Of a DNA stretch of 64,000 bases, positions 1-64,000 are shown in pieces. How positions within the stretch are numbered: position 1 is the first letter of the stretch; each line of letters opens with the position of its first letter. The notes below the pieces were generated by a model, which saw only the letters and a list, made by a program, of their open reading frames with translations, did no database searches and was not told the origin of the DNA. The stretch lies in contig NZ_CP082285.1 of the NCBI RefSeq assembly GCF_019880225.1, positions 1 to 64,000 of the forward strand, read 5' to 3'. This DNA is from Halobaculum rubrum. GTDB lineage: Archaea; Halobacteriota; Halobacteria; Halobacteriales; Haloferacaceae. The position numbers were made by a program, and so were the translations under genes.

Positions 1-38
1 GGCTACGACCAAATTCTGTAGCAATTCGGCCCAGTATT

Positions 39-90
39 GTAGTTAGTCTAGTTAGCCTAACTACCTAGCCTAACTCGGTAGGGTAACTAC
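39..90. promoter_or_regulatory. Candidate centromere/operator upstream of parA
   Basis: The tract is built of repeated TAGTTAG and CTAACTA words and contains a perfect 7-1-7 palindrome, TAGTTAGCCTAACTA, at 49-63. A second CTAAC lies near 70 and GTAACTAC closes the tract at 83-90. It sits about 30 bp before the ParA start. Partition cassettes often carry the centromere or autoregulatory operator here, so this is the likely DNA site of the adjacent partner protein. The role is inferred; only the repeats are seen. Confidence 0.5.
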
Positions 91-118
91 TAAGGCTCAT
101 AGAATAGATCCTCAGAAT

Positions 119-946
119 GTGCTAACGTATGCGACCTACTCGGAGTCCGGGGGGATTGGGAAGACCTCCCTGTGTGCAGCGCTCGCGAGAGCGCACTCCG
201 ACAACGGGCTCGATGTCCTCGTCGTGGATATGGACCCACAAAACGGCGACGTGAGCCGGTTGCTCGGCGTCGATGAAGATCGAGAGCAAGAGAACGTCGA
301 TACGCTCTCCCACCATCTCGTCGACCGACCACAAGGCGCGCTCAAGGACCTCGTCCGCGGGAGCGGCGAAGGATTCGACGTCTTGCCCGCGCACAACACA
401 CTCTCACGGCTCGCTGACTGGCTCGATAAGGCTGAGGCCCTCGCCGACGACATGGGTGAGGAATTCCATCGGCACGAACGCCTGTTCGAGGTGCTGCGCG
501 ACAGCGGTCTCGTAAACGAGTACGACGTGTTGATCGTCGACCCACCCGCGACAGAGGGGCCGCATCTCTACAACGCGCTCGCGGCGACGCGGAACCTCGT
601 CGTCCCGACGGAGTTGTCTGGGAAGGGGATGGCCGCCATCGAGGGACTGTCGAGTCTCGTGACCGGGTTCGAGAAGGAGATCGGTGCCGAAATCGGTGTC
701 CTCGCAGTCGTCCCGAACGGGATCAAACACACGACGGACCAGCAGCACTATCGCCAAGAGATCGAAGCACTCGGCTACGATGTTCCGATCATCATCGGTG
801 AACGGTCGTCGCTGTTCGAAGGCTGTTGGCGCCAGCAGTGTACGCCGTTCCACCTCGTCGAGGAGCACCGCTCGCGAAAGCGCGACTACGAACAGGAGAC
901 GCTCGAGCAGCTGCGTGAGCTTGCGACGTTCATCGAAAACGCATGA
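119..946 (+). CDS. ParA/MinD-family partition ATPase
   Basis: This 275-residue P-loop ATPase would move or tether the replicon before cell division, working with a DNA-bound partner. The deviant Walker A motif ESGGIGKTS lies at residues 9-17 with the Lys at 15, followed by VVDMDPQNGDV around residues 35-45 (switch I-like) and LIVDPPATEG near 140, as in ParA/Soj proteins. It begins with GTG at 119; no ATG is available in frame nearby. Its stop overlaps the next start by 4 bp, and a palindromic tract lies just upstream. The family assignment is firm; that it partitions this replicon is inferred from context. Confidence 0.9.
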   Translation: MLTYATYSESGGIGKTSLCAALARAHSDNGLDVLVVDMDPQNGDVSRLLGVDEDREQENVDTLSHHLVDRPQGALKDLVRGSGEGFDVLPAHNTLSRLADWLDKAEALADDMGEEFHRHERLFEVLRDSGLVNEYDVLIVDPPATEGPHLYNALAATRNLVVPTELSGKGMAAIEGLSSLVTGFEKEIGAEIGVLAVVPNGIKHTTDQQHYRQEIEALGYDVPIIIGERSSLFEGCWRQQCTPFHLVEEHRSRKRDYEQETLEQLRELATFIENA

Positions 947-1377
947 GTGAGGGACCTACCATGAAAGCCGGATCATCCAACGACCCATTCAGCGACGACG
1001 ACCAGGACGAACAGCCCGAGGAAGAGCCTGTCGAGGAGATTGACGACGAGGGGGCCGATGCGAACACGTCGGAGCCAGTCCCTGAATCGCGTCCGGAACG
1101 CGAGGAGGTCGTCGACGAGCGCGATACCAACAGTGGGTCGCGACTCGATCAGTATCCGTACAAGCTGCGTCGGGACTCCGTAAAAGACGAGCGCGATATG
1201 GTCCAGTTGTACGTTCAAAATTCAACTGAGCGGCGCTCAACAGCCCGGAAAGCCGAGTTTGAAGAAGAACATGAGGTGGATGTCTACCTGACCGACTGGC
1301 GTGAGGCAGCGTTCCTCGCCGGTGTTGAGGAACGCGGGATCGCCGATGTGCTTCGCGAGTGGGGATACGATTTGTAA
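943..1377 (+). CDS. Small acidic ParA-partner protein
   Basis: This protein of 144 residues has a disordered, Asp/Glu-rich first half (to about residue 65), then a compact part with RLDQYPYKLRRDSVKDERD and a helical C-terminus (LTDWREAAFLAGVEERGIADVLREWGYDL). I recognise no named domain. It overlaps the ParA gene by ATGA and ends the cassette, the usual place of a centromere-binding adaptor such as ParB, ParG or ParR. Translation could also begin at the in-frame ATG at 961. The partner role is inferred from position only. Confidence 0.75.
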   Translation: MSEGPTMKAGSSNDPFSDDDQDEQPEEEPVEEIDDEGADANTSEPVPESRPEREEVVDERDTNSGSRLDQYPYKLRRDSVKDERDMVQLYVQNSTERRSTARKAEFEEEHEVDVYLTDWREAAFLAGVEERGIADVLREWGYDL

Positions 1378-1410
1378 GAGACTCTCTGATATCCCGTAGT
1401 TCGGTCAGAA

Positions 1411-2076
1411 TTATTCGTCCGAACGCGACTGATCAAACCGATCTGAGTATTCTCCCTGTCTCGTCTCCTCGTTGGTCTTGTACCCCCGAAAGCGGACGTC
1501 TGGCGGATTGTGATGCGCCTCACGGACATCGTACCAGTAGCGATTGTCTTCCTGATACAGGCACAGAACCCAGTCTTCCTTCTTCCCAAGTTTCGTCGGC
1601 AGTTTGGCGCTGCTGTAGGGTCTCCTCGGGAATTCATCTAACACGATATCCTCGAGGTTCTGTGCTTCAGTTGGGGTAAAGAAGAGATATTTCCCGTCCT
1701 TAGTCTCGTTCGCATCATCGATTGGTCGTGAGTGTTCGACCCCGTGGTTGCTAAAGTAGTACACCCACCCGTCTGTCGTCGTTCGATCTACTTCATCAGG
1801 AAGTTCAGCTAGTGAGCGTAGTGAGTCTGGGCGAATCTCTTCTCGGTATTGGATACAGGCTTCGACGTACTCGAGGGCAGTCTCACGGAAGGTGCCATCT
1901 CTCGGTGGCGTGTCCTCGTCAGGTGGAGCGAAGTGTGTCAATTCCTCGAACACGTCATCAGTGAGGTCCGATGTCAACGACTCGCGCAGTTGTTCCAACC
2001 GACTATCGCTCACTACGCCCGGTTGAGTACCCAAGTCGGTGACACCGTTCGGTGGCGTAGGTTTGGATCGGGTCAT
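1411..2076 (-). CDS. Hypothetical protein next to exonuclease
   Basis: This is an unrecognised 221-residue soluble protein. The first 90 residues are mostly helical and acidic; the C-terminal half is richer in aromatic and basic residues (TTDGWVYYFSNHG, EDWVLCLYQEDNRYWYDVRE), suggesting a compact nucleic-acid or protein-binding fold. Its start overlaps the end of the exonuclease-like gene by 4 bp (ATGA), so the two are almost certainly co-transcribed and perhaps act together. It converges with the ParA cassette. No membrane segment or zinc site is visible. Confidence 0.75.
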   Translation of the reverse strand: MTRSKPTPPNGVTDLGTQPGVVSDSRLEQLRESLTSDLTDDVFEELTHFAPPDEDTPPRDGTFRETALEYVEACIQYREEIRPDSLRSLAELPDEVDRTTTDGWVYYFSNHGVEHSRPIDDANETKDGKYLFFTPTEAQNLEDIVLDEFPRRPYSSAKLPTKLGKKEDWVLCLYQEDNRYWYDVREAHHNPPDVRFRGYKTNEETRQGEYSDRFDQSRSDE

Positions 2077-2714
2077 GGTTCTTCGACGCCAATGTCGTAG
2101 TAGAACAGCCGAAAGTTTGCGTAGAGATCTCCCTCGAGGTACTCCTCTATCGTTCTCAGTAGATCGGCTTTGACTCCTGTTTCGCCGAAACGGGCGGCTT
2201 GGAGGTATGTCGGACCGAGCTCTTCCCCAAACCGAGTATTGTCAAGTGGTTCTCCCTTCCACATTACCTGCGGAGGATCCTCGCCGTAGGCCTCCAGTGA
2301 CGATTCCAACGACGGGAATGATTTGCCCTGAGATCGCGCCAAGTCGACGCGGTCGTCCTGCATTAGGTCAACGTGTAACTCGGGACTGAAGAGGCTGGGT
2401 CTCTGAGCTTCGACACCAAGGATTTCGAGGCGGTCAGTGAGATAGTCGAGATCGAACCACTTCCCGTTGTAGGTAACAAGGAAGTCAGCGTCAAGCTGCT
2501 CCAGATATCGGTATGCAGACTGGATAACGTCCGCTTCGTCATCGCCACTGTTCCGGTGGAACATCTCGACAGAGGCCTCGTCAACCGGCTCATCTCGGTC
2601 GTGGATACCGATTCCAACCGAGACAGTCTCGCCGTCGTCGGGCTCCAATGACGTTGTCTCGATGTCCAGCGTCGCCACCCGGTCATGGCCGGGATCGTCT
2701 CTATCAATCTGCAC
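2073..2714 (-). CDS. DEDD-family 3'-5' exonuclease (RNase H-like)
   Basis: A predicted exonuclease of 213 residues acting on DNA or RNA ends. The DEDDy signature can be followed: LDIETTS near residue 17 (Exo I), FLVTYNGKWFDLDYL near 80 (Exo II), and YLEGD close to the C-terminus, which fits the YxxxD Exo III motif. The overall pattern is that of the YprB-like RNase H-like exonucleases. It is the first gene of a two-gene unit with the 221-residue protein. The upstream stretch to 2843 is short and AT-richer, fitting a promoter. The substrate is unknown. Confidence 0.8.
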   Translation of the reverse strand: MQIDRDDPGHDRVATLDIETTSLEPDDGETVSVGIGIHDRDEPVDEASVEMFHRNSGDDEADVIQSAYRYLEQLDADFLVTYNGKWFDLDYLTDRLEILGVEAQRPSLFSPELHVDLMQDDRVDLARSQGKSFPSLESSLEAYGEDPPQVMWKGEPLDNTRFGEELGPTYLQAARFGETGVKADLLRTIEEYLEGDLYANFRLFYYDIGVEEP

Positions 2715-2843
2715 GGATTACATCCAAGATGATACTAACTTAAACCTCCGTTTCGATAGAATCGGGCCACGTCAGATTACGCGTTTCCTCGGTTCTCAAG
2801 TACGCTTTCGCGTGGAACGTCGAAGGCGGCCGCCAAGTTGTAA

Positions 2844-3683
2844 TCAGCGAGAGAATCGATCTCGTTGCCCCGTCGCACAGTATCCACCGTCGCTAGTACG
2901 CTCTGCGACACCATACTGCTCAAGATAGTCGATCCGAGCCCTCACTTCCTCTTCTGGAAGCGAGAGCTCGTCGGCAAGTTCGGAGATCGATTTCGGCGTG
3001 GTCTCATCAAGAGCGAGCTGCAGTTCGTAGCCATCCATATACCGTTCATGAATGTCAGGAACGACATCATCAAGGGGAGTTTGGATCCCTGCCTGTTCGT
3101 CTAGTTCCTCGAGGGCCTCGGAGACGTAGGTGACAAATCGCTCACCGCCGAGAAGATCAGCTTGCCGATCTAATTCTCGTTCAATCCCGTCGAATTCCAA
3201 TCCTGTCTGCACGAGTGTGGCCATGTCACCGATGTCGTCTGGCCGGCCGGCAACGGATTTGAACAAGAAAATATCCTCGAAGGAGACGAGACCCACGGAG
3301 AGGGTGTCAGTCGACAGAAACGGCTCACTTCGGGCTTTCATTCCGTCACTGAAGAACAGCTTGTTGGCTATCTGGCGGTGGAACAGATCGATTTGGCACC
3401 CATCGTCGTTACGGACACAATGACGTGCTCCGAGCGCATCATACTCTTCGCCTAAGTCTGTGACCTCCTCGTATCCTAACGACTCAAGCCCTCCGAGCAG
3501 GCGCTTGTACCCATCTTCGTTTGCAACGACCAGGTCGATGTCTTTCGTCGTGTCCTTGAGATCACGTAACGACATCGCACCGCCGCCGATAAGATACGCA
3601 TCAACGGGAGTTGCTAACGCATCCGCGATTCGCCCGAGTTCGCGTTCAATATACCCCCGGTCGAACCGGTTCCGCTTACTCAT
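2844..3683 (-). CDS. AbiEii-like nucleotidyltransferase
   Basis: The N-terminal part of this 279-residue protein shows the minimal nucleotidyltransferase pattern: AYLIGGGAMSLR (GG..S) followed by TTKDIDLVV with the catalytic DxD-type acidic pair, near residues 29-52. The C-terminus (about 225-275) is a winged helix with a putative recognition segment LPEEEVRARIDYLEQYGV. Such fused or paired NTase proteins act as toxins in AbiE-like abortive-infection or toxin-antitoxin modules by modifying RNA. Its start overlaps the winged-helix gene upstream by ATGA, strengthening a two-gene module. Toxicity is inferred from family and layout. Confidence 0.75.
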   Translation of the reverse strand: MSKRNRFDRGYIERELGRIADALATPVDAYLIGGGAMSLRDLKDTTKDIDLVVANEDGYKRLLGGLESLGYEEVTDLGEEYDALGARHCVRNDDGCQIDLFHRQIANKLFFSDGMKARSEPFLSTDTLSVGLVSFEDIFLFKSVAGRPDDIGDMATLVQTGLEFDGIERELDRQADLLGGERFVTYVSEALEELDEQAGIQTPLDDVVPDIHERYMDGYELQLALDETTPKSISELADELSLPEEEVRARIDYLEQYGVAERTSDGGYCATGQRDRFSR

Positions 3684-4630
3684 AGATCAATTTCGTAGTC
3701 TGCTGCGGTTTGTTTGAACTCTTTCCATTCTGGGAACTGGTCGCCCGAACGACTGCCGTCGGTTTCGAGATACTCACACAACGCTTCTACAAGCTCAACT
3801 AGACTCTGAGCGGCTTCTGGATCGTACTGGGTTGCACTCTCGCGAAGGGAATCAACGTCGAGCGACTGTGCAGCGATCAACAGCAGACAGTACGTCCGAT
3901 ACCGTGAGCCGTCGTCGATGAGGAGCGTGTGGGAAACAAGTTCTGCAGGAGAGATCCCAGCGAGGCGGTCAGACCGAATGTAGTACTGCCGTTGTTTGGT
4001 GAGCAGCGGGATTCCGAACTGTTCGAACGCCGGCGGCCCTGTCTCATAGAATGCGTCCGCATCAACGGTCGATTCACACGCGAAGAGGTACTCGTCGTGC
4101 CGCTCCCAAATGATATTCACACCACTCGTGTATTCTTCCGCTTCGAGTCGGTGGGCCTGGTGGCTGAGGCCCCGAGCAATCGACGGGAGCGTCGAGAATG
4201 GGTCGTTGACTCGGTACTGAGAGTTGTGTTTGCCAACGATGCCAACCATCTGGAGATCATCCAGTCGGCGATAGACTGTCGAGCGACCCAAGCCACTCAA
4301 CTTGGCCAGCTCCGTCGCAGTGTGAGGGCCCTTAAGATAGTAGAGAATTGTGAGCCCAGCCCCTCCGAGTAGATCTGGAAAATCGACGTGCTGGTATTCG
4401 ACAAAGAGTGTTTCCAGTTCTTCGACCGGCTTCGTCTCTGCGGGTGAGACCAACTTCTGCTCGTTGGTGGCTTCCACTCTAACAACCCCAGCACTCGCTA
4501 GTGAAGACACGAGTCGGGACGTCTGACTCAAACTCCTGTTAATCTCTCCTGATAGCGTACTAATTGATAGCTTAGAACCCTCATGCGCTACGAGCGCTGA
4601 CAAAACATCGAATTGGCGTTTGGAGATCAT
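3680..4630 (-). CDS. Winged-helix regulator, probable AbiEi-like partner
   Basis: In 316 residues two consecutive winged-helix units can be seen: residues 1-60 (FDVLSALVAHEGSKLSISTL, then SQTSRLVSSLASAGVV) and 85-145 (TILYYLKGPHTATELAKLSG, then STVYRRLDDLQMVGIV). The remainder is an alpha/beta domain of unknown fold. It is the first gene of a two-gene operon with the nucleotidyltransferase, as in AbiEi/AbiEii, where the first protein represses the operon and neutralises the toxin. The fold is clear; the antitoxin role is inferred. Confidence 0.75.
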   Translation of the reverse strand: MISKRQFDVLSALVAHEGSKLSISTLSGEINRSLSQTSRLVSSLASAGVVRVEATNEQKLVSPAETKPVEELETLFVEYQHVDFPDLLGGAGLTILYYLKGPHTATELAKLSGLGRSTVYRRLDDLQMVGIVGKHNSQYRVNDPFSTLPSIARGLSHQAHRLEAEEYTSGVNIIWERHDEYLFACESTVDADAFYETGPPAFEQFGIPLLTKQRQYYIRSDRLAGISPAELVSHTLLIDDGSRYRTYCLLLIAAQSLDVDSLRESATQYDPEAAQSLVELVEALCEYLETDGSRSGDQFPEWKEFKQTAADYEIDL

Positions 4631-4823
4631 ATTGTCCCACAGAACGCAACCACTGTATATACTACTTTCTCTTTTTGGGACAACTAACTATGAGACAGAC
4701 AAGTCAGATAGTAGATATTACAAGAATCGTATATGTTTTGATTGGGAGTTCGCCTGTCAAGGAGCGGACGGGGATCATCAGTGAGATTCTATTCGAACAA
4801 CGGTGTGTTGGAGTCTGAATTAC

Positions 4824-4843
4824 CCCACAATCAAAATTGTGGG
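4824..4843. promoter_or_regulatory. Perfect palindrome, also found at 59.2 kb
   Basis: CCCACAAT-CAAA-ATTGTGGG is an 8-bp inverted repeat with a 4-base loop, preceded by TAC and followed by ATAT. A near copy with the same flanks lies at 59223-59242 directly in front of a gene start. Here no start codon follows on either strand, so the site is orphaned, or it serves the regulator gene about 190 bp away. A protein-binding operator is the simplest reading. Confidence 0.5.
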
Positions 4844-5049
4844 ATATAAGGAGAGCCAGTGGATCAATCAGTGCGCCGGTGGATATTGGATTCCAGAATA
4901 CCGGCTATTCGGTGGGATTCACCCCCACCATTTCCAGTAATAGCGATTCCCCCTACCCCACGCCGTTGATATCAGCGTGCCCCAGGGCTCCGATTCACGA
5001 TCGTTGATGTCGAGTTTTCCAGCGAGTGCGGAGAGCGCTGACTCAAACC

Positions 5050-5109
5050 TTACATCGGACATACCCCCCTCCAGTAGACACACCCCCAGTTTACATTGGA
5101 CGCACCCCC
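5050..5109 (+). repeat. Origin-box repeats, 3' side of orc gene
   Basis: Copies of the replicon's origin box lie at 5050-5069 (TTACATCGGACATACCCCCC) and 5089-5109 (GTTTACATTGGACGCACCCC plus C). A shorter degenerate copy, GTAGACACACCCCC, is at 5074-5087. The layout, a conserved core followed by a C-run, is that of archaeal origin recognition boxes bound by Orc1/Cdc6. They point the same way and face the gene's 3' end. Confidence 0.65.
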
Positions 5110-5129
5110 GTCAGACGCGGTGCAGTCTG

Positions 5130-6395
5130 CTATTTGTGTCGGGGACGGAGCGTCTCTTCGACGAAGTCGCCAAGTCGTGAATCCGGTTCGAGGTTGTCGA
5201 GGACCGTCTCGATTTTCACGTCGAGCTCGTAGCGGTTCGTCTTCCCCAGGCCCTGCCCACGACCGCGGGTCTCTTTCGTGAGGATCCCGCTGTCAGCAAG
5301 GTCGTTGAGTTTGTCGCGGAACCGGCGCTCGGAGATCGTATTGGCGTCAACGTCGTTGCAGAACACCTGGTAGATATCGTGGAGATCCTTCGTCTCTGCC
5401 GCCTTCGTGCCGGTGATCGTCGCCTGTGTCACAGTCAGCAGCGCGAGTGCACGCTGCATCGGCAGCGAACGGATACCTCGTTCGACAGCGGCGCGCTCGA
5501 GGTACTCGTGGGCTTCTTGGACGTGCTCGGCTGTGACCGCACCCTCGCCGGCTTCGTCAGCAAACCGGCATGCCCGGAACATGAGCTTGATCGCCTCGCG
5601 GGCGTCGCCGGAGTCTTGCGCGGCGTACGCCGAGGCCAGCGGGATCGCATCATCAGCGAGAACGTCGCTTTCGAGGGTTTCAAACGGGTTGTCAGGGTCG
5701 GAGAACGACGTATCGCGAAGGCCGCCAGCGGCACGTCGGGCAAGAATATTCCGGAGCTGGTTCGCATCGTAGGGTGCGAACTCGATCTCATCCTCGCCAA
5801 GCGAGGACCGAACGTCTGCGTTGAGATTGTCGCGGAACCGGTAGTCGTTCGTGATACCGATCAGCGAGAGACGCACGCCCTCAGGATTCGCCCTGGACAG
5901 CTCATACAACACGTAGTCATCGTTGCCGATGGCGTCGATCTCGTCGAGGATCACGATCACGGTGCCGCCAATCGCCTCGAGCTCCGAGATGATCATCTCG
6001 AAGAGCGTCTTCTTCGGATGTCCGCTCGGGAGTTCCTCACCTGGTCCGTACTGCTTCTCGCGAAGCGCCTTGATCAGGTGCGTCATCACGTGGTACGACT
6101 TCTCCATCCCCTTGCAGCGGACGTGGACCACGCAGACATCTTTGTCGTGCTCGTCAGCGTACCGCTGTAATTGACTCGTCTTCAGGCTGATCCCGACGGT
6201 TTTCCCTTGGCCAGTGGGACCGTAGACGAACGCGTTGATCGGGTCGTATCCCTGAGCGGCGGGCTCGAGCGTCGAGTGGAGGTTATTGAGTTCAGCCTCA
6301 CGCTCGGGGAGCGTCTCGGGTTGGTAGGTCTGTGTGTTCGGATTTAACCGATCCATGTCGGCGAAGATGGTGTCGTCGCCGCCGAACGAGCGCAT
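5130..6395 (-). CDS. orc: Orc1/Cdc6 replication initiator
   Basis: This AAA+ initiator (421 residues from the chosen start) binds origin boxes and loads the replicative helicase. Walker A is GPTGQGKT at residues 59-66, Walker B LDEIDAIG at 150-157, sensor-like SLIGITNDYRFRDNL near 185, and a C-terminal winged helix ends the protein (SERRFRDKLNDLADSGILTKE). The longer in-frame extension to 6533 is rejected because it translates the origin repeats; the ATG at 6395 gives the usual N-terminus. Flanking boxes on both sides show that this initiator and the repeats form one origin. Confidence 0.93.
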   Translation of the reverse strand: MRSFGGDDTIFADMDRLNPNTQTYQPETLPEREAELNNLHSTLEPAAQGYDPINAFVYGPTGQGKTVGISLKTSQLQRYADEHDKDVCVVHVRCKGMEKSYHVMTHLIKALREKQYGPGEELPSGHPKKTLFEMIISELEAIGGTVIVILDEIDAIGNDDYVLYELSRANPEGVRLSLIGITNDYRFRDNLNADVRSSLGEDEIEFAPYDANQLRNILARRAAGGLRDTSFSDPDNPFETLESDVLADDAIPLASAYAAQDSGDAREAIKLMFRACRFADEAGEGAVTAEHVQEAHEYLERAAVERGIRSLPMQRALALLTVTQATITGTKAAETKDLHDIYQVFCNDVDANTISERRFRDKLNDLADSGILTKETRGRGQGLGKTNRYELDVKIETVLDNLEPDSRLGDFVEETLRPRHK

Positions 6396-6460
6396 GAGTC
6401 GTTGCTCTGACGGGGGCGAGTTAACCCTTCCGTCCGCGCGATGGGTGCCCGTCCGGTAGC

Positions 6461-6540
6461 GGGGGGTGTGTCCAATGTAAACTGCGTCAGTGAGGTCTCG
6501 GTGTGCCGAAGGGAGGGACGGGGGTGCGTCCAATGTAAAC
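6461..6540 (-). repeat. Origin-box repeats upstream of orc gene
   Basis: Two copies in reverse orientation lie at 6461-6482 (read on the minus strand as GTTTACATTGGACACACCCC plus CC) and 6520-6540 (GTTTACATTGGACGCACCCC plus C). They are spaced 59 bp apart and lie just before the Orc1/Cdc6 start, so they may also autoregulate it. Their orientation is opposite to the copies at 5.1 kb and 6.7 kb. Confidence 0.7.
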
Positions 6541-6725
6541 TCACGAGAGAGGGGCGGGAGAAGCGCTGAGGCGGTCGAGCCGGTTCTAATTGTGGGCTAG
6601 TTTTATCATCCACTGGTTAGTATACGGACCGTACTAGACTAGTGTCGTGCAGTGAAGTGGTAGCGTGGCTTGTGAGTTTGAAGATCGGCCTACCTTTTTG
6701 AGGTTTACATTGGACGCACCCCCCC
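6541..6725. other. Probable origin core with fifth origin box
   Basis: Between the inverted boxes at 6461-6540 and a forward copy at 6703-6725 (GTTTACATTGGACGCACCCC plus a C-run) lies a more AT-rich stretch around 6595-6650 with TAGTTTTATCATCC and GTATACGG. Inverted boxes around an AT-rich segment are the usual shape of a haloarchaeal unwinding region. Function is inferred. Confidence 0.55.
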
Positions 6726-6929
6726 TCCCCGTGGGGGTAGATCGTCAGCAGCGTCGAGTACCGCGGAGGCACACTTTCTGAGGAGACCAAGGACGGTCTC
6801 GCCGTCCAAGTCGCTCGGATCCATCGGATTCAGGAGTAGAAGTGTTGTACCACTGAATGGTCGTGAAATAGTATTCAGTTCTCTCATCAAAATCTTGCTA
6901 CCCCCTGCAATCCCAGTTTCAGTCAACAC
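6705..6929 (-). CDS. Small hypothetical protein at origin
   Basis: A possible 74-residue protein with a plausible haloarchaeal composition (DPSDLDGETVLGLLRKCASA, DAADDLPPRGGG), read away from the 1,201-residue gene, 11 bp beyond that gene's stop. Its last codons run through the origin box at 6703-6725. No domain is recognised. It could instead be an open frame without function. Confidence 0.4.
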   Translation of the reverse strand: MLTETGIAGGSKILMRELNTISRPFSGTTLLLLNPMDPSDLDGETVLGLLRKCASAVLDAADDLPPRGGGVRPM

Positions 6930-6940
6930 TCACGCCAGTC

Positions 6941-9900
6941 TTACTCCCCTGCAACCAACGCCGTCTGGCGGTTTTCGAGTCCAGCAGGTAGCCGTCCGAC
7001 TCTCGCGACCGTCATGGCTTCTTGGTCGGGAGCCTCGTCGACGAGCGTCGCGATGACCGGCGCCCACGCTCCCAAGCGGCGGTCGAGCGCTCGGAGCTCG
7101 CCGATGTCGATGTCTTTCGGTGGGCGCTTCCAGACGTCGGCACCGAACGCCCCGTCGGGATTGTGGAGGAGATCGGCGTCGTCGAGGAGCACCAGTGCAC
7201 CCCAGTTGACGTGGCCATCCTCGTGCATCGCCGCCATCCACAGCTCTTCTTCGTCGTCGAGCGTTCGAACCCCGCCATCACGGCTACTCCACCACGGAGA
7301 CACTGTCGCAACCAAGAGGCCATCATCTTCGCGAGTCACGAACTGCAGACCTTCGAGATCCTCGCGAATGGTCCGCCACATCGATTCAGAGATGCCCACA
7401 CGCTCTTCGTACAGTTCGCGTGCTCGCAGTGGCTCGTCTGCAGCGAGCAGTTCCTGAAGACACTTGCCCGCCGACGGTGGAAGCGTCGGGAGGACGTGCT
7501 CGGGAGATATCTGCGAGAGCGCGTACTCAATATCGCGAGTGGTCAGCTGTTCGGTCCCTTCGCGAGCTGGCAGTGAGTGGACCGCTTCGGCGATCGCGAG
7601 GCCCGATGTCCGCCAGGCCTCGCCTCGGGCAGTCATCGCGACCAGCACTCTCGCAAGGCGCTCGATATCGTCTGAGTCAGGGTTCACCCACTGAGAGCGG
7701 TCGCCGCGCAGGTCCTCCCAGCCCTTCTCAGCGAGCTCGCGCTCGAGGTAGTCTCGCGCCCAGCGGTACGTCGACGCAGAGGTGACGCTGATGTCGATGA
7801 CTGGGGCGTCCTCAGCGCCCTCTGCGACCGCCTCGCGGGGCTCGACCGCGCCGAGTGCGTCCTCGACGAACGGCCGGAGGTCATCGGCGCCGGCCGCGGT
7901 TGGGTCCGCAGAGCCGCCCTGGATGACCCACTGCGCTGTCGGCTCAGCGTGGCGGTCGGTCTCATCCATCTCCAGCGACAGGCGGTGTTTCAGCCGCTCG
8001 CCGTCCGTCTCGACCGTGTGTCGGTTGGCTGCGTGGTGGCCGAAGGTGAAATGCTTGGGCACGGTGTAGCGGAAGAAGTCACAGAAGTCCGCCAGCGCGC
8101 TCGGATTCCGGAGCAGGTTGCCGACGTTCGGGACGCGGATCGGGAACACCACCTCGATCCCGACTGCGTGCAGCAGTTTCGTGCCCATCGTGAGGATGCC
8201 CTGGCCGAGTTCTTTCAGCGCCTTCCCCTGCTCGGCGTTCTGGTACGTCTCGTCATCGGCCAGCAGTTCGAGTAGGTGTGCACACCGGCCGCGAACCCGG
8301 GCCACCCAGTTCGCACGCACCGTTTTGTCCGGGTCGACAGCTGGGTGATCGTCGTCGGTCGCGAGCCAGCCGAACTGGTGGCCGTATAGGTAGCCCTCGA
8401 CATCGTCGTCGATGTCGAGCCCATCAAGCGGGATCCTTCCCAGATCGTCGCCGATCCGCTCGTCCATCGACATCTGCTCCCAGAGATGCGGGTCGAACAG
8501 CATCCGGCCCAGCCGCGTGAGCATGGAATCAGAGCCACCCCACTGCAGCGGTGCAACGAGTGTCGCCGTCTTTGAATTGAAGTTCGCCTGTGTCACCTTC
8601 CCCGCGCCAAGATCGTCACCGTCCTCGAGGTCGCGGTCGACGGACTCGGGAGCAGGATACAGCTCCTCGGTAGGAGTATCGACACTGGTCACAACAGCGT
8701 CTTGGGCCAGCGAGCGAAGGACCCGGTGCTGGAACTCCGAGCTGTAGCGGTGGTGGTCCGCATCGTACTCGCCGAAGTACTGCAGGTGCGTAGCGCCTTG
8801 TGGCGGCTTGACGCGGGCGATATCACGGTCGAGCGACCGGGCGGTCGGCGGCAGTCGGTCGGTGCGGTCGGCGGTGGCGGTCTCCCCGGCGGGGTCCCCC
8901 TCCCCGTGGGACGGCTGGCGCTGAGCACTACACTTGTTGGTGCTATTGCAGGGGGTAGCAAGACCGGTCCAGTTTGCCTGCTGCTCAGGATGGACCAACA
9001 CGAGGGCGTCGTTCAGTAACTCCGCTGCAGCAGCACCCAGCGGCGTCTGACGCCACTTGTGTCCGACCTGTTCAGCTAATCCTGCGTCAGCGAGATCGGC
9101 TAGGTAGCCGTACACAGAGCCGTCTGCAGCGAGACACACACCAGTCTCGACGACCGCACTCGCACGCTGGAGATCGTCCTGAGAGAGTGCTGCAAGGACA
9201 CTATACTTCTTCGTGGACCCACGGCCGGCGTACTTGCGAGCCGCTCGATACGCTTCGAGGGGAGCCGGTCGATCGTGGCCGTCCGCGCTGCGGGAGTGGA
9301 ACCGGTCGCGGGTTTCAGTAAGACGCTCATCGGTCCACACAGGGAGCGCCTCTTCGAGCTCGCCGAACAGCTTCCCATCGAGCCCACCAGGGACAGTGAT
9401 GCGGACGTCGACGACGATCGAGAGCACCTCGAGCACGTCGAGGAGGCGCTCAATACGGCGTGTGTCGTCGCCGGAGAGCACGTTCAGCCACTCGCGGCGG
9501 TCCAGCGTCACCCGGAGGCGGGGCGGCCGCTCGCGAAGCGCAAGCGCCGGCACGACGGACCTGATGAGATCCTCGCGACCAAAGCCCTCTCGGGCAGCAT
9601 CTTGCCCGCTCGCGAAAGCGGTGAGCGTTCGAAGCAGCGTCGCCCGTGTCACCTGCCGTTCGGCGTCGGCTCTCGAGATGGAGCCGTCTGCCGTCAAGGA
9701 GAGTCCAGCGCGTCGGCGGACCGCGTCAATACGGTCCGACCACGTTTCACCAACACCCTCGACTGCAGAACTATCCTGGTAGATCAACGCGAACTTCGCG
9801 GCGGCGTGCGCCCACGCGCCGTTGCCAGCCACGATTCCGCGTTCGTGAATGAGGACGTGTGCCAGCTGGTGGGCGGTCCGCGCATCAAAGTCACGTCGGC

Positions 9901-10546
9901 GCGCGAAATCGGCGATACCGCCGATCGTCGCCGGCAGAAGCGCTTCGAGCAGTCGGTCGGTCTCAGTCACCGTGGGTTCGAGCTCGGAAACCTCCGCTGC
10001 AAGTGACTGTTGGCCACCGTCGACGAACGTCTGGCCCGCTGTCTCGAAGGCGAGGGTAGTCTCATTAGTGACCGCCGGCAAGTCGGCAACGTCCTCGACC
10101 TCGATCGCGTTGGCCTCGTCGACGGGTGAGCGTACTGGGAGGTCCTCGTCCGGGCGGACCGGTGCGGGTGCGTCGACGCCGAACTCAACCTCGTCGGCAA
10201 ACGCCTCACGCTGTGACGTCCGCTGGCGTTCCGCCAACTGCTCTGCTTGCGTTTGGAAGACGTCCTCATACTCGGGCGACCAGCCGTCGCTGATCGACGG
10301 CGCCCAGTAGACCTGGTCGCCCTGCTCGGCGACAGTCTGGTCGGGGTGCGCCTCCCCAGCTCGGTCTGCATTGAGTCGCGAGCGGATCTCACGGAGCTCC
10401 GCAACAGGGCCAGTCTCGGTGTACCGGACGTTCCGATGGAGCCGAGTGTGTTGGCACCTCGGGCACGTGATCGCGACTTGGTCGGCCTTCTCGACGATGA
10501 ACAGCCCGTGGCAGTTGGGACACTCGAGCAGTCCGTGGCTGCTCAC
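6941..10546 (-). CDS. Large zinc-ribbon protein (DUF5817-type N-terminus)
   Basis: This very large soluble protein (1,201 residues) is of unknown role. Residues 9-31 form a zinc ribbon (C9, C12, C28, C31: ECPNCHGLF to ITCPRCQ), which resembles the haloarchaeal DUF5817 domain. The middle has long helical and winged-helix-like stretches (for example YSVLAALSQDDLQRASAVVE and GSVYGYLADLADAGLAEQ, near residues 440-490) and a C-terminal wHTH-like part. No Walker or nuclease motif is visible. It is transcribed toward the origin and the Orc1/Cdc6 gene, so a role in replication or maintenance of this replicon is plausible but unproven. Confidence 0.8.
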   Translation of the reverse strand: MSSHGLLECPNCHGLFIVEKADQVAITCPRCQHTRLHRNVRYTETGPVAELREIRSRLNADRAGEAHPDQTVAEQGDQVYWAPSISDGWSPEYEDVFQTQAEQLAERQRTSQREAFADEVEFGVDAPAPVRPDEDLPVRSPVDEANAIEVEDVADLPAVTNETTLAFETAGQTFVDGGQQSLAAEVSELEPTVTETDRLLEALLPATIGGIADFARRRDFDARTAHQLAHVLIHERGIVAGNGAWAHAAAKFALIYQDSSAVEGVGETWSDRIDAVRRRAGLSLTADGSISRADAERQVTRATLLRTLTAFASGQDAAREGFGREDLIRSVVPALALRERPPRLRVTLDRREWLNVLSGDDTRRIERLLDVLEVLSIVVDVRITVPGGLDGKLFGELEEALPVWTDERLTETRDRFHSRSADGHDRPAPLEAYRAARKYAGRGSTKKYSVLAALSQDDLQRASAVVETGVCLAADGSVYGYLADLADAGLAEQVGHKWRQTPLGAAAAELLNDALVLVHPEQQANWTGLATPCNSTNKCSAQRQPSHGEGDPAGETATADRTDRLPPTARSLDRDIARVKPPQGATHLQYFGEYDADHHRYSSEFQHRVLRSLAQDAVVTSVDTPTEELYPAPESVDRDLEDGDDLGAGKVTQANFNSKTATLVAPLQWGGSDSMLTRLGRMLFDPHLWEQMSMDERIGDDLGRIPLDGLDIDDDVEGYLYGHQFGWLATDDDHPAVDPDKTVRANWVARVRGRCAHLLELLADDETYQNAEQGKALKELGQGILTMGTKLLHAVGIEVVFPIRVPNVGNLLRNPSALADFCDFFRYTVPKHFTFGHHAANRHTVETDGERLKHRLSLEMDETDRHAEPTAQWVIQGGSADPTAAGADDLRPFVEDALGAVEPREAVAEGAEDAPVIDISVTSASTYRWARDYLERELAEKGWEDLRGDRSQWVNPDSDDIERLARVLVAMTARGEAWRTSGLAIAEAVHSLPAREGTEQLTTRDIEYALSQISPEHVLPTLPPSAGKCLQELLAADEPLRARELYEERVGISESMWRTIREDLEGLQFVTREDDGLLVATVSPWWSSRDGGVRTLDDEEELWMAAMHEDGHVNWGALVLLDDADLLHNPDGAFGADVWKRPPKDIDIGELRALDRRLGAWAPVIATLVDEAPDQEAMTVARVGRLPAGLENRQTALVAGE

Positions 10547-11221
10547 TGCCCCACACCCCCGAGTGACTGTCGGCGAGTGGATACAATTGGGAGTCCAGTT
10601 GGTAACAAGAGGGCGAACACCGTGGGCTGGGGGATGTAGAGCATCGAACGATCTATGGGGAGTGCGACGTCGAGACAGCGAGACTCGTGACTACGCGGGA
10701 ATACCGCCGAAACGCCCGGCTATAGGCGAGAGAGGGCGCGAGCGCGCTGCACAGCGCCGTCGCTAGTCGGGGGCAAACTATTTCATGGGGTCCGACCAAG
10801 AAGCAGGTAGTTGGGCCAAGTGTGGGAGGATCGCGGTCGATCCCCCCATTCTTCTTGGTCGGAGCCCGTTTGGGTAGTGCCTGCTTTGTCTGTTCGATGC
10901 GGTCGCTTCCCCCCTTAATATGAGTACCGCCGTTTGCGGTCGGGGAGTCCGCGTCGTCGGTCGGATTGTCTGACGCATGCGTGACGAACGCGCCACTACT
11001 GGGGTGCTGATGGGATCGGGCTGGCACCGCGACACTAGCCGGTCGCCGTGGGGCGGACGTCGTGATGTATCGAGTATCGTGCATGGGGCGGTTTCGTCGC
11101 TTGAGCCGTTGCTGGACAGCGCTGCAGCTGCTCGGGGAATACCGTCGAGCGTGAGTGGCAGCGATACCACTCCTCGACTGGGGGCAAGCTATATTTTCCC
11201 GGGCTCTACAGAACTGAGTGG
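10547..11221. other. Gene-free region with hairpin and direct repeats
   Basis: No convincing gene is seen here. The stretch holds a long inverted repeat (10787-10867) and two copies of a GGGGGCAArCTAT word at 10769-10781 and 11180-11192, both followed by T-rich sequence. It separates the 1,201-residue gene from the small-protein operon on the same strand. Confidence 0.5.
10787..10867. other. Long inverted repeat / structured RNA candidate
   Basis: The arms TCCGACCAAGAAG (10791-10803) and CTTCTTGGTCGGA (10851-10863) are a perfect 13-bp inverted repeat, extended by three more pairs after one mismatch. Nested inside is GGATCG-CGGT-CGATCC flanked by G-runs and C-runs. This could be a small structured RNA, a strong terminator or an element end. 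No T-tract typical of a terminator follows directly. Confidence 0.45.
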
Positions 11222-11787
11222 TTAGCTGGGGGGAGGAAGGTCGTACCTTTCCTCCTCTGCTCTGTAGAACACCAGTGAGCCGTGGGGTTGTCCTTTGCTT
11301 CCATTAATCTCGAACCCATCTTCCGTAATAACGCTTGGGCGATTTTGGATTTCAGCCATCGCGCCGTCTGACGATTGGGTGGCGATCGTCGCGGGCTGTC
11401 GCACACCACACTCTGAGGGGTCACCATAGGCGGCAACCGAAACGGGGCAATCTTTTTATAGATGGTATCTGAAACGACCCCGGCTCGATTCAGCGTGTTC
11501 TGTTGAATGGGTGCCTGTTGACGTGCACGAACAGTACAGACGATTGGAGAGCCTCGGAACACACGCCACTCTGAATGGCCCGGGCAGTCATCTACCAACC
11601 TCCGTTGATGACGGGGTAGATGATCACAGTGCGTACAGAATTGTTCGGCCGCACTGGGCTGCTCTTCGAGTGCGGCGATCAGTGACTGATGGTCGTCCAT
11701 CGGCTTGCGTTCCTCACGAACGAGCTTGGCCAGGACTTCAGTCGTGGGCTGTGCGTCAGCGTCGGGCGTGTCAGCGTTGTCACTCAT
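11222..11787 (-). pseudogene. Zinc-binding small protein with frameshift
   Basis: The first part (from 11787) encodes MSDNADTPDADAQPTTEVL and a CTHC...CPGH zinc-like segment. Near 11453-11457 an A5 tract (sense strand) shifts the frame, and the sensible continuation is in another frame: KDCPVSVAAYGDPSEC, then ITEDGFEINGSKGQPHG, ending at 11222. One extra A would restore a single protein of about 188 residues with four clustered Cys. The unshifted frame runs into Arg/Pro/Ser-rich nonsense. This may be decay, a sequence error or programmed slippage. It is the last gene of the operon. Confidence 0.65.
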
Positions 11788-11847
11788 GGTGTCGGTGTGT
11801 GGCGGATTGGTTGGCGGGCGAACGGCGGACGCGGTGGTGTGGCGCGC

Positions 11848-12534
11848 CTACTCGTGGTCACCCCGCTGTGGGGTCAGTGTGCACTCAGCGGGCTGTTCGC
11901 CGTCGCCTGCGTCGAAGTGCGCAATCGCCCAGCGGGCGTGCGACGCGATATCGACGAGGGCCTTTGGTACCACTGTCGTCGTTGCCGGGAGCGTGCAAAC
12001 GATCTCGTCGTCATCACCGGCTGCATCAACGACCGGAGTCTGGGATTCGAGGACTGTTTTGAATTCCTGGGTGGATAGTGTTTCATTGACGGCCTGATAG
12101 GCGGTCCACCGATCATAGCTTTCGCGCACCACCACCAGCGATGACCGCGGGTCGCGGACGAGCTCGCTGAGACGGCGGTTCACCTCCTCGACGCTCATGT
12201 CTAGGTCGGCCGCGCAGGTGACCGCCGAGAACTCGGTCGGGAATTCGAAGGAGTCTGTGAGGTACTTCCAGATCTCTCGTTTGTCCTGCCAGCTGCGGGT
12301 TCCAAGAATTGTGATCGAGTTTTGGGGGGTATCTTCGTCGGGGGACACGTTATCATCAGGGGTGCTGGTGATCGGGAGGCGGTCTCCGGCGGTCGTTTCG
12401 ACGATCACGGTGTGACCGCGGCTCTCAACGACAGTGACCGGGTCGTCGCGGCTGTCCCACGTGAGGATGTAGCCCTCATGGAGATCTTCGGGGGTGAACG
12501 GGGCGATCGCATAGGGTGCGGTGGGCGTGGTCAT
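11848..12534 (-). CDS. Hypothetical protein, operon 14.1-11.2 kb
   Basis: An unrecognised 228-residue protein. The N-terminal 60 residues look beta-rich (FTPEDLHEGYILTWDSR, TVVESRGHTVIVETTAGDRL), like a small barrel. The middle has a winged-helix-like segment (EIWKYLTDSFEFPTEF, then MSVEEVNRRLSELVRDPRSS). The start overlaps the previous gene by 4 bp. A DNA-binding role is possible from the middle segment; nothing more can be said. Confidence 0.7.
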   Translation of the reverse strand: MTTPTAPYAIAPFTPEDLHEGYILTWDSRDDPVTVVESRGHTVIVETTAGDRLPITSTPDDNVSPDEDTPQNSITILGTRSWQDKREIWKYLTDSFEFPTEFSAVTCAADLDMSVEEVNRRLSELVRDPRSSLVVVRESYDRWTAYQAVNETLSTQEFKTVLESQTPVVDAAGDDDEIVCTLPATTTVVPKALVDIASHARWAIAHFDAGDGEQPAECTLTPQRGDHE

Positions 12535-13097
12535 TGAGTGGAGCGGTGGGCACGCGCGAACGCGAGTTGCATCGCTTGACGGATGTGATAGCGTGCGTCG
12601 GCGTCGTCGGTCAGGTGGAGCGCTTCCTCGAGACGATCTGTGAGTGGGTCTGCAGCGAGTGGTCCGGGGAGTTGACAGTCACAGGGGCCGGCCCGGACGG
12701 TGCCCGGGCCAGTGACCGACAGGGACCTGACTGGGTCGCCGCAGTTGGGACAACTGGGGGCGGAGTCACCGATGTCGTGAATCGAGGAATGGGGGATACT
12801 CTCGATGTCGGTGGACTCCACGTAGAGGAGCTGTTGGCCAGCGTCGGTGAGGACGTACTTCTCGTCGATGTGCCTGACCAGGCCTTTGTTGGTGAGGTCG
12901 CTGAGTGCCTCGTCGTCGGGATCGGGGTTAGGGTCCGTCTCAGCCATGAAGTGGCTGCTGCCACGTGTGAACGAGTGCTTGGGTTGCTCACTGCGGTCGC
13001 GTTCACGCCGGGCGATGAGATTCAGCGTCGTGCGTTCGATTGAGGTGAGGTCGGTCCAGGCGATGTCTTCGGGGTCGACGTCGGGTGAGTTGTTCAT
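12531..13097 (-). CDS. Winged-helix and zinc-ribbon hypothetical protein
   Basis: In this 188-residue protein the N-terminal half fits a winged helix (SDLTNKGLVRHIDEKYVLTD then AGQQLLYV). Residues 115-140 hold CPNCGDPVRS and a second cysteine pair in GPCDCQLPG, forming a likely zinc ribbon. Its ATG overlaps the TGA of the PadR-like gene, and its own stop overlaps the next start, so translation is coupled through the operon. It is probably a transcription regulator of unknown targets. Confidence 0.7.
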   Translation of the reverse strand: MNNSPDVDPEDIAWTDLTSIERTTLNLIARRERDRSEQPKHSFTRGSSHFMAETDPNPDPDDEALSDLTNKGLVRHIDEKYVLTDAGQQLLYVESTDIESIPHSSIHDIGDSAPSCPNCGDPVRSLSVTGPGTVRAGPCDCQLPGPLAADPLTDRLEEALHLTDDADARYHIRQAMQLAFARAHRSTQ

Positions 13098-13448
13098 TTG
13101 TCAGCCTCCGTGAGGACGGCTGCGAGGTCGTCCCGGCGACTACGGAGAAGCTCGTAGCCTGCGTCGGTGAGTTCATATTCGTTCGTACGATCGTCGACGC
13201 TTGTTTTCGTGATGAGCCCCTGGTCAGTGAGGTCATCGAGCGTTGGATAGAGTCGACCGTGATTGATCGCCTTGTTGTAGTACTCCCCGAGGAAGTCGCG
13301 AATCGCGAGGCCATAGGTGAGTACGTCCTCGCGTTCGAGTCGGGCGATCGCGTAGAGGACGTTGCCCTCAAAGGCGGTGAGATCCGTCCATGTGGGGTGG
13401 GGTGATGGTGCCGCCGTCGGTGACGTATGGGGCAGCGTGGGCGCTCAC
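13094..13448 (-). pseudogene. PadR-family regulator interrupted by frameshift
   Basis: A GTG at 13448 overlaps the TGA of the upstream gene and begins a 19-residue N-terminus (SAHAAPYVTDGGTITPP). The frame then ends at a TGA, while a long PadR-like frame without any start codon continues: TDLTAFEGNVLYAIARLERE, NHGRLYPTLDDLTDQGLITK, RTNEYELTDAGYELLRSRRD, to 13094. Removing one base from the G-runs at 13394-13402 joins them into a normal PadR winged-helix protein of about 117 residues. Whether the indel is biological or a sequence error is open. Confidence 0.7.
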
Positions 13449-13690
13449 GAGACGACACCTCCAGTGGCGCGAGTACGCGCGTTGTGTTGGCGGGCTGGTT
13501 TGTCTTCGGGGTCGATGTGTGTGGGGTCACGCTTACCGGCGGCGCTGCTTCGTGAGAGGCGGGGCATCGAGTCGCAGGCCTGACAGCGGTGGGCGCGATC
13601 GGCGTCATCGCCGAAGACGCGCGCGAACCGCTCGGAGACGTGCCTGCCGCAGTGAAGACTCTCGGGGCGGTGGGTGGTGAGGCGATTCAT
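13445..13690 (-). CDS. Small zinc-finger-like protein
   Basis: This basic protein of 81 residues has HCGRH near residue 14 and HRCQACDSMPR near residue 35, a CxxxH...CxxC arrangement that could bind one zinc ion. It overlaps its neighbours by 4 bp on both sides, so it belongs to the same operon. Small zinc-finger proteins are common in haloarchaea; no specific role is recognised. Confidence 0.65.
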   Translation of the reverse strand: MNRLTTHRPESLHCGRHVSERFARVFGDDADRAHRCQACDSMPRLSRSSAAGKRDPTHIDPEDKPARQHNARTRATGGVVS

Positions 13691-14121
13691 CGGGGCGCCT
13701 CCGTGTTCAGTGCATCAGGGCTGGCGTGGCGAAGTTGTGCGTAGCGGCTGTCGTACGCGTTGGGGTCGGGGTCGGGCGCGCACCACTGGCAGATGGGACC
13801 GTCGTAGTCGTCGGGATCGATGGGTATCCAGTCAGTGTCGGTGTGCTGGAGCCCGGCGCGGCAGTGTGGGGTGTCCGGGTCGTTCGGATCAGGGTGGTGC
13901 GCTCGGGCGTCACGGCGCGCGTCGACGAGGTAGTGTGCTGGTTGTTCGTCGTCGTCTCCGGCACGTTGAAGCCGGGTGGGGCGTGTTGTGATCATGTCGC
14001 TTGCTGGAGCGGAATTGACCGCTCCGGGCTGGTTGCGACCCCACGCGGCGGTTCGGTGCTGGTACACCGGCCGCCGTAATGCGTGGGCGGGTCCGCCGCG
14101 TAGCGTCGCTTGTCTGCTCAT
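13687..14121 (-). CDS. Hypothetical protein, first gene of small-protein operon
   Basis: The conserved-looking part starts at an internal Met (13995): ITTRPTRLQRAGDDDEQPAH, then TDWIPIDPDDYDGPICQWCA. Two cysteine groups (PHCRAG and ICQWC) suggest metal binding. Translation may start at 14121, which gives 144 residues, or at 13995, which gives 102. A TTGCCCATAGCCAA element and the divergent wHTH gene lie just upstream, so this is probably the promoter-proximal gene of the operon down to 11.2 kb. Confidence 0.65.
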   Translation of the reverse strand: MSRQATLRGGPAHALRRPVYQHRTAAWGRNQPGAVNSAPASDMITTRPTRLQRAGDDDEQPAHYLVDARRDARAHHPDPNDPDTPHCRAGLQHTDTDWIPIDPDDYDGPICQWCAPDPDPNAYDSRYAQLRHASPDALNTEAPR

Positions 14122-14142
14122 ATGCTGTAATGCACTTAACTA

Positions 14143-14156
14143 TTGCCCATAGCCAA
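14143..14156. promoter_or_regulatory. Operator-like palindrome, divergent promoter
   Basis: TTGCCCATAGCCAA lies in the 82-bp gap between the divergent genes at 14121 and 14204. A near identical TTGCCCATAGGCAA sits in front of the paralogous wHTH gene at 14658. A shared operator for the two small wHTH proteins is the simplest explanation. Confidence 0.55.
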
Positions 14157-14203
14157 CAGATCTCGGTAATCAGATTCATATCTCGAACAAAGAATCGTAT
14201 TCT

Positions 14204-14464
14204 GTGACCAGAGGGCCGGATCCGTCTCACACAAAAGTCGATATTCTCAGGCAGTTCATAGAGACGCCTGACCCGGTCTTGTTCGTCTCTGAGGTATCCG
14301 AATACTTCGACAAGAGTGATGAATGGGCTCGTGGCAGGATGAACGAACTTGTTGAAGACGGCTATCTTGACAGCAAAAAGCCCGGTAGGCGGACGCGTGT
14401 ATACTGGATAACGCGTGAGGGAAGAGAATACTACGCCTCCACGTCGGCCTCGGACAACCAGTAA
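14204..14464 (+). CDS. Small winged-helix regulator A
   Basis: This 86-residue protein starts with GTG and is essentially one winged helix: VDILRQFIETPDPVLFVSEV, helix ARGRMNELVEDGYLDS, wing KKPGRRTRVYWIT. It is clearly paralogous to the convergent gene ending at 14431 (ELESKKPGHRTRIYWLS in the same place), and their 3' ends overlap by 34 bp. The operator-like palindrome upstream is shared with that paralogue, so mutual or self repression is likely. Confidence 0.75.
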   Translation: MTRGPDPSHTKVDILRQFIETPDPVLFVSEVSEYFDKSDEWARGRMNELVEDGYLDSKKPGRRTRVYWITREGREYYASTSASDNQ

Positions 14465-14658
14465 ATTCGGGTTCTGTGGCCAGGTTTCTTCGATTCCAAC
14501 TCCCCACGATCTACTAGTTCGTTCAACCGTTTCCGAGCTCCTTCGGAGGACATCCCCCAGTCTTCCGAACACTCTCCCGCACTGAAACAGGGATCTTGTG
14601 AACTCTGAAAATACTCGAGAATCTCTGAATCGGTGATCTTCATTTTCCCAGCGGGCAT
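14431..14658 (-). CDS. Small winged-helix regulator B
   Basis: A winged helix of 75 residues (ITDSEILEYFQSSQDPCFSA, GARKRLNELVDRGELES, KKPGHRTRIYWLS), paralogous to and convergent with the gene at 14204. The two genes form an inverted duplication whose tails overlap. A perfect TTGCC-CATA-GGCAA palindrome lies 21 bp before the start. It is probably an autoregulated repressor; its targets are unknown. Confidence 0.75.
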   Translation of the reverse strand: MPAGKMKITDSEILEYFQSSQDPCFSAGECSEDWGMSSEGARKRLNELVDRGELESKKPGHRTRIYWLSEADVEA

Positions 14659-14678
14659 CTACCTGTATCTCCAAACAG

Positions 14679-14692
14679 TTGCCCATAGGCAA
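14679..14692. promoter_or_regulatory. Operator-like palindrome before wHTH B
   Basis: TTGCC-CATA-GGCAA is a perfect 5-bp inverted repeat followed by an AT-rich AAAATATTA box, fitting an operator next to a TATA element for the minus-strand gene starting at 14658. It matches the element at 14143-14156 in 13 of 14 positions. Confidence 0.55.
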
Positions 14693-14813
14693 AAATATTA
14701 TGTGGCTAGTAGTACATTGATCTGGCAGGCACAGACGAGCCTCTTCGGGTGAATCTGTCTCAGAATCGCCCCGGTGGTTGGAACACCGGAGCCGGGCTGT
14801 GCCTGCGTCTGCT

Positions 14814-14909
14814 ATGAACCAAGCAAGCCCGTCGCCTGCTAACGGCGACTCGACCAATAAGGGTACCGACGACAACCACATCCCAACACCAGCGAGGTGG
14901 TCGGTGTGA
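14814..14909 (+). CDS. 31-residue leader-like small protein
   Basis: MNQASPSPANGDSTNKG... is a short hydrophilic open frame whose TGA overlaps the GTG of the zinc-ribbon gene (GTGA). The coupled spacing with two further small genes suggests it is translated. No function is recognised. Confidence 0.45.
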   Translation: MNQASPSPANGDSTNKGTDDNHIPTPARWSV

Positions 14910-15028
14910 GCACCCGCGTCTACGGCGTTACCTGTGCCGGCTGCAGCTCCTTGATGCTCCGTGGGGAAGGCGACGTCCGGATCTGCTCGCGGTGCGAGAC
15001 CGAGCACGCAGTTCCTGCAGGCCGATGA
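14906..15028 (+). CDS. 40-residue zinc-ribbon micro-protein
   Basis: The sequence is almost only a zinc ribbon: VTCAGCSSLM then RICSRCETEH, two CxxC knuckles 19 residues apart. It starts with GTG overlapping the previous stop and its TGA overlaps the next ATG (ATGA). Very small zinc-finger proteins of this type are typical of haloarchaea. A role in transcription or RNA binding is possible but not shown. Confidence 0.6.
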   Translation: MSTRVYGVTCAGCSSLMLRGEGDVRICSRCETEHAVPAGR

Positions 15029-15291
15029 GTAACTGTCGCGTTGAGCAGCGTCGGCAAGCAGATCGCCTCGCCGATACGCTCGCGTTGAATCAGTCGGTCG
15101 TCGCCGTCAACGTGTTCGCTCCTGGTGTCGGCGCCCGCGATGGCTGGGTCGTTGAGGCGACGTTAGATCGCGCGTCGACCCCGACCGCTGTGTTGCGGAC
15201 GCTTGCAGCTGGCAGCGCGATTGTGGTGGATGCGAGTCCGCAGGGACCGGCAAATATGATCGTGACCGCGACGATCCTCCCTCTTCGGTAA
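15025..15291 (+). CDS. Hypothetical 88-residue protein
   Basis: The protein has an alpha/beta look: a helix ADRLADTLALNQSVVAVNVF, then WVVEATLDRASTPTAVLRTL and IVVDASPQGPANMIVTATIL. I do not recognise the family. The ATG overlaps the stop of the zinc-ribbon micro-protein, which decides the start against a longer frame from 14992. It is the last of three coupled small genes. Confidence 0.65.
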   Translation: MSNCRVEQRRQADRLADTLALNQSVVAVNVFAPGVGARDGWVVEATLDRASTPTAVLRTLAAGSAIVVDASPQGPANMIVTATILPLR

Positions 15292-15507
15292 CCTCGCTGA
15301 GAAGGTTGCTCACCAAAGAGACACCTCCGTAGTTCTCCGAAAGCGGTGTCGTGTCGCCAACATCTTCGACATTTTCAACGGGCTCCTGGCGAATCGCCAT
15401 GTCCCTCGTGCTGGCGCACTCATCTTCACGCTCTGTCTGGCGCTTCGGGAGGTAGATCGCCGTCCCCGTCGGCCCGTAATCGAGGCGCCTCTTTTCAACA
15501 ATATTGG
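15260..15507 (-). pseudogene. Gene relic without start
   Basis: On the minus strand, one frame has good haloarchaeal codon use for about 75 codons (RRLDYGPTGTAIYLPKRQTE, MAIRQEPVENVEDVGDTTPL, SENYGGVSLVSNLLSEV) but begins after a TAA with no start codon and then degenerates. It is probably the remains of a gene cut when the lower-GC island to its right was acquired. The family is not recognised. Confidence 0.35.
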
Positions 15508-15608
15508 GTTTTATTCCCCGACTTTTACCTAAATATTTAGTATTTGTAGCCGTTCTTGGAGCTGCGCATTATCTTCTATCTTCGGAACACGTTCCGTAAC
15601 TTCCCACG

Positions 15609-16514
15609 TTAGAAGTTTTCCAGAGTCTGCTGGCGGCGTTGTGATCGGGACACATTCGTTATGATGACCTCAGCAACATCGCCACGTCCACTTGCATCTC
15701 GATTGATAAACCGAGGTGCTTCGACAAACTCCACTTCAAATCCATCGGCACTCTCATACAACTCACGTACCGGAGGTGAATTTGAAAGGACGACTGATAC
15801 CCCTCGTGAATCTAGTTCCACTGCGAGATCACGAAGCCGGCGCTGATCGTCTCTGTCGAATCCCTCTGCTTGGTACTGAGTGAAATCAGCAGTCTTTGAG
15901 ACCGGCTTGTACGGGGGATCAAAGTACACGAGATCACCACTCGATACTGCATTACTCACGTACTCGAAATCCTCATTGTAGATATCGACAGCCGAGAAGA
16001 CGGCACTCACCGACCGGATCTGGTCCTCACGGACAAAATCTGGGTCATGATGTTTCCCGACTGGGACATTGAATTCGCCGCTTTGGTTCTCACGGTACAG
16101 TCCGTTGTATCCGGTCTTATTGAGGAAAATAAACAAGCTCGCCGCCCGGATTTTCTCCTCGGTTGTAAGTGAATCCTGATTGTGTAACTCCCGGAATTCC
16201 TTACGACGAGCATAATAGTACTCCTCAGTCTCTTCGTCGTAGTATTCGTTGTCACTAGAGCCTTCGTTCTTGTAGAAATGTGTGCGATTTTCCTCAATCA
16301 GTCGTTCTGGATAGTCACGAACAATCTCGTATAGAGTGACCAGCTTGGTATTCAGGTCGTTGATCGATCCTGCAGTAGGTTCTAAATCAAGAAAGACTGC
16401 CGCACCGCCAATGAACGGCTCATGATATGCGTCCCACTGCTGTGGAAACCGTCCTTTGATCTCAGAGAGAAGTGGCCGCTTTCCGCCAGCCCACTTCAGG
16501 ATTGGCTCAGCCAT
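15609..16514 (-). CDS. dam: DNA adenine-N6 methyltransferase (Dam-like, D12 class)
   Basis: A 301-residue alpha-class methylase that transfers a methyl group from S-adenosylmethionine to adenine in a short target (GATC in the type members). Motif I-like KWAGGKRPLL starts at residue 7 (the AdoMet site), FIGGAAVF follows near 34, and the catalytic DPPY (YFDPPYKPVS) is near residue 199. Full length and intact. It stands alone at the left edge of the methylase/nuclease island and could protect host DNA or simply be an orphan methylase. Its target sequence cannot be read from the protein. Confidence 0.9.
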   Translation of the reverse strand: MAEPILKWAGGKRPLLSEIKGRFPQQWDAYHEPFIGGAAVFLDLEPTAGSINDLNTKLVTLYEIVRDYPERLIEENRTHFYKNEGSSDNEYYDEETEEYYYARRKEFRELHNQDSLTTEEKIRAASLFIFLNKTGYNGLYRENQSGEFNVPVGKHHDPDFVREDQIRSVSAVFSAVDIYNEDFEYVSNAVSSGDLVYFDPPYKPVSKTADFTQYQAEGFDRDDQRRLRDLAVELDSRGVSVVLSNSPPVRELYESADGFEVEFVEAPRFINRDASGRGDVAEVIITNVSRSQRRQQTLENF

Positions 16515-16664
16515 TGATGACCGTCACTTGATACTCCGAGAATAAAAACACGGCTATCGGGTGACTGGGTGGATCAGCACCCGAGAACGGTCTTGCACTC
16601 TTCCCAACGATATCAGACGAGTATAACCCGACGATTTTAGCCGTGTGAAAATAGCTGTCAAGAT

Positions 16665-16871
16665 ATGACAGACTCACAGGAGGGGAGTGTTCACGGAATC
16701 TCCGAAGAACAGGCAATGGCAATTACAGAAGAATTGCTTGCCGATGGGACGGTGGAAATGGGAGAGGACACACCAGTAATCACACACAAACCGACGGGCT
16801 GGGAATTCGAGTCCACGATGAAATTGGCATACTTCCACCGTGGCTGGGAGCTCGGGCGTACAGACGATTAA
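16665..16871 (+). CDS. Small hypothetical protein in island
   Basis: This acidic protein of 68 residues (SEEQAMAITEELLADGTVEM, KPTGWEFESTMKLAYFHRGW) has no recognised domain. It is divergent from the Dam-like gene and convergent with the zinc-ribbon methyltransferase, whose stop lies 2 bp away. It could be a small regulator or accessory protein of the methylases; there is no direct evidence for that. Confidence 0.6.
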   Translation: MTDSQEGSVHGISEEQAMAITEELLADGTVEMGEDTPVITHKPTGWEFESTMKLAYFHRGWELGRTDD

Positions 16872-16873
16872 TT

Positions 16874-18403
16874 CTAGTCGAACTGCTCAAACCCAGCTTG
16901 GTAGTGGTCCGACGTTTTACGTTCCTCATCCATCGGATTGGAAACAGAGATTTCTAAGTTCGAGACCAACGGTGGCCAGCTTTTCGACCAATACCGCCCC
17001 CAGTCTCGTTCAGAGACGGTTTCGCCCCACTCCTGGCCAGTAAATACCTTCTCAACCCAATTGTGAGCACCATCCATGTACAGGAAGACGTCTCCGTTAG
17101 TAGAGGCCCGATCCTGATACTCGTCGATCGTCACGAACGCTGGTGAGAACGAAACGCCGTAGTAGTCGCCTGAGCCTTTATTCTCTGAGAGCATTCCCTC
17201 CATAGCGTCTCCAACTACGACGTCCTCGAAGACGCTGTCGTCCTCACAAACGAACTGAATCGTGGCACTGGGGTCCTCGTCATTGTCAAACTCCGCTGGG
17301 TCGCTAGAGACTGTGATGAACTCAATTTCTCCCTCGTTGATAGAGTAGTCACCAGAGTTGATCAACTCTTTGTACAGTTTGTACGCATATTTGTGGATAC
17401 GAAGCGTGTATATCTTGCGTTGAAGTTCTGCTTGCGCATCGTGGAGCGTATCCTGTTTAGTCCCGACTTCTGCGAGAGCAGTCGGTCGGACGTGGTCCTC
17501 GTAGTACTCGATGTACTCGGAATTCAGCTCGAATCCGAGCGGTTTTCTATCAAGTGCCTCAGCAATCGCTAATGTGGTCCCAATCCCAGCGAACGGATCA
17601 AAGACGACGTCACCAGGGTCAGTTGCTAGCCGAACTATTCGTTCAACCAACTGCTCAGGGAACGGGCTTGGATGGAAACTAACCTTAGGCCCCCATTGGC
17701 CCTGTTTTGGAATGGGGAATTCCCAAACATTACTCGGGACCATTCCCTTAGGACTGTATCGTTCGGGATAGTTCACCCACCATTGCTCAAACTCATCAGT
17801 GTCGCTAACGCGGATTGCGTCTTTGTTGTAGGTGAAGTCGTCCGTCTTAGAGAACATTGAGACGTGTTCGTAGACGTTGCGCATCCGACCTTTCTGGTGC
17901 CATGGTCGAGTGCGAAGTTTGTCCCAAATGATGTTGTCTTCCATCCGCCAAGAGTCAGTCAGGGGATTATAGATCTCGTTACATTCGGTACAAATCATGG
18001 TCCCAGTCCCGCGATTGCGCTTGAGAGGGGCACCACACTCTTCGTCAGTGCAATGCGTCAACTGGGGGAGATTCTCTATTTCGTCAGCGATGTCGAACGG
18101 GAGCCTGACGACGCGGCCCTCTACCTTGTAGGTATCAGTGATGACCCAGAGGGTGGCGTCGTCAGTCGCGATGTTGTAACATTGCCGGAAGATCGACCGA
18201 ATGTCGTCGAGAAATGATTCGTATGCTTGCTGACCAACTTGCTCGTCGTGGTCCCCATAGTCAATCAAGTCTGCATACGGTGGCGATGTGATGATCACGT
18301 CGACGAGGTCTTCAATATCATCGAACTCTTCTTCGAGCCGCTCCTGTAGATGTCGAGAGTCGTGTTGATATACCCGGTAGGGAGATGGGATGTCGGCAGG
18401 CAT
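16874..18403 (-). CDS. Beta-class DNA methyltransferase with zinc ribbon
   Basis: A site-specific N4-cytosine or N6-adenine methyltransferase of 509 residues. The beta-class order is clear: catalytic TSPPY near residue 38 comes first and the AdoMet motif DPFAGIGTT near 266 comes later. Between them a zinc ribbon (CTDEECGAPL...MICTECNEI) replaces part of the target-recognition region. A C-terminal domain of about 170 residues (ending VSNLEISVSNP) is shared with the GHKL fusion upstream. The ATG at 18403 is preferred over the longer frame to 18517, whose extra residues look random. It is the last gene of the island operon, 76 bp behind the fusion gene. Confidence 0.88.
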   Translation of the reverse strand: MPADIPSPYRVYQHDSRHLQERLEEEFDDIEDLVDVIITSPPYADLIDYGDHDEQVGQQAYESFLDDIRSIFRQCYNIATDDATLWVITDTYKVEGRVVRLPFDIADEIENLPQLTHCTDEECGAPLKRNRGTGTMICTECNEIYNPLTDSWRMEDNIIWDKLRTRPWHQKGRMRNVYEHVSMFSKTDDFTYNKDAIRVSDTDEFEQWWVNYPERYSPKGMVPSNVWEFPIPKQGQWGPKVSFHPSPFPEQLVERIVRLATDPGDVVFDPFAGIGTTLAIAEALDRKPLGFELNSEYIEYYEDHVRPTALAEVGTKQDTLHDAQAELQRKIYTLRIHKYAYKLYKELINSGDYSINEGEIEFITVSSDPAEFDNDEDPSATIQFVCEDDSVFEDVVVGDAMEGMLSENKGSGDYYGVSFSPAFVTIDEYQDRASTNGDVFLYMDGAHNWVEKVFTGQEWGETVSERDWGRYWSKSWPPLVSNLEISVSNPMDEERKTSDHYQAGFEQFD

Positions 18404-18479
18404 TTTTATCGAATTGGCATCCGACACGGCTACCAATAAATGGGCTGGTACTCGGTTGCAGAAGCGCAGAGGGGTCTCG

Positions 18480-21407
18480 TCAATCAGCCCCCGACGGCGT
18501 CGGTGTGGAGTACTCAATCACGAACCGGTTCTGGTTATTGGATGGTGTATTTCGAATGAACTCATGATCACCCGAGAGAGATCGTTCAACGGTGTCCATC
18601 GAGTGTTTGGGGTGGTTCACTTCGAGCCCGAGATTACTCAGGATTGGGGGCGTTTTGTCGGTCCCAAACGCCTCGACCCACTCCCCGCTATCCAGATCAG
18701 CTACTAACTGCTGTATGGCTATTGTATCGGTGTAAACGTAGTGGCGGCCGTCCTCGTAGAGAAACAGTTCATCCGACAGGCCTGGAATGTTGTCTTGTTG
18801 AACGTCTTCAACCAATTCACACGGCTTGAGGAACGTGACGTCTGCTTTAATTCCAAATCCTGAACAGGGCCGCTGGTTCATCGCTTCATCAGCGTTGTTT
18901 GCATAGTCCAACAGTTCGCGTGCGGTCGTCTCTTCGTCAACGACAAAAACTAGATCTACGTGGCCATGGATGTTTTCTGCAATCGATTGATGTCCAAGCT
19001 CCTGACTGACAGCGATAACGGACTGGATGTCCAGTTTACTTGGGCTGTCGAAACCACGGATTGAGGCCAGTTCTTCGAGCAGTTTTCGGGAATACTTCAC
19101 TTGGCGGAGGCCACAGATGAGGTTTTCAATCGCATCTGTAGCATCATCCTCACGCCGCTCATAGTGCCGTTTGACATATTCTTGGACATCTGAATACGCG
19201 TCACAGTATTCCTGGTTGAGTTCAACACCAATCGCCCGGCGCTCCATCACCTCAGATTGAGCAACGACAACACCAGATCCTGCGAAAGGGTCTAGAACAA
19301 CGTCTTTACTATCTGTTGATAGATTTAAGATTCGCTGAATCAGTTGAGGTGGGAGTGCAGCTGGGTGGTCAATTGTCTCCTCATTCCCCGTGAACGACCC
19401 CCTCGTCGGTGATTGGAATTTCCAAATGTTTTCTGGCAGTTTCCCCAGCGGGTGATATCGTTCGGGGAAGTCCGCCCACCACTTCTTGTATTTTGCAGGA
19501 TCTGGCTGACGGATACTATCCATATCCAGCTTAAAGTCTGTGGTTTTACTGAAGCATAGGATGTACTCGAATACATTCCGTAGCCGCCCTTTCTTCGTAT
19601 AGGGAAGAGCATGATTTTTATCCCATACAATAATGTCTTGCAAATGCCAAGAATCTCCTTGGGTGACGGTCTCACCACAGTTTGCACAAGTTACGTTCCG
19701 ACCTGCAGGCTCATGAACACGTGAAAGAATGGAAGCGCCACAGCCGGGACACTCCAGATCGTTATCGATATTCTGGCAAATCCGAGCAATATCAAACGGC
19801 AGCTGTACGACCTCGTGATTTCGCCGGAAGGTGTTGACGACGACCCACAAGGAGCCATCGTTTTTCGTCATCGTATAGACATCCTTGAAAATATCCTGTA
19901 GCTGGGATAGATATTGGCTGTAGCTGCTCTGTTGGCCAACTTCGGCGGCATCTTCAGATCCATATTCCTTCATGTCAAAATACGGTGGCGAAGTAATCGT
20001 TGCATCGAGAAATCCCTCAGAAGAGTCAATATCTGTACTGGTTTTTTCACGAAGCTTTGGGAGGAATTCCTGCGTATCGCCATTGTGCAATCCGAATACA
20101 TCATCAAGAGAACCAATTTCCACCTCCCGAGAGATCTGTTTTGAATCGGTCTCGTCGATAGTTTGATCGGATTCATTACCCGAGGCTCCACCGCTGCTTA
20201 TCCGCTTTCTATAGTCTTTCCCCTCAGGGTGGTATTCAGACTGAGAGAGCTCCGACTGCATTTCCTCCCAAAGTGTGCTGTTCGTATCTAGCCGCGTTTT
20301 TTTGTTGTCCGTCGGGACTTCTCGGGTGTCACTAGTCGGTTGAATCTCCAACTCTCCGCCAAAGTAGTTGTATTGGTTATTTCGAGTTAGGTCAAAGAGG
20401 TCCTCGAAGACGGAAGTCATCAGAACACGTCCATTTGCGTAGATGTCTACTCCTTGCCGGCTTTGGTTTGGGCGGTATCGATATCTGAATCGGCCGCTCT
20501 GTGTGAGAACCTCAGGATACTCTTCTTCTGCCAAGGCGGTCATCGCATCAATATCCAATTTTCCACCCCGGTAGATTACATCGTACGTGACCCCAGTAGA
20601 CGTTTGTATCTCGAATTCGTGGGTCGTCAGTGATTCTTCGTCTTCATAGATTGGGGTAATAGCAGGGACGGTGAATGATCCCTGTTCACCTTCAAGAAAG
20701 TCATGATAGTGGATGGTGATCTGGGTATCTTCGTGAGCGTTCAGTAGCCTCCGGAATAGCACTCCAAGTCGTTCTCTGATGTATTGCGCCTTGATTGAGA
20801 GAGAATTAGCAGCCGGCCAAACGTCACTCTCAAATTGCGTTCTGGCGCACGAAACTTGGATCCGTGTCCCGTGATCACTGTATGCTACTGCTTCAGCGAG
20901 ATCTGGAATGCCCACTGTCCACTCATCTGGACCAGCATCACTGATCGGAAGGTCTCCTGTAATGGGTCCATTGACGTGTGTGAGCGGACCCTGTGAGGTC
21001 TGCGTGACTAGTTTGAACCAGTCTTTGTCGCTCTCAATACCGCGCTGTTTGAGCGATTGCTCGAACCAGGCGATACTGGCCTTGAGGCCCCACCCAACGT
21101 TATTTAAGATCCCATCTGAGACTTGTTTACTGCCAGTTCTGAAGACGTGGTTTCGAAGGTCATCACGCGAGATTCCAGGACCTGAATCTGCAATGTATGT
21201 TGTGACGGTATCTTCACCCCGGACAATAGAAATTGAAATATTGACCGGATTGTCTGGGTCATCGAAATATGACTCATCAGAAACCGTTGCGGCAACAGAA
21301 TTGTCGATGAGTTCCTGGAGGGCATCAAGATAGTTTTCATGTTGCTTGGCCATTCCAGGCGCCAGCGTCTGAAGTTCGACTTCTGATTTGCAAGTATCGC
21401 TACTCAT
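18480..21407 (-). CDS. GHKL ATPase fused to DNA methyltransferase
   Basis: This 975-residue fusion starts with a GHKL (Hsp90/MutL/MORC-like) ATPase: N box LQELIDNSVAA (30-40), G1 ADSGPGIS (73-80), G2 NVGWGLKAS (103-111), then a transducer-like beta region to about 400. The second half is a beta-class methyltransferase: TSPPY near 472, a zinc ribbon (CPGCGAS...CANCGET), DPFAGSG near 705, and a C-terminal domain shared with the next gene (PPILSNLGLEVNHP). ATP-driven clamping of the DNA around a methylation step is a reasonable idea. Such a fusion is unusual; I know no characterised protein of this layout. Confidence 0.88.
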   Translation of the reverse strand: MSSDTCKSEVELQTLAPGMAKQHENYLDALQELIDNSVAATVSDESYFDDPDNPVNISISIVRGEDTVTTYIADSGPGISRDDLRNHVFRTGSKQVSDGILNNVGWGLKASIAWFEQSLKQRGIESDKDWFKLVTQTSQGPLTHVNGPITGDLPISDAGPDEWTVGIPDLAEAVAYSDHGTRIQVSCARTQFESDVWPAANSLSIKAQYIRERLGVLFRRLLNAHEDTQITIHYHDFLEGEQGSFTVPAITPIYEDEESLTTHEFEIQTSTGVTYDVIYRGGKLDIDAMTALAEEEYPEVLTQSGRFRYRYRPNQSRQGVDIYANGRVLMTSVFEDLFDLTRNNQYNYFGGELEIQPTSDTREVPTDNKKTRLDTNSTLWEEMQSELSQSEYHPEGKDYRKRISSGGASGNESDQTIDETDSKQISREVEIGSLDDVFGLHNGDTQEFLPKLREKTSTDIDSSEGFLDATITSPPYFDMKEYGSEDAAEVGQQSSYSQYLSQLQDIFKDVYTMTKNDGSLWVVVNTFRRNHEVVQLPFDIARICQNIDNDLECPGCGASILSRVHEPAGRNVTCANCGETVTQGDSWHLQDIIVWDKNHALPYTKKGRLRNVFEYILCFSKTTDFKLDMDSIRQPDPAKYKKWWADFPERYHPLGKLPENIWKFQSPTRGSFTGNEETIDHPAALPPQLIQRILNLSTDSKDVVLDPFAGSGVVVAQSEVMERRAIGVELNQEYCDAYSDVQEYVKRHYERREDDATDAIENLICGLRQVKYSRKLLEELASIRGFDSPSKLDIQSVIAVSQELGHQSIAENIHGHVDLVFVVDEETTARELLDYANNADEAMNQRPCSGFGIKADVTFLKPCELVEDVQQDNIPGLSDELFLYEDGRHYVYTDTIAIQQLVADLDSGEWVEAFGTDKTPPILSNLGLEVNHPKHSMDTVERSLSGDHEFIRNTPSNNQNRFVIEYSTPTPSGAD

Positions 21408-21536
21408 TGGTGAAAGTCGCAGACAACCATCCTGTGATTACACTCGGGCTGTCGGCTATTGGAGTGTAGTAATTATTCCGCGGCATATCAATTGATCGAT
21501 GCCGCCTGCAATGCTCCAGTAGGATTTGTCATCGAA

Positions 21537-22526
21537 TCAGCCCATATCCCAGAGGTCTTTGAGGTATTCTGAGTTGTATTTCTGAGGACCATCTGTTTTG
21601 ACGTAGGTCTCGTGAGCCTCTAACAGGTCTAGAAATCCTGCCCGGGAGTTCTTATGATATCCATCGCGGAACGCTGGAATGGCTTGCTCATACACGAACT
21701 GCGCCATTTCATAATTGTAGTATAGATGTGGACCGATGTCTTCGATAAAAGCTTCAATCCCATCGAGAGTTGTAATTGAGATTCTAAGCTGGTCCTCTGA
21801 TTCGTGAATCCGGGGGGAGTAGGGTTTGTCTTCCCAGTAACTGAGTAGATGTGGTTTCACTAGGATTTCAGGGTGTGAAAGGGTAATTCCCGCTGCTGGT
21901 GACATCGAATAGCCAATATCCCATTCTGAATTTTCACTAGTATTGAACCGGATTCGTCCCTTCGCGTCAAACATGCCTGCCACATATTCTGTTGAAATCT
22001 GGTCAGGATATGTTGTTTCAGGGAAGTCCTTTTTGACAGGAGTCTCGTCTAATTGGAACTCTTTTTTAAAATATTCAAATGTGTATTTTTTATTCGTTAA
22101 TCTACTCCAATACGAATGTAATTCTGCCCACGTTTTGTAGAGTCGGAGGAATAATTCTCTGTCCGCACTGATGTTCTTCCCGCCGTACTCGTTGGCATAG
22201 AATGACAGAAACGACAGGCGTTCCGCAATTTGAATCCAATCACCACGCCCTAATTGACTCACCTCGATCAATGATTCATTGTTCCGTATTCTAACACGAG
22301 TTCCACTCGAGCGATTTTCGCTCGTTGTTCGTATCCCAGACTGCTCAAGAGAATCGACTATTATCCCTTCAATTAATTGGGAATCTCTGGTAGTGATGGT
22401 CAATGATGGGTCTAATCCGTACCCACCTGCGGTTTCTCTTGGTGCGAGCCGGGGATTACATAAGTAATCGATCAGCCCAATGAGATAGTCGTGAGGGACA
22501 TCCAATTGCTCATTCGAGGGAGTCAT
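21537..22526 (-). CDS. LAGLIDADG-type endonuclease, stand-alone
   Basis: This 329-residue protein holds two LAGLIDADG helices: YLIGLIDYL at residues 14-22 with the acidic residue at 20, and YVAGMFDAKGRI at 181-192 with the acidic residue at 187. Each is followed by beta-strand pairs (SLTITTRDS; GITLSHPEIL, DQLRISITTLDG) as in two-repeat homing enzymes. It is not inside an intron or intein; it is joined to the propeller gene by ATGA overlap and lies in a methylase operon. A domesticated restriction nuclease is the favoured reading; an inactive DNA-binding version is possible. Confidence 0.75.
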   Translation of the reverse strand: MTPSNEQLDVPHDYLIGLIDYLCNPRLAPRETAGGYGLDPSLTITTRDSQLIEGIIVDSLEQSGIRTTSENRSSGTRVRIRNNESLIEVSQLGRGDWIQIAERLSFLSFYANEYGGKNISADRELFLRLYKTWAELHSYWSRLTNKKYTFEYFKKEFQLDETPVKKDFPETTYPDQISTEYVAGMFDAKGRIRFNTSENSEWDIGYSMSPAAGITLSHPEILVKPHLLSYWEDKPYSPRIHESEDQLRISITTLDGIEAFIEDIGPHLYYNYEMAQFVYEQAIPAFRDGYHKNSRAGFLDLLEAHETYVKTDGPQKYNSEYLKDLWDMG

Positions 22527-23710
22527 TGGGCACCTGCTTCAGGGGTATTGAAGAATTGACCAGTCTCATTTGGCGGAGTGTGGTCAAGTCCTTTGTTTCT
22601 GTACTCATCCAACCGACTCCGATCAGCACTTGTTGTTAGGTTTACTCCGAAATGGTCTTCCAGCGCCTCAATCTGAAGATAGCAATCGAAGGCTTCGGAG
22701 TCCCGCTGAAGTCTCCGATACAGTCCTGCTTGGAATCGCAGCACTTGGGCAAGGCCTTCTTTCGCGTCATACCACGGGAGCGCAGAGCTATACGCCTCGG
22801 CACTCCGTTGTAGATGTCTCCATAGTTCAGAAGGCCACTCAGTGCCTCGACCGAGCACCTTACTAACTCGATAATATGCCTCTCCAAGCTTGAGAGCGTT
22901 CAATTTCGAATGTGCTGATTCAGCGTCGAACGTATCGCGATATGCCTCAAGTGCATCAATGACTTCCCGAAGCTTCTCAGCGTCGGCATCGACTAATCTT
23001 GCATCACCAATAGTATTCGCGATGATATTTTGTAACTGATCTATCTCAGTTTCTTGGTAGTCGTTGGCGAATTGCTCTATGATCGGGTGCCAGTCCAGAG
23101 ACTCATCAAGTTCAACAACATCGTAGTATTGGAGCTTCTCAAACGTGTCTGATTTTGAGTCAATCCCGCCGTCGACTGATATTGTATACAAACTTGGCTC
23201 AGCTGGATCCCTCCTGAACATCACACGATCGGAGCCTGCCACGGTAACTACAGATGGATATAACCGGTCGAAAACCTCGTATTCGTGCAGGGTCAGCACT
23301 TCACCAGAGTTGACATCGATGATTTGAGCGGGTGCGCTATGCGGACAAACAATGATTGTCTCACCATCTTCTGAAATATCTACAACAGGTGAACTCTCGT
23401 CGGTTTGTAACTCGAACACCTGTGTTCCATCTGCTTCGACGACATGGATATGGGCTCCGGTAGACTTGCCGTACTCAATCCAATCAGCGAATATGAACCG
23501 ACCAGAATCCGCGATTCCAACTGAACGAGGTTCAGAACACCGGTTATACCACGTGACAGAATCTTCCTGAAGTATGGCTACGTGGCCACGCTGATTTGAT
23601 TTGTCGTATCGATATGCAGCAGTAAATTCACCCGACGGAGAGTCCATTGCTTCCATTCGAATATCCTGGCTGTCAGTAGTAAGGGTAAGCCAGTAAGTTT
23701 CCGACTGCAT
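22523..23710 (-). CDS. Beta-propeller plus helical-repeat protein
   Basis: The first 200 residues of this 395-residue protein show repeated propeller-like strands (GEFTAAYRYDKSNQRGHVAI, VGIADSGRFIFADWIEYGKS, VVDISEDGETIIVCPHSAPA). Residues 215-350 are helical and TPR-like (ALKLGEAYYRVSKVLGRG, RFQAGLYRRLQRDSEAFDCY). This is a scaffold or sensor design, not an enzyme. It lies between the Dnd-associated-like gene (18 bp gap) and the LAGLIDADG gene (4 bp overlap), so it is an integral operon member. It could hold the ATPase and nuclease together or sense a phage product. Confidence 0.7.
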   Translation of the reverse strand: MQSETYWLTLTTDSQDIRMEAMDSPSGEFTAAYRYDKSNQRGHVAILQEDSVTWYNRCSEPRSVGIADSGRFIFADWIEYGKSTGAHIHVVEADGTQVFELQTDESSPVVDISEDGETIIVCPHSAPAQIIDVNSGEVLTLHEYEVFDRLYPSVVTVAGSDRVMFRRDPAEPSLYTISVDGGIDSKSDTFEKLQYYDVVELDESLDWHPIIEQFANDYQETEIDQLQNIIANTIGDARLVDADAEKLREVIDALEAYRDTFDAESAHSKLNALKLGEAYYRVSKVLGRGTEWPSELWRHLQRSAEAYSSALPWYDAKEGLAQVLRFQAGLYRRLQRDSEAFDCYLQIEALEDHFGVNLTTSADRSRLDEYRNKGLDHTPPNETGQFFNTPEAGAQ

Positions 23711-23728
23711 GTGGGTCTAACCTGGTGT

Positions 23729-24157
23729 TTAGGAGTCTTGTGCCAATTTAATCACGTCGGTAGAGAGCTCACTCAGGGCATCAGTCGGTCCCACGAGCTT
23801 TCCATGAAGCTCCTCCAACCCACTATTAGCATATTCTTGAGCGATTCGATAGACTTCTTTTTCATCACGGAGTACGTCGGTAGTTCGTGCATCACGTACT
23901 GCGACAGATTTGATGATCCACTTTTGATCGCTCTTCAACGAGCTGATATTGAAGAGCGCCTGACGGTCACCAGTTAGCGATGTTTTCCCGGTCTTCTTGC
24001 TGCCGTAAGCAACTGCGAACAGGAAGATTTCCATCCGCTGGGCTCCTTGAAATGGCGAGCCGTCGCTCTCTTGGAGCTCTTCGTACAGGTTGTCTTTAGA
24101 CCGTTCAATACTCACGTCCCGTGGCGCGTCGGTCGACTCGTACTCTGTGTTACTCAT
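23729..24157 (-). CDS. Dnd system-associated-like small protein
   Basis: Resemblance to the Dnd-associated small-protein family rests on the core FQGAQRMEIFLFAVAYGSKK, then IIKSVAVRDARTTDVLRDEK and VYRIAQEYANSGLEELHGKL, in 142 residues; I recall that family pattern and have not searched it. The gene overlaps the SMC ATPase by 8 bp. In phosphorothioation loci, members sit next to the DndD/DptFGH-type ATPases. Function is unknown; a regulator or adaptor of the ATPase is likely. No catalytic motif is visible. Confidence 0.6.
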   Translation of the reverse strand: MSNTEYESTDAPRDVSIERSKDNLYEELQESDGSPFQGAQRMEIFLFAVAYGSKKTGKTSLTGDRQALFNISSLKSDQKWIIKSVAVRDARTTDVLRDEKEVYRIAQEYANSGLEELHGKLVGPTDALSELSTDVIKLAQDS

Positions 24158-26120
24158 AGGGAACCACCTTGGTCACTTCATTGGCGTATTCAAGTCGGTA
24201 CTCGTTAGAGACACTGGGCTTAAGATTCGCTCGAACCTCATCGGTGTACTCCTCGTCGGTCATCAGGAACGTTATTTGGGAGTCATCAATGTACGATGGG
24301 AGATTGCGAGCGATTCGCTTCTTTGGCGTACTCGATATTCTTCCCAGCGGCGTGTCGATAATAATCGGGGCATTGAACCCACTAATCTGTGTGATTGCTG
24401 CGAGGAAGGAGAATGCCAACACTTGGCTCTCACCAGCAGATAACGACCCGATCTTGTTGTCGTTGCGCGGGCCTTCAACACGAACCTGATAATCGTCCCC
24501 GAGCTTGACTGTATATTCCTCTTCCTTCCAGATGATCTCGTTGAAGTATTCGTTCAGCTTCGCTTCAATCTCCGAGCGAACCGTTGAGAGGATATCCTCT
24601 TTAACTGAGACGAGCCGGTAACGAGATGTTTCGATAAATCGAATCCGCTTGAGGAGCTCAGCATTTTCCTCTTTCTGAGAGGCTGCTTCGTCGTATTCCT
24701 TCTTTTTCTCGTTTTTTAGTTCTTCAGCACTCTCGATTTCACTCTCCAAACGACCTTTCTTTTCGCGGAGTTTCGCAAGCTGATTGCTATACTCCTCTCG
24801 TTGGTTCTCTAATTCTTGAACATCGACATCATCCGGGATATCATAGGATTTCAGGTCCTCAGAGATTTCTTTGAGCTTCCTGTTGAGCCGCTTTTCTTCT
24901 TCCTCTGCTTCGACCAGGTCCTGACGAATCTGCTTAATTTCGTCAACTTCCTCAAAAGCATCATCAAGTAGGCCAGGGATGATCATCTTGCCCTCAAGAT
25001 TATCCTCGTCTACCTCCGACATCTCCGACTTGAGACTCCGGAGGTGTTCTGTGCTCTCCTCTGTAATTGGTTCCCCACAAATACACGTTCCAGTTTCAAT
25101 GAGTTCGTTGATGAACCAGTCTTGGATTTTGGGAGGAAGTTGGCCTTTCTCTGAGAGTTCGTCGAGTTTCTCTTTCGTATAAGTTAGTGATTTGTGAGCA
25201 TACACTGCCGGGCCTGTCTGGACAAGCTCTTGACTGAGCCGCTCCTGTAACTGCTCAATCTCATCTTGTTTCTGTGAGAGGGCTCGAGTGAGGTTCTGAC
25301 GGTCAACTTGTTTCTCCCGAACGTCGGGATCGCTGCTGTCACGCAGATCAGCATCGATTTTGTCTCGAAGATTCTGTGTATCTTCGATATTTTGTTTAGT
25401 GTTTTTGAGCTCCTTTCGCGTTGATTCGAGCTTTGAGAGAGCGTCTTCGTACTCCTGTCGCTTTTGTTCTGCTTCGCCGCCATCGTCGTCAATTTCGCGT
25501 CTTGTTTCAGCTTCTAGTTTCTCAAGATGGGTGATTGCCCTATCGAGCAATTCGATATGAGATACGTCCAGAAGACCACGGCGGACACGTTCTTGATATC
25601 CTTGTCCGAAGAAGTCGTCCAGCCGTTCGCCGTCAAATAAGAAGTACTCGTGTACGTGGGCGGGGAGAATCTGGTTGAGGCGAGTATTCGGTTGGTCGAC
25701 AGTTTTCCAATCGCGGCCCAGCTTCTGTTTTAGTTGAAGCTCACCCAAGGTGCTACTGTACTTTCCATCAGGGAGCTTGACTGTCTTGAATTCTCGTTTG
25801 AATATATACTCAGGGGTCCCTTTTCCGAGCCGTAATTCTACATAGCCGGTCGCAGTTTCATTTCCATTAATTTCGCTCAGTCGCTTCCGGTTGACATAGG
25901 GGTACGATTCCAAGCCTGCGTCCTCCTTATCCGAAAGGTGTGTCTCTTTTCCGTAGAGACACAGCGTGATTGCATTGAGGATATTAGATTTGCCGGCTCC
26001 GTTCTGGCCCTCAATCACATTGATATTCTTCGATCCAGAAGTCTGGAGGTCGATTTCGACTTCACCAGCATACTGGCGGTAGTCTTTGATCGTGAGGGAA
26101 AGTATCTCTAAGCGGCTCAT
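24150..26120 (-). CDS. DndD-like SMC/RecF-type ATPase
   Basis: An SMC-like ATPase of 656 residues. Walker A is GQNGAGKS at 38-45, FLFDGE at 160-165 is characteristic of DndD relatives, and two long coiled coils enclose a CICG zinc-hook-like turn near 345. The signature SLSAGESQ is near 557 and Walker B PIIIDTPLGRIS near 585. Length and layout fit DndD, which supplies ATPase activity in DNA phosphorothioation or restriction. However, no DndA, DndB, DndC or DndE gene is near. Here it is more likely a DNA sensor or loader for the nucleases. The family is firm at the SMC level and likely at the DndD level. Confidence 0.85.
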   Translation of the reverse strand: MSRLEILSLTIKDYRQYAGEVEIDLQTSGSKNINVIEGQNGAGKSNILNAITLCLYGKETHLSDKEDAGLESYPYVNRKRLSEINGNETATGYVELRLGKGTPEYIFKREFKTVKLPDGKYSSTLGELQLKQKLGRDWKTVDQPNTRLNQILPAHVHEYFLFDGERLDDFFGQGYQERVRRGLLDVSHIELLDRAITHLEKLEAETRREIDDDGGEAEQKRQEYEDALSKLESTRKELKNTKQNIEDTQNLRDKIDADLRDSSDPDVREKQVDRQNLTRALSQKQDEIEQLQERLSQELVQTGPAVYAHKSLTYTKEKLDELSEKGQLPPKIQDWFINELIETGTCICGEPITEESTEHLRSLKSEMSEVDEDNLEGKMIIPGLLDDAFEEVDEIKQIRQDLVEAEEEEKRLNRKLKEISEDLKSYDIPDDVDVQELENQREEYSNQLAKLREKKGRLESEIESAEELKNEKKKEYDEAASQKEENAELLKRIRFIETSRYRLVSVKEDILSTVRSEIEAKLNEYFNEIIWKEEEYTVKLGDDYQVRVEGPRNDNKIGSLSAGESQVLAFSFLAAITQISGFNAPIIIDTPLGRISSTPKKRIARNLPSYIDDSQITFLMTDEEYTDEVRANLKPSVSNEYRLEYANEVTKVVPYE

Positions 26121-26123
26121 TTA

Positions 26124-26318
26124 TTATGAGCTGTCCTCTTGCCAACTCTCAATGGTCGCATCGATGTATTCGTTGTAATCTGACTTGTAGTGGGGCTGGT
26201 CCATATCTAGATTCGAGCGCTCGAATCTCAGGATGTCGTCAATAAACTGACGGACGGACTCATCCTCGATGTCATCAACCTCATCCAGAATGAGCTCGTT
26301 CACGTCTTCCCGATCCAT
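26124..26318 (-). CDS. Small acidic protein of the island operon
   Basis: A 64-residue, strongly acidic helical protein (VNELILDEVDDIEDESVRQF, YNEYIDATIESWQEDSS) located 3 bp before the SMC ATPase start and 45 bp after the helicase stop. The tight spacing indicates co-translation with the ATPase. No domain is recognised. It could be an accessory subunit or an antitoxin-like inhibitor. Confidence 0.65.
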   Translation of the reverse strand: MDREDVNELILDEVDDIEDESVRQFIDDILRFERSNLDMDQPHYKSDYNEYIDATIESWQEDSS

Positions 26319-26363
26319 GCCACCAGCTACCGTTATGGACTACTTATGATTTTTGCATATAAT

Positions 26364-28415
26364 TCAGACAGATGGATCTTCATCTCCGTCGTCTGTCGAT
26401 ACTCGGTATTGAATCCGTATCTCACCGATTGCATTTCTTGCCTGAATTTCGTTCTTCGCATGGGCTGCGAATTCCTCGAATCGCTTGAGTTCCTTCCTGA
26501 GAATGTTCCGCTCTGCATCTGCAACCGTGTCAGATGGATCGAGTGTCGGGACGACGATAAAATCGAAGATAGTGGATTTCTCTTTTCCAGGGGATTTGCG
26601 GAGCACCCGTCCCCTCCGTTGGATGAATTCCATTGGGTTGCCCGTATTTGACATTAAGATGGCTTGCTTGGTTGCTTCAACGTCGACACCCTCATCGAGG
26701 CATTTCATGGCGACGAGGGCATCGTATTCTCCCTCTTTGAATCCTGAGAGAATTCGTTGACGCTCCTCGCTGTCTTCTCTATACGTGAACTTGTGTTGGA
26801 TGATCCCTTGCTCATTGAGGATATCCTGAACATGATCAATCTGGCTGGAATTCGTGTAGACCAAAAGATGGTCGATTGGGTCTAATCTATCAAGTACGGT
26901 GGACAACTGTGCATACTTGTTCTCAGCAGATTTGATGATGTTAGCTCGTTTTTGCGCTAAGCGCTCCACAACTTCATCATCAGCTTGGTCGTTGTGTGCA
27001 ATACGGGCTAATTTCCGAGAGAGTTTTTGATACTCACTGAATTCATCAGCAGTGAGTTCGACAGGGACCGGATGGTACTCATACGGTGTGAGATATTCCG
27101 GAATCGCATCCTCAAGTGTGTACTCGAATACAGTCCCACCAAAGTACTCTAGGAGGAACTCTGTCCCCTCCTCATCATAGTAGCGTTCTGGGGTCGCTGA
27201 CAGTCCAATTCGATACTCATACTCATCGACCAGCCCCTTTTGTTGATGATCCGATCCCAGATGATGCGCTTCATCGCCAATTAGCAGTGCGTTTTCAGAG
27301 AAGTTCTGAATCTGGTCAATGAAAAACTCATGACACAGTGTGGTGTGTGTTGTGAGTACGACCGCCTGGTCTAGGATGTCAATCTCAAGATTTTGCAGAG
27401 TTCTCGATAGATCACTTTTCCAGTCTGGATTATCTGTTCCATAGGCATACACTGGCGCCTCCAGTTGGAAGGCATCCATCTCAGACTCCCACTGAGGGGC
27501 TAAGTGAGTGAATGGAACTGCGATTACAACAAGACTAGGCCCCGAATCCTGGTTAGTTATCTCCTCAGCAGCCGCCAGTGCTGTAAATGTCTTCCCGGTT
27601 CCAGTTGCCATTTCGAATAGTCCCTTGCCTCCATTCGCGTGCCATTCATCCACTGCTTGGCGCTGATACGGCCGAAGGAGCGAAGCTCCTCCCTTGGACC
27701 CCCCAGTCGGGTCATCATATGGACGATAGTCATCATCTCGGAGCTGCGCGATGTCGTTCGCGACACTGTCGGGAATTGTGTACACCTCAACATCAGGGAC
27801 TGCTCCCTCCCACAGTTTGTCAAATCGCCGTTCTTGGTGTGAAACGGCTTCTGCATCTCGTTCGCCTAACCAACTACAGTTGATTGAGTACGCTTCATAA
27901 TTGCTGAGAGCGTGCTGGCTGTCATTCTGAGAGCCATGAAACGCGACTTTGTTCCCTGCTTCATCCCGCAGGATCCCAAACTTGTCATGGAAATCCCCAC
28001 TCAGATCAACCTTAGGAACTGCAAATCTGATGTCAAGGATCCCATCAGCGATCATCCAGGCGATGGTATTGCGGGTATTGTATTCGAGATCGAAGCGAAG
28101 ATTGGAAATTTCATCTTCAAGAGCCTCTCTGAGTACTTCATCCTGCTTTGCTTCAGAGCCTTTCTGCAAGGCTTCCCAGTCGTCTTCACCGATCATTGGA
28201 CTGGTAATCCACTTGGCCGTCCCGCCATTTTCTGCTAAAGCAGCCATTCCTCTCGCCGCTGATCGCATCCACGAACTCGAGAAGTACCCAACACCGCGTT
28301 TGTATTTCGTTGCACGGGACAACAACGGCTCATAGAACTCAGAGACAAAATCGACCTCAGAAGTGTCAATAACGGGTGGGAACTCTAATTGGTCGAACAA
28401 CTGGCTGTCAACCAT
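26364..28415 (-). CDS. PLD nuclease fused to SF2 helicase
   Basis: A restriction-type protein of 683 residues. The N-terminal phospholipase-D-like domain has the HxK half-site FHDKFGILRDEAG with H143 and K145 and the GSQN segment at 161-164. The SF2 helicase follows: GTGKT at 272-276, DEAH at 381-384, a SATPER motif III-like segment, and the C-terminal QRRGRVLR arginine-finger motif near 610. PLD plus ResIII-type helicase is the layout of restriction subunits in phosphorothioation and DISARM-like systems. It is the first gene of the minus-strand operon; the 148-bp gap to the divergent HNH gene holds the promoters. Confidence 0.88.
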   Translation of the reverse strand: MVDSQLFDQLEFPPVIDTSEVDFVSEFYEPLLSRATKYKRGVGYFSSSWMRSAARGMAALAENGGTAKWITSPMIGEDDWEALQKGSEAKQDEVLREALEDEISNLRFDLEYNTRNTIAWMIADGILDIRFAVPKVDLSGDFHDKFGILRDEAGNKVAFHGSQNDSQHALSNYEAYSINCSWLGERDAEAVSHQERRFDKLWEGAVPDVEVYTIPDSVANDIAQLRDDDYRPYDDPTGGSKGGASLLRPYQRQAVDEWHANGGKGLFEMATGTGKTFTALAAAEEITNQDSGPSLVVIAVPFTHLAPQWESEMDAFQLEAPVYAYGTDNPDWKSDLSRTLQNLEIDILDQAVVLTTHTTLCHEFFIDQIQNFSENALLIGDEAHHLGSDHQQKGLVDEYEYRIGLSATPERYYDEEGTEFLLEYFGGTVFEYTLEDAIPEYLTPYEYHPVPVELTADEFSEYQKLSRKLARIAHNDQADDEVVERLAQKRANIIKSAENKYAQLSTVLDRLDPIDHLLVYTNSSQIDHVQDILNEQGIIQHKFTYREDSEERQRILSGFKEGEYDALVAMKCLDEGVDVEATKQAILMSNTGNPMEFIQRRGRVLRKSPGKEKSTIFDFIVVPTLDPSDTVADAERNILRKELKRFEEFAAHAKNEIQARNAIGEIRIQYRVSTDDGDEDPSV

Positions 28416-28563
28416 CGTACCCGTTCATGCTCCGTTCACTGTCTTAACTGTACGGTGATTTGTACGGCTGATTTCTCAATATGCGAACTGCAGCAATTAC
28501 CCCAAGCTGACCCATGGAAGTCGTCGAGTGCTGCCAGTGAGACAAACAGTTATACATTGAGAA

Positions 28564-31143
28564 GTGATTCCCACCCTCGTGGCAACGCTTCGAAATAAGA
28601 CTACTAGCTCTGGTGTGATTGTTCGCTGGGTTCCTCACCCAACCCATAGCCGGCCAAGCACCTATCAAGTTCGTCGTCGAGCCGTTAATTTCCTCGCGGA
28701 AATTGGCTATGCTGTTCCATATGAAGGCGATGAAGTCGAAATTCCGTGGGACGTTTGTCGGCCATTGCGCATCCTTGGTGACCTCCATTTCAAATCAGAA
28801 ACGAAGGGCCACCAGGACATCGGTCAAATCCAGAAAGTCTCAGAAACGTACGGCCAGTCGCTGTCAAATGAACAGCAGTCAAAACTCCGGTCTTATATTG
28901 AGACGCATGAGGCGTTTCAAGATCAACAACAGGAGTTGGAAGGAGAGCTGGATCATCTCCCGAGATTAAAAGAACGCCACCGGCCTGGTGGTGAAGAACC
29001 AGAGTCAACATCCGCTCGTCTTACCTCGTTTATAAAGGCAGCTCGCGGAGACTTGCTGGTTGGCAAAGCTAAAGGTCAGTCAAATTCAGGAAATACACAC
29101 TTCAAGGCCTCTAACGGCACTGAATTGTCTATTGGGCCAGTCCGCCAACGCAAAATTCCCGAGCGTGTATTGGTGTGGCAGCTGTCCGGCGACCGGGGAA
29201 TTTGTCTTCACGAGCAAGCATGGACGGCTAATTATATTGACTACTTCGAGCCCGGCGAACTCAGTCCAAATGGGACCCGAGTGGTGACATCGGAGTTCCA
29301 GCTAAATGAACTCGCTGAGTATCTCCAAGCACTCACACCACACTCAGACCAGTTACCGCCAGAGATACGCCAAGGCCCGAAAGTTATTGCTGCCAATTCG
29401 ATTACTGAGACCTTGGCAATTGGATGGATTGACCAGCATTGTGTGTGGGTCAAGTCCCCCTGTACGCTCCAAGACAACGTTACAGTGGAAGTTATTGGAG
29501 CATCCGAGGCTGGAATTCATGCTCGGAGCGCTACCAGTGACACTCTAGAACAGGAATACACCCTCGGGGATGCGCTAGAACCAACTATTGTTTCCAGAGA
29601 GGAATCTACCACATGGGGACTCTATGAGGAGACTCTTGTCAAAATTCCTGCAGAGGTGCCAGAGTGGGTAACCACTCCAACTGTCGGTATTTCTGAGTTC
29701 AACGATAGGTACATTCAGGCGTCAGTCGATGATCTATCAGACCAGCGAAAGCCCTCTCCCGGTTCTGAAGTTGAGATTAACGATGGTGAGCTTGTCAATT
29801 ATTCTGGCATACCGGTTGATACTGGAACAGAGTCTCCCAAAGTTTGGCAATATACCGCTGAGGTTACTGAGGTTTCACACGGTCAAGTCATCACATCGAT
29901 TGTGCCGCGTGCTGAGGGGCTCGGACTCAATACCGGCGACGAGATTGTAGTAGATACTGACGTAGTCAATGATGGGTCATTATGGGGGGCATTAGAGGAT
30001 ATCCCTGTTACTGTTGAGGCGGATGAAACCCTTGTTGCAGGGGCTGTAAGAGCAACTGTTACCGAAGTATCTCAATCGCATATTCATGCGTCTTTTAATT
30101 CGTATGTGACTGAGACGCTGACCGAAGACTCACCATGGACTGAGGCTATGACTGAAGGGCTGGAGCAGCTCTCTACTGGCGCATACGATGCTGCGTTAGA
30201 AGCCTTCAAAATAGCGGAAAACAGCGTTACCCCGAGTGGTGAGGTCTGGAAAGCAGAAGCCAAGCTAAATCAAGCAATCACGAGAGCAGAAAGAGCCAGA
30301 TCTGCCGGGCAGGTTGCAGAGGCATGTGACCAGTTTGAGCGCCTTACAAGAGATCTCAGTTCGGATCAACAGCGTTCGTCGGTCTGGGGACGAGTAGAAA
30401 TCGAACGTACTGCATATCTCTCATTTATCCGCGCCTGTGAAGCGAAGCCACCTCGGGATTGGTCACTGTCACGGAACGACTACCTGAGCGCGAGTGTCGC
30501 TGCAAAAGAGCATCTGAAAGCTGCAGGTACTGCATATCAAGAACTCGATTTTTCGACCGATAGCCAGGCCCACTCTCATGTGCACCCTGTCGCCCTGTCC
30601 GGTGCAGCAACTATCGTAGAAGAACTACGCGGTGCATCGGATGAGATCGTGATGGCTACCGAGACGCTCCCTCAGAGGTGGTGTCCCATCCTTCACGCTC
30701 CCCCAGAGACGATATTGGCGACAACCCACCCGGATGTCGTTCCATTCCATTCACACCGCGAGCCCAGTGAAAGGGTTTCGCGCCTTCGTACTGAAGCAAC
30801 CTCGGTGGGCGGGGAAAGTGAACTGGTAGAATCAGGAGCTAAGCTATTAACCTATGCAAATACGCAAGCAATCGCTTCGTACGTCCATGCGCGTTCGGAA
30901 GGCGTCTGTGAAGCGTGCGGAAATGATGCGGCGTTCGAAGCAATCGATGGAACGCCACATCTTGAACTTCACCACGTTGACGAACTCACTCGATCGGGTC
31001 CATTGACGCCAGCTCGTGTCGTGGCATTATGCCCGACGTGCCACGCACGGATCCACTATGGAGCTGATGGAGAGGCAGTGAATGAGGCAGTACGTTCGAA
31101 ATTAACGGCCGGGCTCGGTGAGTTAGGAGCAGAGCGTTCCTGA
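28564..31143 (+). CDS. HNH endonuclease with long multi-domain N-terminus
   Basis: This 859-residue protein ends in a McrA-type HNH nuclease: CEACGN near residue 782, LELHHVDEL near 803, CPTCHARIH near 822, a zinc-stabilised beta-beta-alpha fold. The N-terminus is a mixed domain with a helical stretch near 95-130. The middle (about 415-530) has repeated TRAM/OB-like barrels (YTAEVTEVSHGQVITSIVPR and VRATVTEVSQSHIHASFNSY), then helical repeats (580-680). It is divergent from the methylase/SMC operon. It could recognise modified or unmodified DNA with its barrels. The start (GTG at 28564 or GTG at 28579) is uncertain. Confidence 0.82.
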   Translation: MIPTLVATLRNKTTSSGVIVRWVPHPTHSRPSTYQVRRRAVNFLAEIGYAVPYEGDEVEIPWDVCRPLRILGDLHFKSETKGHQDIGQIQKVSETYGQSLSNEQQSKLRSYIETHEAFQDQQQELEGELDHLPRLKERHRPGGEEPESTSARLTSFIKAARGDLLVGKAKGQSNSGNTHFKASNGTELSIGPVRQRKIPERVLVWQLSGDRGICLHEQAWTANYIDYFEPGELSPNGTRVVTSEFQLNELAEYLQALTPHSDQLPPEIRQGPKVIAANSITETLAIGWIDQHCVWVKSPCTLQDNVTVEVIGASEAGIHARSATSDTLEQEYTLGDALEPTIVSREESTTWGLYEETLVKIPAEVPEWVTTPTVGISEFNDRYIQASVDDLSDQRKPSPGSEVEINDGELVNYSGIPVDTGTESPKVWQYTAEVTEVSHGQVITSIVPRAEGLGLNTGDEIVVDTDVVNDGSLWGALEDIPVTVEADETLVAGAVRATVTEVSQSHIHASFNSYVTETLTEDSPWTEAMTEGLEQLSTGAYDAALEAFKIAENSVTPSGEVWKAEAKLNQAITRAERARSAGQVAEACDQFERLTRDLSSDQQRSSVWGRVEIERTAYLSFIRACEAKPPRDWSLSRNDYLSASVAAKEHLKAAGTAYQELDFSTDSQAHSHVHPVALSGAATIVEELRGASDEIVMATETLPQRWCPILHAPPETILATTHPDVVPFHSHREPSERVSRLRTEATSVGGESELVESGAKLLTYANTQAIASYVHARSEGVCEACGNDAAFEAIDGTPHLELHHVDELTRSGPLTPARVVALCPTCHARIHYGADGEAVNEAVRSKLTAGLGELGAERS

Positions 31144-31278
31144 TTCTTCAGTTATCCCAGTAGACGGAGCGACAACAGAGTACTCATTTGATGTGGTCGG
31201 CAACGCCCATGCTGTCAACTGATTCTTCGACGGTCGGATCAGCAACTCCAGATTTCGAGCCCGTCCGGTTCAGGGACG

Positions 31279-31840
31279 TTACTCGGCAGAGTCCGCTTCG
31301 CCACCACGGCGGCGATGGAATGCAATTGCAACGAGACTGACGATGGCGATACCGGTGATGAACTTTGACCGTGACATAATCTTGATGAGCTGTCTGGAGG
31401 TCCTCAACGACCGCAGGTGAAGCATGCTGGAGCCCGACGCGAAGAGCCAGCCGAACAATCTCTGAACGATCGTACTTCTCGTCGACGTCGCGGTTGAGAG
31501 CCTTGCGAAGATCATCCCCAACCTGCTTCGACCGCTCAGGATTCTCCATAAGCGTGGTCAGTAACGCAGCAGCCGACTGATCGCGGAGTGCGATCGTCTT
31601 GCGTTTTCCGCCATTCTCGATGGAATCAAGCGCAGCAACGATGTCGTCGCCAGAAGGGTCGACGAAACACTCCGACAGCTGCTGGAACTCGTCGCCAGTG
31701 TTTATCAGCGTCGGCAAGTTCAGTAGGGACGAGAGCCGCTCCATCTTCCCTAGGAACTCGTCGGTGAACTCCTCAATGACTCGTGGATATCGTTGAACTG
31801 TCAGGGACGATCGTCTCGTAGGTGGACTTGTTGACCTTGG
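31279..31840 (-). pseudogene. Membrane-anchored protein gene, broken
   Basis: A good coding stretch (VIEEFTDEFLGKMERLSSLL, DPSGDDIVAALDSIENGGKR, YDRSEIVRLALRVGLQHASP) lacks a start at its 5' end, where the plausible N-terminus (VSKVNKSTYETIVPDSSTIS) is in another frame. Near 31370 the frame changes again to SKFITGIAIVSLVAIAFHRR, a C-terminal membrane segment, ending at 31279. In the unshifted frame the rest is Arg/Ser/Pro noise. It lies at the right border of the island, so damage by recombination is plausible. The membrane end could alternatively be a separate 32-residue gene. Confidence 0.5.
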
Positions 31841-31872
31841 AAACAGGTTTACTGACGCCCCCAAACACAGAC

Positions 31873-34080
31873 TTACCCAAACTCGCCCAGCGACGGCTCC
31901 ACAACGCCCGACACCGCCCGCTGAATCCGCTCGCGATCCCACCCGAGCGGCGACACCACACTCTCGGCAGCCCGAATCGCCTCGCGCCGATACCACTCGA
32001 CATCATACCGCCCCAACGACTCAAACCCCAACCGTACCCGCCCCAACCCCGTCGCCTCATCATCCACCACCAGATACTCGACGCGCTGCCCGGGTTCGAG
32101 CGCACAGTCCTTCCACTTCGCACGCTTCAACGCCGCCACCGTCACCGTCTCGTAGCGATACTGCTCAGCGCGCTTCGACACGCGCTGTGTCACCAGTAAC
32201 TCGATCGGGTCCACCTCGCCCTCTTCCAACCGCCTGAGCCACCGCCGCAGCTCCCCGACGACGGCCTCCACGTCGTGGGTCCGGTCTAACGTTTGGATCA
32301 ACGCCGCCTGCAGCCGCACAATCCACGCCGGCGTGTCGTCCTGGCGGCACTCGATCCCCCGGGTCTTCACTGCCTCACCCACACCCTCGTCAGGCAACTC
32401 CACTCCACGTCGCCGGCCGAAATACCGCGTCAGCGCCCCACCATCACTACCGCGGCGCGGACAGAAGGCGACCCACTCGAAGGCGCCCTCGTACTCCAAT
32501 TCGATGCCCACCTCCGCACTCACTTCCCGAGCAATCACATCCAACTCCCGCCGCTCTCCATCCTTCACATCTGGCGCGGGCGTCACCCAGATCGAATCGA
32601 CGATCCCGTGGAGCACACGCCACCCGCCGGCCTCGAGCGCGGCCTTCGCATCGAGCAGAATCTCCCGGGCAAACGCGTTGATTGCTTCGTGGCACTCGAT
32701 GCGGCCGTACTTCGCGTTCGAGAAGCCCTGGTAGCCGAAACACGACACCAAAATCCACTTGATCGCCGCCGAACGCGATTCCAACGCCGCGATCTCTTCG
32801 GGATCGTCCGACTCACGAATTCGCTGTTTGATCGCATCCCGGCCGTCGATCAACGGACCAAGCACGGCGGGAAGGTACCCGTCGCGTTCACAGATCGAAT
32901 ATCCCACTTTTGGAACTCGTGGGGTATCACAGCAGCCACACCGCACCGTCTCGGGTGAGATGTTGTATTCACGGATGATGTTCGGATACAGCGAGGAGAA
33001 GTCGAGCTCGTGGACGTCCTCATGCACCCCCACTTCGGGCGCTAATGTCGTTCCGCCGCGGTCGGCGGTATCGAGTGTCGCCGCCGAGCGGAAGAACTCC
33101 GGGCGCCACGCCTGCCACGGCACCAACACGCCCCGCGAACGCGCCTCCCGGATCTGCATCGCGGTCAACACTCGCCCGATCGACGCCCAGCCGAGCTCCT
33201 CCAACGGCAGCCCAGCCCGCGCAACCAGATCGAGACAGCCCTCGAGGCCTGCCTCGTGCACAAAGAACGAGTTCGAGCGGTCGAGCAGCACTCTCCCCGG
33301 CACCGAATATCGCGCCGGCGAGTGACCGACGTTCCCGTAGCTCGTGTACGTCGAGGCCGACGCCAACTGTGTATAGCCCGGCTCTCGCCCAAGCTCGAAC
33401 GGCCGCAGGCCATACTCCGCCGCTGCCTCGAACAACAGTGGGACGACCTCCGCGGTATCGACGACCAGCACGTCCGGGTCGACGCTCGCGACGCACTCGC
33501 CCACGGCCTCAACCACCTCTCGCGGCGTCGCACCAACGCGCTCACCGTCAACGGTGAGCTTGGGCAGGGCCTCTACCCCGGACTCGTGGGTCGGGAACCC
33601 AAGCTCGAGCGTCCGAAGCTCCCGCACATCCGTATCGGGCGCCGGATCTGTCCCGGTTTCAAGCGTATACCGGAACTGCCGCGTGAGATCGACATTGTAG
33701 CAGGTGTACGCATCGGCGCCCCCGAACTGCTGGACGCGGCGCGCGACCGAGCGGACGTCGTCGATCTCGCGACACTCGATCTTGAGGACCGGCCGGGCGT
33801 CAGCGCGGAACGTCTGGCGCCACACGTCCACTGAGAGCGACTCGACGGCCGCCTGCCCCCTGAGGAACGAGCGCAACTCCTGAAGCGCCTCAGTGAGCGC
33901 TCCACGCGCCGGCAACTGTACTCGCGGCGTCTGGCCACCATGCTCACCGTACAACTCCGAAACAGGCGCTCCGACGTACATCGTGGGTCGGTAGTCGTCG
34001 ACGCGGGTGCGTTCGATACCGTCGGGCGTGAGGCGCCATTCGACGACCGTGGAGCCGTCGTAGTCGATCGCGAGTACCAT
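31873..34080 (-). CDS. polB: Family B DNA polymerase, divergent plasmid type
   Basis: A family B polymerase of 735 residues. Motif A DFSSLYPNIIREYNIS is intact near residue 360, and motif B (IKWILVSCFGYQGFSNAKYG) spans 440-459. Motif C reads HGIVDSIWV near 491, so the first Asp of the usual DTD is replaced and only the second remains. The exonuclease region lacks the DIE-type motif I, so proofreading is doubtful. A four-cysteine segment (CGCCDTP) follows motif A. A specialised repair or bypass polymerase is likely. An upstream motif is shared with the RecA-like gene at 38.5 kb. Confidence 0.9.
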   Translation of the reverse strand: MVLAIDYDGSTVVEWRLTPDGIERTRVDDYRPTMYVGAPVSELYGEHGGQTPRVQLPARGALTEALQELRSFLRGQAAVESLSVDVWRQTFRADARPVLKIECREIDDVRSVARRVQQFGGADAYTCYNVDLTRQFRYTLETGTDPAPDTDVRELRTLELGFPTHESGVEALPKLTVDGERVGATPREVVEAVGECVASVDPDVLVVDTAEVVPLLFEAAAEYGLRPFELGREPGYTQLASASTYTSYGNVGHSPARYSVPGRVLLDRSNSFFVHEAGLEGCLDLVARAGLPLEELGWASIGRVLTAMQIREARSRGVLVPWQAWRPEFFRSAATLDTADRGGTTLAPEVGVHEDVHELDFSSLYPNIIREYNISPETVRCGCCDTPRVPKVGYSICERDGYLPAVLGPLIDGRDAIKQRIRESDDPEEIAALESRSAAIKWILVSCFGYQGFSNAKYGRIECHEAINAFAREILLDAKAALEAGGWRVLHGIVDSIWVTPAPDVKDGERRELDVIAREVSAEVGIELEYEGAFEWVAFCPRRGSDGGALTRYFGRRRGVELPDEGVGEAVKTRGIECRQDDTPAWIVRLQAALIQTLDRTHDVEAVVGELRRWLRRLEEGEVDPIELLVTQRVSKRAEQYRYETVTVAALKRAKWKDCALEPGQRVEYLVVDDEATGLGRVRLGFESLGRYDVEWYRREAIRAAESVVSPLGWDRERIQRAVSGVVEPSLGEFG

Positions 34081-34374
34081 CGCTATCGCTCACGCTCGAC
34101 CGGCGTCTCGGCCGTCGTAGCGGTCTTACCGAGCCAGCCGCCCCGTGGTTCGGATCTCGGCGACGATTCACGCCATGGTCCCGTAGCGGTGATCACAGAC
34201 AGTGAAAGACTGCAAGAGGGGATATGCCTCAGCCATCTAGAGTGAAAGTAGTCCACAGGTCTCGACCGGTCCAAGTTTCGGCTATTGTGGGGATAGTAGG
34301 CCGTTCCACAGCACTTCCGTACGAACTTCCAAGTACGTATCTCGGAGTCGCTGACAGGTGAAAGTAGATCCCGC
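34081..34374. other. Promoter region of the polymerase gene
   Basis: No gene is seen in these 294 bases. They contain AGTGAAAG-type words at 34201, 34241 and 34356 (GGTGAAAGT), and a CTCAGCCAT word at 34228-34236. The pair CTCAGCCAT and AGTGAAAGT also occurs before the RecA-like gene (38540-38571), suggesting common control. Confidence 0.45.
34228..34249 (-). promoter_or_regulatory. Two-part motif shared with 38.5 kb gene
   Basis: CTCAGCCAT at 34228-34236 is followed by AGTGAAAGT at 34241-34249 (plus-strand writing; the gene controlled lies on the minus strand). The same two words occur at 38540-38548 and 38563-38571, with spacing greater by exactly 10 bp, about one helical turn. A shared activator or repressor site is inferred. 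Confidence 0.45.
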
Positions 34375-34716
34375 TCACGAAGAAATGTAGCCGACCGTTT
34401 GCGTTTCCACGTCCGCAATGCGTTCGTCGACAAGCGAGGTCAGATGATATTCAACGTCTGCAGAGCTGTTGAGCGTCGCCAGCGACCACGGGAGGACGTG
34501 ACTTCGGTTTCCAAGCGGTTCGCCCGCGTAGTCGTCATCGTGGAGCGTGAGCGATTCCTCGTGATAGGTTTTGGAGGAAATCAAGACTGTGATGAGCTGG
34601 ACGCCGTGGGTAGCAAACTGCGGAGTCCCCAAGATGAGCATTGGGCGGCCCTTCTCGGAGAGTGGGTCAGTCCCCCAGATGATGTCGCCGCGTTCGAGGT
34701 CATCGAACGCGGTCAC
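34375..34716 (-). CDS. MazF/PemK-like toxin
   Basis: The start of this 113-residue protein, FDDLERGDIIWGTDPLSEKG, then RPMLILGTPQ and ITVLISSKT, follows the MazF/PemK/Kid pattern: RGDI, a strand with RP.LI, and an interface strand. These proteins are sequence-specific endoribonucleases. The ATG overlaps the stop of the winged-helix gene before it (ATGA), as in toxin-antitoxin pairs. The antitoxin is not of the MazE fold but of the wHTH type. Activity is inferred. Confidence 0.75.
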   Translation of the reverse strand: MTAFDDLERGDIIWGTDPLSEKGRPMLILGTPQFATHGVQLITVLISSKTYHEESLTLHDDDYAGEPLGNRSHVLPWSLATLNSSADVEYHLTSLVDERIADVETQTVGYISS

Positions 34717-35072
34717 TGCACCCGCTCCATCTCATCAGTCTGGAGGTCCTCAAGTTGCTCCTCGCCATACTGCTCGGCTGCAGTCTCGTGGTGCTGGTGC
34801 AACCGATAGGCGGCTTGGAGTCGCTCTTTATCGTCCGTTATCGCCCAGTACGGACGCTTGTGTCGGACGAGCCCTCGTTCTTTGAGTCGTGAGAGAATCG
34901 CACTGACGGCGTCGGTATCCAGTTCGAGTTCCGCTGCGATCGTCGCCGCCTTCCACGCCCGGTCGTCGTGTTCGTCGAGAAACAGCACGATGCGCTCGGT
35001 GTCAGTCCGCTCCTCGAACTCGTCGGGGTCGGCGTTCTCGAACTCGTCGATATCGATCGTGCCGCTCGACAT
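34713..35072 (-). CDS. Winged-helix antitoxin/regulator
   Basis: The protein has 119 residues from the ATG at 35072 (the frame runs back to 35099). An acidic N-terminus precedes a clear winged helix: RIVLFLDEHDDRAWKAATIA, DTDAVSAILSRLKERGLV, and wing RHKRPYWAIT. The acidic C-terminal tail (QYGEEQLEDLQTDEMERVQ) could cover the toxin. It is coupled to the MazF-like gene by a 4-bp overlap; an autoregulating antitoxin is likely. Confidence 0.72.
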   Translation of the reverse strand: MSSGTIDIDEFENADPDEFEERTDTERIVLFLDEHDDRAWKAATIAAELELDTDAVSAILSRLKERGLVRHKRPYWAITDDKERLQAAYRLHQHHETAAEQYGEEQLEDLQTDEMERVQ

Positions 35073-35196
35073 GTGCGAGTGTTGGTGCTGTTTGAACATA
35101 GCTGTTTGGACTGTTGGATAGCTGGCTCTGGTGCATCTATGAACTTCAACAGCGTCGAGTATCCGGATTTTGAAGCGCCGTAGATACTATTGGTCA

Positions 35197-35212
35197 GCTC
35201 TGTTGAAACCCT
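35197..35212 (+). repeat. Left terminal inverted repeat
   Basis: GCTCTGTTGAAACCCT, exactly the reverse complement of 37459-37474. With the adjoining bases 23 of 28 positions agree. A related word, GCTGTGTTGAAACC, lies at 63557-63570. Confidence 0.75.
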
Positions 35213-35406
35213 CGGTTGCTGACAGATCGTTGAGCCCCTGCTGCATACAACGCGCATATCTTGTAGAGAGTGTCTCTCGTTCGAAACGCGACCACGGGAA
35301 ACCATCACGTGTTCCGACTCAAAGTGGTGGAAGCCTCCGATCCGTCGTGCTCAGTTGAGGTATGATAATGCTAACTTATGTACTTATATAACATATATTA
35401 TTAATA

Positions 35407-37344
35407 ATGAGTGAAAAAAGTCGTACGGATGTTGAAGGGTCGGATACTACCGATAGTACTCCGCTGGCGACACGGCGAGCGGTCCTCGCAGCGGGTGGGG
35501 CTGTCGCACTCGGTGGATTAGCAGGGTGTTCGGCGCTCGATGGGCTGTTAGAAAGTGCCAGCGAACAGGTCGTCGGAACGACGGTGTCTGCACCGGCGGC
35601 GTTGTACGCGGGTCGGCCGCCATCGACCGGATCGGCGGGGAGCGCCAGCGAGCAGGAGCGCAGCGCTCAGCCGCGGTTCTACCGCAACGGCCCGGCCGAT
35701 GTCAGCCACATTCCGGCAACAGTCAGTCTCGACTCCCAGAATATCGAACTCGAAGGCTGGTCCACCAGCGCGGTAACGAAGGCCCCGGACTCCGACGGCG
35801 ACTACACGCCCATAATCAAAGGGGCTCAGGCCCAGGACTACAACTCCTCGCGCTCCAACAAATACGAGTGGTGGGCCGGGCCCGACGAGGATGACGATGA
35901 CGAGGATGGAGACACCCTCGACGCGATTCACGACGTCGAACTGGGGTTGCTCAGCCACGTCACCAGCGCCCAGGCCGCCGTAGCCCGAGAAGACCAGAAC
36001 GCCGCCAGCACAGCCTTCGACGCGTTCATCGACACCACCGAAGACGCCCTCCGACCGGCACTCGACAAGTGTGGGACCGGCGTCTGTGAGACCGTCCGTG
36101 AAAATTCGGATGGTCGAGTACAAGGGATTCGGATCGCCCGGGGGGCCGTCGAGGAGGAGGACTGGGCCGCCGCACGGCGGGAACTCGAAGGCGTCGAGGA
36201 GATCGTCCTCAGCGATATCGAACGCCTCGACGACGAACTCGTAGCGCGCGACCCGGGCCGGCCGCGATTCATCGATATCATCGAGTATCTGCGGGACGCA
36301 CCGACCATCGGCGAGTCGTTCTCAGTGTGTCTGCCCGACGCCAGTCTTCCGGGCGACCGTGGCTCGCTGGCCGAGGTTCTCACACTGGACCACGTGCTGG
36401 CGTACTTCGCGTCCTCGTACGAACCAGACGGGCGACGGACACCGTTCAACAACCTATATGACCCGGTGTGCTGCTTCGATTACACCGACGACAACTATAT
36501 CGACCTCGACGGCCCCATCTCGCTCCACGAGGACGTCGCCCGCCAGAACATCCTCTCGGCGAAGCTGGACACCTACACTACCGAGAACCGGGCCATCGTC
36601 GGCGACGGTACTGATGGTGGCACCGTCGTTAGTGCCGCGGCGGCGTCGGCCGACACCGACGGGAAACGAGTCTTCCTCGCGTCCGGAGATGTCACGGGCG
36701 AGCTTATCCTGGGCGAAGACAGGGATATGGTGATGCCGGGCGATAATGTGTCGGTGGGTGACTCCGGTGGCGATGGTTCGGTCAGTCCATCGCTGGTCTG
36801 TCCCGTGACCGTGACGCCGGAGGACTGTCCGTGTCCGTTACCTGGGCTGTTCTACCTCAAGCGGGTCCGCAACGACGACCAGATCGTCTTCGCCGGCGGC
36901 TGGGTGCTCGACGAGGGTGCGCTCTTCGAGGATTCGGTGACCCTCCTGTTCGCGGAGGGGCCGACCGAGGTCGCGAGCGTGACCCCGGAGGACATCGAGA
37001 GCGACGACTACGATGACCGCATCGTCGAGCAGTTCTCCCGCGACCGGAGTCGATTCGGCTCGGCTTTGGTCAGTGGGGCCCCCGAATCTGTCGCCGACTC
37101 TGGGATGATGCCAGGCCCTCTAGGGGGTATCCTCGAGGGAGACAACGACGAGCAGATGGCTGACGGCGGTGGCGGGGGAGTAGACATCCTCGGGATGGAG
37201 GCGGAAAAGCTGGCTGTATCAGCACTGGACGCCCCGCTCGTTCATCTCGCTGGTGCCGGAGAGCTATCGAAGGGCGATAAGGTCGCAACGGGCAGGATCG
37301 AAACCGGAGTGATAAACTCTGGCGAGGAAGTCGACATCCTGTAA
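35407..37344 (+). CDS. Tat-exported lipoprotein, element cargo
   Basis: A secreted or membrane-anchored protein of 645 residues. The N-terminus has a twin-arginine signal (TRRAVLAAGGAVALGGLAGC) with a lipobox LAGC around residues 34-37, so it is exported folded by the Tat path and lipid-anchored at Cys. The mature part is acidic with an Asp-rich segment (DEDDDDEDGD), a helical domain near 170-320 and a Cys-rich stretch (CPVTVTPEDCPCPLPG near 465). No enzyme motif is recognised. A clean AT-rich promoter region (35360-35406) precedes the ATG. It is the sole cargo of the bounded element; an adhesin or surface-exclusion role would be guesswork. Confidence 0.82.
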   Translation: MSEKSRTDVEGSDTTDSTPLATRRAVLAAGGAVALGGLAGCSALDGLLESASEQVVGTTVSAPAALYAGRPPSTGSAGSASEQERSAQPRFYRNGPADVSHIPATVSLDSQNIELEGWSTSAVTKAPDSDGDYTPIIKGAQAQDYNSSRSNKYEWWAGPDEDDDDEDGDTLDAIHDVELGLLSHVTSAQAAVAREDQNAASTAFDAFIDTTEDALRPALDKCGTGVCETVRENSDGRVQGIRIARGAVEEEDWAAARRELEGVEEIVLSDIERLDDELVARDPGRPRFIDIIEYLRDAPTIGESFSVCLPDASLPGDRGSLAEVLTLDHVLAYFASSYEPDGRRTPFNNLYDPVCCFDYTDDNYIDLDGPISLHEDVARQNILSAKLDTYTTENRAIVGDGTDGGTVVSAAAASADTDGKRVFLASGDVTGELILGEDRDMVMPGDNVSVGDSGGDGSVSPSLVCPVTVTPEDCPCPLPGLFYLKRVRNDDQIVFAGGWVLDEGALFEDSVTLLFAEGPTEVASVTPEDIESDDYDDRIVEQFSRDRSRFGSALVSGAPESVADSGMMPGPLGGILEGDNDEQMADGGGGGVDILGMEAEKLAVSALDAPLVHLAGAGELSKGDKVATGRIETGVINSGEEVDIL

Positions 37345-37458
37345 ATGGGTGCCGAAAAATAAGCGTCGCGTTCGAATAGCACGCTGGGAATCAGTTGTAT
37401 ATCGATACTCTGCTGTATAGACGCTTTGTATCTCGCACGGCACTGTTGTCAGCGGTGA

Positions 37459-37474
37459 AGGGTTTCAACAGAGC
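37459..37474 (-). repeat. Right terminal inverted repeat
   Basis: AGGGTTTCAACAGAGC, the perfect inverse of the left terminal repeat, immediately followed by the target duplication CTATTGGTC. Confidence 0.75.
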
Positions 37475-37765
37475 CTATTGGTCGCACTCAACCGCGTCTT
37501 CAAGACGCGCCTCCAATTCCGCAACGCGCTCCTCGAGCTCGTCGATGCGGTCCTCCTGTTCGAGGTCGATGCTCACCAGCACCGGCGCAAGGCGGTCGGG
37601 GTGATTCAGGTGACTCGCAGCGTCGGCGTGCTCGCGAGCGTAGGTGAACAGGCGGTCGAGCAGCGGCTGATGGCGCCGGCGCAGCGCTCGCCGGAAGTCA
37701 CTCCACTCCTCTTCCATCCGCCCGAGTACATCACGGAACGTCGGGTTCGTGCGCCCCACGCTCAC
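37475..37765 (-). CDS. Small coiled-coil protein
   Basis: This 96-residue protein starts with a GTG overlapping the stop of the RecA-like gene (GTGA). It has a basic helical part (RRALRRRHQPLLDRLFTYAR) and a C-terminal leucine-zipper-like coil (IDELEERVAELEARLEDAVE). It is co-transcribed with the RecA-like protein and may be its dimerising partner. The transposon-like element inserted exactly at its stop codon and left the reading frame intact. Confidence 0.75.
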   Translation of the reverse strand: MSVGRTNPTFRDVLGRMEEEWSDFRRALRRRHQPLLDRLFTYAREHADAASHLNHPDRLAPVLVSIDLEQEDRIDELEERVAELEARLEDAVECDQ

Positions 37766-38508
37766 CACCCCTCGGGGGTGACCGGCGACGTCGTCGACGA
37801 TGCGCTCGGCGACTCCCCAGCGGTGTCGACCGGCGCGTCGACGGCGCGAGCGCGGTGCTGGAGGATCTCCCGCCAGAACGCGAGCGTCGTCTGGAGCCAC
37901 CCGTCGCCCGTATGGTAGACGAGCGTCTCCGAATCGGACTCGGCGTCGTCGCTGGTGAACCGCGGCCCGAACGACGTTGCCTGGCAGGTGAGTGTCTCTC
38001 CAGCGGCGGCCTCGATCGGCGCCGACAGTTCGTCGTCGCGAGCGCGAGTGATCACGACCGGCAGGTTGCGGTCACGGGCGAGCCCAGCAAGCGTCGCGAG
38101 CCGCTGGACGAGCAACTCCTGGGCCTGTTCACGTGGGATGTCGTCCTCACGGTAGAGCAGATCCATTGCGGGGACAACTACGAGTGCCGGGTCAGTGCGT
38201 TCGAGCGCGGCGTTCGAAACCACCCGCGGCAGCCGATCGAGCAGCGAGGCGTGCTGATACGCTGTGAACCCACGAGCGACCGTGATCCGTTCCAAGTACT
38301 GCGGGTGTGGCGCAAGCGTCGCGAGCGTCGACGTCTGGACGTGCCCGCCGGCATCGACCCAGAAGGCGTGATCACCTGCCGAGAGGAGCTGGTCGAGGAC
38401 GAGCGCGCACAACGGCTCGGCGCCGAGGTCGGCGTCGATCTCCAGGAGCGTCACACCCGCTTCGAGCGTGGGCAGTTCGACACCATCGTGCGGCTGGTCG
38501 CGATGCAT
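37762..38508 (-). CDS. RecA/RadA-like protein without evident P-loop
   Basis: The 248-residue protein has a RecA-fold look: VTLLEIDADLGAEPLCALVL at the strand and helix where Walker A should be, VVVPAMDLLYRED as a Walker B-like strand near 115, and LPVVITRARDD. The GxxxxGKT loop is absent. The ATG at 38508 is chosen over the longer frame to 38730. It resembles degenerate RecA paralogues found beside specialised polymerases (ImuA or SulA-like in bacteria; RadA-like in archaea). A family B polymerase lies 4 kb on with a shared upstream motif, so a joint role in DNA repair is inferred. Confidence 0.7.
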   Translation of the reverse strand: MHRDQPHDGVELPTLEAGVTLLEIDADLGAEPLCALVLDQLLSAGDHAFWVDAGGHVQTSTLATLAPHPQYLERITVARGFTAYQHASLLDRLPRVVSNAALERTDPALVVVPAMDLLYREDDIPREQAQELLVQRLATLAGLARDRNLPVVITRARDDELSAPIEAAAGETLTCQATSFGPRFTSDDAESDSETLVYHTGDGWLQTTLAFWREILQHRARAVDAPVDTAGESPSASSTTSPVTPEGW

Positions 38509-38539
38509 ACCAGATCGGACGGAGAGCACGCATAAGGGG

Positions 38540-38571
38540 CTCAGCCATGCGTGTGGAGTGGAAGTGAAAGT
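38540..38571 (-). promoter_or_regulatory. Two-part motif before RecA-like gene
   Basis: CTCAGCCAT (38540-38548) and AGTGAAAGT (38563-38571) lie 30-60 bp before the start at 38508. The same pair is found before the family B polymerase gene at 34228-34249. Confidence 0.45.
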
Positions 38572-39033
38572 GAACAGCCCAGTGAGCGCAACCGTGTGAC
38601 TTTCAGCCTGCTCGCGGCCGGTTACGACAGTTTCGTCTCTGCGGGCGTTTATCTCAGATGGAGTGTGTATGACCCGGAAGTGAACCCCGTCTTGGTGGCC
38701 ATATTGTAGCGGTCGCGAGAAGCGGACCAACTGCAGTTAGAGACGGGGTCAGTCCAGTGGCAAACTAGAGAAGCGCAGTCGGCCAGCTCATTCCGCTCAA
38801 CTCCCTCCCCCCTACCATACCCTCGTCTCCTGAAACGCGCGTGTACCTGATACTGGCCCACTGTCATTCTGGCCTTGCACTGCCCACTGTGTGGCCCTCC
38901 TCCCTCCGGCGGCGCCGCGGCGAGACCTCGAGGCACGTCGACGAGTAGAGAGTTGGTACGCAACTTGAGCTCGAGAAGTTGGACCGACGACAGTATCCCT
39001 CTACTGTAGACATCATGAAAATCCGCAGATATG
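38572..39033. other. Gene-free stretch
   Basis: About 460 bases with no supported gene. A minus-strand open frame (38649-39044) reads through most of it but has the composition of an unselected frame. No repeat or RNA structure was noticed. Confidence 0.4.
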
Positions 39034-39225
39034 TCAGAAATCAATCGATACAGCTGAGAGAGAATTATGCATGTTGGTCGTTGGCTCCAACACGGACGAG
39101 GCGATGATGGCGCTGAACGCCAGCACCGCGGTCACGACGAGCAGGAGGCCCGTCCCCATCACGATCGGGTTGGCTTGGATCCTGCGGGCGATACTGTTCT
39201 CGAACGTCGGTGTGCGTATGTGCAT
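39034..39225 (-). CDS. Small single-span membrane protein
   Basis: This 63-residue protein has one clear membrane helix (IVMGTGLLLVVTAVLAFSAI) preceded by a basic segment (SIARRIQANP), giving a cytoplasmic N-terminus. The C-terminal tail is short. No homologue is recognised, and the plus strand also has an open frame here, so it is listed with caution. Confidence 0.5.
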   Translation of the reverse strand: MHIRTPTFENSIARRIQANPIVMGTGLLLVVTAVLAFSAIIASSVLEPTTNMHNSLSAVSIDF

Positions 39226-39344
39226 GGTGTTGCTGCTGCTGGTCGCGGAGCTATCGCTTCGCCTGCGGGCTGCGCAGGGGTGGCTATCGTGTCCTCGACC
39301 GTGGTACCGAGGTCCCGCTCTTAAGGGTAGCGCCGTTTGGGCCG

Positions 39345-40037
39345 CTACAGGTGCTTGTACTCGACGAAGACTTGGTCGCGATCCGCCTCACTGATCGGGA
39401 ACTCCTCACTGGACAGCTGCTCCGCGACCGCCTCGTGGGCCCGCTCGAAGTTGCACCCGGCCACCGGGATGTACGCATCGTCGGCTACCTCGTCGGGGCC
39501 ACTCGCCGCTGCCATCGCACTCACGTACGCGATGACCGGTTCCCCGGCCGTGATCGTCACCTCGGAGGTCTCCGGGTACTGCTCGCGGAACGGAGCCAGC
39601 GACACGAACTTGTCCAGACACTCCACCGAGCAGAACGACACCTCCCCGTAGTCCGCGTCCATCCCACCGACCCGCGCTCCTAACAGCAGGTCGAGGTTCC
39701 CCTTCTGTGGCGCTTCCCCACACCCCGGCGCGGCACACTCTCCGTCGATCGCGAGTTCGAACCCCTCCGAACCCCCCTCAGTAGTTGTGTCTGAAACGGG
39801 CACGACTCGCTCGGTACTCCGCTGACTGTGTGACGTCTTCGAAGTCATCTCGCCCGTCGACTGAGGACAAATGGCCGGGCTGGTTCCCCGTCGTAATCTC
39901 CCCCCGCTTGCCCCGGTGTTCTGACTCGTCTTCGACTGGGTGTGGTGGCTGTCGTCGATTGGTGTCTTGGGCTTCTTCCTATCAGGTTTCCCGAGTTGTT
40001 TGTCGATATCTGCACTACGGTTCTGATTCGTTGGCAT
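39345..40037 (-). CDS. Zinc-binding hypothetical protein
   Basis: The C-terminal 130 residues look well conserved: GECAAPGCGEAPQKGNLDLL followed by VSFCSVECLDKFVSLAPFRE, a four-cysteine (CxxxxC...CxxxC) zinc site like small TRASH-type fingers, then an acidic helical end. The N-terminal 100 residues are a charged low-complexity tail. The start at 40037 is chosen because GGAG lies just upstream; the ATG at 39848 is an alternative that would leave only the zinc domain. The role is unknown. Confidence 0.6.
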   Translation of the reverse strand: MPTNQNRSADIDKQLGKPDRKKPKTPIDDSHHTQSKTSQNTGASGGRLRRGTSPAICPQSTGEMTSKTSHSQRSTERVVPVSDTTTEGGSEGFELAIDGECAAPGCGEAPQKGNLDLLLGARVGGMDADYGEVSFCSVECLDKFVSLAPFREQYPETSEVTITAGEPVIAYVSAMAAASGPDEVADDAYIPVAGCNFERAHEAVAEQLSSEEFPISEADRDQVFVEYKHL

Positions 40038-40425
40038 GGTCTCCTGCAAGCAACGGCGGGTCCAACGAGTGCGGTGGCGGTCGCGGAGCTGGTGCGGCGC
40101 CGTCGCGGTCGCGGTTCGAAGCCGGGAGAGGTGCGGTCGATCCCGCCCCGCCGACGCAAGCACAGAAGGCGAACATCGTGAGCCGAGGCGCGCAGCGAGG
40201 CGCGGCGGGTCGACCGTGCCGACTCCCGGCTCAGGCTGGGGCACCACGATCGAGTCGGCGGTCGCTGTCGCGGTCGAGTTCCTGTATCAAGTATGTGGTA
40301 GGTTGGTGTTCGATGTGGGTACTGTCCCACCGACTCGATCTGCGTCTGTCCCTATGGGGCTCCCACTGGTCTGCCCCCCACTGGTCACTCGTCTCACCGA
40401 GAGTCTCCCCATGGGCCTCCCAGGG
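40038..40425. other. Gene-free stretch
   Basis: Open frames on both strands here are rich in Arg, Pro and Ser and show no protein character. No repeat was noticed. Confidence 0.35.
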
Positions 40426-40854
40426 TCACTGGGCGATCGCTCGGCCGGATGTCGCCTGTGCGTAGCACCGGTCGATGGGCTGGTCGATAGCCGCGCGGAT
40501 CGCCTCGGCTTGCGCTGGGGTGACGACCTCGTCGACGGGGCGTGTCGCGGCGCCGCCACTGCGGAACGATCGCCACGGGTTGTCCCCCCGGCTCGAGTCG
40601 TCGCGGTCGACGTCGACGATGGTGACTCCTGGGCCGACTGCCCACGGGATGTCGGACAGCCACTCGGCGTGCGAGTCGGTGATGTATCGAGATTCTGATA
40701 GAGCCTCCGGCGACTGCGGACCCCTCTGACCGGCGGTCAGGAAAGAGCCGGATGGCTCGTCTGCCCAGTCCCTTCCTCCCTGCGCCGACTGCCTCGAGGT
40801 CACCGCTCGGTTCGGGCCAACCCCCCACCACTTCCAGTATCCTCTACCCTCCAT
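40426..40854 (-). CDS. Hypothetical protein
   Basis: The second half reads like a real protein (TDSHAEWLSDIPWAVGPGVT, IVDVDRDDSSRGDNPWRSFR, DEVVTPAQAEAIRAAIDQPI), while the first 45 residues do not. The true start may be internal. No family is recognised. It could be a shortened relic, since the sequence beyond 40855 is gene-poor. Confidence 0.45.
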   Translation of the reverse strand: MEGRGYWKWWGVGPNRAVTSRQSAQGGRDWADEPSGSFLTAGQRGPQSPEALSESRYITDSHAEWLSDIPWAVGPGVTIVDVDRDDSSRGDNPWRSFRSGGAATRPVDEVVTPAQAEAIRAAIDQPIDRCYAQATSGRAIAQ

Positions 40855-42268
40855 CTTCAGTCGCTATCGGCGACTGCCGATCCGCTGTGGCGGGGCCACT
40901 CCTCTGCTGGTCGATCGGCCAGTCGTCCATCCTCGGTTGTCGTCATGTCCAACCCCCCACCCGCTGATTCCTATATCAGCTCCCAGAGAGATCGAAGGTC
41001 CCACTGGCCGCTTGGCGGTGTCTTCGATTTTGCTTGGCCTGTCGGCCTTGGAGACAGGAGCTGTGCTCCGTAACGTCATATAGGGGGTTATTCAATACGG
41101 GCTTTATGTACCCCTCCCCTCGACGCAAACCCTGTAAAAAAGGGCAGTCAACTGAAGAGATGCTTGAACAAAGTATTCGTACAGATTTGAGGGTATCAGT
41201 GGCCAAAACGGGGATAAGCGTGATAGATTGCGAGATTAATAACTCCATTGTAGATTACCCTGTCCACACCCCTGTCCGGAACAAATTCACACCCCTATCC
41301 ACCTATTGCCGTACAGCGATTTTTGATGATTGCATGATTGTAATAACTGAGAAGTGTATTTCCGATTCCGATATTAGCGATGGACAGGGTGGCGGACAAC
41401 CCCTCAACCCGGTGCCGTATGGTTATTTTCAGGTTTAGCGGACTGCTCCCCCCCTGTCCGCTACCCCTGTCCGCACCCTTTCACCGCCGGTTGTCCTTTC
41501 ATCATTATTCTGGTATTTAGAACTCATACTCCCGTAGAATGTCCCACACAAATTTTTCGCTGAACTACTAGGAGCCAAGGCGATCTCCTTCGACCGACCT
41601 CTTTGCGACGCCAAATGATATCCTCACTTCGAGATCATCCCATCCTGATAGTTGTACGTTTGCCAACCAATATAATAGATTACTCCACCATGAGTTACTG
41701 GGTGCTGGATTTGTAGAAGAAAGAAATTCTACGTACCGTAGGCCCTATCGAATGGCTTACCAACTGACTTTGGTTCCTGGGTGCTCCTGCTTTACCCTCA
41801 GAAGTATGATAATGAATATCCCGTCATCAATTGAACCGTGATACTCATTCGATAGTGTCTAAATCTCCTCCGAATTCCTAACTTCCCATTCAGCTCAATA
41901 GGAACGTCGCTTCCATGAGGGCCAGTCCAACAACCCAATTGAGTGGGAGTGAGGAACCGTTAGATGAGCCGATAGAACACCTGAATTTAATTAGATTATT
42001 CCCGCCTTTCCATATCGTATATATATGGACTCATCTGAGACTCTGACTTCCTAATTTGATGGGGGACCTACAATAGAGCACACCGATCCCCATGAGCCAA
42101 ATCGGGTAGTTGTATTGATCACGGTTTGGTCCATATTGCCCGCAGTACTCCAAGGAGCAAGATTGCTCAATATTCCCAGCCCTCACAACCAGCCTTTGAA
42201 CGAGTACCAATTTGATGCAGAACAGAATCTAATATATCTGGTAGGTTCTTAGTTTTCGGTGGGAGATT
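40855..42268. other. AT-rich gene-poor region with second iteron set
   Basis: About 1.4 kb without a secure gene and with clearly lower GC. It holds the CCCCTGTCC iterons (41257-41474). Around 41600-41800 a plus-strand frame without start (YNRLLHHELLGAGFVEERNS, TYRRPYRMAYQLT) looks like the relic of a winged-helix gene, but this is weak. An origin or control region of a captured replicon is the favoured reading. Confidence 0.45.
41257..41474. repeat. Iterons, consensus ACCCCTGTCCGC
   Basis: Copies are at 41257-41265 (ACCCTGTCC), 41268-41279 (ACCCCTGTCCGG), 41291-41300 (ACCCCTATCC), 41382-41390 (inverted, GGACAGGGT), 41451-41461 (CCCCTGTCCGC) and 41463-41474 (ACCCCTGTCCGC). The stretch between them is AT-rich. 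They are unrelated to the boxes around the Orc1/Cdc6 gene. Repeats around an AT-rich core next to a primase gene suggest a second replication origin. Confidence 0.55.
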
Positions 42269-45200
42269 CTAGTCCCGTGGGCCGTCCGAACCAAGCCTCC
42301 TCTTCTTCATCATCCAGCCCGTCGGTGTGAGAGTTGCCCCCACAAGTCGACGCCTCCGATTACTATTCAGAGTCATCCGCTTCTTCTCACAGCCGATCTC
42401 CTCAACCAGCTCAGGCCAGTCTCCCTGGGGGCGGGGGTCAACACCATTGACTTCACAAAACTCCTCATACGCTGCCCAAGCGTATTTCGTTTTGACCGTG
42501 GCTTGGTTAGTATCTCGCTCGTCCCAATCCGGCTTTACATCAGTAATGTGATGTTCTGCGAAGGCCTCGAACGACTCCTCTTTGGTCACCCCGTCGACGA
42601 GGAAATCGTCCTCGGTAATCCGTTTACTTCTGCCGGGGTCGACACCGTACTCCTCGCGGAAGGCGTCGATGGTCGCGTTGAACTTCTGGTCGTCGACGAT
42701 CATGTCGACGGTGACAGTCTTGTTTTCTTTAGGAACTTCTGTCTCTTGGATATCCTCTGGTTCGAGCGTCCCCAGTTCGAGGCCAGCCTCGTTCAGCAAC
42801 TTCCAGGGGATCTTGGCATCGTCGCTGAGGATGGATGTCCGCTCTTTGATCCGGACCCACGTGTGGAGCTCTTCTTCGTCGGTGAACTCTCCCCCGGGGT
42901 TGTCGACCCGACGGACCCCCACCATGCAGGCCATATACGACAGCGGCGTGTAGGTGACCTGCCGCTTGTGGTCGTATGCGATATCGCGTTTGAGCGGGAG
43001 GAAGTAGTTCTCTGAGTCACCGATGTGGGCCAGTGGGTTCACGTCACGCTCACCCACGTCGTGTCCAGTGAGTGCGGTGATCGTCTGCTCGTAGAACTCG
43101 TTCCGGTTGCTGTTGGATCCGCTCTTGAGGTCCGGCCGGTCGGAGTCGGACCGACGCTCGTCCAGTTGCTCCACCGCACGGTGCTTCGTGAACTCGTCGT
43201 AGGCGTCGTGGTCCGTCGGATGGGTAATCGTGTGGGCCTCGAACAGCGGCTCCGTGAGCACCTCCACAGGCCCGCTCTCGTCGTCGCTGTCGTCGACCCA
43301 CTTCCCGAAGTGCTTCACATCACGATGGAGGCTCTCCGACCCACGCACGGCCACGTGCCGACCGAGTGTGAGGTACGTGCCAAGCCCACTCTTCGCGAGC
43401 GACGGCGGGCGGAACTCCTCGCCGGCGTCCTCGGCGAAGATGTCCTCCGGCCCGCCCCCCGCGGCCGTGGCGACGACGTCCTCCCAGCCGGCACCGTCGG
43501 CAGTGACGATCGCCGTCTTTGCCTCCGCGAAGTCGATGTACTCGCCGATGGGCACCCGCGGGATGCCGTACTCGGTGTCCCACTCGAGAATCTCCATGAG
43601 TTCGGCTTCATCCAGCCCACTGCCGGCATAGTCCATGTGGGGGAACTCCTTGAACCGCAGTGGGATCTGGTCGGCTGTGGCCTCGTCGTCTTCAACGGCG
43701 GACCGCTCGCGGACGGTGACGTCCTCGTCTTCCTCGTCCAGACCGACCCCGTGGTGTTCCTCGAGATACGCGGTGATCTGTTGGCCCACCTCGCTCGTGA
43801 ACGCCCGCCGAAGGGTGATGGTGTCCAGTAGGTTGGTTTCTACCGACGACAGGCCGTCCGTGTACGTGCTTGCTTGCGGCGAGACGCGTGGGACCTCCGC
43901 GGACCCAACTGTCTCCCGCAGCGTCGCCTCGTCGTCCTTGCGGCGCCACGTCTCCAACAGCGCCGACAGGTGCGGCAGCGGCGGGGCGACCTCGTAGAGT
44001 TCGTCGGTGAGGTAGTCGTCGAGGTCGACCTTCCGGCCGGCGATCCGGGGGATCTCGATGAGGAACGCGCCGATGCCGTTGTCGTCCAGCATCTTCGCGG
44101 TCTTGAGTGCCCCGCGCTCGCCGGGCCCGATTCCGTCGAACTCGACCCACTGGTTGATCTCGCCCCCGGTGGTGCCGAACCGGCCGTCGTCGTCGACGTC
44201 GACGGTGTTGTCGGCGTCGCTGTTGTCCTGCCAACTGAACTCCGCACGCTCGTTGTCTTGGACGACGTAGGCAACCGGGATGTCGTACTCGTCGATGATG
44301 TCCAGCAACTTGCTGACGTCGTCGTCGGAGAACTGGACGGTGACCGGCGAGAGACACGGGATCCCGTGGGCGTGGGCGGCGATCGCGTCGGCGATTCCCT
44401 CGGTGATCACGACGGGTTCGCCGGACCGAAGGCTATCGACGCCGTAGATCGGCTCCTCGCTGCCGATGTGGTTGTAGGTGGGGAGCTTCGCGTACTTCGC
44501 GTCCGACTTGGTGTCGTTCGGGTGCGGCCGTGCCTTCATCGTCCTCGAGAGGGCGTGGATGGGCTTCCCGTCAGCATCGAAGTAGGGGAAGAACAGCCGC
44601 CCGCGCCAGCGGGATTTGAGGACGGTTTCGGGATCGAGCTTCCGGATTTCCTTCCAGAGGTCTCTCCCATCGGCGGACTGGGTGGCTTCCTCGTCCTCGT
44701 CGTCGGCGTACAGGTGGGCGCTGATCACGTCCTCGATCTGTTCAACCTCGTCACGGTCGTCGCTGTCCTGGGCCAACTCCGCAGCGATATCCCACGTATC
44801 CACGCTGAAGAGGCCGGTCGCAAGGAGCTGTTGGACCGTGTGCCCTTCCTCGATCAGGTGCGAGATACCTGCGGTCTTCTTCGGAGGGACGTACCCGACG
44901 CGAGCGTCGGTGACGGTCTCCTCGCTCCACCCTCGTCCGATGGTGTTGGCCTTCTGCTGGCGGGCTTCGTTGGGACTGTCGATGGAGTCGTCCGTGGCTT
45001 GGCTCTCCCAGTTGGGGCCGGTGAAGTAGTCCATCGCGGTGACCGGGAGGTAGGTGAACGGCTCGCTGGTCACGATCGTCTCGCACATCCCACAGTCGCT
45101 CGGTTCGTACCCGTGATCAGACCGGGGGCACTCGTGGTGTTCGACCAACTGCGTTGGCTCGTCGTGCGTCCACGACTCGTACGGGGAGTCGTTCTTGGGG

Positions 45201-46092
45201 CCGACGGGATCGCCGTGTTCGGCGTCCACCGTGTCGCCGTTCTGGGGGTCGATGTGTTCCACGTCGTCTGGTTCGTCGGACCCACCGGTATCCAAGGACG
45301 CATGACCCGACCGGGCCTGCGGCGGGAGGTCCTCGACCGTCAGCGGCTCGCCGTTCTTCTTCGTGAGGCTGTTGAGTTCCTCGGTCGTGAAGGAGATTTG
45401 TGTGGAGCCCTTGGCAACCTCGGGCTTCCCGAGCTCAGTGAGCTCAGACTGCGTGATGTCATGGAGGTCGAAGAACTCCCGCTTTACACTGTGGCGCGGC
45501 TCGGCGTTGAGAGTCGCGATCGGTTCCTGTGTAGAGTTCTCGTGAGCGTCCTCGTGGGCGGCCACGCAGTCGGGACAGAACACGCTGATCGTACAGTGGT
45601 CGCACTCGACGTCCGGTGCGGTGTGCCAACTGCCGCCGTCGGCGTAACACGGCGTCGTGTCGATCCGGGCGATGGCCTTCTCTGCGTTGCAGGAGTCACA
45701 CGTCCCGCTCAGGGTGCAGAACTGGCACTCGGAGACGTACACGTCGTGTTCGGGCCACTTGCTCGGGTCGGCGTGGGCGGTGTCGACTTCTGACCGATCG
45801 AGTTCGCCGCAGGGCGTGCAATACGACTCGTCGACGTAGTCGATGAGGTCGTTGTACGCGCCGTTCGTTCCGATATAGTCGTCCAGTTGGTCGTGGTAGT
45901 GGTCGGTGAACCCCTGCACCCTCGGACCCCAGTAGTACCGTATTTGAGGATCGCCACGAGGTCGTCGACGATAGACGAGACCTCCTTGTTGTACACGACT
46001 ATCCCCGGCTCCTTCGTCGCCTCGTGGAAGTTGATCCCGACGACTTGGTCGAAGCCTTCGGACCCGGGTTCGATCCACATGACCTCATCCAT
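42269..46092 (-). CDS. TOPRIM primase, large, with N-terminal frameshift
   Basis: A protein of about 1,270 residues. A zinc-rich N-terminal part has many CxxC pairs (CTPCGELD, CQFCTLSGTCDSC, VECDHC, CPDC). A DnaG-like TOPRIM core follows near residue 550 (EPVVITEGIADAIAAHAHGI, then YVVQDNERAE). The C-terminus resembles primase-helicase tails, but no Walker A is visible. The natural N-terminus (MDEVMWIEPGSEGF, EATKEPGIVVYNKEVSSIVD) is in a different frame from YYWGPRVQGFTDHYHDQLDD; an indel near 45945 joins them. It would prime replication of a plasmid or virus-derived replicon. Confidence 0.75.
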
Positions 46093-46159
46093 CCGGTTGT
46101 CGGGAAGTTCCGTGATCGCCGCCGTGAATAATAAGACAGTCTCCACCGTTGTTGACGGT

Positions 46160-46348
46160 ATGGAAACAGCCGCCCCCTCAACCCGGCAGGTCGTTGCGGT
46201 CGCGATACTGCTCCAGTTCGTGTTCGCGGGGGCGCTGTTCGCTGGCCACCTTCCCACGAGTGCATACCACCTCGGCGCGGCGAGCGTTGCGTTCCTCGCC
46301 GGCGGGTACCTGCTGGGGGCGTCCGTTGGTCAACCTCACCAGGTTTGA
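46160..46348 (+). CDS. Two-helix membrane protein, copy 1
   Basis: This 62-residue protein has two membrane segments (VVAVAILLQFVFAGALFAG and LGAASVAFLAGGYLLGASVG), ending GQPHQV. It is paralogous to the gene at 46497 (AGGYLLGASVGQP against AGGYMLGRSLGQP), and the upstream bases of both copies are also alike (GCCGTGAA then TAAGAC or TAAGACC). Function is unknown. Confidence 0.65.
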   Translation: METAAPSTRQVVAVAILLQFVFAGALFAGHLPTSAYHLGAASVAFLAGGYLLGASVGQPHQV

Positions 46349-46496
46349 GGCGGTAGCGGCGCTGCTGTTGATCGGCAGCGGCGTTATCTGCGCCGACGAC
46401 TGTGCGCTCTCAGAGTCGGTTCCACCACTGCCCGGATTTGTCCACCTCACGACGCCCGCCGTGAACACTAAGACCGAATTCGACGTAGTGGGGAGT

Positions 46497-46685
46497 ATGA
46501 AAGCGAACGCACCGTCGGCCAGCCAGGTGGGACTCGGAGTTGTGGCTGTCTCGAGTGTGCTTTTCGCCGCGAGCCTTGCTGGGCAGATCACGTACGCCCA
46601 GCTCACCCTCGTGTACGCGATGATCGCCCTGCCAGCGGGCGGATACATGCTGGGTCGGTCGCTTGGTCAGCCCAGCGGATCTTGA
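46497..46685 (+). CDS. Two-helix membrane protein, copy 2
   Basis: Exactly the same length as copy 1 (62 residues), with two membrane segments (VGLGVVAVSSVLFAASLAG and LTLVYAMIALPAGGYMLG). It clearly arose by tandem duplication with its promoter region. A third, damaged copy lies at 47040-47165. Small two-helix proteins of this kind may act as pores, toxins or membrane anchors; nothing in the sequence decides. Confidence 0.65.
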   Translation: MKANAPSASQVGLGVVAVSSVLFAASLAGQITYAQLTLVYAMIALPAGGYMLGRSLGQPSGS

Positions 46686-46702
46686 GAGACTGGCGACTGT
46701 CG

Positions 46703-46993
46703 TTACTCGTCAGCCTCGGTGCATACGAGCCGGTAGTCGATGTCGCGCTCGTCGAGGAGGTATTCAATCATCTCTAGGTAGTCCTCTCCATAGGCGGTGG
46801 ACTGCACCGGATCGGAACGATGGTCGCCTTCATGTATCTGGTCCTCTGGGAACTCCAGCGTGTCCATTCCCCCACCGAGCGAGGTCATCACTACCATTAT
46901 GTCTCTAGAGTCCCCTCTGTAATCCCACTCGCCGTTTTCTACGTTGATGTACCCGGTCTGAGTTCCGTGCTTGAGGATTTGGACTTCGGTCAT
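46703..46993 (-). CDS. Hypothetical acidic protein
   Basis: The protein has 96 residues from the ATG at 46993 (TEVQILKHGTQTGYINVENG, DIMVVMTSLGGGMDTLEFPE, LEMIEYLLDERDIDYRLVC). It has an alpha/beta composition and no recognised domain. It sits between the intact and the damaged copies of the small membrane protein, on the opposite strand. Confidence 0.65.
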   Translation of the reverse strand: MTEVQILKHGTQTGYINVENGEWDYRGDSRDIMVVMTSLGGGMDTLEFPEDQIHEGDHRSDPVQSTAYGEDYLEMIEYLLDERDIDYRLVCTEADE

Positions 46994-47039
46994 TATCTTT
47001 CCGACCCTTCGGTGCTGCTGTGTGTTAGGGGTTATTTGA

Positions 47040-47165
47040 GCCATTGATGACGGATTGACTGGTCTCGTTTCTCAGGAGGTATTTACCCTACTCTTCGCCA
47101 GTGTGGCCTTCTTTGCAGGCGGATATATGCCAGGGACATCCTTTGTGAACCCCAACCGGAGTTGA
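47040..47165 (+). pseudogene. Damaged third copy of small membrane protein
   Basis: After a TGA the frame reads LTGLVSQEVFTLLFASVAFF then AGGYMPGTSFVNPNRS and stops. It matches the second membrane segment and tail of copies 1 and 2 (ASVAFLAGGYLLGASVGQP), but the first half and the start codon are lost. Confidence 0.55.
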
Positions 47166-47596
47166 CCACCTTCCAGTCCTCTACTGACTGAGACCGCTGG
47201 GATTATATTGGAACTCGTTGCATACAGCCCCCTCAAGCAGATGGTCAGTCCTTCGTCCTCGGGTTCCAGCTCCGACTGAGATCTACGTCTTGATGTTGCG
47301 CCCACCGGAGGCGCGCTCCCCGTCGCTTGAACCCTGCTCCGACCCGAAAGCGCGCTCTACCACCCCGCCGGAGCCGAGACGGGTTGGCGTCGACGGGTTC
47401 CGGCGAGAACGCTCACAGCGCATGCACCGTCAGTCGCGCAGTCCGACTGACAAGCCACCAACCCATACCTACACAACCTCTCTTCCAAGCCTTTCGGTAC
47501 TATTCCTCAATTTTGAATGTGTGTTATAGAGCTAGCTTCTGGTTCGTCCTCTGTGTTTCCATCACAGTTGGACAGGAGAACAGGTCCCGTCAGCAC
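47166..47596. other. Gene-free stretch
   Basis: About 430 bases downstream of the large ATPase gene. Open frames here have no protein character, and no repeat or RNA structure was noticed. Confidence 0.4.
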
Positions 47597-50260
47597 TCAG
47601 GACACCGAAAGGAACAGCCATAACGGAACCGATACGATCAATTTCTCATCTTCGGGACTCTGGAATTGCTCGATCTTATCGCCTTTTGACAGCACGATTC
47701 CGAACGGTGCTTCACCGTCGTGGATTCGGTGGTGGACCGGCCTTGATCCTCTGGAACTCTCACTATCGTCAGAGCCACCCCACTCGTACCGTTCGTACCG
47801 GCCCAGATAGCCGCGATCGTCAGCAGCCTCAAGCGGGGCGATTCCATCCCAGTACCCCTCGTCGCCGTTCAGAACGGTATCAAGACGGCGTTCGTACTCG
47901 CTTTCTTCCTCCTCCCGACGAAGGTACGTCTCTGCTGCCTCAACGACACGGGCTGCGGTCGTCTCTGTGAAACCAGGAATTTGAGCGAGATGATCGGGAT
48001 CTGCTGCAGCAAGTGTTCCAACCGTCCAATGAGTCTCGGATTCTTCAAAAACGCCAGCTGGCGTCAGGTTTGGATCGTCTCCGTCTGTCGACGGATTCCA
48101 GAGTGCCTCTCGTTTGGAGGAGCCGATACCGCGAACGTCGCCCAACATATCGTATAGCTCGACGGCGTCGACGATTTCGGTAGCAGTCTGAGAATCGATC
48201 CCATCCGCGTTAGAGATTTCTTCGGCGGACTGACTCCACAGGTCCTCTAACCGGTCGACGCCGGCTTCTCGAAGTGCAACTTCGACAGATTCGTCAAACC
48301 AATTTAATAGCTCGTCTGCGCTGCCAGCTGGCCCCGTCGGTGGTTCTCCAACCGTTGGTTCGTACCGAACGAAATCGTGGAGTTCCGCGTCGGGAGAGCT
48401 GCTCTGTCGATCGAGGAATTCGCCGACGGCCGCGACCTTTTGATCGAGTTCTTCTCCAGTCGTATCCAGGCCTATCGGGATGGGGGCGCCCGCGACTTTC
48501 GGGATGAACTCGACGAACTGATCGTCGCCTTTCCAATAGTTGACGACCCCAGCGTTTGGGTCGTGTCGGTGGTTGAAATTGTAGCTGAGCCGCATGATAT
48601 GGTCGAACGCGACCATGTACTCGAGGCGAGAACGAAGTTCAGCGTCAGCCATAGTGATATCATCTAAGTCCCGCCAACAGAGTGCATTTGCGAGGCCAAC
48701 GTCTCGAAGGGCAACACGCAGCTCACGCGGTTTCTTGTTACCGTATCCGTCGCTGAACGTGAGGAGGACCATCTGTTCGAGCGTATCGAAGTACTTGTTC
48801 CGGAGTGTGCGCCGGTCGACATCGAGAATCCAATCGTCGGTCCCACTGTCACCGAGTAGTTCGTCGTATTCGAACGGTTCTGTCTCCATTGTGTGGGCTG
48901 CCCATGAGTAGAGGCGACCAAGATCCCGTGTCCGATGTGGCCGGATCGAATCGAACGCCGGCGCTTGTTCGTGGATCGTGCCGAGTGTCTCGTCGAGGAC
49001 ATCGGTAGCGACGCTGGAGAAACCGGAGGAATCGGAGGACTGAGCCGAGTTGCGGAGATATGCGCGGATCTCACGATCGGGGCGGTCGAATACGTCGTCT
49101 TCAATTCGTAATGAGAGATACCCACCGAGTAGCAAATACTCCTCGAGCGCGGTGGTAATCCATTCACGCGGGGAGTTTGTATCGCCCGTTCCGACCCAAT
49201 CGTCGATCTCCGAAAGTTGCTCCTCGTAGCGAGTGAGTGCCGCCACTATCCGCTCTGGGTCGTCTTCGGTAATCGCACCTTGGAAGCTCCGCCTTAGGTC
49301 AGACCCACTGAGTCGATACGTATCGGGGTCGTGAACGTCTTCGATTGAGTCACCGCGTAGCTGAGCGCCGTAATCGATATCGATACGCCGGTCAGGATCG
49401 GCACCTTCGAAAATCGGGAACCTTCGCTGGAGGTAGTCTCGGAACTTCGGCGGAATAACCGTCTCAATATCGTACTGTTGGGGCGGGAGACGCATTTGAT
49501 CCCGCTCCGGATCGTAGAGTTCCCGTTCGACAGTTTCCTCAGCGACACCGGTAACGACGATTTTCCGTGCTGGCGTTTCGTCGAGTAATTCAGAAATCAA
49601 CTCACCCCACCCAGACTCATCTGGGTCGCTGGCGAGAGTGTGGATGTCGTCGATAAAGACGTAATGGCGAGTCTCATCTGGGTCTCCATCGAGAATTTCA
49701 TCGCTAAAGTAGTCGACGACCTCCTTGATCTGCCGCTCGGGCCGCAATTGGAAGGCTGGGTCCGCGTCTAACGGGAGATACAATACTCGGTCTGGACCGA
49801 GTTCAGGCAACTGTTGAACGAGCTTTGCGTACTCGTTATCGCCCGCTTTGGTAGTGTGGTGATACTTGTCGATGGCCCACGCGGCCCGGAGTTGAGAGAC
49901 GTCTGTAAAGGGTAGATTTTGGTCGTCAGCGTCGGGTAATGTCCAGAGGAGTTCCCGAAACTCCTCGTCGACGAACAACTTGATCGACTGTGACAACAGC
50001 GTCGTTTTTCCCGTATTCTCGGGACCGGTGATGGCGAACAATCTCGTGTCGTCGCCGTCTCGCCAGCCGTCCGCCCACGTGAGCTTGTCCAGGGTGCCGA
50101 AGAAGTCGGACTTGTAGAACGCCCAGTCCTGTTCGATATCGATACTCCCGGGTCGGTTCGGACGGTAGGTTGCCTCCGAACTCGACCACCAGTAGTTGAT
50201 ATCGTGTATCCGCTCCCGGAGCGCATCGAACGACCCGAATCGGGAGGCAGCGTCGGTCAT
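47597..50260 (-). CDS. P-loop ATPase with HhH DNA-binding motifs
   Basis: This large NTPase has 887 residues from the ATG at 50260. Walker A is GPENTGKT at 79-86, and the Walker B-like HYVFIDDIHTL is near 205, followed by KIVVTGVAEETV. The layout resembles AAA/STAND-type ATPases. Toward the C-terminus two helix-hairpin-helix units (ISNADGIDSQTATEIVDAVE and LAQIPGFTETTAARVVEAAE) indicate DNA binding. The frame beyond 50260 is rejected as it would overlap the divergent promoter. It is divergent from the nuclease/helicase genes and probably works with them. Confidence 0.8.
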   Translation of the reverse strand: MTDAASRFGSFDALRERIHDINYWWSSSEATYRPNRPGSIDIEQDWAFYKSDFFGTLDKLTWADGWRDGDDTRLFAITGPENTGKTTLLSQSIKLFVDEEFRELLWTLPDADDQNLPFTDVSQLRAAWAIDKYHHTTKAGDNEYAKLVQQLPELGPDRVLYLPLDADPAFQLRPERQIKEVVDYFSDEILDGDPDETRHYVFIDDIHTLASDPDESGWGELISELLDETPARKIVVTGVAEETVERELYDPERDQMRLPPQQYDIETVIPPKFRDYLQRRFPIFEGADPDRRIDIDYGAQLRGDSIEDVHDPDTYRLSGSDLRRSFQGAITEDDPERIVAALTRYEEQLSEIDDWVGTGDTNSPREWITTALEEYLLLGGYLSLRIEDDVFDRPDREIRAYLRNSAQSSDSSGFSSVATDVLDETLGTIHEQAPAFDSIRPHRTRDLGRLYSWAAHTMETEPFEYDELLGDSGTDDWILDVDRRTLRNKYFDTLEQMVLLTFSDGYGNKKPRELRVALRDVGLANALCWRDLDDITMADAELRSRLEYMVAFDHIMRLSYNFNHRHDPNAGVVNYWKGDDQFVEFIPKVAGAPIPIGLDTTGEELDQKVAAVGEFLDRQSSSPDAELHDFVRYEPTVGEPPTGPAGSADELLNWFDESVEVALREAGVDRLEDLWSQSAEEISNADGIDSQTATEIVDAVELYDMLGDVRGIGSSKREALWNPSTDGDDPNLTPAGVFEESETHWTVGTLAAADPDHLAQIPGFTETTAARVVEAAETYLRREEEESEYERRLDTVLNGDEGYWDGIAPLEAADDRGYLGRYERYEWGGSDDSESSRGSRPVHHRIHDGEAPFGIVLSKGDKIEQFQSPEDEKLIVSVPLWLFLSVS

Positions 50261-50399
50261 TACACTCGTACTCACCGGCCTCCCACTTAAAATCACGATA
50301 ACGCATTTCGATGTGGAATACGACGACACTGCTGAAAAAGAAAACAATCCAATGTAGTTTTTCAAAACGACTAAGTGCTGTCACACAGTTGGAGCGTAT

Positions 50400-51557
50400 A
50401 TGGCCACGGCCCAGAACGTCACCGTCGACTCGGAGTCCAACGAGGTTCACATCGACTCGCTCACAGTCCACGACGAGGAACTCGCGTCGTTCCTGTCAGA
50501 TGCCCCTGGCGAACCTGAAGCGGCGGTCGAGCGGGCGCTCCGCGTCGGTGCGTCGACGCTCGAACTCGCCGACACCACCCGAGAAGTCGAGTACGTCCGT
50601 CGCGAGTTCGACACCCTACGCGAGGCGTTCGCGGACGAGGTGGCGGAAGTCGAGCGCGAGTTCGAGGACGCGTTCGGCGATGACGGCGAGTTCGAAGGCC
50701 GACTGGACGATGCGTTCGGTGAGGGCGGTGCGTTCGCTGACCGTCTCGATGAGCAGTTCGGCGAGGAAGGCGAGGTGATCCAGCAGGCGCTCGACCCCGA
50801 CAACGACGGATCGCCGCTGAACCGGATCCGACAGACGTTCCGCGAGGAGATCCGCGAGCTCAGCGAGAAGTTGGAGCGACAGGCCGGTGCCGAGGAGGAG
50901 CGCGAACTGAGTCACCGGTCTGGCTACGACTTCGAGGACGACGTGGAGGAGTTGCTCGCGGACGCAACGTACAACACGAGCGACGACGTGGAGCGGACGG
51001 CCGAGACCGAGGGGGAACTTCCCGGCCGCGACGTCGGTGACTTCGTGTACACGATCGGCGAGACGGGCCAGCGCATCGCGGTCGAGGCGAAGAGCGTCGA
51101 GGGGTACACCCGGCCGAAGATCGATGAAGAGATGGCCGACGCGATCGAGAACCGCGACGCGGACTTCGGTGTGTTCGTCAGCGAGTGCGAGTCGTTCGTT
51201 CCCGACACCGTCGGGTACTTCCAGCCGTACGACGACTACGTCTGTGTCTCGCTGTCCGCCGACCGCGACGACGAGGTGGACGAGTCGTTCCTGCGGATCG
51301 CGCTCAGCTGGGCGCGGACGCGTGCGATCCAGCGGCACGTGGACGCCGGCGACGACCTCGACCCCGAAGAGGTGCAGTCGCGTGTCGAGGCGGTGCGCGA
51401 CGAACTCGACCGGATCTCCAACGCCAAGCGCAAGTGTACCGAGATGCAGTCGACCGCGGACGACGTGAAGGGGCTGTTGGACGGACTTCGCGACGACGTG
51501 ATCGTCGAACTTGACGGGATCACGACGGAGCTGAGCAAGGCGAGCGACGGGGCGTGA
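50400..51557 (+). CDS. Coiled-coil protein with PD-(D/E)XK nuclease domain
   Basis: Residues 40-165 of this 385-residue protein form a long acidic coil with EFEDAFGDDGEFEGRLDDAF-type repeats. Residues 170-290 look like a PD-(D/E)XK nuclease: GYDFEDDVEELLADAT (helix with acidic residues), GRDVGDFVYTIGE near 210-220 with the Asp, and RIAVEAKSV with the E-x-K pair near 228. A second coil ends the protein. It is the first gene of the plus-strand set ending near 58.8 kb. Catalysis is inferred from the motif spacing. Confidence 0.75.
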   Translation: MATAQNVTVDSESNEVHIDSLTVHDEELASFLSDAPGEPEAAVERALRVGASTLELADTTREVEYVRREFDTLREAFADEVAEVEREFEDAFGDDGEFEGRLDDAFGEGGAFADRLDEQFGEEGEVIQQALDPDNDGSPLNRIRQTFREEIRELSEKLERQAGAEEERELSHRSGYDFEDDVEELLADATYNTSDDVERTAETEGELPGRDVGDFVYTIGETGQRIAVEAKSVEGYTRPKIDEEMADAIENRDADFGVFVSECESFVPDTVGYFQPYDDYVCVSLSADRDDEVDESFLRIALSWARTRAIQRHVDAGDDLDPEEVQSRVEAVRDELDRISNAKRKCTEMQSTADDVKGLLDGLRDDVIVELDGITTELSKASDGA

Positions 51558-51634
51558 GTCGAGAGCGGCCCGCCGCAGATCCCGACGTGGAGCGAACGTT
51601 TACTACCCGATACGCGGATCCCCCATCACGATAG

Positions 51635-53881
51635 ATGTCCCTCCTGCTGGAGAACGCCATCGGCGCCGTCGATTTCGAGGAGGTCACGCTTCGTCCCGTC
51701 CAGTCGATCGGCGGCGCCGGCGTCCTCGACGAGCCGCTCCCGCTGGACGTGGTCGGTGGCTACGCCGAGCATCACGACGTCCTCAACGCCGACGGACACG
51801 GCGTCGTGTTGCCGCTCCATGGTCTCGATGATGCCGAGTTGACCGGAGAGGCCGTCCGCTACCGCGAACACGACCTCCGTGGCCCGATGTTCGGCGGCCG
51901 CGGCGCCGACGGCGACGTTGAGTGGGTTGCCGCCGATGGACTTGCTGCCTCCGAGACGGCCGCACGCCTCCGCTTTTGGCACCCGGATCACGTCCCCGAC
52001 CAACTCCCGTCGTATCACGTCTCGCCAGTCGCGGCGGTCGAACCGGCCCGAAACCCGCTTTCAGACACCGAGACCCTCGTCGACGGCCTCCGCGAGTACG
52101 TCGCAGAGGAGCGCGACGCCGCACGCGAGGCGAACCGGGAGCGTGCAGAGCAGGGCCCGACCACCCAGTACCAGCGGAACAGGTCTGCCATCCCGTCACT
52201 CGACTGTGTCGCCGTCGAGGACGGCGAACACGTGTTCCGTGTCCGAGAGGCCCCAGACATCGGACTACACATCGACGACGAGTCGGCCGACCGCTACGGG
52301 TTCGTTCGCGACGAGTTCGACATCCACGAGGGTAACGAAGTGCTGATCAACGCGCCCGAGGGCGTCTCCCACGAGGAATTCCCGGTCCGCGCGACGGTCG
52401 CCTCGACGCGCGGCCGAGACCTTCGACTCCGAGTCGCATGGGACGCCGTCGAGTCACGGTCGTCGGTGGGAGCGATCCTGAACCGACCACGTGATGGCTA
52501 TGGGCTGTCGCCGCTGCTCAACCCGGTCCCGTTCGAACGCCAGACCGAAGCGCTGGATGCGCTCGCGGACACGCCGATGGCAGCTGCGTTGGCGGGAGCG
52601 GAGCCGCTCACGTTCGAAGACGACGCCAAGGCCGCCAGCGAGCCACTCGACGACGAACTCAACCAGGACCAGCACATCGCCGTCGACCACGCGCTGTTGG
52701 CCGACCGACTGTTCTGTATCCACGGCCCGCCCGGAACTGGCAAGACGCGGACGCTCGTGGAGTTCGTCCGACGGTCCGTCCAGGCGGGCCGAGATGTCCT
52801 CGTGTGTGCGGACTCGAACCAGGCCGTCGACAACCTCCTCGTGGGGTCGAGTACAGACGACGACGCCGACGAGGGCTCGCTCCACGCGTACGGGCAACAC
52901 GGTACCGACGAGTTCACGATCCACAGAGCCAACGCTCGCCGGTCGAATAACCGAGTGGTTCGGGCACACTACGGCGACGGCAACAGCGGGAGCGCCGACG
53001 TCGTCGCGACGACGAACAGCAGCGCCGGGCGACTCGCCCGCGAGTTCGACGTCCTCGTCCTCGACGAGGCGACACAGGCGACGTGTGCGTCGGCGTGCGT
53101 TCCGCTGTCACGGGCAGAGAAGGTGGTCCTCGCGGGTGATCATCAGCAACTCCCACCGTACACCGCCGCCGAGGGACCGGTTTCCTCCCGGTACGGCTCG
53201 TCGCTGTTCGAGCACGTGTACGCCGACGGCGGCGTCTACGAGGGCGTCGGCGTCCAACTGCGGACTCAGTACCGGATGCACCGCGATGTCGCCTACCTCC
53301 CCAACCGACTGTTCTACGGCAAGTCGCTGCGCAACGGACAGGCAGTCCCCGAACTCTCGAACCACGACACTATTGCCGCCCACTCGTTCGGCGGCCGCGA
53401 GGAGCGCGTGAACCACTCGCTGCGCAATCCAACGGAGGCGCGCTTCGTCGCGATCCTCGTTGAGCGACTCCTCGACGACGGCCTCGACCCGGTCCAGGTC
53501 GGTGTAATCACGCCGTACACGGCGCAGGTGGATCTAGTGCGCGACCGACTGGCCGATGTGAACGACGGCGACGGCGTCGTCGTCGACACGATCGACGCGT
53601 TCCAGGGGAGCGAGCGCGAGGCGATCGTCATCTCGTTCGTGCGGAGCAACGAAGCGGGCGACCTCGGCTTCCTTGGCCGCGCGGACGACGGGCCGCGTCG
53701 ACTGAACGTGGCAATGACGCGCGCGAAGCGTCACTGTGCGCTGGTCGGCGACTGGAACACGCTGCGAGGCCACCGGCGTGAGGCTCCGCGAAACGACTGT
53801 ACGGACGTGTACCAGTCAATCTACTCCGATCTCGAGAGCAGCGGTCGCGTCACGAAGCCCGATCCATCACTACTTCCCTGA
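51635..53881 (+). CDS. SF1 helicase, Upf1/Dna2-like
   Basis: A helicase of 748 residues. Walker A GPPGTGKT is near 364, DEATQA (motif II) near 478, GDHQQLPP (motif III) near 505, QYRMH (motif IV) near 548, and VDTIDAFQGSEREAIVIS with NVAMTRAK (motifs V and VI) near 650-695. The order and spelling are those of the AAA_11/AAA_12 Upf1-like group. The N-terminal 340 residues form an extra beta-rich region. With the PD-(D/E)XK protein 78 bp before it, it could form a helicase-nuclease pair split over two genes. Confidence 0.9.
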   Translation: MSLLLENAIGAVDFEEVTLRPVQSIGGAGVLDEPLPLDVVGGYAEHHDVLNADGHGVVLPLHGLDDAELTGEAVRYREHDLRGPMFGGRGADGDVEWVAADGLAASETAARLRFWHPDHVPDQLPSYHVSPVAAVEPARNPLSDTETLVDGLREYVAEERDAAREANRERAEQGPTTQYQRNRSAIPSLDCVAVEDGEHVFRVREAPDIGLHIDDESADRYGFVRDEFDIHEGNEVLINAPEGVSHEEFPVRATVASTRGRDLRLRVAWDAVESRSSVGAILNRPRDGYGLSPLLNPVPFERQTEALDALADTPMAAALAGAEPLTFEDDAKAASEPLDDELNQDQHIAVDHALLADRLFCIHGPPGTGKTRTLVEFVRRSVQAGRDVLVCADSNQAVDNLLVGSSTDDDADEGSLHAYGQHGTDEFTIHRANARRSNNRVVRAHYGDGNSGSADVVATTNSSAGRLAREFDVLVLDEATQATCASACVPLSRAEKVVLAGDHQQLPPYTAAEGPVSSRYGSSLFEHVYADGGVYEGVGVQLRTQYRMHRDVAYLPNRLFYGKSLRNGQAVPELSNHDTIAAHSFGGREERVNHSLRNPTEARFVAILVERLLDDGLDPVQVGVITPYTAQVDLVRDRLADVNDGDGVVVDTIDAFQGSEREAIVISFVRSNEAGDLGFLGRADDGPRRLNVAMTRAKRHCALVGDWNTLRGHRREAPRNDCTDVYQSIYSDLESSGRVTKPDPSLLP

Positions 53882-54095
53882 ACTGAGTTATATTCTCTCG
53901 GTCGTCCATGCGGCTGTCGATGAGTACCCGATGTCGACGGACGTAGACGACCCCCGTGCTGACCGCTCGAGTGTCGACTGATCCGGATGGCCCGTCAGAT
54001 TTATAACCTGCTCGTGACTCTACAGAGGTAGGAAACGCATAGAAAATATTATTTTGCGAATTGCACGGCGACTGCCCACCCCCAGCTCACCCCCC

Positions 54096-56219
54096 ATGAC
54101 AGCTTCACCTTCAGCAGCCGACGACGACCGACGGACCATCACCGGCCAGTTCGTGTCCCAGCGAGCCGCAGGCGAACGCGATCGGGTTTGGCGGCTCCGA
54201 TTCGAGACGGCGGACGGCCCGGTATCCGTGTTCCTGCATCCAGAGCGCGAACACGTGCGGTACGACCTCAAGACCGGCGAGTCGTATCGGCTCAGCGATG
54301 CTCGCGTGTGTCAGATCGCCGACTGTGAGGAGTTCGGCGAGTGTCCCGCGTGCGGCGAGCCGCTGCGAGAGTGGCACGCAATTGACGACTACCCTCCGGT
54401 TCGGGCCGTCCTCGACGAGTTCGACACCGGAGAGACGGTGTACGTCGTCGACGCCGAGAGCCGAGTCACGACCGCGGACGAGGACGACGACCCGGACGGT
54501 GACCAACTCGTCGACGACTGGCGACCGTGGCAGACGACGCCCGAGCCGGCGGCGTACGTCTGTACCGACTGCGGTCGCGAGGCCGACCCGCGGTACCACG
54601 GGGGAGATGCTGGCGAGGGTGGTGAGCTGCTCAATATGAGCGCCCCGGCCGACCCGAGCGCGCCGGTCGCATCTACAAACAAGAGCATGGGGCTCGCGAC
54701 CGGCGGCGCGACGGATGCGGGGAACTTCCGAGAGAACGTCCGTGAGGGGCACGTCCCACAGCCGGATGCGCTCACGTACGAGGGATTGGTTCACGACTAC
54801 CGATTCCCCGCGCGCGGCGACACGGACGCGGAGGGTTTGTTCGTCCCGACCTGTACGCAGTCCGTGTCGTCGAATCCGCTGACTGGTGAGGTGGAGCGGT
54901 ATCTCTCAATCGGACTGGACTCGTCGCTGTCGACGGAGGAGTTCGAGCGTCCCGCGCTCGACTTGGTCGCCGTGCTTGACGTCTCCGGTTCGATGTCGAG
55001 CGCGTTCGACGAGTACTACTACGACCGTTCGGGTACGCGCCGCCGCGCCGATACCGACGACAGTACGGTCGACACCAAACTGGAGGCGGCGACGAAGTCG
55101 CTGTGTGCGCTGACCACGCAACTCGACGACGATGACCGACTGGGTGTCGTGCTGTACGACAACACCGCACACGCCGCTAAGCCGCTCCGACTCGTCGGCG
55201 ACACCGACATGGCGGCGATCCGCCGACACATCCGCGCGATCACCGCACACGGCGGTACCGACATGAACGCGGGCTTCGAGGTGGCCCGCGATCTGTTCGA
55301 CGCCGCCGATCACGGGCAGGCCGACGAGGCGGGTCGAGAGCGTCGCGTCGTGTTCATGACCGACGCCATGCCGAACACAGGCACGACGTCGACTTCGGGG
55401 CTCGTCGACGGGGTCGACGACGCCGCAACCGACGGCGTGTTTACCACGTTCGTCGGGATGGGGCTGGACGCGAACGCCGACCTCATCGCGGAGTTGTCTG
55501 CGGTGCGGGGGGCGAACCACTGCTTCGTCCACTCCGCGACCGAGTTCGAGCGCCGACTCGGCGAGGAGTTCGACTGTCTCGTGACGCCGCTGGCGTTCGA
55601 CCTCTCGGTCGACGTCGACGCTGACGGCTACGAGGTAGCCGGAGTGTACGGCTCGCCCTCCGCGCGACCTGATGACGGAACTGCGCTGGAGGTGACGACG
55701 CTGTTCCCCTCACCGACCGAAGACGGTGAATCACGCGGCGGCGTGATCCTCGTCGAACTCGAAGCGAGTGACCCCGACAGGGACGCCGCCGCAGATGCTG
55801 GCGAGATTACGCTCACGGCGTCGTGGGTCGAGCGGGACGGCACATCCGACGAGACCACGGTCACGGTCACGCCGCGAGTGGCAGGCCACGACGACGACGC
55901 GGTGTGTAAGGCGGTCGCACTGCGACGGTACTCCGCGGAACTCCGCGAGTGGGCCAAGCGTGTTCGCGAGGGGGACAACGGTGACGAGAGCGGTCCGATC
56001 GACGACTGGCGCGACCTCGAACGGGCGCGGCACAATCACCACGAGCGGGGGTCAGTCCGGCTTCGCGTGTCCGACGCCGACGCTCAGCGGTTCGAGCGGC
56101 TTCGGGAGTACCTCCAAGCCGTACGGACGGTCGTCGACGACCCTGATCTCGATCAAGAACTCGAGGTGGTGTCCGAGCTACTCGACCACGGGCGAGCAGA
56201 CCAGGAGGTGCCCCGGTGA
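54096..56219 (+). CDS. VWA-domain protein with zinc-ribbon N-terminus
   Basis: The N-terminal 100 residues of this 707-residue protein look like an OB-type barrel (ITGQFVSQRAAGERDRVWRL), followed by two split zinc pairs (CPACGEP and CTDCGRE). The von Willebrand A domain has a complete MIDAS: DVSGSMSS near 295, a HGGTDMNAG Thr loop, and VFMTDAMPNT. A beta-sandwich and helices follow. It probably binds a protein partner through Mg2+. The GTG of the metallo-hydrolase gene overlaps its stop, so the two proteins are made together. The ATG at 54096 is preferred to the upstream TTG. Confidence 0.85.
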   Translation: MTASPSAADDDRRTITGQFVSQRAAGERDRVWRLRFETADGPVSVFLHPEREHVRYDLKTGESYRLSDARVCQIADCEEFGECPACGEPLREWHAIDDYPPVRAVLDEFDTGETVYVVDAESRVTTADEDDDPDGDQLVDDWRPWQTTPEPAAYVCTDCGREADPRYHGGDAGEGGELLNMSAPADPSAPVASTNKSMGLATGGATDAGNFRENVREGHVPQPDALTYEGLVHDYRFPARGDTDAEGLFVPTCTQSVSSNPLTGEVERYLSIGLDSSLSTEEFERPALDLVAVLDVSGSMSSAFDEYYYDRSGTRRRADTDDSTVDTKLEAATKSLCALTTQLDDDDRLGVVLYDNTAHAAKPLRLVGDTDMAAIRRHIRAITAHGGTDMNAGFEVARDLFDAADHGQADEAGRERRVVFMTDAMPNTGTTSTSGLVDGVDDAATDGVFTTFVGMGLDANADLIAELSAVRGANHCFVHSATEFERRLGEEFDCLVTPLAFDLSVDVDADGYEVAGVYGSPSARPDDGTALEVTTLFPSPTEDGESRGGVILVELEASDPDRDAAADAGEITLTASWVERDGTSDETTVTVTPRVAGHDDDAVCKAVALRRYSAELREWAKRVREGDNGDESGPIDDWRDLERARHNHHERGSVRLRVSDADAQRFERLREYLQAVRTVVDDPDLDQELEVVSELLDHGRADQEVPR

Positions 56220-58480
56220 GCACCAACTCGTCGGGTGCGAGCGGGATCACCGAGTCTGGAGAGTACCCTGTCTCCTTCGGCTACCAACACGCCAATCCCG
56301 GCGCGGGTAACGAGTCGGTCCTCCTACGGTTCGGCTACCCCGGCGGCGACGGCGACGCGTGCCTGCTCGTCGATGCAGGGCGGAATGTCGATCCCTCGGA
56401 GCTTCTTCGGCCCGAGGACCGGCTGGTGGGCGTCTGTCTGACCCACGCGCACTTCGATCACTACCGTGCGTTGTCGGGCACGCTCGACGGCGACGTTCCG
56501 CTGTTCGCTTCGCCAGACACGGCGGCGATGATCGACGACGTGCTGACCGTCGCAGCGACAGAGCGCGGCATCCAGCGATCCGGTGCGGTCGAGGAGGCGG
56601 TCGTCGCGATCGACGGTTGGACCGACGTGTGTCCGGGCGTTCAAGTCCACCCGCTACCGGCCGGGCACGCGCCAGGTGCAGCGGGGTTCCTGGTCCGGTT
56701 CACCGACGCCGAGGAGGCGCACGACGTCGTCATCACCGGGGACTTCACGCTCACCGACTGCGCGGGCTACCCCGGCTTTGACACGGGGTTGGCCACCGAC
56801 ATCGAGTGTCTGTTCCTCACCGCGGCGACCGACCCCAACGCCGGCGGGACGCTCACCGACGCCCTCGCGGACACCGTCGAAGGCGCGCTCGCGGGCGGTC
56901 GCTGTCTCGTTACCTGTGGCGCGCTCACCGGCGTGCACGTCGCCCGCCTGCTCGCCGCCGTGAACAGCGAACTCGGCACCGACGTACCCGTCCGACTCGT
57001 CGGCCAAGCGGCGAAACTGTACGAGACGCTCGGGTTCGAGCACGACGACGTGGAATGCGTCCCCGTGTTCGACGATCCGCACAGTTGTCTGAGTCCCGGA
57101 ACCGTGACGATCGCCGGACCGGGCGTGCCGAACGAGGAGAGCAGCGGCCGACTGTTCCGGGCGCTCGAACAAGACACCGCGGCGACGGTCGTACAACTCG
57201 TCTCGAGTGGCGGGGACCCGGTGACACGCGGCGGCTGTACGACCACCGGCTACGCGTTCTCGAACCACCCGACGGAGGATGACCTCCGTACGGTCGTCCA
57301 GTCACTCGAGCCGGCACAGACGGTGATCACACACCAGCGCGGCCGAACAAGTCGGTTCAACGAACTTCCGTCGTGCGTGCGTGCCACCGGTGATGGGGAC
57401 TCCTACACCCTCTACGAGGCCGGCACATGGGTCCGCCCCGATTGGATGACTTCCGTCCGCAAGCGAGACAACGCGGGCGGACTCCGCCTCGGAGCCTTCT
57501 CCGACGCGTTCGACGACCTCCCGCTGCCCGAAATCGACCGTGCAGCGGTGCCGATGTTGGCCAACGAAGGCGTCGACGTCACGGTCATCGAAGAACGGAT
57601 CGAGGCGGTCGACCGCGACGACACCGCGCCTGAGCAGAACGACAAGCGCGACGATGAGAGCACGAACGACAACCCCGACACCCTACCCATGAGCGACGCC
57701 GAACCACCAAGCGCACGTGACGAGCACCGCCTCTTCGAGACGACAGCCACTCCAGAGATCGACGCCGAAAAGCCCGCCGAGTTCAGCGAGGAACTCCCCG
57801 AACCGACCAACCTCGTCACTGATCGAGCCCGGCGCCTGCTATTCGACGGCTCGGACTCGGATACTGACGAGGAAGTGGGAGCCGACGTTGAGGCACCGGT
57901 GGCAGAGGGCGACAACCCAGGCCAGCAGACGACCGACGAACCTGCGCAACTCGAGGAGGGAGGGAATGACCAGGACACGCTGAAGGGTGACGATGCTGAT
58001 GAAGCGGTGACGAAACAGTCCATCGAGCACGAGGGAGGAGAGTCGGTGGGCGATCCTACTGGATCCGATTCAGTCGTCACCATAGACGGGATGACGGCCG
58101 CCCTCGTTCGTCGCCACCTTGCGGACGAGGAGTCAACTAAGGCGACGGCGTTCGTTGCCGACGAGGTCGAAGCGTTCCTCGCGTCGATCCTCGCTGGCGA
58201 CGCGCCGGTTGAGTCGGAGCCGTCGGTCTCGGTAACGGTCCCCGACGGACTCGCTCCTGTGCTCGACGATGCCGTCGTTGCTGCGGGGTTCGCCGACGTC
58301 GACGAGGCCGCCCGCGACGCACTCACTGAGCTCCTCGACGGTGGAGAGACACTGGCCGTCCCGCTGGGTCGGCTCACCTCGCTGGTCGGGACGGTCGCGG
58401 AATCCGACGAGTACCCGTTCGACACCCAGCGTGCGGTCGTCGAGACGGCTGTCGTGCGTCGCTTGGAGGAGACGCGATGA
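56216..58480 (+). CDS. Metallo-beta-lactamase-fold protein with acidic linker
   Basis: This 754-residue hydrolase has metal motif THAHFDHYRALSG near 76-88 (HxHxDH), PLPAGHAPGAAGF near 150, and VITGDFTL near 172, as in RNase J/CPSF-like and other MBL proteins; a beta-CASP-like insert follows. The middle (460-620) is an Asp/Glu-rich disordered linker, and the C-terminus (about 630-754) is a small helical domain with VPDGLAPVLDDAVVAAGFAD. It starts with GTG overlapping the VWA stop. Nuclease activity is likely but unproven. Confidence 0.82.
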   Translation: MSTNSSGASGITESGEYPVSFGYQHANPGAGNESVLLRFGYPGGDGDACLLVDAGRNVDPSELLRPEDRLVGVCLTHAHFDHYRALSGTLDGDVPLFASPDTAAMIDDVLTVAATERGIQRSGAVEEAVVAIDGWTDVCPGVQVHPLPAGHAPGAAGFLVRFTDAEEAHDVVITGDFTLTDCAGYPGFDTGLATDIECLFLTAATDPNAGGTLTDALADTVEGALAGGRCLVTCGALTGVHVARLLAAVNSELGTDVPVRLVGQAAKLYETLGFEHDDVECVPVFDDPHSCLSPGTVTIAGPGVPNEESSGRLFRALEQDTAATVVQLVSSGGDPVTRGGCTTTGYAFSNHPTEDDLRTVVQSLEPAQTVITHQRGRTSRFNELPSCVRATGDGDSYTLYEAGTWVRPDWMTSVRKRDNAGGLRLGAFSDAFDDLPLPEIDRAAVPMLANEGVDVTVIEERIEAVDRDDTAPEQNDKRDDESTNDNPDTLPMSDAEPPSARDEHRLFETTATPEIDAEKPAEFSEELPEPTNLVTDRARRLLFDGSDSDTDEEVGADVEAPVAEGDNPGQQTTDEPAQLEEGGNDQDTLKGDDADEAVTKQSIEHEGGESVGDPTGSDSVVTIDGMTAALVRRHLADEESTKATAFVADEVEAFLASILAGDAPVESEPSVSVTVPDGLAPVLDDAVVAAGFADVDEAARDALTELLDGGETLAVPLGRLTSLVGTVAESDEYPFDTQRAVVETAVVRRLEETR

Positions 58481-58828
58481 TTCAGAGCGACCGCGATCGA
58501 GGCGGTCAAGCAACTGCAGGGCACGGGTGAGGTACCGCTTGTACTCACGGATGTCGAAACGGTACTTATCCAGCTTTGCTTCGAAGCGAATCCACCCGAC
58601 GCTGTCGCGACGGAAGCGTTCGCCTGTCTCGAAGCATTCGAGGATGCGGGCAAGACGATCAATCGCTCGCGAGCAGGAATCGCGGCCGCATGTCTCGTCT
58701 ACGCGTACGGTCTCGTCGATCTCGCGTCATCGCCAACGCAGGAGGAAATCGCCGCAATGGCGGGGACAACGCCCATGACAACGTACACACGTCGCGATGA
58801 GTTGGAAGTTGTGCTCGAGGCGGAGTGA
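58477..58828 (+). pseudogene. TFIIB cyclin-fold-like small protein, frameshifted
   Basis: An ATG overlapping the MBL gene stop (ATGA) begins IQSDR, but the good frame then continues only after a one-base shift near 58491: AIEAVKQLQGTGEVPLVLTD, NRSRAGIAAACLVYAYGLVD, then PTQEEIAAMAGTTPMTTYTR. The last part fits a TFB cyclin repeat (AAACLY... TQEE.A..AGTTP.T). Removing one C gives about 117 residues. It is too small for a full TFB, so it may be a regulator derived from one. Decay and sequence error cannot be told apart. Confidence 0.5.
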
Positions 58829-58859
58829 CGTTGACCTGAGGCGCCGTGTGCAGCAGCGC

Positions 58860-59216
58860 TTACGACTCGTCAAGTGACCCGATCGCCTGGTTCATGTCGG
58901 GCGCGTCGACGTCGGGCTCGGAGCGCCACTGCCAGTAGGCGTACTCGTAGCCGTCCTGCGGTTCCTTGATCGAGATGTACGCCCGGTCAGGAACGCCCTC
59001 GTAATCCGTCGGGTCAGCTGAGTAGCCTGCTGCCTCTACGTGTCGCCGGAACTCCTCTTGGTGGTCACCATCGGGTCCGGTGGTCGCCTTGTGGTCGGCG
59101 AGTTTGGCTGCCCACGCTGCGAGTTCGCGTAGCCGGTCCGCCGACTGCCGTTCGAGTGGTTCGACGACGTACGCGGGCGCATCCGCGGGAGGTTCGGGAG
59201 GCGACTCACCAGTCAT
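58860..59216 (-). CDS. Hypothetical acidic protein under palindromic operator
   Basis: The protein has 118 residues from the ATG at 59216 (YVVEPLERQSADRLRELAAW, AKLADHKATTGPDGDHQEEF, RAYISIKEPQDGYEYAYWQW). The start is decided by the palindrome CCCACAAT-TTGA-ACTGTGGG just 7 bases upstream, which fits a leaderless transcript with an operator over the promoter. The family is common-looking for haloarchaea but I cannot name it. It converges with the plus-strand cluster. Confidence 0.65.
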   Translation of the reverse strand: MTGESPPEPPADAPAYVVEPLERQSADRLRELAAWAAKLADHKATTGPDGDHQEEFRRHVEAAGYSADPTDYEGVPDRAYISIKEPQDGYEYAYWQWRSEPDVDAPDMNQAIGSLDES

Positions 59217-59222
59217 TATTAC

Positions 59223-59242
59223 CCCACAATTTGAACTGTGGG
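59223..59242. promoter_or_regulatory. Operator-like palindrome, twin of 4.8 kb site
   Basis: CCCACAAT-TTGA-ACTGTGGG is followed by ATAT, as is the copy at 4824-4843. On the minus strand the gene start at 59216 lies seven bases on, so a protein bound here would block transcription start. Confidence 0.5.
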
Positions 59243-59475
59243 ATATTATGTGTATCGGCCGGTCTTGTGAACCTCTGGCTTCAAGATACTGAACTGGATA
59301 CTCCAAGTCAAGCCCCGTTGTTGGATACTGTGCCGGTACCTATCGAAAATGTTGGTTAAGTTTAGCTGCTACGGCGTTCGGGTTCTCGGACAGGCTTTCT
59401 CGCTCCGTCGTATCGATTATTAGCCTTTGAGCACCAGAGAGAGCATATGCCACCCCTCAAAAAGGGGGCGTACGG

Positions 59476-59685
59476 ATGCACGATCTAACTGTATTCCAGC
59501 GGGGTATCTTGTACGTGCTCGTCGGACCACTCGTCATCGGCGGCATGATCTGAGTTCACTCGGTGTTCGTTCGGAACGGATGGATGTCGACTACGGACGC
59601 ACAGATCGTGTTGGATGCGGTACGTTCCGCTCGTAGTTGGGACACGAACAGCTACCTCCAGCGCGCCAAGACGCTACTCGAGTGA
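59476..59685 (+). pseudogene. Small membrane protein with in-frame TGA
   Basis: MHDLTVFQRGILYVLVGPLV then IGGMI is followed by TGA at 59551 and, in the same frame, VHSVFVRNGWMSTTDAQIVL and DAVRSARSWDTNSYLQRAKT to a TGA at 59683-59685. A single G to A change from TGG would give a 69-residue protein with one membrane helix and a cytoplasmic tail. Coding character continues beyond the stop, so it is a recent mutation, an error or a read-through case. Confidence 0.45.
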
Positions 59686-59760
59686 GCCCTCGCGGGGAAC
59701 TACAGCGACTGTAGCTTCAGCGTCTCCTGTTTATCCATCCCCGTTTTGGGTCAGGACACG

Positions 59761-60420
59761 ATGGTAGCGAACCTGCTCACCAGCGCGCGCCGCTGGGTCG
59801 ACCGCGTCGTCTTCAATCGATCCCCGCTGGATCGTCTCTCGGCGTGGGAGCTCGAACGGAAGAGCGACAAAATATCACAGAAGCGCGACGAACACAAAGA
59901 GCGGATGGAGGCGGTCAAAGCCGAGTACGAGGCCAAGATGGAAGAGGCCGTCAGCGCCGAGGGCCACGAACTCCAAGAGATCAAAGCCGAGGCGTCGTGG
60001 CTGCTGGACCAGTACGAGCGGTTCCGTCGGCAGTGGGCCGGCATGATGCAGGCCGAGCAGTGGCTCCAGCAGATGATGCTCGGGAAGAACGCCAGCGAGA
60101 GCGGAGTCCCCGACATCTTGCAGGAACTCGGTGTCGACCCGGCCAACGTCGAGGAGATCGGAAAGGAGGTCGAGAGGGCTGTGAAGGACGAGGAGGAGCG
60201 TGCCCGCAAGCGCGGCTTCCAAGCCGGCAAGATCCAGGAGGCGTACCAAGGCGGCGGACAGGCGATGGAGTCCATCTCCGACGAGCGGGTTGACGAGGCG
60301 GTCGAGGCGGTCCGTGGGGGTGAAGAGGTCCCACAGATAGACTCACTGGTCGACTCACAGTCCGTCGATGCAGGTGTCGCACCCACCCGGGACACCTCGG
60401 GTGTCGAACACACCGAGTGA
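59761..60420 (+). CDS. Coiled-coil protein, possible ESCRT-III-like partner
   Basis: The protein has 219 residues from the ATG at 59761. A basic N-terminus (NLLTSARRWVDRVVFNRSPL) precedes a long helical hairpin (residues 33-105), then shorter helices and an acidic C-terminus (ERVDEAVEAVRGGEEV). Basic start, long hairpin and acidic tail are the general plan of ESCRT-III/Snf7 proteins, but no diagnostic sequence is seen. The next gene, 12 bp on, is a Vps4-like ATPase with an MIT-like N-terminus, which is what suggests the comparison. It could equally be an unrelated coil. Confidence 0.65.
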   Translation: MVANLLTSARRWVDRVVFNRSPLDRLSAWELERKSDKISQKRDEHKERMEAVKAEYEAKMEEAVSAEGHELQEIKAEASWLLDQYERFRRQWAGMMQAEQWLQQMMLGKNASESGVPDILQELGVDPANVEEIGKEVERAVKDEEERARKRGFQAGKIQEAYQGGGQAMESISDERVDEAVEAVRGGEEVPQIDSLVDSQSVDAGVAPTRDTSGVEHTE

Positions 60421-60432
60421 GGAGGCGAGAAG

Positions 60433-61710
60433 ATGAACCCCGCCGCTGACACCGCCACCGCGATCCTGCGTAAGCGGTTCAAAGGCCATCGTGAGGACGC
60501 TGAGACCGCCAAGCGAGAGGGCCGACCGCACGACGCCGCTGTGGCCTACCGTGACGCAGCCGACGCCCTGCAGGCGCTGGCCAGCCACCAAGATGTCGAC
60601 AGGGAGGCCGACGTCGCACAGCTCCGCGAAGCCGCGAATCGGATCGAAGCAGGCCGCCCACTCCGGTCCGAGCCCACGGTCGATCCCGGCGGTCGATCAG
60701 ACGGAGACCGACCTACGCAACAGGATCCTCACAGCGACGACGGAGCAGATGACGAGTTCCGCGCGACAGCGGAGTCGTTCGTCTCTTCGACCGACGCAGT
60801 GTGGGACGACGTCGGCGGGCTCACCGAGGTCGTCCAGACGCTCAAGCGGTCGGTCGCACTCGGGGCGGCGCGTGACACGCCGCCCGCGCTCGGCGACACG
60901 AAGGGGGTTCTCCTGCACGGACCGCCGGGGACGGGTAAGACGCTCCTCGCCGCTGCAGCTGCGGGGTCGCTGGGGACGACCTTCTTCGAGGTGAACACGG
61001 GAAATCTCCTCTCGAAGTACTTCGGCGAATCATCCAAGCAGATCTCAGCGCTGTTCGAGGTCGCACGCGAACTCTCCCCCAGCATCGTCTTCTTGGATGA
61101 GGTCGACGCGCTCACGACGGCGCGGGGAGACGACACCGACGGTGCCGCCCGTCGAGTGCTCGATTCGCTGCTGTCGGAGCTGGACGGCCTGGAATCGAAC
61201 GACGATTCGTTCGTGCTCCCTCTCGCATCGACGAACACACCGTGGGACCTCGACAGAGCTGTCCGTCGGCGGTTCGAACAGCGGATCTACGTTCCGCTCC
61301 CCGATCGAACTGCTGCCGAGGAGATCGTCCGTATCCATTCCACCGACGGCGGGGTCGAGTTCGCCGACGAGTCGCCGGCGAGGTTCCTCCCGACCGACGC
61401 GAAGGCGGACCCGCAAGACACCGTGTCGGCGACCATCGCCGCGGAGTGTGTCGCGCGGGGGTTCTCCGGCCACGACATCGCTGTGCTCTGCAAGGAGGCG
61501 ATACAGGCGACGACGTTCCGGGCGAACGGCGACCTCGCGACACTGGTCGATGCGGGCAACATGGAGGCACTTCGTTCGCTGACGGTCACGACACCACCCG
61601 TCCCAGCAGCGGACGTTCGCACGGCCTTCACCTCGGTGTCGGCGTCGCTATCGGCGGCCGAACTGGACCGGTTCGAGGAGTGGCACGCCGACTACGGGAC
61701 GACCCTTTAG
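60433..61710 (+). CDS. Vps4-like AAA ATPase with MIT-like N-terminus
   Basis: An AAA ATPase of 425 residues. Residues 5-50 (AILRKRFKGHREDAETAKRE, AAVAYRDAADALQALA) look like an MIT or TPR helical hairpin, then a linker leads to the AAA core: WDDVGGL near 118, GPPGTGKT near 163, IVFLDEVDAL near 218, and NTPWDLDRAVRRRFEQRIYV near 275. The order and spelling match the Vps4/katanin (meiotic clade) group. It probably remodels or disassembles the coiled-coil protein made by the gene directly before it. Canonical ESCRT genes are not expected in haloarchaea, which makes this notable. Confidence 0.85.
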   Translation: MNPAADTATAILRKRFKGHREDAETAKREGRPHDAAVAYRDAADALQALASHQDVDREADVAQLREAANRIEAGRPLRSEPTVDPGGRSDGDRPTQQDPHSDDGADDEFRATAESFVSSTDAVWDDVGGLTEVVQTLKRSVALGAARDTPPALGDTKGVLLHGPPGTGKTLLAAAAAGSLGTTFFEVNTGNLLSKYFGESSKQISALFEVARELSPSIVFLDEVDALTTARGDDTDGAARRVLDSLLSELDGLESNDDSFVLPLASTNTPWDLDRAVRRRFEQRIYVPLPDRTAAEEIVRIHSTDGGVEFADESPARFLPTDAKADPQDTVSATIAAECVARGFSGHDIAVLCKEAIQATTFRANGDLATLVDAGNMEALRSLTVTTPPVPAADVRTAFTSVSASLSAAELDRFEEWHADYGTTL

Positions 61711-61716
61711 CGTCGG

Positions 61717-63537
61717 TCACGCCGTTGAAAGATCCTCAGCGGCGCGATCTGCGTTTTGTTGTTCGCGAACTGCAGCGATCCGGTCAGACAGGGACGGATG
61801 GGCCTCGGCGACACAGACCGAGTCGAACGTCGGGCTGAACGGACTCCAGGTTGCCCGGCGCCGTGCCAACGCCGGTGTCGGGAGCAGACTCGTCCCGTCA
61901 CTTGGTCCGGTGCCCGCAAACTCGTTTTCCGACAGTGTCGATGCGTCGTGCAACGCCGTGACGACAGCTGTCGGAGACGTCACCTTGGCGGCGTACCTGT
62001 CAGCACGGAACTCCCGGGTCTGATAGTTCAACAGTCCGAGGACGGCACTCTGCCCGACGAAGAGGGATGTCGCGACGAACGGGGCGAGGAGGGCGAGCAG
62101 GGTGTCACGGTACACTGCAGCGTGAGCGTACTCGTGGGCCGCGATCGCCGCGAGCGGGTCCTCATCGAGGCTCTTCACCAACTCCTCGCCCAGCAGTACC
62201 CACGTCACCGGGCCGAGCGAGACCGCGGTGGCGAGAGCTCCACCGCCCGGGACGACGCGAACGGGGACCGACACGGCGGAGCGTACCGACGGAGATGCGG
62301 GCCGTCCACGACGTCCGAGCCACAGGAGCCGGGCGATCGCGACGCACATCCCGGCGACCTGCGCGAGTAGCCCCGCCCAGATGTAGAGTCCGGGCAAGAA
62401 CGCGAGGACCATCACGACCGCTACGGCGACAAGCAGTGGTGTGGGCTCTGCACGCGCAGCTGCCACCACCACCTGCACGTGCGGGACTGTCAGCACGGTC
62501 AGCGAGCCCGCCACCAAGCCGCCCCCCGACCCAAGGACAACCGTCACTAGATGGACCCGCCGGGAGGGGACGTACCGGAGACCTCCGCGGCGAAACGCAT
62601 CGACGAGCTCCGTGTTGTTGGTCGAAAGGGCGACAACCGCCGCAAAGGCGGCGCCCTCAGTGACGACGAGAAACCCGACCATCGAGCCTATCGAGAGTGA
62701 GACGAGTCGCTCGGCCCAGAGGTAGACGACTGCCACCGGGACCGTCGACATCGATGTCACCAACACGTACTCCGCTCCCCCCGCCGGCAGTTGGACCGAG
62801 AAATCCGGGATACCGGGGAAGTCGTGGTGGAACCAGAGTATCGCGGTGGCACAGAGTACGGCGAGTAAAGTCGAGGCGACATACCCCGCCTGCGCGAACA
62901 ACGGTGGGGGCTGGCCTCCGAAGACGACCGGCCAGAACTCGACGACAACGAACGCAGGGACGACAGGAGACCCGAGTGAGAGGATCCGCGTGAGCATCGG
63001 GACCGGGACTGGCTGGGAGGTCCCGTCGACGTCGTCGAACGGATCCGGTCCGTGGTTCGCCACGAGCACGAACCCGAAGTACACGAACAACGACAGAGTG
63101 AATCCGACTATCCCCGCACTCGCCACCTGGTTCCCCCCGTATCCGACGTCGAAGAGCCACATTCCGATCGTCACGACCGCGATCATCATCGAGACGACCG
63201 CCTCGAGGTATCGACCCCACGCGGGGAGATACCGCTCTTGGGTGGCGGTGATACCCGTCTCATCTCGCTGGACCGTCCACCGGTAGTACCTCGTGATGAA
63301 TCGGGTTCGGTCAACGCCCGTGGCGACGGTCGAGTTCTTATCAGGGTGCGAGATCTCCGAAGAGAGTTCGACGCCGACATCCGTCGACCGTCGACCGATC
63401 CGAGCCAACGCCGTGTCCGTTCTGTCCACCGCGAGTCGTTTCACCCGCTTGGTGGGGTCAAACAGCTTCCGCTCTCTCGGGTCCGCTTGTCCGGGCGTCC
63501 ACCAAACGGGGACGGACGTGTCCGACCCGGAAGTCAC
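61717..63537 (-). CDS. M48-type membrane metalloprotease
   Basis: This 606-residue multi-spanning protein has HEYAH (HExxH) near 466 and EFRADRYAA with the third zinc ligand near 505, the HtpX/Ste24 pattern. At least eight membrane segments are visible (for example VVSMMIAVVTIGMWLF, LLVAVAVVMVLAFLPGLYIW). The N-terminal 100 residues are soluble and basic. It ends 6 bp from the convergent Vps4-like gene. It would cleave membrane or misfolded proteins. The upstream small membrane protein (63586) may share its operon. Confidence 0.85.
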   Translation of the reverse strand: MTSGSDTSVPVWWTPGQADPRERKLFDPTKRVKRLAVDRTDTALARIGRRSTDVGVELSSEISHPDKNSTVATGVDRTRFITRYYRWTVQRDETGITATQERYLPAWGRYLEAVVSMMIAVVTIGMWLFDVGYGGNQVASAGIVGFTLSLFVYFGFVLVANHGPDPFDDVDGTSQPVPVPMLTRILSLGSPVVPAFVVVEFWPVVFGGQPPPLFAQAGYVASTLLAVLCATAILWFHHDFPGIPDFSVQLPAGGAEYVLVTSMSTVPVAVVYLWAERLVSLSIGSMVGFLVVTEGAAFAAVVALSTNNTELVDAFRRGGLRYVPSRRVHLVTVVLGSGGGLVAGSLTVLTVPHVQVVVAAARAEPTPLLVAVAVVMVLAFLPGLYIWAGLLAQVAGMCVAIARLLWLGRRGRPASPSVRSAVSVPVRVVPGGGALATAVSLGPVTWVLLGEELVKSLDEDPLAAIAAHEYAHAAVYRDTLLALLAPFVATSLFVGQSAVLGLLNYQTREFRADRYAAKVTSPTAVVTALHDASTLSENEFAGTGPSDGTSLLPTPALARRRATWSPFSPTFDSVCVAEAHPSLSDRIAAVREQQNADRAAEDLSTA

Positions 63538-63556
63538 GCCTCCGTGTGCGGACGGG

Positions 63557-63570
63557 GCTGTGTTGAAACC
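63557..63570 (+). repeat. Solo terminal-repeat-like sequence
   Basis: GCTGTGTTGAAACC matches the first 14 bases of the terminal repeat of the 35.2-37.5 kb element at 13 positions. No second copy or target duplication was found nearby, so this may be one end of an element that runs out of the window, or chance. Confidence 0.3.
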
Positions 63571-63585
63571 ACCGCAGCGGTCGCC

Positions 63586-63996
63586 TCAGACGAGCGTCCA
63601 GAGGAGGTATCCGATGAGACAGGCCAGTGCGGTCGTGACTACTGCCAGCCCGCCGAGGAGCAACTCCGCCAGCGAGGGCACGTGTGGGGACGTTCGGAGC
63701 GTCTGTATCCAACGGGCGAAGGGTGCGTCGCGACCACGCTCACGACGCCAGCCGAGACCGATCGCGACCGCGGCGACAGTGCCCGTCGCGACAACCCCAC
63801 CGGTGACCAACGGTGTCGCTGAGACGCGCTGGCTCGCGACAGCGAGGAGTCGAGCGGCGGTCACCGACAGCGTCTCGGTCGTGGGCACGAGCGCCGGCTC
63901 TGTGAGCCCCCCGCCGAGGGCGAGTCCAGCCATCACTCCGAACAGCCAGACGACAACCGTCGTGAGCCGCCGGCGTCGCTTCGGCGCGGCGGTCAC
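63586..63996 (-). CDS. Small multi-span membrane protein
   Basis: The protein has 136 residues with three hydrophobic segments (TTVVVWLFGVMAGLALGGG, LVTGGVVATGTVAAVAIGL, LAVVTTALACLIGYLLWTL) and basic loops. It lies 48 bp before the M48 protease gene on the same strand and may be its partner or substrate. Only four bases precede its ATG in the window, so a longer N-terminus cannot be excluded. Confidence 0.6.
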   Translation of the reverse strand: MTAAPKRRRRLTTVVVWLFGVMAGLALGGGLTEPALVPTTETLSVTAARLLAVASQRVSATPLVTGGVVATGTVAAVAIGLGWRRERGRDAPFARWIQTLRTSPHVPSLAELLLGGLAVVTTALACLIGYLLWTLV

Positions 63997-64000
63997 GCCG

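Follow-up and report, generated by a model that had tools for sequence, protein, structure and literature searches.

The locus described here probably encodes a virus-exclusion cassette, PbeABCD, whose self mark is base methylation and not phosphorothioation. It lies in the window that was analysed, the first 64 kb of the 93.7-kb second contig of a haloarchaeal genome; this contig appears plasmid-like, because ParA- and Orc1/Cdc6-like genes, recognized by eye, sit at its start. The locus comprises the following genes:

26364..28415, minus strand: PbeA, an HKD (PLD-like) domain plus SF2 helicase, 683 aa
26124..26318, minus strand: PbeB, an acidic protein, 64 aa, 34% D+E
24150..26120, minus strand: PbeC, a DndD-like ABC ATPase with a CxC hook, 656 aa
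23729..24157, minus strand: PbeD, the partner of PbeC, 142 aa
22523..23710, minus strand: gene E, a WD40-like half-propeller plus TPR-like helices, 395 aa
21537..22526, minus strand: gene D, a tandem LAGLIDADG-fold protein lacking the catalytic acids, 329 aa
18480..21407, minus strand: gene C, a GHKL ATPase (residues 1-~400) fused to a TSPPY-type N4/N6 DNA methyltransferase, 975 aa
16874..18403 (ORF open to 18517), minus strand: gene B, a second TSPPY-type methyltransferase
16665..16871, plus strand: sm68, a conserved 68-aa protein between B and Dam, on the opposite strand
15609..16514, minus strand: gene A, a Dam-type adenine methyltransferase, probably for GATC
28564-31143, plus strand: a divergent protein with a Pfam HNH domain, 859 aa

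The minus-strand genes are arranged in the transcription order PbeA, PbeB, PbeC, PbeD, E, D, C, B and Dam. The intergenic gaps range from -8 to +45 bp within PbeA-D and measure 18 bp between PbeD and E, and genes D and E share a 4-bp ATGA overlap; because of this tight packing, the stretch from PbeA through gene D is read as one operon. Gene C begins 129 bp after gene D. A sigma-70 promoter scan of the locus, which applies a bacterial-type model to an archaeal host, gave counts at chance. All open reading frames of the original prediction exist at their given places and in their given order. Its gene list holds as far as it went, but Dam and sm68 of the same cassette lie outside its range, and gene B, correctly recognized as a methyltransferase, very probably starts at 18403 rather than 18517, since its homologues align from residue ~39-45.

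By sequence, the four core genes correspond to the known and named Pbe effector cassette PbeABCD. PbeA matches the PADLOC PbeA model with an E-value of 8.7e-229, compared to 2.6e-12 for the far weaker match to PLD_Helicase, and scores 470.7 bits against NCBIfam TIGR04095 (dnd_restrict_1), under the cut-off of 600. It possesses the Pfam domains ResIII and Helicase_C, an XPB-like helicase core, and the motifs HxK...D and GSxND, Walker A, DEAH and QRRGR. PbeC matches the PADLOC PbeC model (E 7.6e-231), Pfam AAA_23 and, under the cut-off, the NCBIfam DndD model, and displays Walker A, a CIC hook at residue 346, a SAGE signature and Walker B; a CxC hook is the hallmark of the CxC-ATPase group according to PMC10853773. 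Homologues of PbeB fill the same slot between PbeA and PbeC in 12 other surveyed loci, and a counterpart of PbeD stands at the same position in 19 loci. PbeD itself matches TIGR04062 (dnd_assoc_4; E 1.3e-11) with 44.9 bits against a cut-off of 74.25. PMC10853773 calls this type of partner DndE-like, with two RHH domains; PbeD gave no match to two archaeal DndE proteins in hhalign, where the alignments are shallow, and none in the PDB. The order A-B-C-D and the sizes of PbeB and PbeD (64 and 142 aa) fit the PbeABCD cassette, which in Haloterrigena jeotgali has a 66-aa PbeB and a 152-aa PbeD (PMC6459918). Domains, composition and PADLOC thus confirm the PLD-SF2 helicase, the acidic microprotein and the DndD-like ATPase of the original prediction, and its Dnd-associated-like 142-aa protein is supported by TIGR04062 at a score under the model cut-off. 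What had been taken for a new Dnd-like SMC/PLD-helicase module is, by its PADLOC PbeA and PbeC matches, the already-named Pbe cassette.

Profile searches found no DndC in the whole source genome. Among the 391 genomes of the class, DndC is present in 18 and a PbeC-type ATPase in 61, a count that includes DndD, which the PbeC model also picks up. As a Dnd-related module stands beside methyltransferases and DndC is absent, methylation instead of sulphur transfer, as originally proposed, is the best reading. A search for one named system across all genes returned only PbeA, PbeC and generic methyltransferases from PADLOC.

The fusion protein encoded by gene C contains the Pfam domains HATPase_c_3 and N6_N4_Mtase, with the GHKL N-box, G1 and G2 motifs ELIDN, DSGPG and GWGLK, followed by the methyltransferase motifs TSPPY and DPFAGSG. 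The GHKL core residues and the cysteines of its zinc ribbon (CxxC-x17-CxxC) are invariant in 8 homologues; a PDB search with the GHKL domain gave chance matches only. Gene B (N6_N4_Mtase, E 1e-39 in Pfam) is a paralogue of the C-terminal methyltransferase half of gene C, at 35% identity. In both, TSPPY precedes DPFAGxG, which fits a permuted N4 methylase in a locus without phosphorothioation genes, and the TSPPY motif presumably points to N4-cytosine methylation. The m4C and m6A enzymes can be very alike (PMC10609329). The Dam protein scores 265 bits against TIGR00571, above the cut-off, and shows homology to DpnII and EcoDam, including the LKW and GLYR..FNVP segments; on account of this resemblance its target is likely GATC, which is also the phosphorothioate site of haloarchaeal Dnd (PMC6459918). 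Dam appears to be an optional part of the cassette and may be a passenger, because chromosomal paralogues are widespread (one in the source genome and in every fusion genome of genus g2) and Dam is absent from two fusion loci; the paralogues likewise weaken Dam as a diagnostic part of the system. Homologues of sm68 comprise a cluster from 7 loci plus one in Halosimplex pelagicum.

Of the 391 class genomes, 8 encode the complete fusion, among them the source genome; three more loci are in Halosimplex pelagicum, a Haloquadratum MAG and a Halococcus dombrowskii plasmid. In all 11 loci the fusion has methyltransferase B as its neighbour and both PbeA and PbeC no more than about 10 kb away. Together the loci span at least three haloarchaeal families, with 6 of the 11 coming from one genus; Dam and sm68 are both present in 8 of the 11. 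In the plasmid collection, a single record encodes the complete fusion; the viral contig collection contains no fusion copy, just a methyltransferase fragment. The fusion and B, usually with Dam and sm68, therefore make up a discrete cassette, accompanied by Pbe in every case, and the recurrence of the gene order in other families indicates that the arrangement is not due to chance. Asked whether orthologues occur independently of one another, the genes answer differently: the fusion does not (11/11 with Pbe), the HNH gene does, and distant relatives of gene B also exist without Pbe.

Comparison of fusion loci showed that the cassette is exchanged independently of the Pbe subtype. Between G147 and Halorubrum xinjiangense (G103), C, B and Dam share 90%, 89% and 82% identity, compared to 25% for both PbeC and PbeD, and DNA similarity is confined to one 5.9-kb block of C, B, sm68 and Dam, with nothing else in 20 kb. 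Similarly, C of G206 is 86% identical to that of G204 at a PbeC identity of 22%. In G206 and H. aidingense (G209), whose cassettes share about 80% DNA identity, homologous flanks on both sides enclose Pbe blocks of different, unrelated subtypes (PbeC 22%), which looks like an allelic swap. The reverse is seen between Haloquadratum and Halococcus, where PbeC is 81% identical and B only 50%. These reciprocal contrasts define methyltransferases and effector as linked yet interchangeable modules. In G204, an 84-aa ORF upstream of PbeA (L035:939-1193) matches the N-terminal 46 residues of the fusion at 76% identity; this apparent truncated duplicate of the start of gene C may mark recombination during cassette exchange.

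Other methyltransferases also accompany Pbe. Among 43 Pbe loci that lack DndC, at least 24 carry one of three kinds, a lower bound because the search of the other 19 was less than exhaustive: 8 have the fusion cassette and 2 unfused B relatives, 10 another TSPPY enzyme and 4 an Eco57I-type enzyme. Four of the 10 loci with another TSPPY enzyme also encode a separate GHKL ATPase. In G351, Pbe is flanked by a GHKL gene and a methyltransferase gene that are not fused, and either one matches parts of C at about 39% identity. In published work, 155 of 320 solitary PbeAC pairs lie near methyltransferase genes (PMC6459918), and methylase-linked CxC-DndE systems are reported in PMC10853773. A second large haloarchaeal Pbe group (L047-L063) has a short PbeA without PLD, a different PbeD and no DndC nearby, often alongside large SF2 helicases and DpnI_C or HNH-repeat proteins.

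Genes E and D form a recurrent Pbe extension. The AlphaFold model of E (pLDDT 75) has, by Foldseek, a WD40-like N-terminal half followed by TPR-like helices, which supports the earlier propeller reading of this 395-aa protein. Its full-length relatives adjoin PbeD in G351, G103, G014, Haloquadratum and Halococcus; the order PbeD, E, D is kept in Haloquadratum and Halococcus, and in H. xinjiangense, G351 and G014 both genes again neighbour Pbe, D being inverted or set apart. The LAGLIDADG reading of gene D is borne out by the motifs LIGLIDYL and VAGMFDAK, one in each half, by the alpha-beta-beta repeat order of a low-confidence AlphaFold model (pLDDT 43, used for secondary-structure order only), and by a weak PDB match to a LAGLIDADG enzyme. 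Position 8 of the motif, where the catalytic acid would be expected, holds no acid in either repeat of the gene D product or of 5 relatives, nor in the single motif recognized in a sixth relative; with both acids gone, the protein is probably DNA-binding. An HNH-associated-repeat protein fills the E/D slot in G372, G204, G209 and Halosimplex, and we infer that this slot holds a sequence-reading factor. Arrays of HNH_repeat (homing endonuclease associated repeat) also lie in Pbe neighbourhoods at L033:6397-7950, L037:13841-18976, L047:4011-7205 and L056:938-3757, and the repeat is also found fused to a helicase; these are candidate modular DNA-binding repeats.

The divergent HNH gene, which the original prediction had included, is not conserved with the other genes and was rejected as a member, having no relative in the fusion loci except a 99-residue match in L105. 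The C-terminal 90 residues of its product match type IV methyl-directed restriction models, and the protein might act on its own as a modification-dependent nuclease next to the methylating cassette. Several other genes in the window are of note. A 735-aa family B DNA polymerase overlaps a 270-aa ORF with a B12-dependent ribonucleotide-reductase-like stretch (31184-34080, minus strand), possibly a mobile-element remnant, and a 113-aa PemK/MazF-like protein, recognized by eye with no Pfam match, lies beside a 128-aa helix-turn-helix-like protein (34375-35099, minus strand), a possible toxin-antitoxin pair. A DUF6036 nucleotidyltransferase and an HTH-like partner stand in AbiEii/AbiEi-like order (2844-4630, minus strand). 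A plus-strand row at 50400-61710, encoding an SF1 (UPF1-like) helicase, a TerF-like vWA protein, an MBL-fold protein, a PspA-like 224-aa coiled-coil protein (by eye) and an AAA (Vps4-like) ATPase, may represent a distinct island for conflict or membrane remodelling.

On the preferred reading, B and C would methylate host sites, probably at N4 of cytosine and perhaps as a pair serving the two strands of an asymmetric site, and Dam would probably add m6A at GATC. The PbeC-PbeD complex would scan DNA, and PbeA, a helicase with an HKD domain, would block or cut unmarked incoming DNA. The GHKL clamp could couple the methyltransferase to the scanning complex via an ATP-driven change, and gene D with E, or the HNH-repeat protein elsewhere, might add sequence-specific binding. 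PbeABCD together with DndCDEA excludes the virus SNJ1, and loss of the Dnd mark abolishes defence and leaves the host unharmed (PMC6459918); by the same token, cells from which the methyltransferases are deleted should survive but lose defence. Against this reading, no DNA cleavage by PbeABCD was seen in PMC6459918, and PbeA of G147 lacks the PLD part.

A variant that overlaps the preferred reading, and that we hold only tentatively, makes the GHKL-methyltransferase the real sensor and Pbe a generic effector: the fusion would scan for unmethylated sites as BrxX does in BREX, and where the mark is missing the GHKL clamp would recruit or activate any Pbe. It is favoured by the 90%-identical cassette beside 25%-identical PbeC and by 81%-identical Pbe beside 50%-identical B, contrasts not easily explained if Pbe alone read a fixed mark; indeed, one cassette beside effectors only 25% alike suggests that Pbe itself does not read one. 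However, Xiong et al. found that a catalytically dead DndA, which should keep assembly, lost defence (PMC6459918), which points to a requirement for the mark and not for contact with the Dnd proteins, and this result speaks against direct GHKL-to-Pbe contact.

That Pbe and the methyltransferases are instead separate defences in one island, the latter being orphan or regulatory enzymes or an R-M remnant, is unlikely, and this judgement takes in the forms in which a solitary Pbe, without Dnd, is inactive or uses another mark. It is true that defence genes gather in islands, that orphan GATC Dam enzymes persist in Halorubraceae (PMC10609329), with extra copies in the g2 fusion genomes, and that the strain tested in PMC6459918 showed no Pbe activity when Dnd was absent; however, the association in every fusion locus across at least three families, the persistence of the cassette by Pbe even after replacement of the Pbe subtype, and the recurrence of GHKL/methyltransferase pairs beside other Pbe cassettes argue against it. 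A DISARM-like or type I/III-like R-M system is very improbable, and DISARM or BREX membership was rejected, for despite the PLD, SF2 helicase and methyltransferase in common with DISARM and the XPB-like helicase core, PbeA and PbeC models far outscore PLD_Helicase and R-M models, no DrmA/DrmB or HsdS-type subunits were found in the locus, the sole DUF1998 (DrmB) copy of the genome lies in a chromosomal 807-aa protein, and a profile search found no PglZ.

The closest known system is DndCDEA-PbeABCD of Haloterrigena jeotgali (PMC6459918), also haloarchaeal, which shares the order and domains of PbeABCD, a modification module adjoining Pbe and, maybe, GATC as a common site (phosphorothioate there, a Dam-type enzyme here). 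It differs in its DndC sulphur transfer, in place of which the present locus has B and the GHKL-methyltransferase, with the additional E and D. The CxC-ABC-ATPase/DndE systems with cytosine C5 or permuted N4 methylases, described in PMC10853773 and in a 2020 paper cited there, share the CxC ATPase, perhaps the DndE-like partner, an HKD-SF2 helicase, a small protein and a TSPPY-type methylase; the present locus differs by the GHKL fusion, the pair of paralogous methylases with Dam, the dead LAGLIDADG protein and the propeller, none of which is mentioned in the text searched. In the available part of PMC2292703, MORC/paraMORC GHKL ATPases of R-M operons likewise accompany SF2 helicase, methylase and occasional HKD nuclease genes, but GHKL and methylase are separate there, whereas here they form one polypeptide, accompanied by a Pbe ATPase cassette. 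DISARM and BREX resemble the locus in PLD/helicase/methylase content and mark-based discrimination, and differ in their DrmB or PglZ.

Coupling of Pbe (CxC-ATPase) to methylases is thus not new as a concept, because it was noted in 2019 (PMC6459918) and 2024 (PMC10853773), and the claim of a new system does not stand, four of the genes being Pbe and the pairing already published. New here are the discrete fusion cassette, its effector swapping and E/D as a recurrent Pbe extension; a search of the open-access literature turned up neither the GHKL fusion nor the make-up of the cassette, the reciprocal swaps or the E/D extension.

That Pbe runs on methylation instead of phosphorothioation has been a standing suggestion since 2019, and this locus family makes it directly testable, with natural strain pairs that have the same methyltransferase cassette and Pbe effectors only about 25% alike. 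The family also offers candidate new subunits, namely E, the dead LAGLIDADG protein D, the HNH-repeat proteins and sm68, in addition to the GHKL-methyltransferase fusion. The pairing of mark and effector looks interchangeable. More speculatively, and with some doubt on our part, Pbe might be a universal plug-in effector for which exchangeable modification cassettes supply the discrimination, the fusion being an ATP-dependent sensor that reports missing methylation to widely differing Pbe complexes; if true, this would be a further mode of coupling mark and effector, besides self-contained R-M enzymes and BREX/Dnd complexes.
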